A stretch of DNA of 50,157 nucleotides. Origin: Streptomyces sp. SID3343 (GTDB lineage Bacteria > Actinomycetota > Actinomycetes > Streptomycetales > Streptomycetaceae). Made by a program: the position numbers and the translations under genes. Every line of letters begins with the position of its first letter. Position 1 is the stretch's first letter. The notes beneath the pieces are model-generated. The model made no database searches. It was not told the DNA's origin and saw only the letters and a list, made by a program, of their open reading frames with translations. Location of the stretch: NCBI RefSeq assembly GCF_009865215.1, contig NZ_WWJX01001118.1:1-50157 (forward strand), read 5' to 3'. Below are positions 1 through 50,157 of the stretch, one piece after another.

Positions 1-387
1 GACCTCAACACGATCGGGGCCGACGACCCCGAGCCCGACTGGGACCTGTTCCCGCCGCGCTTGCACTCGCGCCATCGCCTCGTGCTGCCCGACGGCACGT
101 TCGGCCCCGCCGACCGACGCGCGATCCGCAGCCTCGCCGCAGCCGGATTCGTGGACCCCTTCGCGTACCTGGAGGTCGGTCCCATTCCGACCGTGGGCCA
201 TTTCGACCCCCGAGAGCCCGATGAGCACCGCAGCGACCACATCCTCGTGTCGCCGGGACTTGCCGACCGCATCCTCGACTGCGGTGTCGTCACCACACGC
301 CAGGCGAAGCGTGCCTCTGACCACCTCCCGGTCTGGATCCGGGTTGCCCACCGGGCGTTGGCGACACCCAAGAGCGTGAACCCGTGA
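1..387 (+). CDS. Endonuclease/exonuclease/phosphatase (EEP) family protein, C-terminal part
   Basis: The reading frame is open from the first base, so the gene begins upstream of the window; the TTG at 61 is internal. The first visible residues (D-L-N-T) fit the G-D-x-N metal and substrate motif of the EEP fold. Near the end, S-D-H-L-P-V is the S-D-H catalytic motif. These two motifs define the family, which hydrolyses phosphodiester or phosphomonoester bonds; the substrate (DNA, phospholipid or other) cannot be told from this part. The stop overlaps the next start by 4 bases (GTGA), which suggests translational coupling to the methyltransferase that follows. Confidence 0.8.
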   Translation, partial: DLNTIGADDPEPDWDLFPPRLHSRHRLVLPDGTFGPADRRAIRSLAAAGFVDPFAYLEVGPIPTVGHFDPREPDEHRSDHILVSPGLADRILDCGVVTTRQAKRASDHLPVWIRVAHRALATPKSVNP

Positions 388-1241
388 CACCGGCCCACGA
401 CCGACCGACGCCCTTCGGCTCCGACGGCTTGCGGCGCCTGCCGTTGCGATACGGGATCGACGCGGGCACGGCGAGCGATGCCCGCCTGTGGGACTGGCTG
501 TTGGGCGGATTCGCCAACTACGCCGCGGATCGCCGAGCCGGGGAGCGGCTCCTCGAACTTGCTCCCAGCGCCGCAGTGATCGCCCGCCACAACAGCGACT
601 TCGGCGCCCGCGCCGCCCGCGTCCTGGTCGCCGGGCACGGCATTACCCAACTCCTCGACCTCGGAAGCGGGTTGCCGAACCCGACCGCCGACGTGAACGC
701 GATCGCCCGCGCCATCGACCCCAGCGTTCGCCTGCTGCTTGTGGATCGAGATCCCCTCGCCTATGCCCACACCCGCAGCCTCCACGACGACGACCACACC
801 CGAGCACTCCACGCCGACTTGGTCGACATCGACTCGATCCTCGACCACCCCCTGATCGTCCCCGGCGCACCCACTGGTGTCCTGCTCACCGCCGCACTGC
901 ACGGCCTGCCCGACGACACCGCCGTCACCCGACTCCTGCAACGTCTGCGCGAACGACTCGTCCCCGGAAGCCTCCTCGTCGTCAGTCACCTCGTCGCCGA
1001 CGACGTTCACCACCGCACCGCCGTCACCGACCACATGAACACCAGCACCGCCGGCCAATGGGGACGCATACGCACCCGCGCCGAACTCGACCACCTCCTC
1101 GCCACATTCGAGCCTCTCGATCCCGGACTCGTCGACGTGTCCCACTGGCGCCCCGACCCCGACCGCGGAGTACTTCAGACGACCCGGGAATGGGCGATGT
1201 ACGGAGGCGTCGCACACCTCCACCATCCCTGCGCCCACTGA
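384..1241 (+). CDS. SAM-dependent methyltransferase, Methyltransf_19 (DUF574) family
   Basis: This is a 285-residue protein of the usual length for the actinomycete DUF574 family. The N-terminal I-D-A-G-T-A-S-D-A-R and L-L-G-G-F-x-N-Y-A-A-D-R segments are family signatures. The SAM-binding loop is L-L-D-L-G-S-G-L-P, followed by V-D-R-D-P at the end of strand 2. The substrate is unknown for this family. The GTG start overlaps the stop of the EEP gene. A second gene of the same family follows 86 bases downstream, so this is a tandem pair. Confidence 0.88.
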   Translation: MTPAHDRPTPFGSDGLRRLPLRYGIDAGTASDARLWDWLLGGFANYAADRRAGERLLELAPSAAVIARHNSDFGARAARVLVAGHGITQLLDLGSGLPNPTADVNAIARAIDPSVRLLLVDRDPLAYAHTRSLHDDDHTRALHADLVDIDSILDHPLIVPGAPTGVLLTAALHGLPDDTAVTRLLQRLRERLVPGSLLVVSHLVADDVHHRTAVTDHMNTSTAGQWGRIRTRAELDHLLATFEPLDPGLVDVSHWRPDPDRGVLQTTREWAMYGGVAHLHHPCAH

Positions 1242-1327
1242 GCAAAGCCCCCGGCGTCGGCGGCGAACGGGCAACGCGAAGCCGCCCATCGCCGACACCG
1301 CGCGCAGGCCGACCCTGGAGACACCGC

Positions 1328-2182
1328 ATGACCCATGACACCCCGGCCCCGTCGACCGACCCGGCCTCGTCCCGCGTCGCCCACCGTGCCATCGACGCGG
1401 ACACCGCCACAGACGCGCGCATCCACAACCGTCTGCTCGACGGCCGGGACCACTATGACTGCGACAAGGACGCGTGCCTGGCCCTGCTGCGCATCGCCCC
1501 TCGCGCGTGGACCGTGGTACGCGCCGCCCGAGCGTTCACCGAACGCGCCGTTCGCAAGCTCGCCGAAGAGTTCGGCGTGCGCCAGTTCGTCGACCTCGGA
1601 TGCGGTCTGCCAGCCGCGCGCAACGTCCACCAGATCGCCCAGAGTGCCCATCCTCACGCACGAGTCGTCTACGTAGATCGGGACCCGAGCGCCATCGGCG
1701 CGGGCAATATGGTCCTGGATCAGAACGACGACATCGCCGTCGTTGATGCCGACATCACCGACCACTCCCTCCTGGACCACCCCGACATCACCCGACTCAT
1801 CGACCCGGCCCGGCCCACCGCCGTACTGCTCGCCAACGTCCTGCAATGCGTTCCCGACAGCGCCGACCCCGCCGAGTTGATCGGCCGCATCACGCGCTGG
1901 CAGGCCCCGGGCAGCTACCTCGCCGTGAGCCACCTCGTCAGCGACGACAAGACGATGCGCAACGTGATCACCGAAACCATGCTCGCCGCCACCCGCGGCA
2001 ACTGGGGTCGCATCCGCGAACGACACGACATCCATCGGCTCCTCGCGGGATTGCCCCTCGTCCAACCCGGACTCATCGAGGTGTCCTCGTGGTACCCCGA
2101 CGTCCACCCCGGCCCTCGCCGACGCGCGTCCGGACTGTTCACGTACGGCGGGATTGCCCGGGTCGGTATCCCGGGTCCCTAA
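1328..2182 (+). CDS. SAM-dependent methyltransferase, Methyltransf_19 (DUF574) family, second copy
   Basis: This 284-residue protein is a diverged paralogue of its upstream neighbour. It has the same layout: I-D-A-D-T-A-T-D-A-R near the N-terminus, F-V-D-L-G-C-G-L-P as the SAM loop, and Y-V-D-R-D-P after it. The ATG at 1328 was chosen because a GGAG sits about 7 bases upstream; the frame is open far upstream only because GC-rich DNA lacks stops. It lies 3' of the first copy on the same strand, probably in one transcript. The substrate is unknown. Confidence 0.88.
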   Translation: MTHDTPAPSTDPASSRVAHRAIDADTATDARIHNRLLDGRDHYDCDKDACLALLRIAPRAWTVVRAARAFTERAVRKLAEEFGVRQFVDLGCGLPAARNVHQIAQSAHPHARVVYVDRDPSAIGAGNMVLDQNDDIAVVDADITDHSLLDHPDITRLIDPARPTAVLLANVLQCVPDSADPAELIGRITRWQAPGSYLAVSHLVSDDKTMRNVITETMLAATRGNWGRIRERHDIHRLLAGLPLVQPGLIEVSSWYPDVHPGPRRRASGLFTYGGIARVGIPGP

Positions 2183-2350
2183 CGTATGCCGCGTTCCGGT
2201 CGGATGATGAGCCCTCGGCGGCCTTCGTTTCCGCCTCCGCATGCACGGCTCACAGTCCGTTGGCATGTGATTCTCGTCATTCACCAATTTGATGGACGCG
2301 ATGATGGCGATTCGTGCAGTCTGTGCCTCCGACGAGGGAGGTGCGACGGA

Positions 2351-2824
2351 GTGGGCGAGAAGCCTGATGTGCCGACTATGACGCTGGCCGCGAAGCTTGA
2401 CCGACTGTTCGCCAGCGTGCGCAGACCCGACGGAGGCGCGTACAGCAACGGCGAGGTCGCGCGAGGGATCAAGGAGCAGGCGGGCCCCGAGGGGGCGACG
2501 GTCTCCGCGAGCCTGGTGCAGCAGCTTCGGACGGGGGTGCAGACGAACCCGACGTTGAAGACCATCGACGCGCTCGCGCGGTTCTTCAACGTCGAACCCG
2601 TCTACTTCTTCGACGATGCGGCGGCCGAGCGCATCGCCGCGGAGCGGGACGCGTGGTCGCGGATGCGGGAGAACGACGTCCACAGGTTGGTCTTTCGCGC
2701 CGACGGCCTGTCGGCGGACAGCCTGCGGATGGTGAGCGCCGTGATCGAGCAGGCGCGGCGCCTCGAAGGACTCAAGACCGGCTCCCGGGCCGTTCGCGTC
2801 CCGGGAGCCGTCGAACGTGATTGA
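2351..2824 (+). CDS. XRE-family helix-turn-helix regulator
   Basis: The 157-residue protein begins at GTG 2351 behind GGGAGG; an in-frame ATG at 2378 is the alternative. Residues about 15-90 form an XRE/EspR-like HTH domain, with a recognition-helix region V-S-A-S-L-V-Q-Q-L-R and the N-P-T-L-K-T-I-D-A-L-A-R-F-F segment typical of this group. It is followed immediately by an ImmA/IrrE-like peptidase, the arrangement in which the peptidase can cleave or inactivate the repressor. A paralogue lies at 7194-7655 on the other strand. It probably controls its own operon; the 168 bases upstream would hold the operator. Confidence 0.85.
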   Translation: MGEKPDVPTMTLAAKLDRLFASVRRPDGGAYSNGEVARGIKEQAGPEGATVSASLVQQLRTGVQTNPTLKTIDALARFFNVEPVYFFDDAAAERIAAERDAWSRMRENDVHRLVFRADGLSADSLRMVSAVIEQARRLEGLKTGSRAVRVPGAVERD

Positions 2825-2894
2825 GATCTGCACCCGCAGCAACAGCGGCGACGGGCGGCCTCCGTCGTCGTGGGTACAACGGAGGATTGCGCGC

Positions 2895-3419
2895 ATGGAC
2901 CTCAAACGCCTGCGGGAAGCCTCCCGCAAGCGGCTGGAACGCCTGGACATCGTCATCCCTGACCCGTTCGACGCGCAGTTGCTGTGCGAGAACATCTCGC
3001 GGTCCCGGGGGCGGGAGCTGCGGTTGCTCCCGCTACCGGAAGGCATGCCGGCGGGGATGCCGTGTGGGATGTGGGCGGCCACCGAGACGGCGGACTGGGT
3101 CTGGTACGACGCTTCGACCAGTCCGGCGCACCAACGGCAGATCGTCGCGCACGAGCTGGCGCACATCCTGTGCGACCACAGCGCCGGGATGGACGCCCTC
3201 ATGGCGGGGCAGCTCTCACCCGACTTGGATCCGTCCACGATCCGGCGCATCATCGGGCGCACCTCGTACAACGACTTCCAGGAGCTGGAGGCCGAGACGC
3301 TCGCGACTTTGCTCACGATCCCGGCTCCCCCGCCCGGGCCGGAGCTGTCGGGCCGAGTCCTGTCGCGGCTGCACGCGGATCTGACCCAACCGGCGCGACG
3401 CTCCCGCAGGCGCTCATGA
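2895..3419 (+). CDS. ImmA/IrrE-like metallo-endopeptidase
   Basis: The 174-residue protein carries a zincin motif H-E-L-A-H at residues 86-90, and acidic residues (E-L-E-A-E, about 130-134) that could supply the third zinc ligand. This is the ImmA/IrrE (DUF955) group, which typically cleaves a partner XRE regulator; here the likely partner is the gene just upstream. ATG 2895 was chosen over GTG 2817 because GGAGG lies 9 bases before it, and because the broken paralogue on the other strand starts at the same point. Annotated relatives are often labelled as the toxin component of a toxin-antitoxin system. The 3' end overlaps the next gene by ATGA. Confidence 0.85.
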   Translation: MDLKRLREASRKRLERLDIVIPDPFDAQLLCENISRSRGRELRLLPLPEGMPAGMPCGMWAATETADWVWYDASTSPAHQRQIVAHELAHILCDHSAGMDALMAGQLSPDLDPSTIRRIIGRTSYNDFQELEAETLATLLTIPAPPPGPELSGRVLSRLHADLTQPARRSRRRS

Positions 3420-4603
3420 TCCACGTACTTGAACTGGTTGTCGTGCTGCTGGCCTGGACCATCGTCGTGTGGCGGCGTCCCACGGTCCGCACCTCGTTCC
3501 AGACCCAGCCGCTGTGGGGGGCGTTCGTCGCCCTGGCCGTCTCGCTCACGATCCGCATGCCCCGGGTCGCCGAGGCGATCGAGAACGTCACCGGCGTGGC
3601 ACAGGTGGGCACCCTGCTCAAGCACGCCACCGGGGTCGTGGCGATGCTCCTGCTCGTCAACTGGATCACCGCCCTGGTCTCTCCCACGGAGGAACCGCCG
3701 GCCTTCACCTCGCCCCGGTACATCACGGCCGGCGTGATGATCTGCGCGTTGGTCATCCTGTTCTTCCTCATCCCCGAACGGGACCACGGCGGGGACTACT
3801 TCATCACCGACCACGCCGGTGACGCGGTCGCCACCGCGTATCAGCTCGTGTTCGTCGCGAGCGCGACGTTGGCGACCGGAGTGGGCACCCTGCTGGTGGG
3901 GCGCGCATCCCGAGTGGCCCCGGCCGGCGGTCTGCGACGATCGTTGGCGACGTTGGCCCTGGGGAACCTGCTGGGCGTGGGCTACTGCGCCCTGCGGGCG
4001 ACATACCTGCTGGTCACGGCGTCCGGCGGCACCTGGCCCGGGGGTGACGGCGCCTTCGAGACGGCGTCCAAGGTGGTCAAACTGGGCGCCATCACGTTGA
4101 TCCTCGCCGGGACGTCGTACTCCGTATTCGCCCTCGCCCTGCGCCGATGGAAGCAGTGGGTGGCGATGCGTCGGCTGTACGCGCTGTGGGCCGTGTTGAC
4201 CGACGCGGTGCCGCACGTGGTCATGCGCGGCGAGAACGAACCCCGCGAGCACAGCCCGGTGGAGTTGACGTATCGGCTGCATCGCCGGGGGATCGAGATC
4301 CGCGACGCGGCCCTGACTCTGCGCGATACCGCACCGCCGGGCCTGCACCGGGACGCGGTGCTCGCGGTGGAGCGAGCAGGGGTGCCCGAGGTCGAGCGCG
4401 CCGTAGTGGCCGAGGCGTATTGGCTCAAGGAGGTCCTGCGGCTGACCGAACAGGGCCTGTCGGGATCGGGGGATCCCTCGTACACGCCGCATCCGGCGGC
4501 GGAGTCGGAGGCGGAGACCGCCTGGCTGGTGCGCGTGGCCCGGGCGTTCGCCTCGCCCACGATGGGTCGGGTCCACGACGCGATCCCGGAGAACGCGACA
4601 TGA
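3416..4603 (+). CDS. MAB_1171c-family putative transporter (integral membrane protein)
   Basis: The 395-residue protein has a membrane N-terminal half, with about six or seven hydrophobic segments in residues 1-245, and a soluble, charged C-terminal part of about 150 residues. This architecture and wording (W-R-R-P, L-T-I-R-x-P, L-L-K-H) match the actinomycete MAB_1171c family, whose transported substrate is unknown. It overlaps the peptidase gene by 4 bases and the PAP2-like gene by 4 bases, so all three are coupled. A paralogue on the minus strand (5225-6457) sits in the equivalent position of the convergent set. Confidence 0.82.
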   Translation: MIHVLELVVVLLAWTIVVWRRPTVRTSFQTQPLWGAFVALAVSLTIRMPRVAEAIENVTGVAQVGTLLKHATGVVAMLLLVNWITALVSPTEEPPAFTSPRYITAGVMICALVILFFLIPERDHGGDYFITDHAGDAVATAYQLVFVASATLATGVGTLLVGRASRVAPAGGLRRSLATLALGNLLGVGYCALRATYLLVTASGGTWPGGDGAFETASKVVKLGAITLILAGTSYSVFALALRRWKQWVAMRRLYALWAVLTDAVPHVVMRGENEPREHSPVELTYRLHRRGIEIRDAALTLRDTAPPGLHRDAVLAVERAGVPEVERAVVAEAYWLKEVLRLTEQGLSGSGDPSYTPHPAAESEAETAWLVRVARAFASPTMGRVHDAIPENAT

Positions 4604-5205
4604 GCACGCTGCACCGGTCCTCGACGTCCACCCGACCGAGGGAGCGATTCGCGCGGGCGGTAACCGAAGCCCTGGCGCCGCAGTACATCGTCATGGGGCT
4701 GTTGCTGTTGGTTGGGGCGATCACGAGTGGATGGTCGGGCGTCGGCTGGGCGGTGTGGGCGATCCTGTTCGCGGCCGTGCTGCCCCTGGCACTCGTCAAG
4801 GTCGGCATACGGCGCGGCCGATGGGCGGATCGGCACCTGAGCAAGCGGGCGCAACGGATGCGCGTGATGCCCGTGGTCGTTGCCTTGGTGGCTATCGGCC
4901 TGGCGTCGATGCTGGTGCTCGGGGCGCCGCACGACATGGTCCTGCTCGTCGTGGTGATGGTGGTGACGCTGTTGGCGCTCACGGCCGTCACCACCGTGTG
5001 GAAAATCAGTGTCCACACCACGGTGATGACCGGGGCCGTCACGCAGACCGCGTACGCCCTGGGCCCGTGGTGGGCGTTCGCGGCCGTGCTCGTCCCGCTT
5101 GTCGCGTGGTCGCGGGTGGTTCTGCGGGCGCACACGTTTGCGCAGACGGTGGTCGGTGCCGCCGTCGGGTTCGTTCTCGCCGCCGGTTGCTGGATCCTCG
5201 GCTGA
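4600..5205 (+). CDS. PAP2-superfamily-like membrane protein, altered active site
   Basis: The 201-residue protein has five or six membrane segments. Near residues 135-140, K-I-S-V-H-T takes the place of the P-S-G-H motif of PAP2 phosphatases. At 161-172, S-R-V-V-L-R-A-H-T-F-A-Q matches the S-R-x5-H-x3-D motif except that the last acid is Q. Both histidines are present, so some activity may remain, but the missing D would be expected to weaken it. The ATG overlaps the MAB_1171c stop (ATGA). The convergent paralogous set lacks this gene. Confidence 0.7.
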   Translation: MSTLHRSSTSTRPRERFARAVTEALAPQYIVMGLLLLVGAITSGWSGVGWAVWAILFAAVLPLALVKVGIRRGRWADRHLSKRAQRMRVMPVVVALVAIGLASMLVLGAPHDMVLLVVVMVVTLLALTAVTTVWKISVHTTVMTGAVTQTAYALGPWWAFAAVLVPLVAWSRVVLRAHTFAQTVVGAAVGFVLAAGCWILG

Positions 5206-5224
5206 TCCCAGGTTGGCAAGTCGC

Positions 5225-6457
5225 TCACGCCGCCGGTGGGGCGTCCTCCCGGGCGGGAGGACGCCCCACGGTGTCGGCGGTGGCTTCGCGGATCGCCTCG
5301 ACGCATGCGCCGGTCCGGGGCCGGCGGAGGGCGGAGGCGATGTCGACGAGTCGTTGCGCCTCCGCGTCGAGGTTCGCCTTCGGCGGGCGCGGTGGCGGCG
5401 CCACCACGCGCTGGGGAGTCCGGCCGTTGTGCAAGGCGTCGGCCGTCAGGATCGTCCACGCCGCGACGGTCGCCAGTTCGAGGTCCGGATCCGTGAGCCC
5501 GCGTCCTTCCAGGTCCGCCCGCAGGCGTTCGCACAGGTCCGGGTCGGCGTAGCGGCGCAGGGCCAGCATGCCGTCGCGGATCTCGACGACCCGGCGGACC
5601 AGGCGCAGATGCGTGGTGCCCAGGCCCAGCGGGTCGGTGCGTGCGTCGGGGGGCGTCGGCAGGACGGTGTCGGGGATCGCGGGGACGACGAGGGTCCACA
5701 GGGTGCGCAGCCTGCGCAGCCGCCGACGGGCGATCCAGGTCCGACTGAGAGTGACGAAGCCCGGGATGGAGACTCCCGCGACGATGAGCAGGACGGACAC
5801 GGCGCCGAAGGGCCAGCTCAGTCGGGTGGTGTTGAAGGCGCCGGGGGCGGTGTGTCCGGTGGCGTAGGCGGTGAGCGCGACCAGGCGCCCGAGTCCGTAG
5901 CCGGGGGTCAGGACGAAGGCCGTCGCGAGCAGGCGTGTTCCCCACACGACGGCGGGGTCGCGGGCGAGTCGGCTCTTGTGCCAGAACACCCGGGCCGCGA
6001 GCAGTCCGGTGACGGCCAGGTAGAGCGTGAAGACCAGCTCGTGCCGGGCGGCGGCCGGATCGTGGCCCTGGCCGGCGAAGAACTCCGCGTTCGCCGAGTC
6101 CGGGACCCGCAGGTAGGTGACGAGAAGGCCGGCCAGGGTCGTCCATCGCAGGACGCTCGTGACACGCAGGAGACGATGCGCGGGCTCATCGGTGGCGCGC
6201 AGGAGCAGGGCCCATTCGAGCCAGGCCCCGGTCACCACGACCGCGAGGGAGTGTTTGAGCAGGACCGCGAGGTTCGGCATGCCGGTGCGTTCGCTGATCC
6301 AGTCGGACACCGGGTCGAGGCGGATGGTCAGACACAGGGCCAGGGCCAGCAGGCCGACGGGCATCCAGCGCTGCCACAGCGGGCCCGCGAGCTTGGGCGC
6401 ATGCCACAGCGCCGCCGCCCAGATCACCACGATCGGGAGGACGTCGAGAACGGTCAC
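5225..6457 (-). CDS. MAB_1171c-family putative transporter, second copy
   Basis: The 410-residue membrane protein is a paralogue of the gene at 3416-4603. It has a similar series of hydrophobic segments over residues 1-255 and a soluble C-terminal part. Shared wording includes L-T-I-R-x-x-P/D, the L-L-K-H segment and V-E-I-R-D. GTG 6457 was chosen because it overlaps the stop of the upstream ImmA remnant by 4 bases (GTGA), exactly as in the other copy; the frame extends further upstream only through the broken gene. The last codons lie inside the terminator hairpin at 5236-5269. No PAP2-like partner follows. Confidence 0.82.
   Translation of the reverse strand: MTVLDVLPIVVIWAAALWHAPKLAGPLWQRWMPVGLLALALCLTIRLDPVSDWISERTGMPNLAVLLKHSLAVVVTGAWLEWALLLRATDEPAHRLLRVTSVLRWTTLAGLLVTYLRVPDSANAEFFAGQGHDPAAARHELVFTLYLAVTGLLAARVFWHKSRLARDPAVVWGTRLLATAFVLTPGYGLGRLVALTAYATGHTAPGAFNTTRLSWPFGAVSVLLIVAGVSIPGFVTLSRTWIARRRLRRLRTLWTLVVPAIPDTVLPTPPDARTDPLGLGTTHLRLVRRVVEIRDGMLALRRYADPDLCERLRADLEGRGLTDPDLELATVAAWTILTADALHNGRTPQRVVAPPPRPPKANLDAEAQRLVDIASALRRPRTGACVEAIREATADTVGRPPAREDAPPAA
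5236..5269. terminator. Bidirectional terminator hairpin between convergent operons
   Basis: A perfect 15-bp inverted repeat (5236-5250 with 5255-5269) has a 4-base loop. It sits just after the rightward stop at 5205 and inside the last codons of the leftward gene ending at 5225. Its placement between two tail-to-tail operons fits a terminator shared by both. Confidence 0.8.
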
Positions 6458-6823
6458 CAGCGGCCCTTGCCGCCGCGGTAGTGGTGCCCGAGCATCGTCG
6501 CGAAGCGGTCCAGGAACGGATCGCCCGTCGGAGGCGGGGGCAGACGCGGGGACGTGGCACGCGCGTAGATCATCGAGGCGAGCATCTCCGCCTCGCGCTC
6601 CTGGGCGGGAGCGAAGCCGTGACGCCCGCGCAACCCGGAGGTCTCCACGTCCGGCGTGAACGCGTCCGCTCAGATCGGGATCCGTGGCCGCCGCGATCCC
6701 TATGTCGCGCCCACGCAGCTCCTCCACGGTGCGGCGGAAGACGTCCAGGTCGAAGGGCCGAGGTATCGCGATCCCCTCCAGCCGCCGCTCGCAGGCAGCG
6801 AGCAGTCGTCGCAAGTCGTCCAC
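6454..6823 (-). pseudogene. ImmA/IrrE-like peptidase, internal deletion and frameshift
   Basis: The first 50 or so codons from GTG 6823 match the N-terminus of the intact peptidase (M-D-D-L-R-R-L, then I-P-R-P-F-D). The last 70 or so codons, ending at 6454, match its C-terminus (T-P-D-V-E-T, then E-R-E-A-E-M-L-A-S). The two parts are in different frames. About 55-60 codons between them, including the H-E-L-A-H zinc site, are missing; the join is near 6660-6675. The product cannot be an active peptidase. The neighbouring regulator and membrane-protein genes look intact. Confidence 0.82.
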
Positions 6824-6902
6824 GTGTGGGTCCTCAAGGCTCCGACGATCGGGAGCGCGAACCCCCGCTCGCAGCGAAGCCGACGACCCGCGCGACTCCC
6901 AC

Positions 6903-6957
6903 GCGAATGCTAGGACACGATTTCGGCTGATTAAGAATCAGATCCGACATATGTGAT
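6903..6957 (-). promoter_or_regulatory. Likely promoter/operator in the spacer before the ImmA remnant
   Basis: This is the only AT-rich patch in the 370-base spacer 6824-7193, where I see no gene. It holds a perfect 6-bp inverted repeat (CTGATT at 6927-6932, AATCAG at 6936-6941). Read leftwards, TTAATC and TAGCAT stand 16 bases apart as a weak -35/-10 pair, with the palindrome over the -35. In the intact set the corresponding spacer is only about 70 bases. Confidence 0.4.
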
Positions 6958-7193
6958 CAGCGGCACTCGGGTCGCGCGTCTCGGCTTCATGCGGAGGGGG
7001 CGTGGTCACCCGTGCCGACGTCCGAGCCCCGATTCGAGTGCATGACGACGGAGCCGTTCCCTGTGGGTCGGTTCGTGGTCCGTGGTCGGTCGGCAACGGC
7101 GCGTCCGGTCTCGGTCGTCCCACGCGGGATGCGGAAGCGTCCTTCGAGTCCGGGTCGGCGCTCGCCGTGTCGCGGCCTGGCAATGCACGAGAA

Positions 7194-7655
7194 CTACTCG
7201 ACGGGTCCCGGGTCCTCGGCGGGCTGGGGCAGGCCCTCCAGTAGTCGCACGCGGTCGAGCATTGCGGTGACGGCGGCCTGACTTTCCGGCGAGAGACCGT
7301 TCGCGCGCAGGGCGATCGAACGCACCCCGGCGTCGCGCACGGCCGTGAGCATCGCGAGCTGGGCGTCGGTGCGCTCGGCCACCGCGTCGTCGTAGAAGTA
7401 CGTGACGGATACGCCGAAGAACTTGGCCACGGCGTTGAGGCGGCTGTGTGTGGGGTCGTCCCTGCGTCCGGTGCGCAGTTGCCACATGTACGTGGCGCCC
7501 ATCACCGTCTCGCCGGCCATCTCGTTGATCAACTCCACTGCCTCGGGCGTGGAGTACGGGCCGCGGTCGCGCGGATGCACGGTCGCGAACAGGTGCTCCA
7601 GGCGCCGGGCGAGCATGCCCGGTTCGGGCACCGCTTCGTCCACCTCGCCGGTCAT
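7194..7655 (-). CDS. XRE-family helix-turn-helix regulator, second copy
   Basis: The 153-residue protein is a paralogue of the regulator at 2351-2824. It has a similar N-terminal A-R-R-L-E-H-L-F-A-T-V, an HTH region around residues 35-90 with T-Y-M-W-Q-L-R-T-G-R-R, and F-F-G-V-S-V-T-Y-F-Y-D-D matching F-F-N-V-E-P-V-Y-F-F-D-D in the other copy. ATG 7655 has GGGAGG 8 bases upstream. It heads the leftward set and is separated from the ImmA remnant by 370 bases. It may still regulate the membrane-protein gene even though its peptidase partner is broken. Confidence 0.85.
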   Translation of the reverse strand: MTGEVDEAVPEPGMLARRLEHLFATVHPRDRGPYSTPEAVELINEMAGETVMGATYMWQLRTGRRDDPTHSRLNAVAKFFGVSVTYFYDDAVAERTDAQLAMLTAVRDAGVRSIALRANGLSPESQAAVTAMLDRVRLLEGLPQPAEDPGPVE

Positions 7656-7729
7656 GGCGTCACCTCCCTGTCGTGTCCCATGGCCCCCACTGTGCACGAC
7701 CTACCAATCCGGAGGCAAGTCGAGGTTGT

Positions 7730-7769
7730 GTAGATCACCTCTTCGCGGTGGCTGGTTTTCATGATCTAC
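7730..7769. promoter_or_regulatory. Inverted repeat, candidate operator
   Basis: GTAGATCA (7730-7737) and TGATCTAC (7762-7769) form a perfect 8-bp inverted repeat with 24 bases between. It lies upstream of the leftward XRE gene (7655) and also upstream of the rightward replication operon (8117). The XRE protein is the obvious candidate binder, but that is inference. Confidence 0.45.
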
Positions 7770-7981
7770 TACGGACAGCCCACGGCGAAGCGACGGGGAG
7801 TCACCCGACGTGGCTTCACATTGTCGTGACCCGGTGACCCGGTGTTGCGAACGAGGGTGGACTTGGTTCCGGACGGGTGCCATGGTGTCCGTCCGAAGCC
7901 GCCCTGCGGCCCACCCGAGGAGCGCGCGATCCCATGACCTAGCTCACCAGCACCGCCGCTACGGGGTGGTGAGAGCGCAAC

Positions 7982-8088
7982 GGCGCCCGGGGGCGGTAAC
8001 CCCCGGACGCCGGGCTCGAACCCCACGAAGAGGCTCGGATATTCCATAACCGAAGCGACCGGCCCACCTGTCCAGGGAAGCGCCGGTC
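7982..8088 (+). promoter_or_regulatory. Structured leader before the replication operon
   Basis: Two hairpins stand before the gene at 8117. CCGGGGG (7987-7993) pairs with CCCCCGG (8000-8006), extended by GGCG/CGCC outside. GACCGGC (8057-8063) pairs with GCCGGTC (8082-8088). They could end leftover transcription or shape the leader. The rest of the gene-free stretch 7656-8116 shows only the inverted repeat at 7730-7769 and a short GACCCGGT direct repeat near 7828. Confidence 0.4.
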
Positions 8089-8116
8089 ACTTCACCTACG
8101 ATTCGGGGATTCTCGC

Positions 8117-8479
8117 ATGACCGACATCGTGCGTACAGACCTGCCCGCGCCCGGCGCCGCCGGGCACGTCCACGTCACGCCGCCAAACCCCTGCTCCCAT
8201 CACTGCGTGTGCGACCGTGCGGTCGACCACGATCTCGCCTGGTTGATCGGCGACCTGGCCGGCGACCTGGCCTTCGTCCGCACCGCCCTCGGCCCGACCG
8301 GGACCCTGACCGCGCGCCTGCTCGACGAGCGCGGCGTCCTCCTGGACCTGCCGGTTCACCTCGGGGCCATCGTCGCCTGGCGTCTGCAGCGCGCCTTCCC
8401 CGGGATCGCCTGGGACCTGCCCCACGACTTCCACCCCGCGACCGCGCGTCTGACCGCCGCGACGGCGAGGGGATGCTGA
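8117..8479 (+). CDS. Small protein of unknown function, first gene of the replication-like module
   Basis: The 120-residue protein has an N-terminal cluster C-S-H-H-C-V-C (about residues 31-37) that could bind a metal. A predicted helical region follows, with paired G-D-L-A-G-D-L-A. I do not recognise the family. Its stop is directly followed by the GTG of the replisome-organiser-like gene (TGAGTG), so the two are probably co-translated. Its position suggests a role in replication or its control. Confidence 0.65.
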   Translation: MTDIVRTDLPAPGAAGHVHVTPPNPCSHHCVCDRAVDHDLAWLIGDLAGDLAFVRTALGPTGTLTARLLDERGVLLDLPVHLGAIVAWRLQRAFPGIAWDLPHDFHPATARLTAATARGC

Positions 8480-9571
8480 GTGCCGAGGATCCGCTGCACC
8501 AAGCCCGAGTTCTACGACTCCGAGACGCTGGCGATGGTGACCCTGTCGGCCGAGCGCACCTTCGGCGGACTGTGGCCGTTCTCCGACGACTTCGGCCGCA
8601 TCCGCGACCACCCCAAGTACATCCGCGCCAAGATCTGGTGCATGCGCGTCGACGAGCACTCCGAGGAAGACGTCGCCGACGACCTGCGCCAACTCGCCGC
8701 CGTCGGGGTCATCTGCCGATACGTGGGCTGCGACGGCAAGACCTACTTGCACACGGTCAACTGGAAGGAACACCAGCGGATCGACAAGCCGGGCGCGCCC
8801 CACTGGCCTTCGTGCCCCGTGCACCAGCCGACCCAGCCGTGCTCCAAGTGCAAGGGTCCGTGCACCGGTGACTCCGGGTCTGCCCCGACGCCTCCCGAAG
8901 CCCTCCCGAAGCCTTCCCGAAAGGCTCCGGACGCGGCGAGGACGCCGCCGGCGGTCGTCGCGACGACCGCCGGGGCCGTCCCCGCCGCCACCGCGCACCC
9001 CGCCGCTGTCGACGTGCCCGTATCCGACGCCTCGACGGCCGAGGGTGTCGAACCCGCAGGTCAAACGCCTTTCTCGGAACAGTCCGCGAACCCTCCCGGA
9101 ACGTTCTCTGAAGGCTCAACGCCTGGACCTAGGACCGTAGGACCTAGGACCTCTCCCTCCGGGGGGCGCAGCGCGCCCGCACCGACCGCTGCCGAACACC
9201 TCGGCCACAACCCGCCGGTGACCACGGACGCGACCACGACGGACGCCCCGACGGCGCGCGAGCTGATCGCCGAACACGTCGGCGCCTGCCGAACGCGCCC
9301 GCCCAAGGACGTCCTGGGTCACACCGCCAAGCTGGTCGCCCGACTGCTGGACGAGGGCATCGCCCCCGACGCCGTCCGCGCCGGCCTGGAGGGGCTGCGT
9401 GCCAAGGCGCTGCACCCCAGCACCCTGCCGAGCCTGGTCAACGAGGCCCTCAACCCGCCCGCCCCCATGGCAGGCCGACCGGGCGTGACCGGCTACAGGC
9501 CCTGGACCAACCCGGCCCCCGCCGACACGGGCCTGGTCGGCGCCGGCGCGGGTTCGTGGGGGTCGCTGTGA
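8480..9571 (+). CDS. Replisome-organiser-like replication protein
   Basis: The 363-residue protein starts R-I-R-C-T-K-P-E-F-Y-D-S-E, a beginning seen in phage and ICE replisome-organiser-like proteins. Residues 1-100 look like a winged-helix domain (L-S-A-E-R-T-F-G-G-L-W-P, D-D-L-R-Q-L-A-A-V-G-V-I). C-P-V-H and C-S-K-C-K-G-P-C (about 113-132) look like a zinc ribbon. A long proline/alanine linker joins this to a C-terminal helical part (about 255-320). It precedes and overlaps a DnaC-like loader gene, the normal partner for opening an origin and loading the replicative helicase. The linker DNA holds a 12-bp direct repeat (9125-9151). Confidence 0.72.
   Translation: MPRIRCTKPEFYDSETLAMVTLSAERTFGGLWPFSDDFGRIRDHPKYIRAKIWCMRVDEHSEEDVADDLRQLAAVGVICRYVGCDGKTYLHTVNWKEHQRIDKPGAPHWPSCPVHQPTQPCSKCKGPCTGDSGSAPTPPEALPKPSRKAPDAARTPPAVVATTAGAVPAATAHPAAVDVPVSDASTAEGVEPAGQTPFSEQSANPPGTFSEGSTPGPRTVGPRTSPSGGRSAPAPTAAEHLGHNPPVTTDATTTDAPTARELIAEHVGACRTRPPKDVLGHTAKLVARLLDEGIAPDAVRAGLEGLRAKALHPSTLPSLVNEALNPPAPMAGRPGVTGYRPWTNPAPADTGLVGAGAGSWGSL
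9125..9151 (+). repeat. Two 12-bp direct repeats GGACCTAGGACC
   Basis: Exact copies at 9125-9136 and 9140-9151 lie in the linker of the replication gene. Each contains the palindrome CCTAGG, a sequence that stands out in this GC-rich coding context. They could be a protein-binding site such as part of an origin, or simple slippage in a low-complexity linker. Confidence 0.6.
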
Positions 9572-10290
9572 CCGAGCCCCAGCGGATCGGCCGCTTCGAA
9601 CGCCGCATGGCCGAGATCCTCGCCGCGCGCGGCATCGACCCCACCATCGAGGTCCGCCTCGAACCCGACGACCCCCGAGGCGAGGCCCTGCGTCTGGCCG
9701 GCGAGCGCATCCCGCCGCTCTTCCGCGACGCCCAGCCGTGGCACCCCGACGTCCTGTCCTGGGTCGACGAGGTCCTGCGCGCCGCCGACCGGGGCATCAC
9801 CGGCATGCGCAGGATCACCACCGGACCGACCCTGCTCATCGGCGGGACCACCGGAACCGGCAAGACCCACAACGCCTTCGGCGCCCTGCGCCGCCTCATC
9901 GCCTCGGGCTGCGCGACCCGCTGGACCGCGTACAACCAGCCCGACCTGCATGCCCACCTGCGCCCGCGCAAGGACGCCGACAACGAGCGCGAATTCCTGG
10001 CCGTCGCCAACAGTCCGCTGCTCATCCTCGACGACCTGGGCGCGGCCAAGCCGTCCGAATGGACGGAGGAGCTGATCTACCGGCTGATCAATCGCCGGTA
10101 CGAGCACATGCTCCCGACGCTGATCACGACGAACCTGCGCTTCGACCACCTCGGCGACTACCTCGGCGATCGCATCGCGTCCCGCCTGATCGAGATGGCC
10201 ACCGAAGTGCACCTCACCGGCGAGGACCTGCGCCGCGCCATCCGCGCGCAACGCGAACTCGACCGCGCGCACGCCCGCGACGCCGCCTGA
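9568..10290 (+). CDS. DnaC/IstB-type AAA+ ATPase, helicase loader
   Basis: The 240-residue protein has a Walker A motif G-G-T-T-G-T-G-K-T (residues 92-100), Walker B L-L-I-L-D-D-L-G (about 151-158), and a sensor-like L-I-T-T-N-L. A C-terminal S-R-L-I-E-M segment with its arginine is as in DnaC loaders. IstB, the transposition relative, usually sits next to a transposase; none is here, and the gene follows a replisome-organiser-like protein, so helicase loading is the better reading. GTG 9568 overlaps the previous stop (GTGA); an upstream GTG at 9556 is also in frame. Confidence 0.85.
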   Translation: MTEPQRIGRFERRMAEILAARGIDPTIEVRLEPDDPRGEALRLAGERIPPLFRDAQPWHPDVLSWVDEVLRAADRGITGMRRITTGPTLLIGGTTGTGKTHNAFGALRRLIASGCATRWTAYNQPDLHAHLRPRKDADNEREFLAVANSPLLILDDLGAAKPSEWTEELIYRLINRRYEHMLPTLITTNLRFDHLGDYLGDRIASRLIEMATEVHLTGEDLRRAIRAQRELDRAHARDAA

Positions 10291-10330
10291 ACACCCGGCA
10301 CCCGCCTCGCCTTTCCACGACCCGCACGAA

Positions 10331-10371
10331 CCCCGCCGAGCCCCGGCCTGCCACACCCGGGCTCGGCGGGG
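10331..10371 (+). terminator. Intergenic hairpin terminator
   Basis: A perfect 13-bp inverted repeat (10331-10343 with 10359-10371) with a 15-base loop stands between the DnaC-like gene and the WhiB gene. It has no T-run, as is usual for actinomycete terminators. Confidence 0.7.
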
Positions 10372-10386
10372 GAATGGAGCATCGCC

Positions 10387-10911
10387 ATGAGCGCCACCAC
10401 CCCGCCCACGCCCGAACCGCTCTTTCGCACCCTGGGTGACCAGAGTTGGAAGGACACCGGGTCCTGCCGCCGCCACACCGACCCCGACCTGTGGTTCCCC
10501 GAAGGCGAAGGCACAGAGTTCACCGACCGGATCAACCGCGCCAAGGCCATCTGCCACTGGTGCCCGGTCCGCTCGACCTGCCTGGACGCCTCCCTCGAAG
10601 AGGGCGACCGCTGGGGCATACGCGGCGGCGTCACCGAAAAGGAACGCAAGCCGCTTCGGCGCAACAGGTACCGCCGCCTGGACCCAGCCCGCGTCGCCGC
10701 AGCCCTCACCGGGCGCCGCATCCACCTGACGATGCCCGAACAACGCGCCGTCGCCCTGCAGGCCACCATCGCCCGGATCCCCGTGGCACGCATCGCCCTG
10801 CTCCTGGACTGCGAACCCGAACGAGTGCTGCGCCTGCTCCGCGAGACCCGCAGCAAGCCCCGCCGCAAGACCCGCCCGCCGATCGTCGTCCCCCGCACCG
10901 AGGCCGCGTGA
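10387..10911 (+). CDS. WhiB-family iron-sulfur transcription factor
   Basis: The 174-residue protein has the four WhiB cysteines at about C27, C56, C59 and C65 (C...C-H-W-C...C), which bind a 4Fe-4S cluster. The D-L-W-F-P segment before them and the G-I-R-G-G turn (77-81) after them are also characteristic. The C-terminal 85 residues are basic and helical, longer than in housekeeping WhiB proteins, and may add DNA contacts. WhiB genes are common on actinophages and ICEs, where they can alter host sigma-factor output. GGAG precedes the ATG, and the stop overlaps the next GTG. Confidence 0.92.
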   Translation: MSATTPPTPEPLFRTLGDQSWKDTGSCRRHTDPDLWFPEGEGTEFTDRINRAKAICHWCPVRSTCLDASLEEGDRWGIRGGVTEKERKPLRRNRYRRLDPARVAAALTGRRIHLTMPEQRAVALQATIARIPVARIALLLDCEPERVLRLLRETRSKPRRKTRPPIVVPRTEAA

Positions 10912-11891
10912 ACACCGCCCCCGCGACACCCCACCGGGCAACCGGATGGGACCGCGCGGCCATCGCCCTGCTCGGCGCCGCCGGCTTCGCCCTGTCCTAC
11001 GACGCCCTGCGACAGATGGCCCAGGCCGTCCACGTACGCGGACCCCTCACCCTCCTCTTCCCGCTGCTCATCGACGGGTTCATCGCCTACGGCATCCGCG
11101 CGCTCCTGGTCCTGCGCACCGCACCCCTGGCCGCCCGGATCTACGCCTGGTCACTGTTCGGCAGCGCCACCGCCGCGAGCATCTGGGCCAACGCCCTGCA
11201 CGCGGTCCGCCTCAACGAGTGGAGTGACCCGGCGACCGGCGGACTACGGCTGGGGGATGCGACCGTCGGCGTCCTGTCCACGCTCGCGCCGCTGGCCCTG
11301 GCCGGCGCCGTCCACCTGTACATCCTCATCGCCCGCGCCACCGGCCCGGACACCGGACAACCGGCCACCGCGACCCTGTCCGAGACCCGCGGACAACCGC
11401 TCACGCCGACCGGCGCGACAACGCCAGATCACCAGCCCGAGGGCGAGTGGGACACCCCGCCGCCCGCTCGGACGACCGCCCCCGAAGGTGGTCACCTCGG
11501 CGGACAAGCGTCGGCCCCGGGGACATCGACATCGGCGGACGGGGACCGGTCACCGCGCACCGACCCTCGGACAGCGACCCGCAAACTTCACGCCGTCCCC
11601 TCCGACCCGGACACCGACCAAGGCCACGACCAGCAAGGACACCCGGCGGACACCCGACCGGCCACCCTGCCCGGTCACCGGCCGACTCCGTCAGGTGACC
11701 GACCGGAGACGCCGGCGGAGCAGGGTGACCGGAGGGATCCGGTGACCGAAGAAGACCTCCTGGCGCTGGCCAGGACAGCCGTCGCGGACAGCGGACAGGT
11801 GACCCGGGCGGTGGTCGCCGGCGCCATCCGAGGACAGGGGATACCGCTGTCCAACGACCGGCTGACCGTCCTCATGCGCAAGCTGCGATAG
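10908..11891 (+). CDS. DUF2637 membrane protein (SpdB-like)
   Basis: The 327-residue protein has four hydrophobic segments in residues 15-145, with F-A-L-S-Y-D-A-L and L-I-D-G-F-I-A-Y-G that are characteristic of DUF2637. A long proline/threonine/glycine-rich linker (about 150-270) follows, then a short helical C-terminal domain (about 280-327) that looks like a small winged helix. DUF2637 proteins resemble the Spd proteins of Streptomyces plasmids, which help a transferred plasmid spread along the mycelium. The GTG overlaps the WhiB stop. Confidence 0.8.
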   Translation: MNTAPATPHRATGWDRAAIALLGAAGFALSYDALRQMAQAVHVRGPLTLLFPLLIDGFIAYGIRALLVLRTAPLAARIYAWSLFGSATAASIWANALHAVRLNEWSDPATGGLRLGDATVGVLSTLAPLALAGAVHLYILIARATGPDTGQPATATLSETRGQPLTPTGATTPDHQPEGEWDTPPPARTTAPEGGHLGGQASAPGTSTSADGDRSPRTDPRTATRKLHAVPSDPDTDQGHDQQGHPADTRPATLPGHRPTPSGDRPETPAEQGDRRDPVTEEDLLALARTAVADSGQVTRAVVAGAIRGQGIPLSNDRLTVLMRKLR

Positions 11892-11934
11892 CCGCCGGCC
11901 GGACACCCCACCCGTCCCACCCGACCGCGAAACC

Positions 11935-11981
11935 GCCGGCGGGTGTTCCGACCGCCTCGCGAGGCCGGAACACCCGCCGGC
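11935..11981 (+). terminator. Intergenic hairpin terminator
   Basis: A perfect 16-bp inverted repeat (11935-11950 with 11966-11981) and a 15-base loop follow the DUF2637 gene and precede the mobilisation genes. It would separate the two transcripts. Confidence 0.75.
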
Positions 11982-12019
11982 TGGACCGAACCCGACTCCA
12001 GCCGCAACGGAGGCTCCCC

Positions 12020-12244
12020 GTGTCCGACAGCCCGACCACCCCCGCCGAGATCGACGCCTGGCTCCTCGCGTTGATCGCATTCGACGTGATCCACGACGCC
12101 GCCCAGGGCCCGAACGGCACCTGGATCGTGCGCCGCACCAGCGACGCCCGCCCCGAAGTCCTGCACACCCCCGACAAGGCAGCCGATTTCGTGGCGCGAA
12201 TGCAGCTCGCCACCCGTCGAACCGCACTCCGGGACGCGGCGTGA
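12020..12244 (+). CDS. Small protein of unknown function upstream of mobC
   Basis: The 74-residue protein contains D-A-W-L-L-A-L-I-A-F-D-V-I-H and W-I-V-R-R-T-S, and looks like a small alpha/beta protein. I do not recognise the family. The GTG start has an upstream GGAGG. The stop overlaps the mobC start (GTGA), so it is the first gene of the mobilisation operon and may be a relaxosome accessory protein; that is inference. Confidence 0.65.
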   Translation: MSDSPTTPAEIDAWLLALIAFDVIHDAAQGPNGTWIVRRTSDARPEVLHTPDKAADFVARMQLATRRTALRDAA

Positions 12245-12897
12245 ACACCTCCCGCGAAGAACCCCCGATAGGCGTTTCCGCAGGTCAAAAGCTTCCCGAC
12301 GTTGCCGGAGCAAGTTGTCCCCAAAGCAATGCACCCGTCGGGAGCATTGCTTTGGGCAGCCCCGCCCCAGGGGTGGCGGGGTCCCTCCGGCGCCGGGGGG
12401 CGCCGGAGGGGGAGGCTGCGACCGAGGGCGGACCGCAGACAGGGGAGAAGCAACACCTCTGCCACGACGCCGACTGCGAACACGCCCCGCAGCCCGAGCC
12501 GCGTGTGCGTGATCGCCCGCACAAAGCCCCCCAGCACAAGCGCGCCCACCAAAAGAGCACCCGCCTCGACGACGAAGAACTCGCGCTGATCTGCGCCGCC
12601 GCAGCAGCTTGCGGTATGACGCCCGCCGGCTTCCTCGCCCACGCGGCCCTGGCCGCCGCCCGTGACCTGAACGCCACCGCCGCCGTAGTGGCCGGCGAGC
12701 GCGAGCTGGTCGCCGAACTCTTCGCCGCCCGCCGCCACCTCGCCCACATCGGCACCAACCTCAACCAGGTCGCCAAGGTCCTCAACTCGGGCGGACCAGC
12801 CCCCCACACCGACGCCGTCCTGACCGCCGTGGTCAACGCGGTCGCCCGCCTGGACGCGGTGACCGACCGACTCCTCGACCACCGCGACGCCGCGTGA
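12241..12897 (+). CDS. mobC: MobC-like relaxosome accessory protein
   Basis: The 218-residue protein's C-terminal 110 residues match the MobC pattern: S-T-R-L-D-D-E-E, then A-A-A-C-G-M-T-P-A-G-F-L, and L-A-H-I-G-T-N-L-N-Q-V-A-K-V-L-N-S-G. MobC binds oriT as a ribbon-helix-helix-like protein and helps the relaxase nick. The first 95 residues are low complexity and are encoded by DNA full of hairpins (12320-12410), so the functional start could be later than GTG 12241. The overlap with the upstream stop supports 12241. The stop overlaps the relaxase start. Confidence 0.85.
   Translation: MNTSREEPPIGVSAGQKLPDVAGASCPQSNAPVGSIALGSPAPGVAGSLRRRGAPEGEAATEGGPQTGEKQHLCHDADCEHAPQPEPRVRDRPHKAPQHKRAHQKSTRLDDEELALICAAAAACGMTPAGFLAHAALAAARDLNATAAVVAGERELVAELFAARRHLAHIGTNLNQVAKVLNSGGPAPHTDAVLTAVVNAVARLDAVTDRLLDHRDAA
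12320..12410 (+). other. Candidate oriT: three consecutive hairpins
   Basis: Three perfect inverted repeats stand side by side inside the 5' part of mobC. They are 12320-12332 with 12344-12356 (13 bp, 11-base loop), 12360-12366 with 12375-12381 (7 bp), and 12383-12394 with 12399-12410 (12 bp, 4-base loop). Transfer origins recognised by MobC/MOB relaxases are typically inverted repeats next to or within the start of these genes. The exact nick site cannot be read from the sequence. Confidence 0.5.
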
Positions 12898-14642
12898 TCC
12901 CCCGCATCCACAAACGTGGACCACGCACCATCGGCCTGCTCGCCTACCTCTACGGCCCCGGCAAAGCCGAGGAACACGTCGACCCACACATCGTCGCCTC
13001 CTTCGACGGCATGGCCCCCGACCCCGGCCGCGACCCCAGCGACTCCCTCAAACCCCTCGAACGCGTCCTCGACCGACCGCTCCTCGCACTTCCCACCGAG
13101 GAGCGACCGAACAAACACGTGTGGCACTGCTCCGTGCGGGCCGCAGCCACCGACCGCGTCCTGACCGACCAGGAATGGGGCGACATCGCCCGCCGCATCG
13201 TCGCCGCCACCGGCATCGATCCCGACGGCGACGACGCCGGATGCCGATGGGTCGCCGTGCGCCACGCCGACGACCACATCCACATCATCGCCAACCTCGT
13301 CCGCGAGGACGGCCGCCGACCGGACAGCGACTTCGAGGGCAAGCGAGCCCAAGCCGAGGCCCGCCGCATCGAAAAGGACCTGGGCCTGCGCGAACTCGCC
13401 GCAGGCGACGGCACCGCCGCCAAGCGCCCCACCAGCCCCGAACGACACAAGGCCAAACGACGCGGCCTCGAATCCACCCCGCGCGAACTGCTCCGCGAAG
13501 CCGTCCGCCGCTCCCTCGCCGGCGCCGCCGACGAGACCGAATTCTTCACCCGCCTACGCGGCGAAGGCGTCCGCGTGAACCAACGCCGCGCCCCCTCCGG
13601 CGACATCATCGGCTACACCGTCGCCCTACCCGGAGACCACAACGCCGACGGACAACCGATCTGGTACTCGGGATCCAAACTCGCCCCCGACCTCTCCCTG
13701 CCCGCCATCCGACGCCGCCTCGACCACGACCCCGAAGACCAATGGATCACCACCGGAACGCACGAACGCCCCCACGGCGGCGGACGTACGGGGCCCACAC
13801 GCTCGCGCCCGGCGCAGGCCCGGCGCCGGGCCACCGACGCCCTCGACCGGGCCGCGGCCGACTTCGACGAGGACGACGACCCCGGAACGGCCGCCCGCCT
13901 GATCGGGGTCGGGGAAGTCCTCGACGCACTCTCCCAGACCGCCTCCGCCGACGTCCGCGCCGAACTACGAGCCGCAGCCCGAGAATTCGAACGCGCCAGC
14001 CGCTCCCACATCCGCGCCGGACGAGCCGACCAACGCGCCCTGCGCTCGATCGCCCGCGAAATCGTCTACGCCGGAGGAGCACTCGGCCGAGGCGAGGACG
14101 GCGCCGCCACCGCCACCGTCCTGTGCACCCTCGTCCTGATCACCGTCGCCGCCGCACGCTGGCACACAGCCCACGGCCACGCACAACAAGCCGCCGCCGC
14201 ACACGCCACCGCCCAACACCTGCGCGCCGCCTACCGCAACGCCGCCGCACCACCCATGCGGGCCCTGCACAACGCGGGCCGCGCCCTGCCCGCTGTGGAA
14301 CGTGACCGCCACCGGGCCACCATCGCCACCGCCCTGCCCGACGCAACCACCGGCCCCGGCGACGACGCGCGATGGGACGCACTGGCCGCCACCCTGGACC
14401 AGGCCGAACGTGCCGGACACGACCCGAAGACGCTCCTCACCGAAGCAACGGCCATGCGCGAACTCGACAGCGCCGACAACACCGCCGACGTCCTCATCTG
14501 GCGACTGCGCCACATCGCCCACCTACCCGCGCCCGCTCCCCGACGCGCCACCAAGCGCACGTCGGGCCCATCGAAGCCTGCACCGGCACCTGCGGCAGCT
14601 CTCGTGCGGCCCGAGACCCCGCAACGCGAACACCGACGTTGA
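12894..14642 (+). CDS. Conjugative relaxase (MobA/MOB-type mobilisation nuclease)
   Basis: The 582-residue protein has the relaxase layout. A candidate nucleophile tyrosine lies in L-L-A-Y-L-Y-G (residues 18 and 20). H-V-W-H-C-S-V is at about 74-80. The three-histidine metal motif H-A-D-D-H-I-H is at 124-130, followed by I-I-A-N-L-V-R-E-D-G. Residues 200-290 form a basic region, and the C-terminal 300 residues are alanine-rich and helical. It should nick oriT and pilot the strand during transfer. The GTG overlaps the mobC stop. It is larger than minimal MobA proteins because of the helical tail; no helicase or primase motif is visible there. Confidence 0.88.
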   Translation: MIPRIHKRGPRTIGLLAYLYGPGKAEEHVDPHIVASFDGMAPDPGRDPSDSLKPLERVLDRPLLALPTEERPNKHVWHCSVRAAATDRVLTDQEWGDIARRIVAATGIDPDGDDAGCRWVAVRHADDHIHIIANLVREDGRRPDSDFEGKRAQAEARRIEKDLGLRELAAGDGTAAKRPTSPERHKAKRRGLESTPRELLREAVRRSLAGAADETEFFTRLRGEGVRVNQRRAPSGDIIGYTVALPGDHNADGQPIWYSGSKLAPDLSLPAIRRRLDHDPEDQWITTGTHERPHGGGRTGPTRSRPAQARRRATDALDRAAADFDEDDDPGTAARLIGVGEVLDALSQTASADVRAELRAAAREFERASRSHIRAGRADQRALRSIAREIVYAGGALGRGEDGAATATVLCTLVLITVAAARWHTAHGHAQQAAAAHATAQHLRAAYRNAAAPPMRALHNAGRALPAVERDRHRATIATALPDATTGPGDDARWDALAATLDQAERAGHDPKTLLTEATAMRELDSADNTADVLIWRLRHIAHLPAPAPRRATKRTSGPSKPAPAPAAALVRPETPQREHRR

Positions 14643-14671
14643 CCTGCAACGGAATCTCCCGGATGTGATTC

Positions 14672-14714
14672 GGAACACCATGGACTTCGGCCCGCTTCAC
14701 GTCCATGGTGTTCC
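14672..14714 (+). terminator. Terminator hairpin after the relaxase gene
   Basis: A perfect 14-bp inverted repeat (14672-14685 with 14701-14714) with a 15-base loop is followed by TTCCCC. It lies 30 bases after the relaxase stop and just before the next ribosome binding site. Confidence 0.75.
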
Positions 14715-14737
14715 TTCCCCGACGGAGAGGCTCACCC

Positions 14738-15136
14738 TTGCAGCGACCCGATCACGAGCCCGAACCCGACACGGACCCCTTCGCCTGGCGGCCCCCCGAC
14801 CCGGACGCGCCGCCCAACCTCCACCCCATGCCCGACCCCTGCACCTACGACCACGACGAACTCGCACGGTGCACCGAACACCCCGACGAACTGCGCGCAC
14901 GAGGAATCCCGATCCGCTGCGCCTCCTGCTCCGCGCGCCGCGACTGGCTGGTCATCCTCCACCGCGGCACCGTGTGGATCCGCTGCCGCTGCGCCCACCA
15001 ATGGCACGAACCCGAGCTGACCGTAGACGAGTTCGACGAACTGGGCGCAGGCCCCCCGGACCGGTACTGGCCCTCCTTCGACGAGGCCGTCGCGTCCATG
15101 GGCTTTGACGGCACCTTGCGCGGAACGTACTTCTAG
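14738..15136 (+). CDS. Small protein with a cysteine/histidine metal-binding pattern
   Basis: TTG 14738 was chosen because GGAGAGG lies 7-8 bases upstream; an earlier in-frame ATG at 14705 lies inside the terminator hairpin. The 132-residue protein has a P-D-P-C-T-Y-D-H and C-T-E-H region, then C-A-S-C...C-R-C-A-H (about 64-88), a possible zinc ribbon. An acidic C-terminus follows. I do not recognise the family. Confidence 0.65.
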   Translation: MQRPDHEPEPDTDPFAWRPPDPDAPPNLHPMPDPCTYDHDELARCTEHPDELRARGIPIRCASCSARRDWLVILHRGTVWIRCRCAHQWHEPELTVDEFDELGAGPPDRYWPSFDEAVASMGFDGTLRGTYF

Positions 15137-15342
15137 CCGTTGACCGGTGGCGCGTCAGCGCATCACGGGTCGGTTCCACCTCGTTGGTGGACGTGTCTGC
15201 CCCGAGCGCAGCGATCACCGTTCCCCCGATGGCCGCGGTGTCGCCGTTCCATAGGTTCCGACGGAGTGTGCCCCGGTCTCCACGACAACATCGCCCACGC
15301 CGACGAGCGCAACGATCGACACGAACGATCGACGTTGGATGG

Positions 15343-15388
15343 AACGGATGAGGGTCGCCACCCGAACCGGTGGCGACCCTCATCCGTT
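15343..15388. terminator. Strong 19-bp hairpin terminator
   Basis: A perfect 19-bp inverted repeat (15343-15361 with 15370-15388) has an 8-base loop and is followed by TGTTTCCC. It is one of the longest perfect hairpins in the window. It lies in the 349-base gene-free stretch 15137-15485, where I see no other feature apart from a short ACGAACGATCGAC near-repeat at about 15309-15334. Confidence 0.8.
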
Positions 15389-15485
15389 GTTTCCCGCCCG
15401 GCTTCCCGACATTGGACACGGCGGCGGCTGCCACGTAGCCCAAAAGGGGGGCGTCGCCCACAGGCTGTCCGGGCAGACCTTCCGT

Positions 15486-16025
15486 ATGAGCAGCCCGCAT
15501 GCCGGCGATCGCCCTGTCCTTCTTCCCTCCAGCTTCGCCTGGAACACCGACGCCCGATTGGTCGGCGAGGTCCTGGAGACCGTGGGGTCGGCTGCCTCGT
15601 GCACCCTCGACGACACCCGCTATCTGCAGCCGGCCCTGACCTGGAAGATCGCCGCCGAGTTGGTCGGCGACTGCGCCACCACGGACTACCACGCCGAGCA
15701 CGTGCGGGCCCTTGCCCTGCCCGTCTACGCCCTGAACGCGGTGTGGGCCTGCCACGCGGCACTGGTTCAAGCCACCGCCGACGGCGACGACGGCGGCGCG
15801 TGCTTGGTCAGCCTGCTGTCGGACTACCCCGACCCCATCCACAGCATTGATCTGCGCAGTCTGATCGACGCTCTGGAGAGAGTCCTCGCGGTGCTCAGTC
15901 TCGATCTGCCCGCCGTCCGCAAGCTGGTAATCCACCTCGTGCTGAACGCGGAAGTCGGCCCGGAAGCGCGTGCGGCGTGCGACGACGTCCTGGCGGCATG
16001 GCGCCGGGCCGGCGTCGCGTGCTGA
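15486..16025 (+). CDS. Helical protein of unknown function
   Basis: The 179-residue protein from ATG 15486 is mostly helical, with conserved-looking segments W-K-I-A-A-E-L-V-G-D-C and L-D-L-P-A-V-R-K-L-V-I-H. It has cysteines but no clear metal motif. The frame stays open upstream through the terminator hairpin, which is why the later ATG was chosen. It stands alone between that hairpin and the convergent remnant at 16026-16463. I do not recognise the family. Confidence 0.6.
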   Translation: MSSPHAGDRPVLLPSSFAWNTDARLVGEVLETVGSAASCTLDDTRYLQPALTWKIAAELVGDCATTDYHAEHVRALALPVYALNAVWACHAALVQATADGDDGGACLVSLLSDYPDPIHSIDLRSLIDALERVLAVLSLDLPAVRKLVIHLVLNAEVGPEARAACDDVLAAWRRAGVAC

Positions 16026-16463
16026 CAAGCGCGTCGGGCCTGGGTCCCCGCAGACCAGGCACCTGCTGTCGAGGATCGTGTCGTGCTGGCGCACGGCCGG
16101 GGCAAGCCGCGCGTGTACCTCGCGGATGACCGTGCCGGCGTATGACTTGCGCTCGATCTCGACGAGGAACCCGTCGAGATCAGGGAGAACCTCGGGCCTG
16201 CGGCGAGCCACCCCGAGCGGAAGCAGGCCGCTGAGCACGACCACCATCTCGTCTTTGCCGGATCCGGCCGTGTGCCAGGCGACGCCGGCGTCGTGTCCCG
16301 GCAATGCGGTGGGCGCCAAAGGTCGGGACTCGTCAACACGTCGACGCGGTATGGCGGGATCAGCGGAGTCGTCCGAGGGGACCTCGACCGCAGGGATCCC
16401 GGAGAGTGTCATGACGCCGAGCCACTCGGGTTCTTGGTACTGCTGTGAGATGAGCAGCCCCAT
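16026..16463 (-). pseudogene. Probable remnant of a leftward gene of unknown function
   Basis: Codon usage in this minus frame is coding-like, with G or C dominating third positions, and the product reads as a real protein (G-L-L-I-S-Q-Q-Y-Q-E-P-E-W-L-G-V; V-V-V-L-S-G-L-L-P-L-G-V; C-L-V-C-G-D-P-G-P). There is no normal start in the coding-like stretch before M16463, and a TGA closes the frame at about 16547. At the other end the frame runs without a stop straight into the antisense of the 15486-16025 gene. This suggests a fragment that lost both ends. I do not recognise the family. Confidence 0.4.
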
Positions 16464-16595
16464 GTGGCCGAGGAAGCCCGACAGCGTGTGGAGGACGATG
16501 GCCTCATGTCCATGGAGCGTCGGCTGCCGCCGTCGTTCGGATCGCGATCAAGGGGTTCTTCGCCCTGGTGACATCCCGGGCGACCCGAACGGCGA

Positions 16596-16626
16596 GAGCC
16601 GCACACGCCGTTCGCGTGTGCGGCTC
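16596..16626. terminator. Hairpin terminator
   Basis: A perfect 13-bp inverted repeat (16596-16608 with 16614-16626) with a 5-base loop lies 98 bases beyond the last gene of the long leftward operon (stop at 16724). It probably ends that transcript. Confidence 0.75.
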
Positions 16627-16723
16627 GGGCCTTGCGCGCAGTCAGGCTGGGGACACCGGTGAAGCGATGGCGCGGTGCGGTGTCGTGCTGCGATCCGTGG
16701 CGTGCAGCCGATCGGCCAGCTGA

Positions 16724-16993
16724 TCAACACCTCCCACACAACGGGGGAAGCTCAAGCAGACTCGTGGTCCATTGGTGGGCGTAGGCAATGAACAGGAGAT
16801 CGTTCTCGGCCCTGTCCAACGCGTCGGAATCATCGTGCAGGCAGGCGACGGTGGTCGCGACGATGCGCCCGTGCCGGTCGAGGAGGCGAAGGATGGCGTG
16901 GCGGTCGCGGGTTTCGGTGCGGACCGACCACGGTCCCGCGCTGCCGCCGAGGGCGCGGGTGCGGATCAGGTCGTATTCGTCGGGTGTGAGCAG
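16724..16993 (-). CDS. Small protein of unknown function with a likely CTG start
   Basis: This frame encodes a plausible 89-residue protein (T-P-D-E-Y-D-L-I-R-T-R; R-D-R-H-A-I-L-R-L-L-D-R-H-G-R-I-V-A-T-T; N-D-L-L-F-I-A-Y-A-H-Q-W). Nearly all third positions are G or C. It has no ATG, GTG or TTG at its beginning. The best start is CTG 16993, with AAGGA 6 bases upstream. The mature sequence alternates charged and hydrophobic residues like a compact alpha/beta fold. It is the last gene of the leftward operon, 73 bases after the small DUF317 gene. I do not recognise the family. Confidence 0.6.
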   Translation of the reverse strand: MLTPDEYDLIRTRALGGSAGPWSVRTETRDRHAILRLLDRHGRIVATTVACLHDDSDALDRAENDLLFIAYAHQWTTSLLELPPLCGRC

Positions 16994-17066
16994 CGCCGGT
17001 CCTTTCGGGGGATGACGGGGTATCGCCGGGAGTTCGGATGCCGGACCCGCCGTGATGTGAGGGGTG

Positions 17067-17453
17067 TCAGAACTCGTCGGGCCGGTCGCGTGCGGTCAGG
17101 AGGGCGGCGACGAAGCCGGCGACGACCTCGGCGGGCACTGCGGCGCCGAAGACCTGTTCCCAGCCGGGCCTGTCGGCGGTGCCCTCGACGGTGATGTGCC
17201 ACAGGTCGCCGAGGCGGGTGTGAGGAGATTCCGGGAGGTAGCCGACGTAGGCACGGCCGTCGGGGGAACCGGCGTGTACGTCGGCGCGGTGGTCGAGGAC
17301 GATCGACCAGCCGTCCGCGACCAGGAGGTCGAGCACGGGGTAGGGGGTGCCCGCTCCCTTGATCCATCGGTCGCCCTCCATGTGGACGAGATCCGGGTGC
17401 GGGGCGGTCGTCGGGACATGGCGGGTGGGGGCGGGAAGGAGGGTCAGGTGCAC
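17067..17453 (-). CDS. Single-domain DUF317 (SPDY) protein
   Basis: The 128-residue protein has one DUF317/SPDY unit at about residues 40-120: D-L-L-V-A-D-G-W, then S-P-D-G-R-A-Y-V-G-Y, L-W-H-I-T-V, and V-P-A-E-V-V-A-G-F-V-A-A-L-L. The family is confined to actinomycetes and has no established function. GTG 17453 follows AAGGG. It lies in the leftward operon with four other DUF317 genes, and is a short single-repeat version of the two-repeat proteins upstream. Confidence 0.78.
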   Translation of the reverse strand: MHLTLLPAPTRHVPTTAPHPDLVHMEGDRWIKGAGTPYPVLDLLVADGWSIVLDHRADVHAGSPDGRAYVGYLPESPHTRLGDLWHITVEGTADRPGWEQVFGAAVPAEVVAGFVAALLTARDRPDEF

Positions 17454-17495
17454 GGGTGAGCCCTTCGACGTCGGGTGTGGTCGGCTGCCGGTCGG

Positions 17496-17903
17496 TCAGA
17501 CGGACTCGGTGCGCCGCCGCGTGGTGAGCAGGGCGGTGACGAACGCGTGGACCAGCTCGCTCGGAGTGGAGTCGTCGAAGGTCTGGGTCCAGTCGTCGCC
17601 TCGGTGGTCGTCGACGGCGACCTCCCACAGTGGTCCGCGCGCACCGCCGGGGTGTTCGGGGGTGAACCGCACGAACGCGCAGGCGTCAGGCGAGGACGTG
17701 TAGACGTTGGCCGAGCGGTCCTCGGCGACGCCCCAACCGGCGTCACGCAAGGTGGCCAGGACGTGGTGGGGCGCGCCGGGGTCGGTGAGCCACGCCCGAC
17801 CGTCGTCGGTCGAGGCCGCGAGAGGCGGGGTGCGGGGGTGCGGGCCGGTCGAGGCGGCATCGGCAAGGGCGTCACGGGTGTGGTGGGACGGGTTGTCGAG
17901 CAT
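17496..17903 (-). CDS. Single-domain DUF317-like (SPDY) protein
   Basis: The 135-residue protein carries one SPDY-like unit at about residues 48-128: L-R-D-A-G-W-G-V, then N-V-Y-T-S-S-P-D-A, L-W-E-V-A-V, and P-S-E-L-V-H-A-F-V-T-A-L-L. ATG 17903 has AAGGGG 7 bases upstream. Function is unknown for the family. A 209-base gap before the next gene upstream holds a 7-bp hairpin (17932-17938 with 17945-17951), so it may have its own promoter. Confidence 0.75.
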   Translation of the reverse strand: MLDNPSHHTRDALADAASTGPHPRTPPLAASTDDGRAWLTDPGAPHHVLATLRDAGWGVAEDRSANVYTSSPDACAFVRFTPEHPGGARGPLWEVAVDDHRGDDWTQTFDDSTPSELVHAFVTALLTTRRRTESV

Positions 17904-18112
17904 ACGGAACCCCTTCGCTGACCTGCGGTTTCGTCGGCGGTTTTGCCGACGTCCGTACGTTGGCATCGGTCGGCGGGGTGTATCCAGTCATGTGTGTCTG
18001 CCGTGGGCGAACTGGCCGATTGACAGGGCTCACCCGGTATCGGGACTGCCCCACCCGGAGCGAATTCCCGGGCAGGGCAGCGTGGTGATGGGCACTCAGA
18101 TGTGACGCGATG

Positions 18113-19138
18113 TCACCGTCGGTGTCGCGGCGTGGAGTTGCCGACGGTGGGGCTCGTGTGGGGTGTCGCTGGGCCGTGTGAGGGCGGGGAGGTCTGGGTC
18201 GGTGCGGTGGTGCGGCTGATCGCGGCGGCGGCCCGTGTGGGCGGTCCCGCGTCGCGGGCGAGGCGGGCGTGGACTTGTTCGCCGAGGGGGGTCAGGCGTA
18301 GTTCCCGGCCCTCGTTCGCGGTGGTGTCGGCGGCGACGAGCCCGTGGTCGCGCAGGATCATGTAGGTGGGGGCCGACACGCGTGGACGGCCGGGGTTGTT
18401 CTTGATGCTGGTCCGGTGGTCGCGCAGGACGATGCCGCCGTCGGCGATGGCGTCCAGGGCACGAACCTGGGCGGAAGTGAGGTTGCCGGCACGGATAGGG
18501 GCGGTCGTGCGTTCGGCGGGGGCCGCTCGGGCGCTCTCGCGGGCTCCCGGCCGCCAGGGGGTCCGGAATCGGAAAGGCACGGGGCTGTGCGGCAGGTAGC
18601 GTTCGGCGACCTCGCGGGCGTAGGCGACCAGGTGGGCCGCCGAATGGTTGCTGGGAACGGGCTCGACGTAGCTGTATCCAGCCGGAACGAAGCCCTCGCC
18701 CAAGGCGACGCCCGGGGTGATCGCCACCGCGGGGCCCGTCTCGCGCCGCAGGATGGCGACGTCGATCAGCGGCGTTCCGGCGCCGTCGGTGAGTGAGGGA
18801 TCCCTGCGTGCGGCGTGGGCGCGGATCTGGTCGATGTCGGTGGGGATGACGGCGAGGCGGTCCAGCGCGAGATGTCCGCCGAATCGGCCGTCCGTCGTGT
18901 AGGTCGACGCCAGGACGCCGTTGAAGCCGTGGTTGGAGAAGTCCCGGATGCGCACGCGGTCGCCCGGCTGTGCGTGCCGACGGTCGAAGACCGTTCGTTC
19001 GCTACCTGCGAGGACCACGGCGTCCATGTTCCCGAAGTAGTGGTTGAGGCACGCGTGCAGGGAACCCTCGCGACGTCCGTCTCGCCGCACGTATTCCAGG
19101 TCCCGGTAGTCGGTGTTGTACGGCCTGAGGATGAACAC
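18113..19138 (-). CDS. Protein of unknown function with a C-terminal winged-helix region
   Basis: The 341-residue protein starts at GTG 19138 behind GGAG. Residues 1-190 are a mixed alpha/beta domain (H-A-C-L-N-H-Y-F-G-N-M-D-A-V-V; G-D-R-V-R-I-R-D-F-S-N-H-G-F-N-G-V-L) that I do not recognise. Residues about 220-300 look like a winged helix: L-T-S-A-Q-V-R-A-L-D-A-I-A, then A-P-T-Y-M-I-L-R-D-H-G-L-V and L-R-L-T-P-L-G-E. The tail is low complexity. It could be a DNA-binding regulator in the operon; that is inference. Confidence 0.65.
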   Translation of the reverse strand: MFILRPYNTDYRDLEYVRRDGRREGSLHACLNHYFGNMDAVVLAGSERTVFDRRHAQPGDRVRIRDFSNHGFNGVLASTYTTDGRFGGHLALDRLAVIPTDIDQIRAHAARRDPSLTDGAGTPLIDVAILRRETGPAVAITPGVALGEGFVPAGYSYVEPVPSNHSAAHLVAYAREVAERYLPHSPVPFRFRTPWRPGARESARAAPAERTTAPIRAGNLTSAQVRALDAIADGGIVLRDHRTSIKNNPGRPRVSAPTYMILRDHGLVAADTTANEGRELRLTPLGEQVHARLARDAGPPTRAAAAISRTTAPTQTSPPSHGPATPHTSPTVGNSTPRHRR

Positions 19139-19180
19139 GGTGCTCCACGGTTCGTCATGGGGTGGGGTCGCGGGGTTCGG

Positions 19181-19642
19181 TCAGCGGCGGCCCCGCGATG
19201 CGCCGGCGTGCGAAGCCGGGGCGCTGGTCGTGGTTTCGGTCTCGGGTGGGGTGGGTCGGCTTCGGGACGTGGGGCTTCGGCGGGTCGCCGCGGCGCGGGT
19301 GGGCGCGGCCTCCGCGTCGGCGGCGTGGGCCCGGGTGGGTTGGGTCGTTGTGGGGGCGGGTGCGGGGCCGAGGTCGGTGTAGGCGTCCAGGAGTGCCTGG
19401 AGGTGGGTGTCGGCGTCCTTGATGCGGGTGGCGAGGAGGTCGATCTTCTGCCCGGCCATCTGCACGACGCCGGAGGGGTTGAACAGGCGGTGGGAGCGGT
19501 CTGCGGCGTGGGTGAGGTCGGTGGCCAGCCACTGGGCGTGGGAGCGGAACTCGTCGTCGAGTTCGTCGAGATGGGTCGCGGCTCGTTGGACGAGCTTGAC
19601 GATCACCAGGTGTGGGCCGTCCGGCGGAAGGGTGTTCATCAT
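19181..19642 (-). CDS. Helical protein of unknown function
   Basis: The 153-residue protein has about 100 helical residues (L-V-I-V-K-L-V-Q-R-A-A-T-H-L-D-E-L; M-A-G-Q-K-I-D-L-L-A-T-R-I-K-D-A), probably a coiled coil, then a proline/threonine/arginine-rich tail. The start is one of two adjacent ATGs (19642 or 19639) behind GGAAG. It is in the leftward operon. I do not recognise the family. Confidence 0.62.
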   Translation of the reverse strand: MMNTLPPDGPHLVIVKLVQRAATHLDELDDEFRSHAQWLATDLTHAADRSHRLFNPSGVVQMAGQKIDLLATRIKDADTHLQALLDAYTDLGPAPAPTTTQPTRAHAADAEAAPTRAAATRRSPTSRSRPTPPETETTTSAPASHAGASRGRR

Positions 19643-19761
19643 CTTCCGTGGTGGCGCGCCCAGCGTGGTGGTCGCTCGGTGGGTGCCGGGCCGGGGTGTC
19701 GCGTGGATGCCGCCGCGGTCGGCGGAAGGGGTGGGTGCCACGGGCGGGGTCTCCAGGGTGG

Positions 19762-20274
19762 TCAGGGCGCGCGGTGGGCGGTCCGGCGTGCCGCGGTCGC
19801 GGTCGGCGTGGTGGTCGCGACGGTGGTGGGGGCGGTCCCGGACACGGGGGCGGGAACGGAGGTGGTGAGTGCGGCGCTGCGGGCGAGGGCCCCGGTGGGC
19901 GCGGGGGTGAGCCGCAGGTGGTGCAGGGCTCGGTCGATCAGGGCTTGGCGTACGGGGGCGGGTTGGGCGTCGATGGCGGCGATCATGGCGTGGTCGGGTG
20001 GGTCGAGCAGGCCGGAGGGGGTGTGACCGGCTGCGGCGGTGACGCGGCGCACGGCCTCGTTTTCCAGGAGAGGCACCAGGTCGGGCTTCATCTTGAAGGC
20101 ACCTCGGAGGGCTTGGGTCCATCCCTTGAGAGCCTCGGAGAAGGATTCGTCGAAGGACATCTCCTCCGCGACGCATTCGAGGATCGCGTGGACGGCGTGT
20201 CCGGTGTCGGGCAGGAGATCGGTGAGCCACACGGTCTCGCCGGCCGGGTTGGTGGGGGCGGTCGTGTCGGTCAT
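19762..20274 (-). CDS. Unknown protein, paralogue of the 21741-22244 product
   Basis: The 170-residue protein begins near residue 15 with V-W-L-T-D-L and has E-x-E-A/V-V-R-R-V/M-T-A-A-x-G in its middle; both are shared with the product of 21741-22244. It is helical up to about residue 125 and then low complexity. ATG 20274 has GAGAGG upstream. The pair flanks a DUF317 gene, so a duplication probably gave rise to the group. Function unknown. Confidence 0.65.
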   Translation of the reverse strand: MTDTTAPTNPAGETVWLTDLLPDTGHAVHAILECVAEEMSFDESFSEALKGWTQALRGAFKMKPDLVPLLENEAVRRVTAAAGHTPSGLLDPPDHAMIAAIDAQPAPVRQALIDRALHHLRLTPAPTGALARSAALTTSVPAPVSGTAPTTVATTTPTATAARRTAHRAP

Positions 20275-20294
20275 CGGCTGCCTCTCGGTGGGTG

Positions 20295-20786
20295 TCAGCG
20301 GCGTGGGCGGGGCGCGATGGGTTCCTCGGTCGGGTGCCGGGGAGTCGTACTGTCGCTCGTGGTGGGCATGGTCGTGGGGATGGTGGTTCGGTTCCGGGCG
20401 ACGGCGGCGCGGGAGGGCTCCTGCGGGATCGGGCCTTGCGACGCGTGGAGGTTGGTCAGGGGGACGACGCGCCAGAGGTCCTCGGTCGTCTCGTGCCGCC
20501 GCACGGCCAGGGCGAGCAGGTCGGCGGCGGTGGCGACGGTGGCCTGGGCTGTTTCGGGGTTGAAATACCAGTCGCCGGCTGCCAGGGTCTCGACCAGGAC
20601 CTCGCGGAACTCCGCCATTCCCTCTTCGGCGTCTTGGATTGCGCGGTACCGGTCGAGGATGTGGTCGACGCGCGCGTCGGTGGACGGGGCCGTTTCGCGT
20701 TCGGCGCACAGGTCGGCGACGGAGCGTCCGAGGTGCCTTGCGATGAGGTGGTCGAGGCCGGGGAGGACGGTGTCCGGGTTCGCCAT
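20295..20786 (-). CDS. Helical protein of unknown function (downstream part of the fused frame)
   Basis: ATG 20786 has its own AGGAG, so this 163-residue product is probably made separately even though the frame is joined to the DUF317 protein before it. It is helical (L-P-G-L-D-H-L-I-A-R-H-L-G; V-D-H-I-L-D-R-Y-R-A-I-Q-D-A), with a threonine/proline tail. I do not recognise the family. Confidence 0.6.
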   Translation of the reverse strand: MANPDTVLPGLDHLIARHLGRSVADLCAERETAPSTDARVDHILDRYRAIQDAEEGMAEFREVLVETLAAGDWYFNPETAQATVATAADLLALAVRRHETTEDLWRVVPLTNLHASQGPIPQEPSRAAVARNRTTIPTTMPTTSDSTTPRHPTEEPIAPRPRR

Positions 20787-21677
20787 GGGCTTCTCCTGGG
20801 CTGAGCGGTGGGTCAGCGTCGCGGGGCGGGTGGTGTGGTGACCGGTGGTGGTGGGTCTCCCGGCGGTCGGCGGGCAGGGAGCCGCGGTGGTGCGGGCCTG
20901 AGCTGCGGTGGCCACGTCCGGGGCGGGGAGCCATTCGGTGGGCATGACGCGCAGCAGTGTCCAGTTCTGCGAGGGGAGCTGGTCCGCGGTGCGGGCCACG
21001 GGTCGGGGGTCGGCGAGTTCGGTGGTGACGGCCGCGATCAGGTGGGTGGGGACGGCTCCGGCGAAGGCGGCGCGCCAGGTCGGATCCCAGAAGGGGTCTC
21101 CGCCCCGTACCTCCCAGTGGTATCGGTGGTCGCGGACGATCCGGGTGTCGTCGGGCAGGTGCCCCTGGTGGACGAGTTGGGCCGTGTCCCGGGGTGCGGT
21201 GATCACGCGTGGGCCGTCCCCGAGGACGCCGGGGCGATCACCCACGGTGGGTTCCCATCCGGCGGCGAGCAGCGGCCCGTAGGCGATCCCGGGAAGCGTG
21301 GCTCCGTTCAGGAAGCGGTCGTGGCCGTCGTCGACGTCTTGGGCGAGGGTGTCCAGGAACGCGTGGACCGTCTCGTCCGGGATCCCCTCGTCGAACAGTG
21401 CCTCCCAGCGGGCCGGTCCCAGCGGTCGGTCGGCGGCGCTGATCTGCCAGGAGAACGTGAGGCCACGCTCGGGGCGGTGGGCGATTTGGACGCGTCGGCA
21501 CGGGCTGGCGAGATAGTCGCCGCCGGCGGTGTCGCTCTCGCGTGCCCAGCCGTGGTCTTGGTCCAGGCGCTCGATGACGCTGTCGTGCTGTACGGATCCG
21601 GCGAGATATCGGGGGGCGACGAGCAGCTCTCGCCTTGGGCGTTCTTCGAGCCAGTCGCCCAGATCGTGGTAGTGCAC
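20295..21677 (-). CDS. DUF317 (SPDY) protein, read in frame into the next gene
   Basis: From GTG 21677 (AGGAG upstream) the first 285 or so residues form a two-repeat DUF317 protein: A-P-R-Y-L-A-G-S and D-E-T-V-H-A-F-L-D-T-L-A in unit one, Y-G-P-L-L-A-A-G-W and A-V-P-T-H-L-I-A-A-V-T-T-E-L-A in unit two. No stop separates it from the next gene, so the open frame is 460 codons. In the +1 frame the tail would end P-P-A-P-R-R-stop at 20813, like its relatives. A small frameshift in the tail near 20830-20880 is therefore likely. Confidence 0.7.
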   Translation of the reverse strand: MHYHDLGDWLEERPRRELLVAPRYLAGSVQHDSVIERLDQDHGWARESDTAGGDYLASPCRRVQIAHRPERGLTFSWQISAADRPLGPARWEALFDEGIPDETVHAFLDTLAQDVDDGHDRFLNGATLPGIAYGPLLAAGWEPTVGDRPGVLGDGPRVITAPRDTAQLVHQGHLPDDTRIVRDHRYHWEVRGGDPFWDPTWRAAFAGAVPTHLIAAVTTELADPRPVARTADQLPSQNWTLLRVMPTEWLPAPDVATAAQARTTAAPCPPTAGRPTTTGHHTTRPATLTHRSAQEKPMANPDTVLPGLDHLIARHLGRSVADLCAERETAPSTDARVDHILDRYRAIQDAEEGMAEFREVLVETLAAGDWYFNPETAQATVATAADLLALAVRRHETTEDLWRVVPLTNLHASQGPIPQEPSRAAVARNRTTIPTTMPTTSDSTTPRHPTEEPIAPRPRR

Positions 21678-21740
21678 AGGACTCCTGTGGGCATGGCGTA
21701 CCGGCGCCGAGACGAAGGTGGCCGGGGTGGCGCGGTCCGG

Positions 21741-22244
21741 TCAGCGCCCACGGCGAGACAATGCGCCCGGTACGAGGGCGGGGTTTCCCGCGACCGATTG
21801 CGGGCCGGTCGGTGCCGCCTCGGGGGATCGGTCGGGTCCTGCGATACGCGCTCGCGTCGAAGGCAACGGGTTTGTGTTGGCGCGTAGTTGGGTGATCGCG
21901 GTCGCGGCGAGGGCTTTCTGGAGGACCGTGGGGAGGGCTTCGATCTCCTGGATTGCCTCGTAGTCCGTGTCCCGCGAGATCAGCGGCGGCGGGAATGCGC
22001 CGCCGGCGGCCGTCATACGGCGTACGACCTCGCTTTCGATCACCCGGGAGAAGCCGAGTGACAGCTCGTGTTCCTCACAGACGACTACACCGAGGTCGCG
22101 CAGCGTCGCGGTGAAGCTCGTTTCGATGGCGAGGTGTTCCTCGACGAATTCCAGGGCGCTGGTCACCGCCGTCGCCAGTCGGTCGGGGATCGCGTCGAGG
22201 TCGGTCAGCCACACTGTTCGGGCCTGGGGTCGTATTCGAGTCAC
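21741..22244 (-). CDS. Unknown protein, paralogue of the 19762-20274 product
   Basis: The 167-residue protein shares V-W-L-T-D-L near residue 11 and E-S-E-V-V-R-R-M-T-A-A-G-G in its middle with the 19762-20274 product. GTG 22244 follows GGAG. It is mainly helical, ending in a low-complexity tail. It lies between two DUF317 genes. Function unknown. Confidence 0.65.
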   Translation of the reverse strand: MTRIRPQARTVWLTDLDAIPDRLATAVTSALEFVEEHLAIETSFTATLRDLGVVVCEEHELSLGFSRVIESEVVRRMTAAGGAFPPPLISRDTDYEAIQEIEALPTVLQKALAATAITQLRANTNPLPSTRARIAGPDRSPEAAPTGPQSVAGNPALVPGALSRRGR

Positions 22245-22274
22245 GTCAACTCCGTTGCTTTCGGGCGTGGTTGG

Positions 22275-23138
22275 TCATCGGGGGGGCGCGGTCGAGGTGG
22301 TGGGTGGGTTGTTCGTGTGGTGCCGGGCGGCGAGGGCGAGTTGGTCCGGGGTGAGGCCGGTGGGGACGCGTGGTGCGCGGGCCGGTGGCACGGCTGCGGT
22401 GTTCATCGCGGCGGTGGGCACCCAGTGGGAGGGGCGGACCCTGATCAGGTGCAGGGAGGAGGTGGGCAGCCAACGGGCCTCGCGCAGGACGGGTTGGGGA
22501 TCGGTGAGGGCGTCCATCGCGGCGGCGACGACGTGCCGTGGCATCGACGCGGACAGGCGTCCGGCCCAGACGAGGTCGTTGATCTCGCCCGCGCGCAGGT
22601 GCCAGGTCCAGTCGTCGGAGCGTGGTCCCGCCGAGGGGTGCGAGCGGGTGACGGCCAGGAGCCCGTTCGGGGCGATCGTGCCCACCGCCGTGTGGCCGTG
22701 CAGGTGGATGGGCCAACCCGCGCGGTCCACCACCGCGGTGAAGCCGATGCCGGTGGGTGTCCGCGTGGGCCCGTCGCCGGCGAGGTCGCGGGCGATGGCG
22801 GTGGCCGTCGCCCGGACAACCTCCACCGGCGTCTCGTGCTCGAACTCGGCCCGCCATTCCTCACCGGCGCCGAAGCCCGGGTCGACGTGGATCTCCCAGT
22901 CCCACTGCTCGTCCGGATCGTCTTCACGCTTTGCGAGCGTGACTCTGGCTCGTTCGCATGGACTGTGGGCGCTCTCGGTGTGTCCGGGGCCTTTGACCCA
23001 TGTCCACCCGAATTCCTCTTCGAGGGCGCGGAACGCCAGGTCGCTGTCGCCGATCCCGGCCAGGTACGGCGGCGCGATCCACGCCTCGCACTCGACGTCC
23101 TCCTCCAAGATCTCGGAGGTCTCCGTGTACGTGTGCAA
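22275..23138 (-). CDS. DUF317 (SPDY) protein, two repeats
   Basis: The 287-residue protein has two SPDY units. The first includes A-P-P-Y-L-A-G-I, W-D-W-E-I-H-V and T-P-V-E-V-V-R-A-T-A-T-A-I-A. The second includes W-T-W-H-L-R-A and M-P-R-H-V-V-A-A-A-M-D-A-L-T-D-P. TTG 23138 was chosen for the AAGGGAG 5-6 bases upstream. Function unknown for the family. It is one of three consecutive or near-consecutive two-repeat DUF317 genes in this operon. Confidence 0.75.
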   Translation of the reverse strand: MHTYTETSEILEEDVECEAWIAPPYLAGIGDSDLAFRALEEEFGWTWVKGPGHTESAHSPCERARVTLAKREDDPDEQWDWEIHVDPGFGAGEEWRAEFEHETPVEVVRATATAIARDLAGDGPTRTPTGIGFTAVVDRAGWPIHLHGHTAVGTIAPNGLLAVTRSHPSAGPRSDDWTWHLRAGEINDLVWAGRLSASMPRHVVAAAMDALTDPQPVLREARWLPTSSLHLIRVRPSHWVPTAAMNTAAVPPARAPRVPTGLTPDQLALAARHHTNNPPTTSTAPPR

Positions 23139-23223
23139 GGGAACTCCCTTCTCCGTGCGGCTCGATCCGCCTGATGTGGCACGGCCGCCACCCCGACGCG
23201 GGGAGGCAGGCGTGCAGCGGGTG

Positions 23224-24069
23224 CTATCGCTTCGCCGTCGTGCGATGCGGAGCCGCGGCGACCGCTCCGGTCGGGTGTGCGGCCACGGGCGGCGCGGCCC
23301 GGGCATTTGTGGTGGTGCGGCTCGCCGCCGCGTTCGCGCGGGCAGGCGCGTGCCCGGCGGGCGTCGCGGTCAGGTGCCGCAGGTACTCCTTCGGGAGTTC
23401 GCGTCGGGTGCGGGGCACGGGCGTCGGATCGGCGAGGGCCGTGGTGAAGGCGGCGATCAGGTGCGCGGGGGTGTCGCTGGTGAACGTGGCGTGATCGCGA
23501 TATCGACCGCCCCCGATCTCCAGATCCCACGCGTGTGGACCGCTCGACATCTCTCCCGCGTAGGAGCTGGGGGAGCGATTGCACACCAGGTGGGCCAAAC
23601 CCTCGGGAGAGACGAACTCGGCCAGGGCGTCGTCGATGCGTTCGCGCCAGCCCGCCTCGGAGAGCGGGTACCAGCCCGGCGTGGCACCCAAGGGGGCGAC
23701 CAGGAACTCCTCGCCGTCTGCCGCGACACTCGCGGCCAGGGCGGTGGTGAAGGCGGCGACGGCCTCGACGGGGACCCGCGCGTCGGCGACCATCTTCCAC
23801 CTGGGCAAGTGCATCGGCAGGGTCGCGGCGGTGACGTGCCACAGTCCGATGTCCTCGCCCTCGGGCGTGAAGGCCACCCGTACCCTCATGCACGGCGAGT
23901 CGACGTACACGTTCCCGAGATCGTCGTACCGGTGGGACCAGCCCGCGTCCAGCAAGGGCTTGATCGCTTCGTCGCCGTCGGCGCGCGACCCGGCCAGGTG
24001 ACGCGGCGAGACGAACAGCTCTTCGAGGTCGTCGTGGGCGGTGAGGGCGTCCAGTTCCTCGGGCGTCAC
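23224..24069 (-). CDS. DUF317 (SPDY) protein, two repeats
   Basis: The 281-residue protein is the clearest DUF317 member here. Unit one has S-P-R-H-L-A-G-S, L-L-D-A-G-W-S-H-R-Y-D-D-L-G-N-V-Y, G-L-W-H-V-T and V-P-V-E-A-V-A-A-F-T-T-A-L-A. Unit two has P-L-S-E-A-G-W, W-D-L-E-I-G and T-P-A-H-L-I-A-A-F-T-T-A-L-A-D-P. GTG 24069 overlaps the stop of the double-HxlR gene (GTGA), so the two are coupled. The C-terminal 50 residues are alanine/threonine-rich. Confidence 0.85.
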   Translation of the reverse strand: MTPEELDALTAHDDLEELFVSPRHLAGSRADGDEAIKPLLDAGWSHRYDDLGNVYVDSPCMRVRVAFTPEGEDIGLWHVTAATLPMHLPRWKMVADARVPVEAVAAFTTALAASVAADGEEFLVAPLGATPGWYPLSEAGWRERIDDALAEFVSPEGLAHLVCNRSPSSYAGEMSSGPHAWDLEIGGGRYRDHATFTSDTPAHLIAAFTTALADPTPVPRTRRELPKEYLRHLTATPAGHAPARANAAASRTTTNARAAPPVAAHPTGAVAAAPHRTTAKR

Positions 24070-24926
24070 CGGCGCTGCCCGGCGCGCGGGGGTCCGGCGA
24101 CGGTGGGGGTGGCCGGGCCGGGGCCGAGGGTGTCGCCGGGGTGGGAGAAGGTCACCGCGAACACGGCGACGTGAACGGTGCTTCGGCCGGTCGCCGCCGA
24201 TCGGGTCGCGTCGTGCGCAGGTGCGTTCGGCGGCGTGGTCGGACGGGCCGACGTCCGGACGGCGGTGAGTGCCACGGCGGTCGGGGAGGGGCTGTTGGCG
24301 GGAGCGATGTGCCGGTGGGCCCAGACGGTCAGGTCGCCGATGACCGGGTCCAGGGCTCGCCCACGTTCGGTGAGCGCGTACTGGCCGCGATGTCCGTCGG
24401 TGCGGGCGACGAGGCCGTCGTCCTGGAGCTGGTGCAGGCGAAGGCCCAGCATGGCGTCCTGAAGGCCGGGGGCGGCCTGCTTGAGGTCGCCGAACCTGAC
24501 CAGGTCCCGGTCGCGCAGGACTTGGAGGATCGGGAGGGTGTGGCGGTTGCGCAACGCGGCGAGCGTCTGCTCGGCCGCCTCCGCCTGCGGGAGCGGGCCG
24601 GTGTGCGCGAGGTGTTCGCGCGACCAGGCGGCGAGCGAGGTGTGCACCGGCTCCAGCGACCGCCCCGCCGTCGTCAAGCGGTAGCCGGAGTGCCGGCCCT
24701 GGTGGGTGGCGGCTTCGACGAGGCCGTCCTGGGCGAGGCGGGCGATCCGCTGGGACACCAGGCTGACGGAGAGCCACGGAAGCGCGCGGGCCACCTCACC
24801 CGTACGCAGATGTTCGCCCGGGGTTTGGGCCATGGTCTGCAGGACCCAGGTCGACCAGCGCGGGTTGAGCATCGCCACGGCACGTTCGGTGTGTTCGTCG
24901 GCGAGCGGGGAGGTGATCGTGGGCAT
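24066..24926 (-). CDS. Transcriptional regulator with two HxlR winged-helix domains
   Basis: The 286-residue protein has two HxlR-type winged helices in one chain. Domain one (about 15-110) has L-N-P-R-W-S-T-W-V-L, L-V-S-Q-R-I-A-R-L and Y-R-L-T-T-A-G-R-S-L. Domain two (about 115-210) has L-R-N-R-H-T-L-P-I-L, F-G-D-L-K-Q-A-A-P and Y-A-L-T-E-R-G-R-A-L. HxlR proteins normally act as dimers of single domains, so this chain could be a built-in dimer. Its stop overlaps the DUF317 start, suggesting it may control that part of the operon. The tail after residue 215 is low complexity. Confidence 0.85.
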   Translation of the reverse strand: MPTITSPLADEHTERAVAMLNPRWSTWVLQTMAQTPGEHLRTGEVARALPWLSVSLVSQRIARLAQDGLVEAATHQGRHSGYRLTTAGRSLEPVHTSLAAWSREHLAHTGPLPQAEAAEQTLAALRNRHTLPILQVLRDRDLVRFGDLKQAAPGLQDAMLGLRLHQLQDDGLVARTDGHRGQYALTERGRALDPVIGDLTVWAHRHIAPANSPSPTAVALTAVRTSARPTTPPNAPAHDATRSAATGRSTVHVAVFAVTFSHPGDTLGPGPATPTVAGPPRAGQRR

Positions 24927-24971
24927 GACGGTCCTCTTGACAGGTGCGGTGGGGAGGGGGCGGGTTCGGTT

Positions 24972-25511
24972 TCAGCGGGCCCGGCGTCGGCCGAGGTCGG
25001 GGGCCTGGGCGCCGGCGGCCGTGGTCGACGGTGGGACGGGGGGCTGGGCCGTCCGGTGGGTCGCGGGTTCGGCAGGGGTGGGCACGATCGACAGCGCGCG
25101 GTGCTCGGGGTCGATTTCGTGAGTCCTGCGTTGCCCGTGCTCCGGGGGTGGTGGTGGGGTGCAGGCGTTGTAGGCGCCGATGAGCAGGCACAGGTGGTGG
25201 CGGGCCTGTTCGCGTTCTCCCGCCAGGAATTCGATCCGTGCGGTGGCCACTCCCGACGTGTTTTGTGGTGGTGTTTCCGCGTCGGTGCCCATAGCCGCCA
25301 GGGCGTTCGCGGCGGCGTGCGCGACCTGTCGGAAGATCAGGTCGCGGGTGTTGAGGTTGAGGGCGCAGTGGAAGATCAGCGAAGCCATCTGTTCCTGCGC
25401 GGGGTTCTCGTGGTGCCGGTGGCGCAGTGTGGCCAGAGCGTCCGGGCCCAGGAGTTCGTCCAGGACGCGGGTTCCCAGGAGGGGGCCGGGCGGGGGGAGT
25501 TCCTTGTCCAT
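24972..25511 (-). CDS. Helical protein of unknown function
   Basis: The 179-residue protein from ATG 25511 (GAGGA upstream) has a helical core at residues 15-120: V-L-D-E-L-L-G-P-D-A-L, then L-I-F-R-Q-V-A-H-A-A-A-N-A-L and F-L-A-G-E-R-E-Q-A-R. A disordered proline-rich tail follows. I do not recognise the family. It sits between the RelE/ParE-like gene and the double-HxlR gene. Confidence 0.62.
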   Translation of the reverse strand: MDKELPPPGPLLGTRVLDELLGPDALATLRHRHHENPAQEQMASLIFHCALNLNTRDLIFRQVAHAAANALAAMGTDAETPPQNTSGVATARIEFLAGEREQARHHLCLLIGAYNACTPPPPPEHGQRRTHEIDPEHRALSIVPTPAEPATHRTAQPPVPPSTTAAGAQAPDLGRRRAR

Positions 25512-25531
25512 GGGGTCCTCGTACGGGTGGT

Positions 25532-25993
25532 TCAGCGGCGCGGTGCCGGGCGTGGTGAGGGCGCGGCAGCGGGAACGCGCGCGGTCGGCGTGGTCGGTGC
25601 GGGGCCGGCGTGCGAGGAGCGGGCGCGGGCGGCCTGCGGGGTGCGGTCGTTGCCGGCGTGGTTGGTCCGCAGGCGTGCCGCCGCGGCTTCGTAGACGCTC
25701 AGGTCGGCGCGTGGGCCGGCCGCGACGATGACGATGTCCTGGTGGTCGCGGGGCCCCGGAGGCTGTGGCATTTCGATGTACACCACGCGCCAGTCGGCGG
25801 CTGGGCCGACGTAGAGCTTGCGGCAGCCGTCGAGTTCGCGGGCTTGGTGGTTGTCGAGTCGGGGGCCGCGGATGTGGGTGCGCATGACGTCGTGCACCAG
25901 GGCCAGGGCGTCGGCGCGGATGTCGCGGGGCATGCGGTCCAGGTCCTCGATGGCTTCGGGCAGGGCGTTGAATCCCCACCGCACGACGCTCAT
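25532..25993 (-). CDS. RelE/ParE-fold protein
   Basis: The first 105 of 153 residues match the RelE/ParE pattern: W-G-F-N-A-L-P-E-A-I-E-D-L-D-R-M-P, then A-R-E-L-D-G-C-R-K-L-Y-V and W-R-V-V-Y-I. In toxins of this fold the protein cleaves mRNA on the ribosome or inhibits gyrase. No small DNA-binding antitoxin is adjacent. ATG 25993 overlaps the stop of the upstream 252-residue gene, so that protein could be an unusual partner. The C-terminal 45 residues are a low-complexity extension. Confidence 0.6.
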   Translation of the reverse strand: MSVVRWGFNALPEAIEDLDRMPRDIRADALALVHDVMRTHIRGPRLDNHQARELDGCRKLYVGPAADWRVVYIEMPQPPGPRDHQDIVIVAAGPRADLSVYEAAAARLRTNHAGNDRTPQAARARSSHAGPAPTTPTARVPAAAPSPRPAPRR

Positions 25994-26748
25994 CGACCGG
26001 GCCCGGTGGTCGGAGCCGTCCCCGCCGACCGTGCGGGATGGGCAAGGGTCGGTCCGGTCGGTCCCGGGCCCGACGGCGCTGCGGTGCGGCTGCGGGCCGC
26101 CGCCGTTTGTGAGCGGCCCACCGGGTCGACGGGGGTCGCCTGCGACAGGGGGTCTTCGCGTGTGGTGAGCCATCGCACGGCCGTGTCCCGGTCGGGGAAG
26201 CGCCCTTCGCGCACCGAGTAGCGCCAGGGGTCGCGCAGCACCTGTTCGATCTGCACCACGAACGGCAGCTCGGCATCGACGGGTTGGTCGTCGTGCATGA
26301 CGACCCAGGTCTCGGCGCTCTGGTCGGTGTCGTAGTCGCTGGAGTGCTCCAGGACGCGGAGCCGGTTGCCGGCTTCACGCGTGCGGCCCTCGATCTCGTG
26401 TGTCTGCGGGTCGGCGGGTGCGAGTTGGTCGGGATCGCGCACCAGCCGGTCGGGATCGGCGCCGCGCTCCAGAAGCCAACCCTCGGCGAGGGCGAGCGTG
26501 GCGGCCTGTGCGTGCTCGACGCGGGCGGTGGCCGTCAGTGGATCCCGTGCGATATGCACCACGCGAAGCCACGGGTAGCCGCCGGGGGCCCACGGCGCGG
26601 CCAGGTCGCCGAGCGCCAGGAACTGTTCACTGGCGTCGATCTGCGCGGAGACCGGAAGCAGGTCGGGCGCGTGCAGGCACAACTCCTCGATCGCCTCGGC
26701 CGCCTCGTCGTCGGCCGGTGTCCAGTCCTCCAGGTCGAAGTCGTACAC
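25990..26748 (-). CDS. Acidic protein of unknown function
   Basis: The 252-residue protein starts at GTG 26748 behind AAGGGAG and opens with a very acidic segment (Y-D-F-D-L-E-D-W-T-P-A-D-D-E). The middle is helical (A-Q-A-A-T-L-A-L-A-E-G-W-L-L). A segment near 170-215 (T-W-V-V-M-H-D-D; V-Q-I-E-Q-V-L-R-D-P-W) looks like a separate small domain. I do not recognise the family. It is coupled to the RelE/ParE-like gene by a 4-base overlap. Confidence 0.62.
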   Translation of the reverse strand: MYDFDLEDWTPADDEAAEAIEELCLHAPDLLPVSAQIDASEQFLALGDLAAPWAPGGYPWLRVVHIARDPLTATARVEHAQAATLALAEGWLLERGADPDRLVRDPDQLAPADPQTHEIEGRTREAGNRLRVLEHSSDYDTDQSAETWVVMHDDQPVDAELPFVVQIEQVLRDPWRYSVREGRFPDRDTAVRWLTTREDPLSQATPVDPVGRSQTAAARSRTAAPSGPGPTGPTLAHPARSAGTAPTTGPGR

Positions 26749-26768
26749 GAAACTCCCTTCGGACGGGT

Positions 26769-27476
<708 letters not shown>

Positions 27477-27559
27477 GAGGAAATGGCCCTTTCTCGGCGG
27501 GGCGGGGGCAGGCGGCCGGGTCGATCCTGAGGCCGGGGCTCGACCCGGCCGCTCGGGGG

Positions 27560-28285
27560 TCAGGCCGCGAGTTCGTACTGGGCGGCCTCGGCCAGTCGTG
27601 CCTCGGCGATGTCGGCGTACTGCGGCGAGTACTCGACGCCGATGAACCGGCGGCCCTCCATCAGGGCCGCGACCCCGGTCGTGCCCGAACCCGCGAACGG
27701 ATCCAGGACCACGCCGCCGGGCGGGCACAACGTGACCAACTCGCGCATCACCGACAGCGGCTTCTGCGTGATGTGCTTGCGGTCCTTGCGCGGCTGGGAC
27801 GCGGTGTACAACCCCGGCAAATAGACCGGGTTCCTGGAGGCATCGACGGCCCCCTTACTGCCCCACACGATGAACTCGCAGGACTGCTTGATCCGGCCCT
27901 TCTGCGGCCGGCTCGCGGGCTTGTGCCAGGCGGCGACGCCGCGCCACGTCCACCCGGCCATCTGCATCGCGTCCGTGAGCGACGGCAACTGCCGCCAGTC
28001 GATGAACACGATCGCGGTGCCCGTGGGAACCGTGACCCGATACGACTCCCGCAGGATCTCCGTCATCCACCTGGTGAAACTGCGCTGGTCCTTGTTCTCG
28101 TCGCCGAAATCCGGGAGCCCACCCTTTTCGGACGTGTACTTGGACCGCGCGCTGCGCGTGGTCCGATCCATGCTCGTGCGCCCGCCGGAGTTGTACGGAG
28201 GGTCGGTGACGAGCGCGTCGACGCTTTCGTCGGGGAGCCCCGAGAGAACGCTCAAAGCGTCACCTCGATGCAGGGCGTAGGGCAT
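27560..28285 (-). CDS. Orphan site-specific DNA methyltransferase (N4-cytosine/N6-adenine type)
   Basis: The 241-residue protein has the catalytic D-P-P-Y motif at 28-31 and the SAM-binding D-P-F-A-G-S-G-T-T-G at 195-204. The order catalytic-then-SAM motif is the beta class. H-I-T-Q-K-P is at 171-176. No restriction enzyme gene is adjacent, so it probably protects the element or marks DNA. It is the first gene of the leftward operon, about 80 bases from the mirrored promoter at 28365-28392. Confidence 0.9.
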   Translation of the reverse strand: MPYALHRGDALSVLSGLPDESVDALVTDPPYNSGGRTSMDRTTRSARSKYTSEKGGLPDFGDENKDQRSFTRWMTEILRESYRVTVPTGTAIVFIDWRQLPSLTDAMQMAGWTWRGVAAWHKPASRPQKGRIKQSCEFIVWGSKGAVDASRNPVYLPGLYTASQPRKDRKHITQKPLSVMRELVTLCPPGGVVLDPFAGSGTTGVAALMEGRRFIGVEYSPQYADIAEARLAEAAQYELAA

Positions 28286-28362
28286 AGGCGCGAGCCTTTC
28301 TCGAAATACGGAGGAGGCCATCCCGGGGTCGTGAAGATCAATCCGCACCGGCGATGGGAAAC

Positions 28363-28398
28363 GGAGACTAGACCCGATGTGTGACGCCACAAAATCGT
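28363..28398 (-). promoter_or_regulatory. Leftward promoter, left arm of a 36-bp inverted repeat
   Basis: Read on the minus strand, TTGTGG (28387-28392) and TAGTCT (28365-28370) stand 16 bases apart as -35 and -10. The arm is a near-perfect inverted copy of 28571-28606 (32 of 36 bases). It would drive the DNA methyltransferase operon, leaving a leader of about 70 bases. Confidence 0.6.
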
Positions 28399-28570
28399 TC
28401 TCCCGATTCCGCCGGTGCGGCACACGGATGCCGCAGAATCGTCGAACGACCCCCGGGAGCTGCGTCGACTGGAACAAACATGCAGGCAGAGACCCTGTGG
28501 AATGTCGGGGAATGCCGCGCCATGCCGTGCCGTCCGTATTCATTGATTCACACGGGACTCGTGAATCCTC

Positions 28571-28606
28571 ACGATTTTGCGGCGTCACGACTCGGGTCTA
28601 GTCTCC
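28571..28606 (+). promoter_or_regulatory. Rightward promoter, right arm of a 36-bp inverted repeat
   Basis: TTGCGG (28577-28582) and TAGTCT (28599-28604) stand 16 bases apart, matching the mirrored element on the other side. It would drive the transfer operon starting at 28935. The shared sequence around the two boxes suggests a common regulator. The 172 bases between the arms hold no gene that I can support. Confidence 0.6.
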
Positions 28607-28934
28607 GGTCGTGTTCCAAGGAAGACCCCGACACCCGGGGCGTTCTCCGACCGTGAGGCGCGAAGCCGATCGATCTGCGGAACAGCGTGGCGTAAATGGT
28701 GGGATTCACATCGACGCCCGCGTGTTGCCCCGTGTCCAGGCGGGGTGAATCGGATTCCCGGTGCGGTAACACCGGGTCTCCGGACGAAGTCGGGTGCGCG
28801 CCGCAACCGGAAACCGAAAGCGGTGCGCGCCCGCCAATGAATCGAGGCGTGATGAAATCGAAACGGATACCGCCCCCGGATATCTCGCGGGCGCAGCGAC
28901 ACTCCTGGCCCTGTCGGATGCGCGAGGGTCGTCC
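28607..28934 (+). other. Long leader of the transfer operon
   Basis: There are about 320 bases between the promoter and the first transfer gene, with no convincing gene. A hairpin CCCGGTG/CACCGGG (28757-28763 with 28770-28776) lies in the middle. Short open frames here have poor codon usage. The leader could take part in regulation. Confidence 0.45.
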
Positions 28935-30203
28935 GTGAAGAAGGCGGGGCTCATCGTCGGGGCGATCGCCCTGTCGCCGTTGGTGATGATCGCGCCGATC
29001 GTGATCGCGCTGTCGGGCACCGCCTCGGCCAAGTGTGCGAACACCTCGGCGGAGGGCGCGGTCGACTCGGCGGCGATCGCCGAGGAGGTCAAACGCATCC
29101 TGGCCGGCCTCAGCGGCAACGTGCACATCCCGCAACTGGCCAACCCGCGCGAGCAGATCCCCAACGCCCAGACGATCGTCGCCACCGGTCAGGCCCTCAA
29201 AGTCTCGGCCCGCGGGCAGAGCATCGCCTTGGCCGTGGCGATGCAGGAATCGACGCTGATCAACTTGTCCTATGGGGACAGGGATTCGGTCGGCCTGTTC
29301 CAGCAACGCCCCTCTCAGGGCTGGGGCTCGGTCGAGCAGATCATGGATCCGGTCTACTCCAGCACGAAGTTCTACGCGGCCCTCAAGAAGGTCAAGGGCT
29401 GGGAGCAACTGACGCTGGGTCAGGCCGCACAGACCGTCCAGCAATCCGGATTCCCCGACGCGTACGACAAATGGGAACCCCTGGCCACGGCCCTCCAGAA
29501 GGCCATCGAAGGAGTCCTGCCCCAGATCGGAACGACGCCCGCCCACCCCGCCGCGCTGCCCGTCGCCGTCAACCCCATCGACCGGCCGACCCCGGGCGTC
29601 CCGGCACCGCCGATCAGTCCCGCCCCCGCGACCACACCGTCGTCGACCACGCCCTCGACGCCAGCCGCACCACCCCCGCCGCCGGCTCGGGCCGGCCTGG
29701 CGGGATGCACCTCCACCGCCGGCTCCGGGGCCGGTGGTGACGGTTCGGGGTTCGGAACCATCCCCGCGGGGGCGCTGCCCGAGGGCTACGCGATCCCCAC
29801 GGACGCGCCGCCCGCCGTGCAGACGGCGATCCGCTGGGCGCTGGGCCAGCTCGGCACGCCCTACCAGTGGGGCGGCACCTGCACGGACCCGCGCGGCCCG
29901 GACCCGATGGGTCGCTGCGACTGCAGCTCGCTCATGCAGCGGGCCTACGCGGCGGCCGGCGTCCAGCTCACCCGCACCACGTACACCCAGGTCAACGAGG
30001 GCACGGCCGTCACCGTCGCCGACCTGCGCCCCGGAGACCTCGTGTTCACCCGCGGCACCGCCGCCGTCCCCGAACACGTGGGGATGGTCATCGGCGGCGG
30101 TCTGATCGTCAACGCGCCCAAGACGGGCGACGTGACCAGGATCGCGACCATCGCCGCGTGGAAGCCGCAGATCCTCGCGGCCCGCCGCATCGTCGTCGGC
30201 TGA
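28935..30203 (+). CDS. Secreted two-domain peptidoglycan hydrolase (lysozyme-like plus NlpC/P60)
   Basis: The 422-residue protein starts at GTG 28935 (GAGGG upstream). An N-terminal membrane or signal segment (about 4-33) is followed by a lysozyme-like domain (about 70-190) with A-V-A-M-Q-E-S-T-L and V-G-L-F-Q-Q-R-P, whose E is the likely catalytic acid. A proline-rich linker follows, then an NlpC/P60 endopeptidase (about 290-420). There the catalytic cysteine is C330 in C-D-C-S-S-L-M-Q and the histidine lies in P-E-H-V-G-M-V-I. It would open the cell wall for the transfer channel, like VirB1-type proteins. Confidence 0.88.
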   Translation: MKKAGLIVGAIALSPLVMIAPIVIALSGTASAKCANTSAEGAVDSAAIAEEVKRILAGLSGNVHIPQLANPREQIPNAQTIVATGQALKVSARGQSIALAVAMQESTLINLSYGDRDSVGLFQQRPSQGWGSVEQIMDPVYSSTKFYAALKKVKGWEQLTLGQAAQTVQQSGFPDAYDKWEPLATALQKAIEGVLPQIGTTPAHPAALPVAVNPIDRPTPGVPAPPISPAPATTPSSTTPSTPAAPPPPPARAGLAGCTSTAGSGAGGDGSGFGTIPAGALPEGYAIPTDAPPAVQTAIRWALGQLGTPYQWGGTCTDPRGPDPMGRCDCSSLMQRAYAAAGVQLTRTTYTQVNEGTAVTVADLRPGDLVFTRGTAAVPEHVGMVIGGGLIVNAPKTGDVTRIATIAAWKPQILAARRIVVG

Positions 30204-30310
30204 CCCGGCCACAGCATCCTCGCGCCGCCCCAGGGGCCACGTGATCTCTCGCCGCAGGCGCTCTGCCGCGGCACTCCTCCCTCTCATCGCGCATCGCGCC
30301 AGGAGTTCTC

Positions 30311-30619
30311 ATGAAGCTGCTCGAAAAGACCCAGAACCTCGCCTTCGACCCGGGCGTCACGCCGAAGGAAGGCGGGTTGCCGGGCCTGTCCGTCCTGAAG
30401 GACGTCGTGAGTTCCGTCAACCTCTTCGGGATCATCGCGATCGTCGGCGCCCTGTGCGTGTCCGGCGCCGTGTGGGCCTGGGGCAACCATTCCGGCTCCC
30501 ACCAGGCCGAGGCCAACGGCAAGAAGGGCGTGCTCATCTGCAGCGGCGCCGCGCTGCTGCTGGGCGGCGCCAACGGCATCGTCACGTTCTTCTCGGCCAT
30601 GGGCACCAAAATCCAGTGA
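30311..30619 (+). CDS. DUF6112 small membrane protein
   Basis: The 102-residue protein has two hydrophobic segments (about 35-57 and 73-95) and matches DUF6112 closely: P-G-L-S-V-L-K-D-V-V, then S-V-N-L-F-G-I-I-A-I-V-G-A-L and Q-A-E-A-N-G-K-K-G-V-L. Size and topology resemble VirB2-type pilins, but DUF6112 has no proven role. AGGAG precedes the ATG. It overlaps the next gene (GTGA). Confidence 0.85.
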   Translation: MKLLEKTQNLAFDPGVTPKEGGLPGLSVLKDVVSSVNLFGIIAIVGALCVSGAVWAWGNHSGSHQAEANGKKGVLICSGAALLLGGANGIVTFFSAMGTKIQ

Positions 30620-31290
30620 AGGGCCGCACGAAGAACCCCGTCACGTACGGCGCGAACCTGGACATGCGCACCCGCATCCTGCTGGGCAGCACGGTGCTGC
30701 TCGTCCTGATGGCAGCCACCGCGCTGCTGGCCTGGGCCACCACCGACGACGCCCCCTCGCATCGCGGACCCGACGCGGCGAGCCGCCCTACGGTGGCGCC
30801 CAAGGGCGCCACCAAGGAAGCTCCGACGGCCCCCGACACGGGGCTCTCCCGAACCTCGGATCCGGTGGTGTTCGCGAAGGCGTTCGCGAAGGACCTCTGG
30901 TCCTACGACACCCGCGTCGACACCCAGACCGGGCATCTCGCCGCGCTGCAGAGCTGGTTGACGCACGAGAGGGACTACGCCGACCCGGACTCCGTCGCCC
31001 GCGCGGTCCCGGATCCGATCCTGTGGTCGCGGATGCGCGACGGCGGACAGTACGCCACCGCCGAGGTCGCGGAAGGCCACATCCCCGCCGCGTTCACCGC
31101 CGCGCTGAACGCCGAGCCGGACCGGATCACCGACGCCTACGCCTACGCGGTGACCGTCACCGGCAAGCAGACCATCCGCTGGAACGGCTCGGGCGGCGGC
31201 GCGGAACCGCGCACGGTCACCCTCGCCGTCCAGTGCCGACCGGACAAGGACTGCGCCCTCGTCGGCATCACGCCGAACGTCGCGCCCTGA
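30616..31290 (+). CDS. Membrane-anchored conjugal transfer protein
   Basis: The 224-residue protein starts at GTG 30616, overlapping the DUF6112 stop. One membrane segment (about 21-41) is followed by a linker and a soluble domain of about 150 residues outside the membrane. A cysteine pair near the end (C-R-P-D-K-D-C) could form a disulfide. The topology resembles VirB8/TraM-type proteins, and its place next to the channel genes fits, but I see no diagnostic motif. Confidence 0.7.
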   Translation: MKGRTKNPVTYGANLDMRTRILLGSTVLLVLMAATALLAWATTDDAPSHRGPDAASRPTVAPKGATKEAPTAPDTGLSRTSDPVVFAKAFAKDLWSYDTRVDTQTGHLAALQSWLTHERDYADPDSVARAVPDPILWSRMRDGGQYATAEVAEGHIPAAFTAALNAEPDRITDAYAYAVTVTGKQTIRWNGSGGGAEPRTVTLAVQCRPDKDCALVGITPNVAP

Positions 31291-31319
31291 CCCCGCCCAC
31301 GTAGAAAGGAGGAATCCCC

Positions 31320-32927
31320 ATGGGGGTCTGCAATGTGCCCTTGGTCGACAAGGTCTGCGACGCGGTGGGAGGCGTCGTCTCCAGTACCGGCGCGGCCATC
31401 ACCGACGGCATCGGCGCGTGGATGGCCAAGAGCATGGGCGAACTCGCCGCCAGCGCCGCCGACTTGGCCGCACGCGCCGTCGACAACACCACCCGCGTCG
31501 ACCTGAACGCGAGCTGGTTCCGCGACAACTACGCGCTGCTGCTGCCCATCGGCCTGGTCATGATCGTCGGGACGTTCTGCGCCCAGCTCATCCGGGCCGC
31601 GTTCCGCCGGGACGAACAGGCACTCGCCCAAGCAGTCACCGGCACCGTCATCGGCGTCATGTTCCAGTTCGGCGCGATCGCCTTCACATCCGTCGCCCTG
31701 ACCGTCGTGGACGCCTTGTCCGCCGGGCTGTTCGACGCTGCGGACTCGTCGATCGAGGCGTCGATCCGCCGGATCGTCCAGGTGTCCAGCTTCGGATCGA
31801 TGTACCCGCTCGGCTGGGCCGTCGCCGCACTCGTCGCCCTGGGATGCGCCGTCGCGTGCTTCCTGTACTGGGGCGTGATGGTCTTCCGCAAGGTGTCCAT
31901 CCTGATCATGGTCACGCTGGCGGTCTTCGCCGGGGCCGGTGGCGGCTGGGAGGCGGCACGGCGCTGGCGACGCGGCTGGATCGAGGCCACCGCAACGCTC
32001 GTCGTGAGCAAACTCCTGATGACCGTGGTCTTCGTGCTGGGCGTCGCGGCCATGGGCAAGTCGGACAGCTCCGACGGCCTGGCGGCCCTGAGCGACGTCA
32101 TGGCGGGGATCGTCGTGATGGCGATCGTCTTGTGCTGCCCGATGATCACGTACAAGTTCATCCACTGGGCAGGGGAAGGCGGCAACGGCCAGGACCTGCA
32201 CGGCAGCGCTTCGGCGGGTCTGTCCACCGCCGCGGCGGCTGCGCAGAAGGCCGGCGGCATGGCCATGGGCGGCGGCGCCAAGGGCGGCGCCCCGCAAGGT
32301 CCGTTGAAGTTCCCCGGCATGGGCAAGGACGGCGTCCTCGGCGGGATCGACCCCTCCGGCGGAGGCGGTGATGGTGGCGGAGGCGGCGGCGGGCCGACGC
32401 AGTTCAAGTTCGGCGAGGACCCCAGCGCTTCGGGCGACAAGGGCCAACCGCTCATCAAGAGGCCGCAGTCCGACGGAGACCAGGGCCAGCCGCTGATCCG
32501 CCGGGCAGGAGAACCCGGCCCCTCGGTCACGGCCCCGGAGTCCGGTTCGTCAGCCGCACCTGACTCGACGCCCGCGCCCACCGGTGGCGTGTCCGCCTCC
32601 ACGAGCGCCGGCACCGCCGCGCCGGCACCCGAGTCGGGATCGACGCCGCCCGCGACCGGAGGGTCGACACCGGCCACCGCCCCGGTCCGCTCGGGGGCAC
32701 CCTCACGCCCCGCCCCCACAGGGAGCGGCTCGTCGGCACCGGCACCGGCACCGGGCTCCGCGCCTCGCGCCGGAGGGACGACCCCTTCGCCCGCAACGGG
32801 GAGCGGACGCCCCGCGCCGATCAATCCGGCCGTCGCTCCCGGAGCGGGTCGCACCGGTCCGTCCCCGCAGGGTTCGGCGACGCCGAACCGCTGGGTCTAC
32901 CCGAACAAGCCGCCCACCGGCGACTGA
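31320..32927 (+). CDS. TrbL/VirB6-like polytopic transfer protein
   Basis: The 535-residue protein has five or six membrane segments in residues 70-290, typical of TrbL/VirB6 channel proteins. A 240-residue glycine/proline/serine-rich soluble tail follows. AGGAGG stands just before the ATG. The N-terminus has two cysteines (C-N-V-P-L-V-D-K-V-C). It is placed between the membrane-anchored protein and SCO6880, the usual order in actinomycete transfer operons. Confidence 0.8.
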   Translation: MGVCNVPLVDKVCDAVGGVVSSTGAAITDGIGAWMAKSMGELAASAADLAARAVDNTTRVDLNASWFRDNYALLLPIGLVMIVGTFCAQLIRAAFRRDEQALAQAVTGTVIGVMFQFGAIAFTSVALTVVDALSAGLFDAADSSIEASIRRIVQVSSFGSMYPLGWAVAALVALGCAVACFLYWGVMVFRKVSILIMVTLAVFAGAGGGWEAARRWRRGWIEATATLVVSKLLMTVVFVLGVAAMGKSDSSDGLAALSDVMAGIVVMAIVLCCPMITYKFIHWAGEGGNGQDLHGSASAGLSTAAAAAQKAGGMAMGGGAKGGAPQGPLKFPGMGKDGVLGGIDPSGGGGDGGGGGGGPTQFKFGEDPSASGDKGQPLIKRPQSDGDQGQPLIRRAGEPGPSVTAPESGSSAAPDSTPAPTGGVSASTSAGTAAPAPESGSTPPATGGSTPATAPVRSGAPSRPAPTGSGSSAPAPAPGSAPRAGGTTPSPATGSGRPAPINPAVAPGAGRTGPSPQGSATPNRWVYPNKPPTGD

Positions 32928-32944
32928 CGGACGCCACCCGATCG

Positions 32945-32980
32945 CCGTGTCCGCCGCCGATGACGCGGCGGCGGGCACGG
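32945..32980 (+). terminator. Hairpin between the VirB6-like and SCO6880 genes
   Basis: 14-base arms (32945-32958 with 32967-32980) pair fully in RNA, with one G-U pair and an 8-base loop. Inside an operon it may be an attenuator or a processing site rather than a full stop. Confidence 0.5.
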
Positions 32981-33017
32981 CCCCGCCCCGCCGACCATCC
33001 GTCGAAGGAACCACCCC

Positions 33018-34478
33018 ATGACCCTCGAAGAACCCCCTGCCACCGTGCGATTCCCGCACCGCTCCCGGCGCGGCGTCCTCCTCGGCCTCACCTGGCCCCA
33101 GCTCATCGTCGCCGCCACCATCGGAATCCTGCTCCTGGCCACCATGCTCACCCTGGGCCTGCTCACAGCCCTCAAACTGATCCCCCTGTGGGCCGTGCTG
33201 GCCGCGCTGGTGATCGTCCGCCACCGAGGCCGATCCCTCGCCGAATGGGCACCCATCGCCGGCCGCTACGCCCGCCGCCGTGCCCGCGGCCAACTCGTCT
33301 GGCTCGCCCGTCCCGCCTCACGACCGCGCCGCGACGGCGTACTGCACCTGCCCGGCACCGCCGCGTCGGTGCGCGTGGTCACCGCCCCCGGCGGGGAACT
33401 CGCCGCCGTCCACGACCCGCACGCCGCCACCCTGACCGCCGTCGTTCGCGTCGCCTCCAGGGCGTTCGCGCTTCTGGACCCGGCGACGCAGAACCACAAC
33501 GTGCACGGTTGGGGCCGGGTTTTGGCGTCGATGGCGCGGACCGGGCAGATCGCCCGGGTCCAGGTCCTGGAACGCACCGTGCCCTCCAGCGGCGACGCCC
33601 TCCAGCGCTACTGGGCCGAGAACGGCAACCCCGACGCGCCGTTCGCCGCCGACATCTACACCGACCTGCTCACCGCCGCCGGACCTGCGGCGGCGCCCCA
33701 CGAGGCGTACGTGGCCGTCGCGTTGGACCTCACCGCCGCCCGGCGCCTGATCAACCAGGCCGGCGGTGGCCTCACCGGCGCTTTCGCCGTCCTTGCGCAG
33801 TTGACCACCACCTTCGACCAGGCCGCGCGACCGGCAGGGGTCATACCGAACGGATGGCTAACTGCTCAAGAGATCGCCGCCGTTGTGCGCACCGCCTACG
33901 ACCCCGCGTCGCTGACCGCCCTGGACCGCTGGTCCGACGAGGGCCGCGCCCAGGCCGAACCGGCGGCGGCCGGACCCGTGGTGGTCGTCGAGGAGGCGGA
34001 CCGCATCCGCACCGACACCGCCTTCCACGCCACGTTCTGGATCGAGAACTGGCCGCGCACCGAGACCCACTCCGGGTTCCTCCACCAGTTGCTGTTCACC
34101 TCCGGGGTTCGGCGCACCCTCTCCCTCGTCTACACCCCGCAGGGCCTGGAATCCGCGCTGCGCGACGTCCAGCGCCGCAAGGCCACGGTGATCGCCGACG
34201 CCAACGAGCGCATCCGCAAGGGCCAGGTCGACAGCGAGTCGGACAGCGTCGAATACGCCGACATCAAACAGCGCGAACGCGAACTGATCGCCGGCCACGC
34301 CGATGTCGCCCTGACCGGACTGGTCACCGTGAGCGCCGAGACGAGCAAGGACCTCGACGCCGCCTGTGCGCAGATCGAGACCGCAGCCGTCGCCGCCCTG
34401 GTCGACCTGCGCCGCCTCACCTGGCAGCAAGGCGAAGCCTTCACCACGGCCGCCCTGCCCCTCGCCCTCGCCGCCTGA
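33018..34478 (+). CDS. SCO6880-family transfer protein (VirB3/PrgI-like N-terminus)
   Basis: The 486-residue protein has a short basic start and two membrane segments (about 22-65) in the VirB3/PrgI style, then a soluble domain. It follows the SCO6880 pattern through L-T-W-P-Q-L-I-V-A-A, W-A-P-I-A-G-R-Y-A-R-R-R and N-H-N-V-H-G-W-G-R-V-L. The soluble part looks like the N-terminal half that is missing from the short VirB4 protein encoded at 34996. Together the two may make up a split VirB3-VirB4 motor. Confidence 0.85.
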   Translation: MTLEEPPATVRFPHRSRRGVLLGLTWPQLIVAATIGILLLATMLTLGLLTALKLIPLWAVLAALVIVRHRGRSLAEWAPIAGRYARRRARGQLVWLARPASRPRRDGVLHLPGTAASVRVVTAPGGELAAVHDPHAATLTAVVRVASRAFALLDPATQNHNVHGWGRVLASMARTGQIARVQVLERTVPSSGDALQRYWAENGNPDAPFAADIYTDLLTAAGPAAAPHEAYVAVALDLTAARRLINQAGGGLTGAFAVLAQLTTTFDQAARPAGVIPNGWLTAQEIAAVVRTAYDPASLTALDRWSDEGRAQAEPAAAGPVVVVEEADRIRTDTAFHATFWIENWPRTETHSGFLHQLLFTSGVRRTLSLVYTPQGLESALRDVQRRKATVIADANERIRKGQVDSESDSVEYADIKQRERELIAGHADVALTGLVTVSAETSKDLDAACAQIETAAVAALVDLRRLTWQQGEAFTTAALPLALAA

Positions 34479-34522
34479 CGCTGACGCGCCGTCACCCACC
34501 CCCACCGCGAAAGACGGACGCC

Positions 34523-34993
34523 ATGCCCCGCACCCCACAGCAGCCAGACGCGCCGGAATCGAACTTCCTCCTGTTCGCCGCCATCGCCCTCGACTGCCAC
34601 CGCACCGTCGACCTCCCGGGCCTCACCGGCGCCGCCACCCGCCGCGAACTCGACGACCTCCACGGCCACCTGATCGCCCTGCACCACCTGATCGACGCAC
34701 ACACCACCCGCACCGCGCCGATCGCCGCCGCCGAGGGCGACCACCTCAAGGCCGCCCGCACCCACCTGTGGCAGGCCGCCGAACAACTCCACCACGCCTA
34801 CCACCACGCACCCCACACCGACGGCGCCACCCCCGACCGCGACGTCTGCCACCGCCGAACCCCCGAAGGCGCACCGGAACTGACCGTGTGCCAGCGCCAC
34901 ATCGGCGCCCTGACCCGAGTCCGCCGCCACGCCACACCCGCCGACCTGCGCAAGAGCGCACCGGGACCGGCCCACCGCACGAAGGAGAAGTAG
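34523..34993 (+). CDS. DUF6238 protein
   Basis: The 156-residue protein matches DUF6238: A-I-A-L-D-C-H-R-T, then L-H-G-H-L-I-A-L-H-H-L-I-D-A-H-T, A-E-G-D-H-L-K-A-A-R-T and V-C-Q-R-H-I. It is helical and histidine-rich, with two cysteines near the C-terminus. The family is found in actinomycete transfer operons next to VirB4 and has no known role. It ends 3 bases before the VirB4 start. Confidence 0.75.
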   Translation: MPRTPQQPDAPESNFLLFAAIALDCHRTVDLPGLTGAATRRELDDLHGHLIALHHLIDAHTTRTAPIAAAEGDHLKAARTHLWQAAEQLHHAYHHAPHTDGATPDRDVCHRRTPEGAPELTVCQRHIGALTRVRRHATPADLRKSAPGPAHRTKEK

Positions 34994-34995
34994 AG

Positions 34996-36492
34996 GTGAG
35001 CCTCCGCCGCGCCAGCGCCAGCCCGCTGTTCACCCCGGCCGCCGCCCCGCGCGCCGAACGCAAGGCCGCCCGCGCCCAACTCGACCGCGCCCAGGGCCGG
35101 GCCCGCCGCGCGGCCGTCCGCGAGAAGCGCCGCACCAGCCCCGCCCCCGACCCGGATCTGGGCCCGACCTACCCGACGTCCGGGCGCTCGGGCCCCGCGT
35201 CCGCCCGCGGCGGCAAACTCCGCCTCCCCGCCCACCGCATGACGACCGCCACCGCCGGTGGCGCGTACCCCTTCCTCGCCGAGGGCGGACTCGGAAGCGA
35301 AGGGCTCTACATCGGCAGGGATCTCCACGCCGAGGGAGCGTTCTGCTACGACCCGTTCAGCCTGTACCAACGCCTGGAGGGCTTCACCAACCCGAACATC
35401 CTGCTGGCCGGGGTGATCGGCATGGGCAAGTCCGCCCTGGCCAAGAGCCTCGCCGTGCGGGCGGTGGCCTGCGGCTACCGCATCTACGTGCCGTGCGACC
35501 CCAAGGGCGAGTGGTCTGCGGTCGCCCACGCCCTGGGCGGCACCACCATCGCCCTGGGCCCCGGACTGCCGGGCCGGCTGAACCCGCTGGACGCTCCCGC
35601 CCGCCCGTCCTCCGTCGACGCACGCAACTGGGTCGCAGAAGTCCGCAAGCGCCGGCTCCTGCTCCTCAACTCCCTGGCGAAGACCGTGCTGCGCCGCGAA
35701 CTGCTGCCCATGGAGCACACCGCGTTGGACGTCGCCCTGGACCACGCGGTCAACAACGCGCAAACCGCCGGACGCACCCCGCTGCTCGGCGACGTCGCCC
35801 ACGTCCTCGGCCATCCGGACCTCCTGGACGAGGCGTTCGGCGAGCACAACGGGCGCCTGGGCCTGGCCGCCGAGGACCTCGCCCACGCCCTGCGCCGTCT
35901 GGTCTCCGGCGACCTGGCCGGCATGTTCGACGCCGAATCCACGGCCAGCTTCGACGCCCGCGCACCCATGTTGTCCATCGACCTCTCCCGCTTGGGCGGC
36001 GCCGGCGACGACACGGCCCTCGTCCTCGCCATGACCTGCGCCAGCGCCTGGATGGAATCCGCGCTCGCCGACCCCGGCGGAGGCCGCCGCTGGGTCGTCT
36101 ACGACGAGGCGTGGCGCGTCATGCGCCACGTCCCCCTCCTGGAGCGCATGCAATCCCAGTGGAAGCTCTCCCGAGGCTTGGGAATCTCGAACCTCATGGT
36201 GATCCACCGCCTCTCCGACCTGCTCAGCGCGGGCGACGCCGGATCAAAGGGCCGGGCCCTGGCCGAGGGCCTCCTCGCGGACTGCAGCACGCGCATCATC
36301 TACCGCCAGGAAGCCGATCAACTCGCCTCCTCCGCATCTTTGTTGGGCCTGACGAGCGTCGAGACCCAGGCAGTGTCCGCGCTGGTCAAGGGACGCGGAT
36401 TGTGGCGCGTCGCCGGACGAAGCTTCGTCGTCCAACACCTCCTGCACCCCCACGAACTCACACTCTTCGACACCGACGCCCGCATGCACTGA
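34996..36492 (+). CDS. VirB4-like conjugation ATPase, short form
   Basis: The 498-residue protein has Walker A G-V-I-G-M-G-K-S (139-146), the C-D-P-K-G-E-W segment (about 168-174), and Walker B R-W-V-V-Y-D-E-A-W (about 355-363). These are the hallmarks of the VirB4/TraC ATPase that powers pilus or channel assembly. It lacks the large N-terminal domain of classical VirB4 proteins (about 800 residues), which SCO6880 may supply. GTG 34996 follows AAGGAG. It is probably membrane-associated on the inner side. Confidence 0.9.
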   Translation: MSLRRASASPLFTPAAAPRAERKAARAQLDRAQGRARRAAVREKRRTSPAPDPDLGPTYPTSGRSGPASARGGKLRLPAHRMTTATAGGAYPFLAEGGLGSEGLYIGRDLHAEGAFCYDPFSLYQRLEGFTNPNILLAGVIGMGKSALAKSLAVRAVACGYRIYVPCDPKGEWSAVAHALGGTTIALGPGLPGRLNPLDAPARPSSVDARNWVAEVRKRRLLLLNSLAKTVLRRELLPMEHTALDVALDHAVNNAQTAGRTPLLGDVAHVLGHPDLLDEAFGEHNGRLGLAAEDLAHALRRLVSGDLAGMFDAESTASFDARAPMLSIDLSRLGGAGDDTALVLAMTCASAWMESALADPGGGRRWVVYDEAWRVMRHVPLLERMQSQWKLSRGLGISNLMVIHRLSDLLSAGDAGSKGRALAEGLLADCSTRIIYRQEADQLASSASLLGLTSVETQAVSALVKGRGLWRVAGRSFVVQHLLHPHELTLFDTDARMH

Positions 36493-36624
36493 AAACCCCC
36501 ACGGGTTCACCGGGAACGAGGACCGACATCCCCTCCAAGCCCGGCCGAACCCCGCCGACTGCCTCGACAGCCGCGCGAACGCCGCGCACCGGCTTCGCCT
36601 CGATCACCCCCACAGGAGCGTCAC

Positions 36625-37467
36625 TTGAACGACCGCCACCGCGTCGCCTCCGTGCGGCACGCCTCGCCAGCCGAGAAGGCAGCCGCCCAGGACCCCCGCC
36701 TCCGGCACGCCTTGGACGCCATCGCGTCCGTGGCCGTCGCCCGACTGCCGATCCCCTTTCACTGGGGCGGAAGCAATCTCGACCGCGCCGACATGATCGA
36801 ACTCGGCAGGGAGCTGTGGGGAGCCGACGAGATGCGCGAAGCCCTCACAACCGCTCCCGGACAGAAGGTGACGCTGTGCCTGCGCCGCCAGGGCGACGTC
36901 CTGGTCGTGCGTCATCCGACCGACCCGGACACCTTCCTCGTCGCGTGCCTGGCCCCCACAAGCGTCAACTTGGACCACGACTGGACCCACGACCCCCACG
37001 CCCCCGCCGTACTGCGCATCCCGGCAGACCCGCACCGGGCCGTCGACGCCATCGCCACACACCTACTGCCCCAGCAACAGGCGGCCGTCACCGCGCTGCG
37101 ACAGGCCGCGGTCGCCGGAGGCACGGAAGTCGTCGTGGGCATCGACCGGACATGGCCGCACCCCGGCCGACTCACCGCCCACGTCACCGACACCGCGCCG
37201 TGGAACCTCATGCACGACCTCGAATACCACGGGTTGACGACCGATGGCGACTGCGTCTACGCCCTGCGCGACTGGGACCTGGAACAAGCCAACCACCTCG
37301 TCGAGCACCTGCAGGAATGCGACTTCCGCGTCCGCCGAGACCACTCACTGCCGCCACGGGGAACGCGCACGAGCGCCGGCACCACACTCGCCGCGCCGCA
37401 CACCCCCTCCGCATCCACCGCCCAGGCGGCCCCGGCCACCCGGCCGAGTCGGTTCCCCCGGGCGTGA
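36625..37467 (+). CDS. Unknown transfer-operon protein, family A (with repeated C-terminal module)
   Basis: The 280-residue protein starts at TTG 36625 behind AGGAG. Residues about 75-150 form a domain shared with the next two genes: D-V-L-V-V-R-H-P-T-D-P, then V-N-L-D-H-D-W and I-P-A-D-P-H-R-A-V-D-A-I. Residues about 170-232 are the recurring module: L-T-A-H-V-T-D-T-A-P-W, then D-L-E-Y-H-G-L, Y-A-L, and V-R-R-D at the end. The C-terminal tail is low complexity. Function unknown. Confidence 0.7.
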   Translation: MNDRHRVASVRHASPAEKAAAQDPRLRHALDAIASVAVARLPIPFHWGGSNLDRADMIELGRELWGADEMREALTTAPGQKVTLCLRRQGDVLVVRHPTDPDTFLVACLAPTSVNLDHDWTHDPHAPAVLRIPADPHRAVDAIATHLLPQQQAAVTALRQAAVAGGTEVVVGIDRTWPHPGRLTAHVTDTAPWNLMHDLEYHGLTTDGDCVYALRDWDLEQANHLVEHLQECDFRVRRDHSLPPRGTRTSAGTTLAAPHTPSASTAQAAPATRPSRFPRA

Positions 37468-37519
37468 GCACGCTCGCGGCCCAGCCCCGAACCGCCTGAA
37501 CCTGCCACCGCCTGTCGCG

Positions 37520-38440
37520 GTGCGCCTTCTGCCGCTCGGTGAACGGGCCGCATCAACCCCATCCACCCGGGAGCGCCCGACCACCAGCGGAGACGACATC
37601 ACCCCCGACAACCGTGGCAACGAGAACGAACGCCACCACCAGCAGCCCGACTTCCCCGCCCTGTACAACCTGGCGAACGCCATCGCCGACCGACTGCAGG
37701 GCTGGTGGCAAGCCAACGCCAGCCGCCTCCTCGTCTCCGGCCGCCGCGTGCTGGCCGAGACCGTGTGGGAAACAACCATGCTGGTCCGCGCGGTCACCGA
37801 GTACCCGTGCCCGCACGCAGCGGTCCTGATCGGACCCGGCGTCGAGCGACTGTTGGTCGCCCCCGACCCCGACAACCGCGAGCGCCACATCGTCGGTTCC
37901 CTCGCCCCGTGGGGCGCCGATCCCCGGCACGACTGGCCCCACGACCCCCTCGCCCCACCGGTCGTCGCCATTCCCGACGACCCCGAACAAGCAGCGGCAA
38001 TCATCAAGACCCGACTCCTTCCGCCGCTGCACGCCGCCCTGGACCGACTCGACCGCATTCCGCAGCGCCGCATCGACACCGGGCCCACCAACCTCGAACC
38101 CCACGTGCGCGTCGGCCGCTTTCCGCTGTTCGACATGGCGGTCGCCCACATCACAGAGACCACTCCGCCGCACGCGCTGGACATCCTCAGGGACCACGGG
38201 TTCGAAGACGCGGGACCGGGCCGGCTCAGCCTCTACGGCGGCAACATCCCCCTGGCCCGCCGCACCGTGCGGTCCCTACGCGAAGCCGGCGTCGTCGTCC
38301 ACGCGGACCTGGCGAGAGCGAACTCCCTCGCCGCTCTCGCGCTTGCGATGAAGACCGCATCCCACAGGCGCACCGCCCCACCCAGCAGCGCAACGCGCCC
38401 ACGACCACCGAGCGCCCCCACCGCCCCCCGCCGCCGCTGA
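37520..38440 (+). CDS. Unknown transfer-operon protein, family A, second copy
   Basis: This paralogue of the 36625-37467 product shares the first domain (R-L-L-V-A-P-D-P-D-N-R, then V-G-S-L-A-P-W and I-P-D-D-P-E-Q-A-A-A-I-I) and the C-terminal module (A-H-I-T-E-T-T-P, L-R-D-H-G-F, L-R-E-A-G-V-V-V-H-A-D-L). The start is uncertain. GTG 37520 is the first usable codon but has a poor binding site; a GGAG stands just before an ATC at 37598, which would give 280 residues like the first copy. Function unknown. Confidence 0.65.
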   Translation: MRLLPLGERAASTPSTRERPTTSGDDITPDNRGNENERHHQQPDFPALYNLANAIADRLQGWWQANASRLLVSGRRVLAETVWETTMLVRAVTEYPCPHAAVLIGPGVERLLVAPDPDNRERHIVGSLAPWGADPRHDWPHDPLAPPVVAIPDDPEQAAAIIKTRLLPPLHAALDRLDRIPQRRIDTGPTNLEPHVRVGRFPLFDMAVAHITETTPPHALDILRDHGFEDAGPGRLSLYGGNIPLARRTVRSLREAGVVVHADLARANSLAALALAMKTASHRRTAPPSSATRPRPPSAPTAPRRR

Positions 38441-38534
38441 CGCGCCGAAGGAAGACGGCACCGCTCCAAGGGTCGACGGCCCGAACGAGAACACGACCCG
38501 GCCCCGCCCGCCGATTCCTCGAAAGGAGGACCCC

Positions 38535-39398
38535 ATGCTCGCCGATGGTTCCCCGCCCCTGAACCACTGGACACGACGCTTCGGCACCGTGCGTGAGCGC
38601 GACGCCGCCTACGACCACGACCTCGCCCAGGCCCTGGAGACCCTCGGGAAACGCGTGCGTGCGGTGCTCGGCTGGCTGCCGATCAAACGCTCCGGCACCG
38701 ACCACCACAACATGTCCGAACTCGCCCAGCGCACCTGGGGCCCGACTCGCCTTCGGGACGCGCTCCTGAGGACCCCCGGCCAGAGCCTGCTTCTCGTCGG
38801 CAAGCGCGAAGACGAACTCCTCGTCGTGCGCGATCCCGACGATCCGAAACGCTTCGTCGCCGGATCGCTCGCCCCGCGCCACGTGAACCTTGACCACGAC
38901 TGGGCCTTCGACGGCAACGGACCCGTAGGCATCACCGTCCCGACCGACCCGGAACGCGCCGCAGATGTGATCGCCACCCAGTGGTGGCCGCAACACGAAG
39001 CCGCGACCATTCGGCTGCGCGCCGCCGCGCTGGACGGAGGAACCGAAGTCGTCCTCGGCCGCGACCGACACGGCCGTCTGCGGGCACGTGTCCCGGACAC
39101 CGCGCACCCGGCCGTGACGCGCGCCCTCGAAGACCACGCCATGCGGCCGTGGACCCACTGCGGCTACCTCCTGATGCCCACGGATGAGACCGCGGCCTCG
39201 ACAGAGCACCTGCTCAGGCACCTGACGCGCGAATCCGTCCGCATCCGCCGCGATCCCAGCCTCGGCGACCCCGACGCGAACCGACGCAGCGCCGCCGCGC
39301 TCGTCCTGACGAGCACCGCCTCCCCGGTCCCAGCGTCCCTCCCCCTCCAGCCCTCGGCACTGGGGCGCGTTCACAGCGCGCCGCCGCGCCACCGCTGA
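38535..39398 (+). CDS. Unknown transfer-operon protein, family A, third copy
   Basis: The 287-residue protein starts at ATG 38535 with AAAGGAGG upstream. It has the same two parts as the two genes before it: a domain at about 70-150 (E-L-L-V-V-R-D-P-D-D-P, V-N-L-D-H-D-W, V-P-T-D-P-E-R-A-A-D-V-I) and the module at about 179-243 (R-A-R-V-P-D-T-A, A-L-E-D-H-A-M, Y-L-L, V-R-I-R-R-D). Three copies in a row point to tandem duplication followed by divergence. Confidence 0.7.
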   Translation: MLADGSPPLNHWTRRFGTVRERDAAYDHDLAQALETLGKRVRAVLGWLPIKRSGTDHHNMSELAQRTWGPTRLRDALLRTPGQSLLLVGKREDELLVVRDPDDPKRFVAGSLAPRHVNLDHDWAFDGNGPVGITVPTDPERAADVIATQWWPQHEAATIRLRAAALDGGTEVVLGRDRHGRLRARVPDTAHPAVTRALEDHAMRPWTHCGYLLMPTDETAASTEHLLRHLTRESVRIRRDPSLGDPDANRRSAAALVLTSTASPVPASLPLQPSALGRVHSAPPRHR

Positions 39399-39419
39399 CC
39401 CCTCGAAGGAACGAACCCC

Positions 39420-39800
39420 ATGGCACCCACTCCCCAGCCGGAAGTCTCAGTCGGCCTGCATCCGCAATTCGGCATCGTCGCCCTGACCACCGACAACGCC
39501 CCGCCCCTGGCCGCTCGCCTCCTCGACATCGCCGGCTTCGACGCCCGGGGAGTCGGCACGCACGTCCTGGACTACGCCGACGAAGACGTTCTCGACCTGC
39601 GACACGCCCACAACGTGGTCACGGTCCTCCGCGAAGCCGGCATCCCCGTCCGCTCCGACCTGCCGCCGACTCCCGAACCGCGCTTCACAGCAGCCGCAAC
39701 GGCGGCCCCGACGGACACCGTCCCCGTAGCCGCCTCCCAGCCACCGAGGCGATTCACCACCGATCCCGTGACGTCGACCGCGCACGCCCCGCGGCGCTGA
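39420..39800 (+). CDS. Single-module unknown protein
   Basis: The 126-residue protein consists of one copy of the recurring module (about 14-80: G-I-V-A-L-T-T-D-N-A-P-P, A-R-L-L-D-I-A-G-F, V-L-R-E-A-G-I-P-V-R-S-D-L) and a low-complexity tail. AAGGA precedes the ATG. It shows that the module can stand alone. Function unknown. Confidence 0.68.
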   Translation: MAPTPQPEVSVGLHPQFGIVALTTDNAPPLAARLLDIAGFDARGVGTHVLDYADEDVLDLRHAHNVVTVLREAGIPVRSDLPPTPEPRFTAAATAAPTDTVPVAASQPPRRFTTDPVTSTAHAPRR

Positions 39801-39814
39801 CCCGAGGAACGCCC

Positions 39815-41143
39815 ATGGCACCCACCGAAGTCGCCGATCCCGACATCGTCATCGGCCGCCGCGACGGCGTCGGCATCGTCGCCGCCAATCACAGCAAGCG
39901 ACCGGCCGCAGCCCACCTTCTCAACGCCCTCGGCTTCGAACGGACCGCGGAGCGGGGACTGTACGCCCTCACCGCCGGCAACCAGCCCGAAGCCGACCGC
40001 GCCGCCCAGGCCGTCGCGATCCTGCGCGCGGCGAAACTCGACGTGGCGGCCGACGTGGCCTTCGAACCCGAACCGGGAACCCTGCGCGCCGCCGCCCCGG
40101 CCCAGGCTCCTCGACTGGCCAAAGTCCCAACCACCGCCCACGGCGCGGATGTCGCTTTCGGGATGCACCCCACCGACGGCATCACCGCCGCCTTCACCGA
40201 CAACCACCCCAACGCGGCGATGGTGCTGGGGGTCGCGGGATTCCGCCGCGCCAAGGATCTCGACGTGTACACGCTGCCAGCCGGTACGGACCCAGTCGCC
40301 GCCAGCGAGAGTGTTCGCGCCGCGACGCAGGTTCTGCGCGCCACGGGATCCACCGTTCACATCCTGCCCGGCACGCTCACCGATCCCAAGCCCGAACCGA
40401 ATCGCTCCGCGGTTCTCGACGCCGACAAGCCGTGGCAGGGCGAGAAAAAGGACAGGGCGGTCGACGTGGCCGAAGTCCTCGACGGGCCGACCGGCGCGCG
40501 GGCCCTCGTCGATGCCCTGCGGCGGCTGCTGCGCGCCGCTGCGGCATGGTCTGCGGCCCGCGTGGCGACTCTGGGGCCCTCGCTGGCGGAACGTCTGACC
40601 GACGCGGCAACCCGTCTGGAGCAGGTCGGTGCCAGCCTCGACGCGGCCAGCGACCGCCTGCGCTCCGGCCGGCCGGCCGAAGCCGTCACGGATCCAGCCC
40701 CCGCCACGAAGCAATCGCCGCCCCCGGTCGAAGTCGAACCGCAAGCCTTCGACGCCTTCGTGGGAAAGGGAGCCGACGCAGCGACCATCTCCCGCGCCCT
40801 GGACCAACTCACCTCCCAAACGGGGCCGTTGGCCAACGCCCACCGCTTGGTCGACTCGGCCGCCCAGCGCTGCGCGGAACTCCCGGGTGAGCTCGGCGCC
40901 GAACTGTCGACCGAACTGGCCGCCTCGTCCCGTCGCCTGGGCAACATCGGCCACTCGCTGCTGTACGTCAGCGACCACCTCGCGGACACGCCCGCCGCGA
41001 CACCGTTCACCACGCCGGTCTCCGCACGAGCGGCAGCCGCACGCTCGACCACCCGGACAGGTGCCGCAGTCGCGCCCACTCCCACGACTCCTGCGGCGGC
41101 ACAGCCCGCGCGTACCCCGGCAGACAACGCCCGCTCGCGATGA
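39815..41143 (+). CDS. Unknown protein with two copies of the recurring module and a helical C-terminus
   Basis: The 442-residue protein has module copies at about 10-84 (G-I-V-A-A-N-H-S-K-R-P, H-L-L-N-A-L-G-F, I-L-R-A-A-K-L-D-V-A-A-D) and about 111-177 (G-I-T-A-A-F-T-D-N-H-P, V-L-G-V-A-G-F, V-L-R-A-T-G-S-T-V-H). Residues about 230-395 form a long helical region with heptad-like leucine spacing, probably a coiled coil. The tail is disordered. ATG 39815 follows GAGGAA. Confidence 0.68.
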   Translation: MAPTEVADPDIVIGRRDGVGIVAANHSKRPAAAHLLNALGFERTAERGLYALTAGNQPEADRAAQAVAILRAAKLDVAADVAFEPEPGTLRAAAPAQAPRLAKVPTTAHGADVAFGMHPTDGITAAFTDNHPNAAMVLGVAGFRRAKDLDVYTLPAGTDPVAASESVRAATQVLRATGSTVHILPGTLTDPKPEPNRSAVLDADKPWQGEKKDRAVDVAEVLDGPTGARALVDALRRLLRAAAAWSAARVATLGPSLAERLTDAATRLEQVGASLDAASDRLRSGRPAEAVTDPAPATKQSPPPVEVEPQAFDAFVGKGADAATISRALDQLTSQTGPLANAHRLVDSAAQRCAELPGELGAELSTELAASSRRLGNIGHSLLYVSDHLADTPAATPFTTPVSARAAAARSTTRTGAAVAPTPTTPAAAQPARTPADNARSR

Positions 41144-41230
41144 GCTCGGTCCGCGGCAGGCCCCGCGGCACCGCCATCGGTTCGACCCGCAGTACCACCG
41201 ACCCGCGACAGTCAGGAACAAAAGGAGACC

Positions 41231-41956
41231 ATGAGCATCGAATACGACCAGATCATGCATCGCAGCACCGCGAGTGGCAGCATCGTCATCCGCTCCTTCG
41301 ACGAGCAACGCGACGATCGTGTCGCGAAGTTGCTCATGGGCACGGGATTCCGTTGGTCCCCCGACGAATCCGCATTCTCCCTGCGTGAGGGGCTCTCGTT
41401 CCAAGAGGAGCGCGACCTTGCGTCCACTGCCGTCGCCGCGCTGAGCGCGGGCCACGTCCTGCTCCTGGTCGACAGCGAACTGCGCGATCTGCCCATCCAC
41501 GTACAACAACCGCTCGACACGAATCTCGGCCTCCCCCACGTCGCCCACCAGGTCTCGCTCCGCCCCCATCCCCATGCCCAGGCAGCGCTGGTGGAGACGC
41601 TCCTGGACGACGACTACGGGGCCCTGAGCGGGATCGAATTCCTCGTCCTGACTCTGCGCGAACGCGTCGAAGACCATCCCGGTCCCGAACGGAACTCCAT
41701 CGATTCGGCCCTGCACAGCGCCGCGACCCATCTGGCCGCCGCCATTCAGGACCTGGACCTCGCCGCACACCACCTCGCGCAGTGGAATCCCCCCAAAGCG
41801 AAACCCGCGCCCACCGCCGACTTTCACCTCGCGGCATACGCCCTCCGAGCCACCGCCGCGCGCACGACCTCCGCCGCCACCAGTCGGGCCACCGCCCTCC
41901 CCAACCCCGCCGAAACGGTCGCGCGGCCGAGCCCTCCAGCACGTACGCGCCGATGA
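41231..41956 (+). CDS. Unknown protein with one divergent module
   Basis: The 241-residue protein has a divergent module at about 8-85 (G-S-I-V-I-R-S-F-D-E, K-L-L-M-G-T-G-F, A-L-S-A-G-H-V-L-L-L-V-D). A helical region follows (about 110-190; D-S-A-L-H-S-A-A-T-H-L-A-A-A-I-Q-D-L) with an arginine-rich end. ATG 41231 follows AAGGAG. It shares its general plan, module then helices, with the preceding gene. Confidence 0.65.
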   Translation: MSIEYDQIMHRSTASGSIVIRSFDEQRDDRVAKLLMGTGFRWSPDESAFSLREGLSFQEERDLASTAVAALSAGHVLLLVDSELRDLPIHVQQPLDTNLGLPHVAHQVSLRPHPHAQAALVETLLDDDYGALSGIEFLVLTLRERVEDHPGPERNSIDSALHSAATHLAAAIQDLDLAAHHLAQWNPPKAKPAPTADFHLAAYALRATAARTTSAATSRATALPNPAETVARPSPPARTRR

Positions 41957-42013
41957 CCGGCGGCGCTCGGACGGCCGCCCGCACACCCTCACACACCCGA
42001 AAGGAGGCCGCTG

Positions 42014-42544
42014 GTGCCCACCCCTGACGAGCAGCCGCGTACCCCGCCCGCGAGCGTCGAGGACCTCCAGGCGCTGACCACCGCTCTCTCCGCCGCCGAC
42101 CCCAATGACGTCGCGAACATCCTGTTCGCCGCAGTCGACGACAGTCCCCTCTTCGCGGCCCTGGACAAGCTCCTGGCCACCGCCGCGAAGGGCACCTACG
42201 ACGCCCCCCAGGGCGGGCAGGCACGCGATCGCCTGCGTGTAGCCCGAGTCGAACTGACGCGAGCCGCCCAGCTCATCACCAGCGCCGGTGAATATCTCCA
42301 GGCGTGGGATGCCATCCCCAAACGTGCCACGAACCCCCGCCCCGTCCGCGAGACCACCGAGGCCCCGAAGCGGGCCGGCATCGACGACCGGGCACGGACG
42401 GTCCGCGCACTCACCGGACCCGAGGGCGCTCGCGCCGCAGCCACACGTCCCGCGCCGACCCCGGACACGCCCGCCCCGCCCCGCCCGGTGCTGCCTCCGC
42501 CCTGGCTCCCCCCAGCCCAGGACCCGACCCACCCCACGCGCTGA
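42014..42544 (+). CDS. Helical protein of unknown function
   Basis: The 176-residue protein starts at GTG 42014 with AAGGAGG. The core is helical (V-E-D-L-Q-A-L-T-T-A-L-S-A-A; L-F-A-A-L-D-K-L-L-A-T-A-A-K; L-T-R-A-A-Q-L-I-T-S-A-G-E-Y-L), similar in style to the helical parts of the two previous proteins but without the module. The C-terminal 60 residues are proline/alanine-rich. Confidence 0.6.
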   Translation: MPTPDEQPRTPPASVEDLQALTTALSAADPNDVANILFAAVDDSPLFAALDKLLATAAKGTYDAPQGGQARDRLRVARVELTRAAQLITSAGEYLQAWDAIPKRATNPRPVRETTEAPKRAGIDDRARTVRALTGPEGARAAATRPAPTPDTPAPPRPVLPPPWLPPAQDPTHPTR

Positions 42545-42628
42545 CCACCCCACCTCCCGCGAGGACCCCATGGTCCTTGTTGGTACACCCGGCTACCAGA
42601 ACGTGCGGAAAGGCGAGTCAGGTAACTG

Positions 42629-42650
42629 CGGGGCGGTGAGGCCCGCCCCG
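42629..42650 (+). terminator. Hairpin in the gap before the frameshifted gene
   Basis: CGGGGCGG (42629-42636) pairs with CCGCCCCG (42643-42650) around a 6-base loop. It lies in the 140-base gap after 42544 and may attenuate transcription. Confidence 0.5.
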
Positions 42651-42684
42651 GAGCTTTCCCGCCACCACCGATAGGAGATCCGCC

Positions 42685-43046
42685 TTGCACGAAGCACCAG
42701 CAGAGCCGTTCATGACGATCCGGCACACCATCACCGGCGAGATCACCACCACCGGCTACAACGCCGCCGCCCGGCGGATCCTGCTCCAAGCCGGCTTCGA
42801 CGAGACGCCAGGCTGCGCCTGCCGAGCGACGGAACCCGGTACGAAGCGGACGCACGGGCCTGCTCGGCAGCCGGCGAGCTGCCCGTCGCCCACCATCCCC
42901 TGCACCTGGACCGAGCCCTCGGTCGGCCGGTGAGCGCCGACGGTACGCCCCGGTTGGCCCGGTCGCCGATGTCGACACAGTCCGTGATCCTTCCGAGAGC
43001 GGCCGGCCTCTCCAGCTCATCGCCAACCCCGCCCGCACCCGCATGA
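42685..43046 (+). pseudogene. Module-type gene broken by a frameshift
   Basis: From TTG 42685 (AGGAG upstream) the protein starts like the recurring module (G-E-I-T-T-T-G-Y-N, R-I-L-L-Q-A-G-F-D-E-T). After about 42,811 the open frame turns into cysteine/proline-rich text and stops at 42933. In the -1 frame the text continues sensibly (L-R-L-P-S-D-G-T-R-Y-E-A-D-A-R-A) to a stop at 43044-43046, just before the next ribosome binding site. A one-base deletion explains this best; programmed -1 frameshifting is less likely. Confidence 0.65.
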
Positions 43047-43058
43047 AGGGGCCTCGTT

Positions 43059-44261
43059 TTGACCACACCCGGAACGCCTACCGGTCCAGCGCGCACCAGG
43101 GGCGGCGAACTCCGGGCCAAGGTGGCCCGACTGCTGGCCGACCGGCCGACGGACACGTTCACCATCGGGGACATGGCCAGGCAGGTGGGCCACTCCCACG
43201 GCGCCGTCCGCAACGCCGCCCTCACCCTGGTACGACGCGGCGAGGCCGACCAAGGCGGAACCGGACAACCGGAGCTCCGCGCGAACGCGAAAACCGCCGC
43301 AGCCGCGCAGACCGCTGTGATCAGCCCACCGGGCACCCACCCTGCCCGCGCCCCGGCGGCCACGGCCCGCACGACCATTCCCGCAGCAGCGCCCAGGCAG
43401 ACCGGCCCGATCCGCCGCGCGGGGGGCCAGCTCTACCACCCCCGGGAGCTGGCCGATCTGCCCGACGTCGACGCTCTGAATCGCCTGCGCGACGCCGACG
43501 TGCCGCTGCTGCTCTACGGTCCTCCGGGCACCGGCAAGACGTCGTTGGTGGAGGCGGCGTTCCCGGACCTGCTCACCGTCGCCGGTGACGGCGACACCAC
43601 GGTCGGCGACTTGATCGGCGAGTACACGCAGGCTGACAGCGGAGGCTACGTCTTCCAGTACGGTCCGCTGGTCACCGCGATGACCGAGGGCCGTGCCCTG
43701 CTGATCGACGATGCCACCTTGATCTCACCCAAGGTCCTGGCGGCGCTGTATCCCGCGATGGACGGGCGCCGACAGATCCAGGTCAAGGCCCACAAGGGCG
43801 AGACCGTCAAGGCCGAGCCCGGCTTCTACGTGGTGGCGGGCCACAATCCCGGCGTCCACGGGGCCGTTCTGACGGAGGCACTCGCGAGCCGGTTCAGCGT
43901 GCAGATCCAGATCGGCACGGACTACGACCTCGCCCTGGCCTTGAGGATCGATGCCCGGGTGGTCCGGGTCGCCCGACACCTCGCCCACCAAGTCGAACTG
44001 GGTGAGCTGGGCTGGGCCCCCCAACTGCGAGAGCTGCTCAGCTATCAGAAGACCGAGGCCGTCCTCGGCACCAAAGCCGCGCTCGCGAACCTGGTCGGCA
44101 TCGCTCCTGTGGAGGATCGCGACGCCGTCGCCGCTGCCGTCGTCAAGGTTGCCGGCGTCAGGGAGGTCGCCCCGCTCACCCTCGGCAAGCAGCTTCCCGC
44201 CTCGGCCGTCCGGCAGCCCCCGGGCAGCACCGGCACCGCACACCGGGGCCACTCGCGATGA
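43059..44261 (+). CDS. MoxR-type AAA+ ATPase with N-terminal winged helix
   Basis: The 400-residue protein starts at TTG 43059 behind AAGGGG. Residues about 17-62 look like a winged helix (I-G-D-M-A-R-Q-V-G-H-S-H-G-A-V-R-N-A). The AAA+ domain has Walker A G-P-P-G-T-G-K-T (154-161) and Walker B A-L-L-I-D-D-A-T (203-210). It resembles MoxR/NorQ proteins, which remodel or load cofactors together with a VWA protein. A VWA protein follows with a 4-base overlap, so the two very probably act as a pair. Confidence 0.88.
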   Translation: MTTPGTPTGPARTRGGELRAKVARLLADRPTDTFTIGDMARQVGHSHGAVRNAALTLVRRGEADQGGTGQPELRANAKTAAAAQTAVISPPGTHPARAPAATARTTIPAAAPRQTGPIRRAGGQLYHPRELADLPDVDALNRLRDADVPLLLYGPPGTGKTSLVEAAFPDLLTVAGDGDTTVGDLIGEYTQADSGGYVFQYGPLVTAMTEGRALLIDDATLISPKVLAALYPAMDGRRQIQVKAHKGETVKAEPGFYVVAGHNPGVHGAVLTEALASRFSVQIQIGTDYDLALALRIDARVVRVARHLAHQVELGELGWAPQLRELLSYQKTEAVLGTKAALANLVGIAPVEDRDAVAAAVVKVAGVREVAPLTLGKQLPASAVRQPPGSTGTAHRGHSR

Positions 44262-46057
44262 GCGCCCACCACCACGTCCAGTCTCTGGCCACCACGCCGG
44301 ACGACGACGCCGACCTCGCGCGATGGGACGACGACGGCGCCCCGCCCGCGCAACCCCGTTCCTCCCCGGACGCGTGGCTGCGCGTGGGAGCCGAACTCGG
44401 CGATCGGCTGGTCGCCCTCTCCGGCCGCCAAGACCTCCTCGTCACCTGCCGCCCCGGCACGCGCAGCGGCGCACCGGCCGCGTTCTTCCCCACTCTGGGC
44501 GAGGTCGAGTTCGACGCCACGCTGTTCGCCCCGCTCCAGCCCCACGAGATCCATCCGCGGATCGTGGGCGACGAGGAGAGGTATCCCGCCGCCTGGGGAG
44601 TATTCGTCCACGAGGCCGCGCACGCGGCCCACTCCGTCTGGACGGCGCCGGCCGGAGCGAACCCCCGTGTCGTCGAGGCCGCGCTCCTGCTGGAGGAGAG
44701 CCGCGTCGAAGGCGCACACCTGAGCACGCGTCCCACGGACCGCACGTACCTGCGCACCAGTGCCCGAACCCTGGTCATGCCCGACGTCGCCCAGCCCACC
44801 CTCCAGGGCATCGAGCACGCCGCCGCCGTGGCGGCCCTGGTCCTCGGCCGCCGTGACGTCGGCATCCTGGACGCCGGCGAATCCCGGGCCGTCGCCGATC
44901 TGTGCGAAAAGGTGCTGGGCGCAAACCTGCTGGCCACACTCGCCCGCATCTGGACCGCAGCCCACCGGTGCGCCGACCACGACGCCACGACCATGCTCGC
45001 CCACGCTCAAGACTGGTGCGACGCCCTGGACACCGCGGCCCTCGCCCTGCCCGTGCCGGAGAACCTCACCGATCTGCTGTCCGGCGCCGTGGGGGTCGTC
45101 ATGGACAGCACGGCAGCCACCGACGCCGCCGACCTCGCGGCACAGGCCGCAGCGACCACCGCCACGGCCGCGCGGTCCAAGGCGCAGGCTCAGGACCGCG
45201 CCCAGCGGGCCGGCCGGCGACGCAAAGCCGCCACCATCGCCAAGAGCGTGTTCAACGCCGGCGGCACCACCGTCAACCCCGACGGCACACCGGCGCCCCA
45301 CGGCAACCCGGTCACCGGCACCCGCAGGCCCACCGCCACCGAGCAGAGTGCCGCCGCGCGCCTGAGCCGCGCCCTGCGTGCCGCCGCCTACCGCGAGCGG
45401 ACCGAGGAGCGGACCACCAGCCCCACCCCGCCCGGCCGCCTCAACATGCGCGCCGCCCTCGCCCGCGACGCCCAGCGCGCGGCCGGGTCGGTCCCCACCG
45501 CACAGCCGTTCACCCACACCCGCCGCCGCAGCTCGCCCACCCCACCGCTGCGTGTGGGTATCGCCGTCGACGTCTCCGGCTCCATGAGTGCCGCCTGCGC
45601 GCCCGTCGCGTCCGCTGCCTGGATCGTGGCACGCGCGGCAGCCCTCACCGACCCCGACTCCCTTACCGCCACCATCGCCTACGACACGCACCTGACCGCA
45701 TTGACCCGACCCACCCACCGAGCACCAGAGCGCGTGACGACGGTCAAAGCCAACGGCCGCAGCCACAACCTCGGCGACGCCATCGACGCACTCGACCACG
45801 GCCTCGAACTCAGCCGCCCCGGCGCCGGCCGCCTCCTCGTGATCGTCACCGACGCCGTCTATACCCCCGACGAAACCGCTCAAGCCGTCACCCGCGTCAA
45901 GCAGCTCACGACCGCCGGCTGCGCCGTACTCCAGCTCACCCTCACCGCAAAGTCCCGCCACTTGCCGGGGACCACCTTGCTGCACCTGACCCAGCCCTCC
46001 AGCGCTCCCGTCGCCATCGCCACGGCGGCCACAGACGCCATCCGCAGAACACGCTGA
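44258..46057 (+). CDS. VWA-domain protein with an H-E-A-A-H zincin-like motif
   Basis: The 599-residue protein has a zincin-like motif H-E-A-A-H (118-122) followed by L-L-L-E-E-S-R-V-E (about 143-151), where a glutamate could be the third ligand. A helical middle follows, and a C-terminal VWA domain (about 430-599) with the MIDAS sequence D-V-S-G-S-M-S at about 438-444. It overlaps the MoxR gene by 4 bases. MoxR/VWA pairs act as chaperones; a peptidase-like part in the VWA partner is the unusual point. Confidence 0.85.
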   Translation: MSAHHHVQSLATTPDDDADLARWDDDGAPPAQPRSSPDAWLRVGAELGDRLVALSGRQDLLVTCRPGTRSGAPAAFFPTLGEVEFDATLFAPLQPHEIHPRIVGDEERYPAAWGVFVHEAAHAAHSVWTAPAGANPRVVEAALLLEESRVEGAHLSTRPTDRTYLRTSARTLVMPDVAQPTLQGIEHAAAVAALVLGRRDVGILDAGESRAVADLCEKVLGANLLATLARIWTAAHRCADHDATTMLAHAQDWCDALDTAALALPVPENLTDLLSGAVGVVMDSTAATDAADLAAQAAATTATAARSKAQAQDRAQRAGRRRKAATIAKSVFNAGGTTVNPDGTPAPHGNPVTGTRRPTATEQSAAARLSRALRAAAYRERTEERTTSPTPPGRLNMRAALARDAQRAAGSVPTAQPFTHTRRRSSPTPPLRVGIAVDVSGSMSAACAPVASAAWIVARAAALTDPDSLTATIAYDTHLTALTRPTHRAPERVTTVKANGRSHNLGDAIDALDHGLELSRPGAGRLLVIVTDAVYTPDETAQAVTRVKQLTTAGCAVLQLTLTAKSRHLPGTTLLHLTQPSSAPVAIATAATDAIRRTR

Positions 46058-46204
46058 GACGTCGCAGAAGGCGGAAGCGTCCCCGAGACCACCGCCAAGC
46101 ACTCTCCAGACCACCTCCGTCCGCCGCATGAATCGTGCATCTGATGCACGACCCTCCGCAACGGCGCGAGCCACCACCCCAACCGCCAACGAAAGGCACT
46201 CGAT

Positions 46205-46750
46205 ATGCCGCAGACCAGCAGCCCGACCTCGAACGTAACGCCCAAACGGAATTCCCCGGGGGTGGCCACCCACTGGACCATCGACCACGTCTGCGGCCAC
46301 CAGGCCGACAAGGACCTCTCCCACAAAGCCGCCGACGAGCGCGCGGGATTCGCCCGGTGGCTGGCCACCCGCGACTGCACCGCCTGTTGGCAGGCCGCCC
46401 GCACCACCGACACCGACGACACCGCGACCTGGATCGCCGGGCGCCGCGCCGCCGAGCAGGAGGCCGCCGACACCTGGGCCCACCAGTTCGACATGCAGCC
46501 CCTGACCGGCACCGACAAGGCCGTCCAGTGGGCGACCCGCTGCCGCCACCAGCTCGTCACCGCCGCCCACACGAGCCTCGTCATCGAAGGCGACCTCGAC
46601 GAACAAGCCTGGCAGGACATCGAGCAGGCCGCCCGCACCATCGGCCGGGCCGGCTGGTGGATCGACCAGCGCGACGCAGACCCCACGGACCTGCCCGAAC
46701 TCGTCGCCGCGGCCACCACCGCCGACCGTCCTCACGAGAACCCGTTCTGA
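46205..46750 (+). CDS. Unknown protein with a Cys/His metal-binding pattern
   Basis: The 181-residue protein has C-G-H at about residue 30 and C-T-A-C-W (about 58-62), a likely zinc site, with the conserved-looking R-A-G-F-A-R-W-L between them. The rest is helical (I-A-G-R-R-A-A-E-Q-E-A-A-D-T-W; I-E-Q-A-A-R-T-I). AAAGG lies before ATG 46205. The stop overlaps the next ATG by one base (TGATG). I do not recognise the family. Confidence 0.68.
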   Translation: MPQTSSPTSNVTPKRNSPGVATHWTIDHVCGHQADKDLSHKAADERAGFARWLATRDCTACWQAARTTDTDDTATWIAGRRAAEQEAADTWAHQFDMQPLTGTDKAVQWATRCRHQLVTAAHTSLVIEGDLDEQAWQDIEQAARTIGRAGWWIDQRDADPTDLPELVAAATTADRPHENPF

Positions 46751-47211
46751 TGCGATCCCCGACGTGGGAGGGCGCGGACGTCCTCGGGAGCGACACCTGG
46801 ATCCCCGTCGAACCGTCCTCGGCGGACTCCGCGAGCCTGGTCGCCGACCGGTGGCCACACCTGACCCTCGTCGCCTCCGCGGTCGTGCGCGACCGGCGGG
46901 ACCGGCCCGGGCACGTGCTGGTCGCCTACGACTCGCTCGCTACCCACGCGGACCGCCGGTTCCTGGCCGTCGCGATGTACAGCGACCGGCGCGAACGCCT
47001 CTTCGAGATGAGCCACCACCATGCCCCGACGCTGGCGTTGGCCAGCGCCTGGCTGCGGGAGCACCACGGCGACACCCGGCTGGAACTGTCCACGGCGATC
47101 CTGCGGAACGCCCGCGAAGCCGCCGCCCTCGGCCGCACCCTCACCCCGCAGGCGCTGCCGACGCCGGCGACCACGGAGGCACCCATCCCGCCGCGCGCTC
47201 TCGGCCGATAG
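46750..47211 (+). CDS. Small protein of unknown function
   Basis: The 153-residue protein contains a likely alpha/beta core at residues 30-125 (L-V-A-S-A-V-V-R-D-R-R; V-L-V-A-Y-D-S-L; L-A-V-A-M-Y-S-D-R-R; A-S-A-W-L-R-E-H-H-G-D). ATG 46750 is coupled to the previous stop. It is reminiscent of the first domain of the family A proteins, but too weakly to join them. Function unknown. Confidence 0.6.
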   Translation: MRSPTWEGADVLGSDTWIPVEPSSADSASLVADRWPHLTLVASAVVRDRRDRPGHVLVAYDSLATHADRRFLAVAMYSDRRERLFEMSHHHAPTLALASAWLREHHGDTRLELSTAILRNAREAAALGRTLTPQALPTPATTEAPIPPRALGR

Positions 47212-47234
47212 CCCCGCTCCCAGGAAGAGACCTC

Positions 47235-48521
47235 ATGACCGATCACCCCCTGTACGGCCGGCCCACGAGCGCCCACCTGCGCCAAACCAAGTGGCATCCC
47301 ATCGACTACGAGAGCGCCTACGACCCGGCCGTCCTGATCAGCCGCCGCGCCCCGGACCGCGAACCCATCGCCGAAGGAGGCATCGGGATCTCCCGGGACG
47401 TCCTCCTCGCCGCCGGCTTCGGCGAAACCACGAACTCCGGTCCACTCGACCGCGAATACTCCCTGACCTCCGGCGACCCCCACGACGACCTCGCCCAATG
47501 CGCCCGCGCCGTCGCCGCAGTGGCCGCGGCCGACTACCCCGTCACCGTCGCTGGCCACCTGTTCGAGCCCGAGAACGACCTGCTTCCTCACCTGTCGACG
47601 GCAGCCCTGATCGCCACGGTCGAGGGCATCCAGTCCCTTCCCGGGCCCGCCGACGTGGCCAGCCTCACCCACTGCCTCCTCGACCCCGGCCACGGCCTGC
47701 TCACCCGCGTCAACGACACCCTCGACACCCTCAGGCAACGCCAATTCCCCCGGGGCCACCACAAGGAAGCCGAGCGCATCCGCCGTGCCGCCGGCATGAC
47801 CACGGCCGCGACCGAGACCGCCCGCCTCCTCTACGCCCTGCGCGGGTTCCACGTGCCAGCGAAGACCACACCCGCCACGACGCGAAGCGCCCCCAACGCC
47901 GCACTTCCCGAAGTGGAACTTCGCGACGACAACGGACTGGTCGTGGCCCACGGGGCCGATCACACAGCGGCACGACTGCTGGAACGAGCCGGTTTCGCCG
48001 AGTCCGCGTTCGCCCCCGACCGACACCAACTCCCGCCCGACAGCGCGGAATGGCTCGTGCAGAAACGGTGCACACAGGCCACCCGCCTGCTCACCGCGAT
48101 CGGCCACACCGTGCACGTCGACCCCGGGTTGCTGGCCGGTCGGAACTCGCACCTGGGGCCCTGGATGGCACCGGCCATCGCCGACGTCGTCGACCGCCTC
48201 CGCGACGACGTCCGAACCGACACCCCGACCCTTACCCACCTGCTCCTGGACCACGACGGCACGGTCCAGCGCGTTCGAGAGTGCCTCGACGAGCTGGCCT
48301 GGCACCTCGCCGATCAAGGCGCATACGAGCGTGGGTGGAACGTCCTCGACATCTCCCGCCAAGTCGGCGCCGCCCACGAAGGCCCTCACCTCCCCACGCC
48401 CACCGCAACCCGCCGCACCCGCACACAAGGCATGGCGCCCTCACCCACCTCACTCACCACCACCGCCGCCGCGACGTCGACACCCACGGGCACCGCCGCA
48501 CCCCGACCGCGCAAGCGCTGA
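47235..48521 (+). CDS. Unknown protein with two copies of the recurring module
   Basis: The 428-residue protein from ATG 47235 has module copies at about 32-112 (D-V-L-L-A-A-G-F, R-E-Y-S-L-T-S-G-D, Y-P-V-T-V-A-G-H) and about 217-291 (G-L-V-V-A-H-G-A-D-H-T-A, R-L-L-E-R-A-G-F, L-L-T-A-I-G-H-T-V-H-V-D-P). Helical stretches follow each copy (L-T-H-C-L-L-D-P-G-H; L-T-H-L-L-L-D-H-D-G), so the whole protein looks like an internal duplication. The tail is low complexity. Confidence 0.68.
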   Translation: MTDHPLYGRPTSAHLRQTKWHPIDYESAYDPAVLISRRAPDREPIAEGGIGISRDVLLAAGFGETTNSGPLDREYSLTSGDPHDDLAQCARAVAAVAAADYPVTVAGHLFEPENDLLPHLSTAALIATVEGIQSLPGPADVASLTHCLLDPGHGLLTRVNDTLDTLRQRQFPRGHHKEAERIRRAAGMTTAATETARLLYALRGFHVPAKTTPATTRSAPNAALPEVELRDDNGLVVAHGADHTAARLLERAGFAESAFAPDRHQLPPDSAEWLVQKRCTQATRLLTAIGHTVHVDPGLLAGRNSHLGPWMAPAIADVVDRLRDDVRTDTPTLTHLLLDHDGTVQRVRECLDELAWHLADQGAYERGWNVLDISRQVGAAHEGPHLPTPTATRRTRTQGMAPSPTSLTTTAAATSTPTGTAAPRPRKR

Positions 48522-48564
48522 AACCGGTACCACCGACGGGAGGTTCGTCCTGCTGATCCCCGCC

Positions 48565-48768
48565 ATGTCCACCATCGCCGACACCCGCGACGTCCTCGAT
48601 CTCCTCACCGACCGGCGCGGCAATCCGGCCCCCATGCAAGTGATCCACGACGCCGCCACCGCGGACCGCTCCGGCACCGCCCCCTGGTGCGATCACACAC
48701 GCGATCGCCTGGCACGAGCAATCGACCTACCCGGTTCCCTGTACCGCATCGACCGCGACGACCTAGCG
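48565..48768 (+). CDS. Unknown protein, 3' end replaced at the element boundary
   Basis: ATG 48565 opens a protein of unknown family (T-R-D-V-L-D-L-L-T-D-R-R-G-N; M-Q-V-I-H-D-A-A-T-A). An upstream CTG about 7 bases after GGGAGG is another possible start. The frame has no stop within the element; it runs past about 48,768 into antisense of chromosomal genes. In a circular form of the element the gene would be completed by the left end. Confidence 0.5.
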
Positions 48769-48785
48769 CGGTCACTCCGCGCCGG
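48750..48785. other. Right boundary of the element (attachment-site junction)
   Basis: To the right, the minus strand encodes the first 79 or so residues of a chromosomal methyltransferase; its reading stops making sense after T-A-L-G. To the left, the plus strand encodes an element gene. Around the change, a CTA leucine codon, rare in such GC-rich genes, breaks the usual CTG pattern. The left end and core repeat are not in the window. Confidence 0.6.
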
Positions 48786-48997
48786 GCCAGGGCCGCGGCG
48801 AGCCGGCCCGGGCCGCAGCCGATGTCGAGGGTGGGGCCCGTACATCGCGCCAGCATCGTGTGGTCGGCGGTGTCCGGATCGGCGCACCAGCGGGCCAGTT
48901 CGAGCCGCTGCACTCGGCCGCCGTGGCGGCGTAGGTAGAGCGCGCCACCGTCGCGCAGGGCGGAGGCGTAGGGGTCGGCCTCTCGGAGGAGCGTCAT
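48761..48997 (-). pseudogene. Class I SAM-dependent methyltransferase, truncated by the element
   Basis: ATG 48997 overlaps the DUF2064 stop. The first 79 residues are those of a class I methyltransferase (L-Y-L-R-R-H-G-G; R-L-E-L-A-R-W-C; T-L-D-I-G-C-G-P-G-R-L as the SAM loop). The rest of the fold, about two thirds of the expected length, is missing because the sequence changes to element DNA. The product could bind SAM only poorly, if at all. The missing part should lie beyond the element's left end. Confidence 0.75.
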
Positions 48998-49848
48998 GCG
49001 TACACCTCGGCCGCTCGGGCTGCCTCGGATGTCCGGGGCGCTTCGGTCACCTCGGGGGCGTCGGTCACTGCGGGGGTGTCGGTCACCTCGGGGGCGTCGG
49101 TCACCGCGGGTGCTGCGGACGCTCCGGACGCCTCGGACGCTTTGGATACCTCGGACGCTTTGGATACCTCGGATGCTTTGCGCGCCTCGGATACTTTGCG
49201 CGCCTCGGGTGCTTTGCGTGCCTCGGGTGCTTCCGGTGCCTCGGTGCCGAGGAGTGCGCGGGCCACGCCGGCGCAGTGCGTGTCCAGCGACCCGTGGGCG
49301 ACCGCGGCCAGGTCCTCGATCGTGTCGATGTCGGTCAGGGTCGGCAGGTCGCGTACCGACAGGCCGGCCGCGATCAGGCGGGCGCGCTGTACGGCCCCGG
49401 TCCGCGGTACCGACATCGGCACGCCGGGGAACACCGTCGGATCCGGTTCGCGCAGGCCGATCGCCCAGAAGCCGCCGTCGGTCGCGGGGCCGAACCACGC
49501 GTCGGCGGCGGACCAGTCCACGGTGAGCAGCGCGGGCGTGATCTGCGGCGTGTCCATGCCCACGAGCAGCGTCGGCCCGGCGCAGCCGGCGAAGGCCGCG
49601 GCCAGGCGCAGGTCCAGGCCGCCGGCGCACTGCGGCACGACCTCGAAGCCGGCGGGCAGCCACGGGCCCGGTTCGCCGTCGAGGACGAGCACGCGCCGGT
49701 CGGCGGGCGTGGCCAGGACTGCGGCGAGCGTGTCGGCGAGCGCGGCCTCGGCGACCGCGGCGGCCTGGCCGGGGGTCAGCGGCGGGGTGAGCCTGGTCTT
49801 GACCCGGCCCGGCACGGGTGCCTTCGCGATCACCACGAGCGTGCTCAT
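48994..49848 (-). CDS. DUF2064 / TIGR04282-type glycosyltransferase-like protein
   Basis: The 284-residue protein's first 205 or so residues match DUF2064: V-I-A-K-A-P-V-P-G-R-V-K-T-R-L-T at the N-terminus, V-G-M-D-T-P-Q-I-T in the middle, and P-A-T-D-G-G-F-W-A-I-G-L, all like nucleotide-sugar transferases. The C-terminal 75 residues are an unusual acidic/basic repeat tail encoded by 18-bp tandem repeats (49043-49239). The start overlaps the glycosyltransferase stop and the stop overlaps the methyltransferase start, so three genes form one chromosomal operon. Confidence 0.85.
   Translation of the reverse strand: MSTLVVIAKAPVPGRVKTRLTPPLTPGQAAAVAEAALADTLAAVLATPADRRVLVLDGEPGPWLPAGFEVVPQCAGGLDLRLAAAFAGCAGPTLLVGMDTPQITPALLTVDWSAADAWFGPATDGGFWAIGLREPDPTVFPGVPMSVPRTGAVQRARLIAAGLSVRDLPTLTDIDTIEDLAAVAHGSLDTHCAGVARALLGTEAPEAPEARKAPEARKVSEARKASEVSKASEVSKASEASGASAAPAVTDAPEVTDTPAVTDAPEVTEAPRTSEAARAAEVYA
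49043..49239 (+). repeat. 18-bp tandem repeats in the DUF2064 gene tail
   Basis: Two blocks are present. Four units of 17-18 bases begin TCGGTCAC (49043-49113), and six 18-base units begin CTCGG (49132-49239). They encode six-residue repeats of the E-A-R-K-A-P and D-A-P-E-V-T kind. Unit number could vary without breaking the frame. Confidence 0.85.
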
Positions 49849-50157
49849 GCGCCGACTCCCGGGCGGGCGAGGACCAGGCTCATGTCGCGCACGGCGGTGA
49901 CCGTGCCGCGGACGGTGCCGGTGACCTTCGAGCGGCCCGAGCGAGGCAGGTAGCGCACGTCGACCTCGGCGATCCGCCAGCGCGCGTCCGCCGCGCGGAC
50001 CACCGTCTCCAGGGGGTAGCCGGAACGGCGGTCGACGAGGTCGAGCCCGAGCAGGTCCACCCGCCGCGCCGCGCGCATCGGGCCCAGGTCGTGCAGTCGC
50101 GCGCCGGTGCGAACGCGCAGCCGGCGGGCGAGTACCGCGTTGGCCGCCCGGGCGTGC
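49845..50157 (-). CDS. Glycosyltransferase family 2, C-terminal part
   Basis: The frame is open to the right end of the window, so the gene starts outside it. The visible 103 residues end a DPM1-like family 2 transferase: L-H-D-L-G-P-M-R-A, then S-G-Y-P-L-E-T-V-V-R-A-A, Y-L-P-R-S-G-R-S-K-V-T-G-T and V-R-G-T-V-T-A-V-R-D-M. It overlaps the DUF2064 gene by 4 bases. It belongs to the chromosome, not the element. Confidence 0.85.
   Translation of the reverse strand, partial: HARAANAVLARRLRVRTGARLHDLGPMRAARRVDLLGLDLVDRRSGYPLETVVRAADARWRIAEVDVRYLPRSGRSKVTGTVRGTVTAVRDMSLVLARPGVGA

What the first reader, a model, noticed from the sequence alone, without database searches (positions are those of the whole stretch)
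36625..48521. A ~70-residue module recurs at least nine times in the transfer operon
Seven neighbouring products carry the same pattern: a strand pair (G-I-V-A or similar), a helix ending A-G-F, a Y/H-x-L strand, and a helix ending L-R-x-A-G-x-x-V-x-x-D. Copies are at residues ~170-232 (gene 36625), ~206-275 (37520), ~179-243 (38535), ~14-80 (39420), ~10-84 and ~111-177 (39815), ~8-85 (41231), and ~32-112 and ~217-291 (47235). A tenth copy is in the broken gene at 42685. It stands alone, doubled, or as the C-terminus of another domain. I know no named family for it.
Basis: partly seen in the sequence, partly recalled or inferred. Interest (0 to 1): 0.75.

Follow-up and report, generated by a model that had tools for sequence, protein, structure and literature searches.

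The report
Repeated domain in Streptomyces DNA-transfer proteins
A small, previously unnamed protein building block is repeated across a whole set of proteins that Streptomyces-type bacteria encode beside their DNA-transfer machine, and most of these proteins end in the same arginine tag, which looks like an address label for that machine.

Summary
A ~75-residue module recurs in the transfer operon. A profile built only from other genomes finds gene 39420's copy, both copies of 39815 and the second of 47235 strongly (domain E 9e-9 or better), 41231 and the first of 47235 weakly, and half a copy in the broken gene. Copies in 36625, 37520 and 38535 rest on profile-profile comparison (95.8%; 86 unrelated windows reach at most 14.3%). 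The operon continues on contig C786 with six more copies.

202 copies were found in 8,561 ORFs, repeats included; reversed ORFs gave none below 0.2. No Pfam or NCBIfam family covers the module, but it is a remote relative of the unnamed N-terminal domain of DUF3560 proteins (96.3%). In 40 distinct loci holding both VirB4 and the coupling protein, 103 of 103 module ORFs lie between them. Usual order: [often a degenerate relaxase domain], module, often a helical unit, Pro/Ala-rich linker, Arg-x-Arg-COOH. Arg ends: 78 of 88 (controls 50 of 283); fresh genomes 40 of 50.

Best reading (inferred): accessory proteins or substrates of an actinobacterial conjugative T4SS, the tail being a coupling-protein signal. 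No structure was obtained.

The parts
37129..37344 (+). module copy, C-terminal part of gene 36625 (residues ~169-240)
   Evidence: HHalign of the 36625/37520/38535 family C-terminus against the external module profile 95.8%, 69 columns; controls; not found by the external HMM alone
38099..38308 (+). module copy, gene 37520 (residues 194-263)
   Evidence: phmmer to the 39420 copy 4e-4; HMM alone weak, iE 0.6-0.7; family HHalign
39045..39257 (+). module copy, gene 38535 (residues ~171-241)
   Evidence: paralogue of gene 36625 over most of its length, 42% identity; HHalign as a family; not found by the external HMM alone
39438..39659 (+). module copy standing alone, gene 39420
   Evidence: iE 9e-12 with a profile lacking this genome
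39839..40054 (+). module copy 1 of gene 39815 (doubled)
   Evidence: iE 1.4e-17 with a profile lacking this genome
40148..40363 (+). module copy 2 of gene 39815
   Evidence: iE 1.2e-18 with a profile lacking this genome
40451..40648 (+). helical unit 1 of gene 39815
   Evidence: iE 2.2e-10
40772..40963 (+). helical unit 2 of gene 39815
   Evidence: iE 8e-14
41306..41455 (+). module copy (core), gene 41231
   Evidence: iE 5e-4 with a profile lacking this genome
41537..41764 (+). helical unit of gene 41231
   Evidence: iE 8.8e-15
42567..46079 (+). probable inserted cassette: broken module gene 42685, MoxR-like AAA ATPase, VWA-like gene
   Evidence: main pieces 93-94% DNA identity to Streptomyces loci L052 (held to 44238) and L061, flanks mostly 65-75%; AAA_5 E 4.6e-19, VWA_2 0.047, the latter below cut-off
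42718..42849 (+). first part of a module copy in the broken gene 42685
   Evidence: iE 0.03 with the external profile, 0.005 with the full profile
47325..47552 (+). module copy 1 of gene 47235
   Evidence: iE 2.5e-3 external profile; A3 profile 3.4e-13 (its rows include this copy as held on C786)
47637..47822 (+). helical unit of gene 47235
   Evidence: iE 3.9e-4
47907..48125 (+). module copy 2 of gene 47235
   Evidence: iE 9e-9 external profile
48565..48764 (+). start of the next relaxase-like module gene, cut where contigs C298 and C786 part
   Evidence: identical to C786 through 48764, intact 293-residue frame on C786
36625..48521 (+). module-gene block; module proteins end in Pro/Ala/Thr-rich linkers with terminal Arg (gene 36625 ends in Arg-Ala)
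   Evidence: tails; statistics
28935..36492 (+). T4SS genes: NlpC/P60, VirB6-like, PrgI/EccE-like, VirB4-like ATPase
   Evidence: Pfam: NLPC_P60 4.5e-20; TrbL 0.0049, EccE 3.1e-4, PrgI 0.021 and AAA_10 0.026 are below cut-off; same gene order in the relatives printed
12894..14642 (+). the element's relaxase (no module; tail ends in Arg-Arg)
   Evidence: PF03432 E 1.8e-8; sequence

Best explanation
The module is one domain of a family of conjugation-accessory proteins made by T4SS-type conjugative elements of Streptomyces relatives. Shown from sequence: the proteins are encoded between VirB4 and the VirD4-like coupling protein (in the window's element two more lie beyond it). The common build is an optional N-terminal domain (often a relaxase-nuclease domain whose His-x-His motif is lost), then one or two modules, often one or two helical units, then a disordered-looking Pro/Ala/Thr-rich linker ending in Arg-x-Arg-COOH. 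Inferred: the C-terminal Arg tag is read by the coupling protein, so that these proteins are led to the T4SS as translocated substrates or as adaptors that bring the relaxosome to it. The module, a small alpha/beta domain with the order strand-strand-helix-strand-helix by inspection, would be the recognition domain that ties each protein to the DNA-relaxase complex or to a partner. The paralogues would differ in what they bind.
For: Homology of copies. Location: of 61 distinct external loci (65 fetched, four contigs twice), VirB4 in 53, PrgI/EccE in 52, VirB6 in 50, coupling protein in 42; 175 of 175 module copies on VirB4's strand; in the 40 loci with both VirB4 and coupling protein, 103 of 103 module ORFs lie between them. 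Relaxase-nuclease homology of module proteins, E down to 5e-34; HxH kept in 2 of 2 relaxases and 0 of 15 module-bearing proteins, read from the alignment. Tail: last residue Arg in 78 of 88 non-redundant module proteins against 50 of 283 controls; Arg at position -1 in 89% and at -3 in 57% against 18% and 16%; machine parts and the gene-46262 family of the same loci 4 of 68 (VirB4 1/8, VirB6 1/21, NlpC 0/10, PrgI 0/3, coupling protein 1/16, 46262 1/10); majority Arg in 16 of 18 sequence groups clustered without their tails, two of which hold 138 of the 160 proteins; mixed Arg codons; hold-out in fresh genomes 40 of 50. Module before helical unit in 71 of 74. Analogy: BID domain plus positive tail (PMC6509941, passages); Arg motif of Agrobacterium VirB/D4 effectors and XVIPCD (PMC10025392, passages).
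Against: Translocation is untested. The true relaxase, which must be transferred, has no module; it only has an Arg-Arg end, and relaxase-family proteins without a module end in Arg in only 3 of 7. Proteins with the helical unit but no module also end in Arg (24 of 27), as do 18 of 32 non-module proteins of the block, so the module is not needed for the tail and may not belong to any signal. Ten of 88 module proteins do not end in Arg, nor does gene 36625; the hold-out rate (80%) is lower than the discovery rate (89%). Relatedness makes the p-value (2e-34) too small. Two module genes of the element lie beyond the coupling protein. No fold was obtained and no credible PDB relative is found by sequence.
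Confidence: 0.42

Rival explanations
1. Donor-side relaxosome: the module is a DNA-binding domain and the Arg tail adds non-specific DNA affinity; the set of paralogues binds several sites around oriT or coats the transferred strand, without being translocated itself.
For: Remote homology to the N-terminal domain of DUF3560 proteins, one of them annotated as a ParB-family partition protein; fusion to relaxase-like domains; 16 copies of different sequence in one element, the half copy included.
Against: The Arg is fixed at the very C-terminus (-1 and -3) rather than spread as in a DNA-binding tail. The Arg/Trp-rich motif of the DUF3560 N-terminal domain is mostly absent from the module consensus.
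Confidence: 0.28
2. Coupling-protein-bound scaffold or T4SS assembly factors: the tails dock on the coupling protein or VirB4 and the proteins stay in the donor as part of the machine.
For: Genes sit between VirB4 and the coupling protein; tails are shared by proteins of different N-terminal domains; the block recurs in dozens of loci.
Against: Copy number varies between loci (1 to 7 copies in the held stretches), which is unusual for structural parts; the machine genes tested mostly lack the terminal Arg.
Confidence: 0.2
3. Recombination debris: paralogues accumulate by duplication in a mobile operon and have little function.
For: One copy is broken and copy number varies.
Against: Copies at the same position in different genomes are nearest neighbours (32 of 35), so they are old paralogues kept over species; frames and tails are kept.
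Confidence: 0.05

Closest known systems
N-terminal domain of DUF3560 (PF12083) proteins on actinobacterial plasmids
   Same: Similar length, collinear over 70 columns, HHalign 96.3%; a DUF3560 protein was the one credible hit outside the window's family in 119 genomes of the phylum, one further hit being left unjudged
   Different: Pfam's DUF3560 model covers only the following region; the Arg/Trp-rich motif after the GF element is lost in most module copies; the C-termini of DUF3560 proteins were not examined
BID domain plus positively charged tail (Bartonella effectors, alpha-proteobacterial relaxases)
   Same: Recurrent domain, single or repeated, next to relaxase domains and a T4SS locus, with a short positive C-terminus (PMC6509941, passages)
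   Different: BID is a four-helix bundle; this module looks alpha/beta; no sequence relation was tested; translocation untested; here the true relaxase lacks the module
XVIPCD proteins of the Xanthomonas T4SS
   Same: A family of T4SS proteins unified by a conserved domain (PMC10025392, passages)
   Different: XVIPCD (~120 residues) is itself C-terminal and its proteins are antibacterial effectors; no Arg tail is described for them in the passages seen
MobA/VirD2-like relaxase nuclease domain (PF03432)
   Same: N-terminal part of many module proteins is homologous to the element's relaxase (phmmer down to 5e-34)
   Different: No Pfam hit in the five module-bearing forms scanned; HxH motif lost in 15 of 15 aligned
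DUF317/SPDY (PF03771)
   Same: Repeated domain of Streptomyces, also present on this element (window 23224-24069)
   Different: Profile comparison of the family that includes this gene with the module at most 3.6%

Membership tests
N-terminal domain of DUF3560 proteins | profile similarity over the full domain | tested here: met
   HHalign 96.3%, 70 of 76 columns; reversed 0.1%; 86 unrelated windows at most 14.3%. Against the 36625/37520/38535 subfamily alone only 7.0%
N-terminal domain of DUF3560 proteins | followed by a DUF3560 domain | tested here: not met
   no PF12083 among the families matched by 50 module proteins
DUF3560 (PF12083) | match to the Pfam model | tested here: not met
BID domain | four-helix bundle fold | tested here: inconclusive
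   no model returned; strand/helix pattern by inspection argues against it for the module, the helical unit is open
BID-type bipartite T4SS signal | positively charged C-terminal tail | tested here: met
BID-type bipartite T4SS signal | shown to direct translocation through a T4SS | not testable with these tools
   needs a Cre or split-reporter assay
PF03432 relaxase (for the N-terminal domain of many module proteins) | homology to the relaxase nuclease domain | tested here: met
   phmmer from the window relaxase; direct Pfam match absent in five scanned
PF03432 relaxase (for the N-terminal domain of many module proteins) | His-x-His metal motif (motif recalled from general knowledge of relaxases) | tested here: not met
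   0 of 15 module-bearing sequences keep it, 2 of 2 relaxases do (read from the alignment)
DUF317/SPDY | profile similarity | tested here: not met
   at most 3.6% (the cluster includes the SPDY gene 23224); no Pfam hit in window module proteins
XVIPCD | sequence or fold match | not tested
   no XVIPCD sequences were fetched

The most novel reading that the evidence does not exclude
Actinobacterial conjugative T4SSs carry an undescribed class of protein substrates: a cocktail of more than a dozen paralogous proteins per element, many built on dead relaxase domains, addressed by a C-terminal Arg-x-Arg-COOH tag and sorted or docked by a new small domain. They would be delivered with the DNA to establish it in the recipient.
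Probability: 0.3. Interest if true: 0.8.

Novelty: new variant of a known kind. Interest (0 to 1): 0.6.

Why it matters
How T4SS-type conjugation works in Streptomyces relatives is little known to me, and the 2011 survey stresses that conjugation in Actinobacteria needs a single FtsK-like pump (PMC3218068, abstract). A defined module, a fixed gene block between VirB4 and the coupling protein and a C-terminal tag shared by proteins that are not machine parts give a concrete handle. Candidate accessory or substrate sets can be listed in the 37 of 101 genomes of the window's family (Streptomycetaceae by inference) that carry the module, and the tag can be tested with a single fusion. The family would also give annotation to genes that match no Pfam or NCBIfam model.

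Tried and rejected
Chance or composition: rejected by reversed-ORF controls and unrelated-family controls. Membership of DUF317/SPDY: rejected. Any Pfam, NCBIfam or PHROG family: nothing credible (best stray hits TY-Chap3 0.0049 and a DNA polymerase III subunit 0.0047, one of 50 proteins each). PDB relatives by sequence: none credible (best 0.082, none). A DNA-level reason for the terminal Arg (stop-codon context): Arg codons are mixed, and TGACC at the stop is 41% against 27% in controls, which cannot explain 89% against 18%. Module plus tail as one inseparable signal: weakened, because helical-only proteins carry the tail too. Weak phylum-wide hits L104 (solute-binding protein) and L105 (acetyltransferase), so named by resemblance, were judged noise; L106 was translated on the wrong strand and left unjudged. 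Plasmid searches with the 47235 and 39815 proteins gave 0 and 1 record; genome contigs with the 47235 protein gave nothing, with the 39815 family 54 loci. My gene caller for the controls is crude (it missed genes 39420 and 39815), so some control genes may be wrong.

Repeats and rows dropped: four external contigs were fetched twice (L029/L054, L031/L083, L032/L092, L033/L094), so 65 loci are 61 distinct; searches count repeats, and the 47235 gene is also in C786. Without repeats and without the coverage filter there are 218 module hits. Near-identical tails were dropped; C786's repeat of the 47235 gene; L061 (ambiguous residue) and L097 (partial) from alignment A2 (34 of 36 non-redundant homologues, of 54); L057 from A6 (25 of 26 used); 12 of 67 segments were left out of A3. 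In one search one of the 40 Arg ends follows a masked stretch.

Full report
CHECK OF THE OBSERVATION. Pairwise BLAST already links many: 39815 copy 1 with copy 2 (1e-7), 39420 with 39815 copy 2 (7e-7), 39815 copy 2 with 47235 copy 2 (3e-6), 37520 with 39420 (3e-5), 36625 with 38535 (4e-12). To avoid circularity I built a profile only from copies in other genomes (29 rows in the last round) and scored the window with it. Both 39815 copies, the 39420 copy and the second 47235 copy are found strongly, the 41231 and first 47235 copies at 5e-4 and 2.5e-3, the broken gene at 0.03; 37520 reached only 0.6, and 36625 and 38535 were not found. No reversed ORF scored below 1. Genes 36625, 37520 and 38535 are paralogues over most of their length. 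The profile of their C-termini matches the external module profile at 95.8% over 69 columns, while their N-termini give 0.9%, the reversed profile 0.1% and 86 windows of 19 other families at most 14.3%.

WHERE IT LIES. Window genes 28935-36492 are a T4SS: NlpC/P60, VirB6-like, PrgI/EccE-like and VirB4-like. All but the first have Pfam scores below cut-off, but the order recurs in relatives. The window is contig C298 of its assembly from end to end. Contig C786 is identical to it through base 48764 and then continues with four more relaxase-like module genes, a coupling protein (PF12696 1.4e-32, PF02534 1.9e-21), a C5 methylase, two more module genes and a DnaB-N protein. C298 departs inside the next module gene, which is intact on C786. 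Whether this is a second, rearranged copy or a misjoin cannot be told here. The element thus carries 16 copies, counting the half copy. Two more contigs (C143 and C1047) of the same genome carry paralogous islands.

FAMILY. Iterated over 8,561 ORFs of the window, its sister contigs and 65 external loci, the profile finds 202 copies at domain E below 1e-3 and over 75% coverage; the best reversed ORF is at 0.27 in the last round and 0.24 in any. Four loci had been fetched twice; without repeats and without the coverage filter there are 218 hits. The module occurs in 37 of 101 genomes of the window's family at E up to 1e-6, this genome included. Over the phylum, 6 of 119 genomes passed 1e-3: this genome, one relative, one DUF3560 protein, two that I judge noise and one left unjudged. 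No Pfam or NCBIfam model credibly covers it, and PHROGs had nothing for the nine window proteins. The DUF3560 hit is credible: 13 N-terminal domains of such proteins (ten from plasmids, two from viral contigs, one from a genome) align with the module at 96.3% over 70 columns, reversed 0.1%. Pfam's DUF3560 model begins only after that domain, so the domain is unnamed there as well. Against the 36625/37520/38535 subfamily alone the score is only 7.0%.

ARCHITECTURE. In the 40 distinct external loci that hold both VirB4 and the coupling protein, 103 of 103 module ORFs lie between them; in the 53 with VirB4, 175 of 175 module copies are on its strand; of 61 distinct loci some lack one or more of these genes in the stretch held, and six (3.4-20 kb) lack VirB4, VirB6 and coupling protein. 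In the window's own element two module genes lie beyond the coupling protein. Many module proteins have an N-terminal domain homologous to the element's own relaxase (window 12894-14639, PF03432 1.8e-8), E down to 5e-34. In the alignment the HxH motif is present in 2 of 2 relaxases and in 0 of 15 module proteins, so these domains are probably dead nucleases; that this motif binds the metal is recalled knowledge. A second recurrent unit of about 77 residues, helical by inspection, has 117 copies (best reversed hit 0.046) and follows the module in 71 of 74 proteins that have both. Copies at the same position in doubled proteins of different species are nearest neighbours in 32 of 35 cases, so the paralogues are old.

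THE TAIL. Module proteins end in Pro/Ala/Thr-rich stretches with a terminal Arg: 78 of 88 non-redundant proteins against 50 of 283 controls from the same loci. By position, Arg is at -1 in 89% and at -3 in 57%, with controls at 18% and 16%. Machine genes and the 46262 family of the same loci show 4 of 68; relaxase-family proteins without a module 3 of 7. After clustering without the tails, 16 of 18 groups have a majority of Arg ends; two groups hold 138 of the 160 proteins. Fresh stretches from further genomes, chosen for module hits only, gave 40 of 50. Against a tight link of tail and module: 24 of 27 helical-only proteins and 18 of 32 non-module proteins of the block also end in Arg, and the true relaxase lacks the module. 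The tail therefore marks a wider class of block proteins.

MECHANISM. Short positive C-termini are known T4SS signals: an Arg motif in Agrobacterium effectors (PMC10025392, passages) and BID domain plus positive tail in Bartonella effectors and relaxases (PMC6509941, passages). A relaxase translocation-signal domain can be part of a vestigial enzyme that still binds single strands (PMC3912908, abstract). By analogy I infer that the Arg-x-Arg-COOH tag is read by the coupling protein and that the module and helical unit hold the protein to the relaxosome or to partners. Shown: homology, order, location and tail. Inferred: recognition, translocation, binding. Donor-side DNA binding remains a serious rival.

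NOVELTY. Searches for Streptomyces T4SS ICEs, DUF3560, Gram-positive Arg signals, actinobacterial T4SS parts and relaxase-like paralogues (listings, and for PMC9513070 and PMC3218068 passages) showed me no description of this module or tail; no search was made for the module itself by name, as it has none, and subscription papers are not in that library. I file it as a new variant of a known kind: a T4SS-linked modular protein family with a C-terminal charge signal, in a setting and with a domain that I did not find described in what those searches showed.

Noticed in passing
window 42567-46079: A 3.5 kb stretch (broken module gene, MoxR-like AAA ATPase, VWA-like gene) is in its main pieces 93-94% identical to Streptomyces sp. 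MnatMP-M17 and or43 while the backbone is mostly 65-75% similar; on C1047 the flanking genes sit next to each other without it. It looks like a separately moving cassette.
   Followed up: partly
window 48764: Contigs C298 (the window) and C786 are identical to this base and then part inside a module gene; the last 1.4 kb of the window has no counterpart on the held part of C786. Second copy or misassembly.
   Followed up: partly
window 36625-48521 and L005: A second recurrent unit, ~77 residues and helical by inspection, follows the module; 117 copies in the collected ORFs, repeats included.
   Followed up: partly
L005 12143-16468, L004 4323-5543, L007 16310-17629: Relaxase-like domains that lost the HxH motif, fused to the module, several per element.
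   Followed up: partly
window 23224-24069 and neighbours, - strand: DUF317/SPDY protein and two similar neighbours, another repeated Streptomyces domain of unknown function on the same element.
   Followed up: no
L005 9317-10240 and 8202-9317, - strand: A PAPS-reductase-like protein (name recalled, no Pfam hit) and a C5 methylase directly downstream of the coupling protein; a similar PAPS-reductase-like frame follows the coupling protein on C143.
   Followed up: no
L126 1495-3252: A plasmid protein annotated as ParB family begins with the DUF3560 N-terminal domain and a DUF3560 domain.
   Followed up: no
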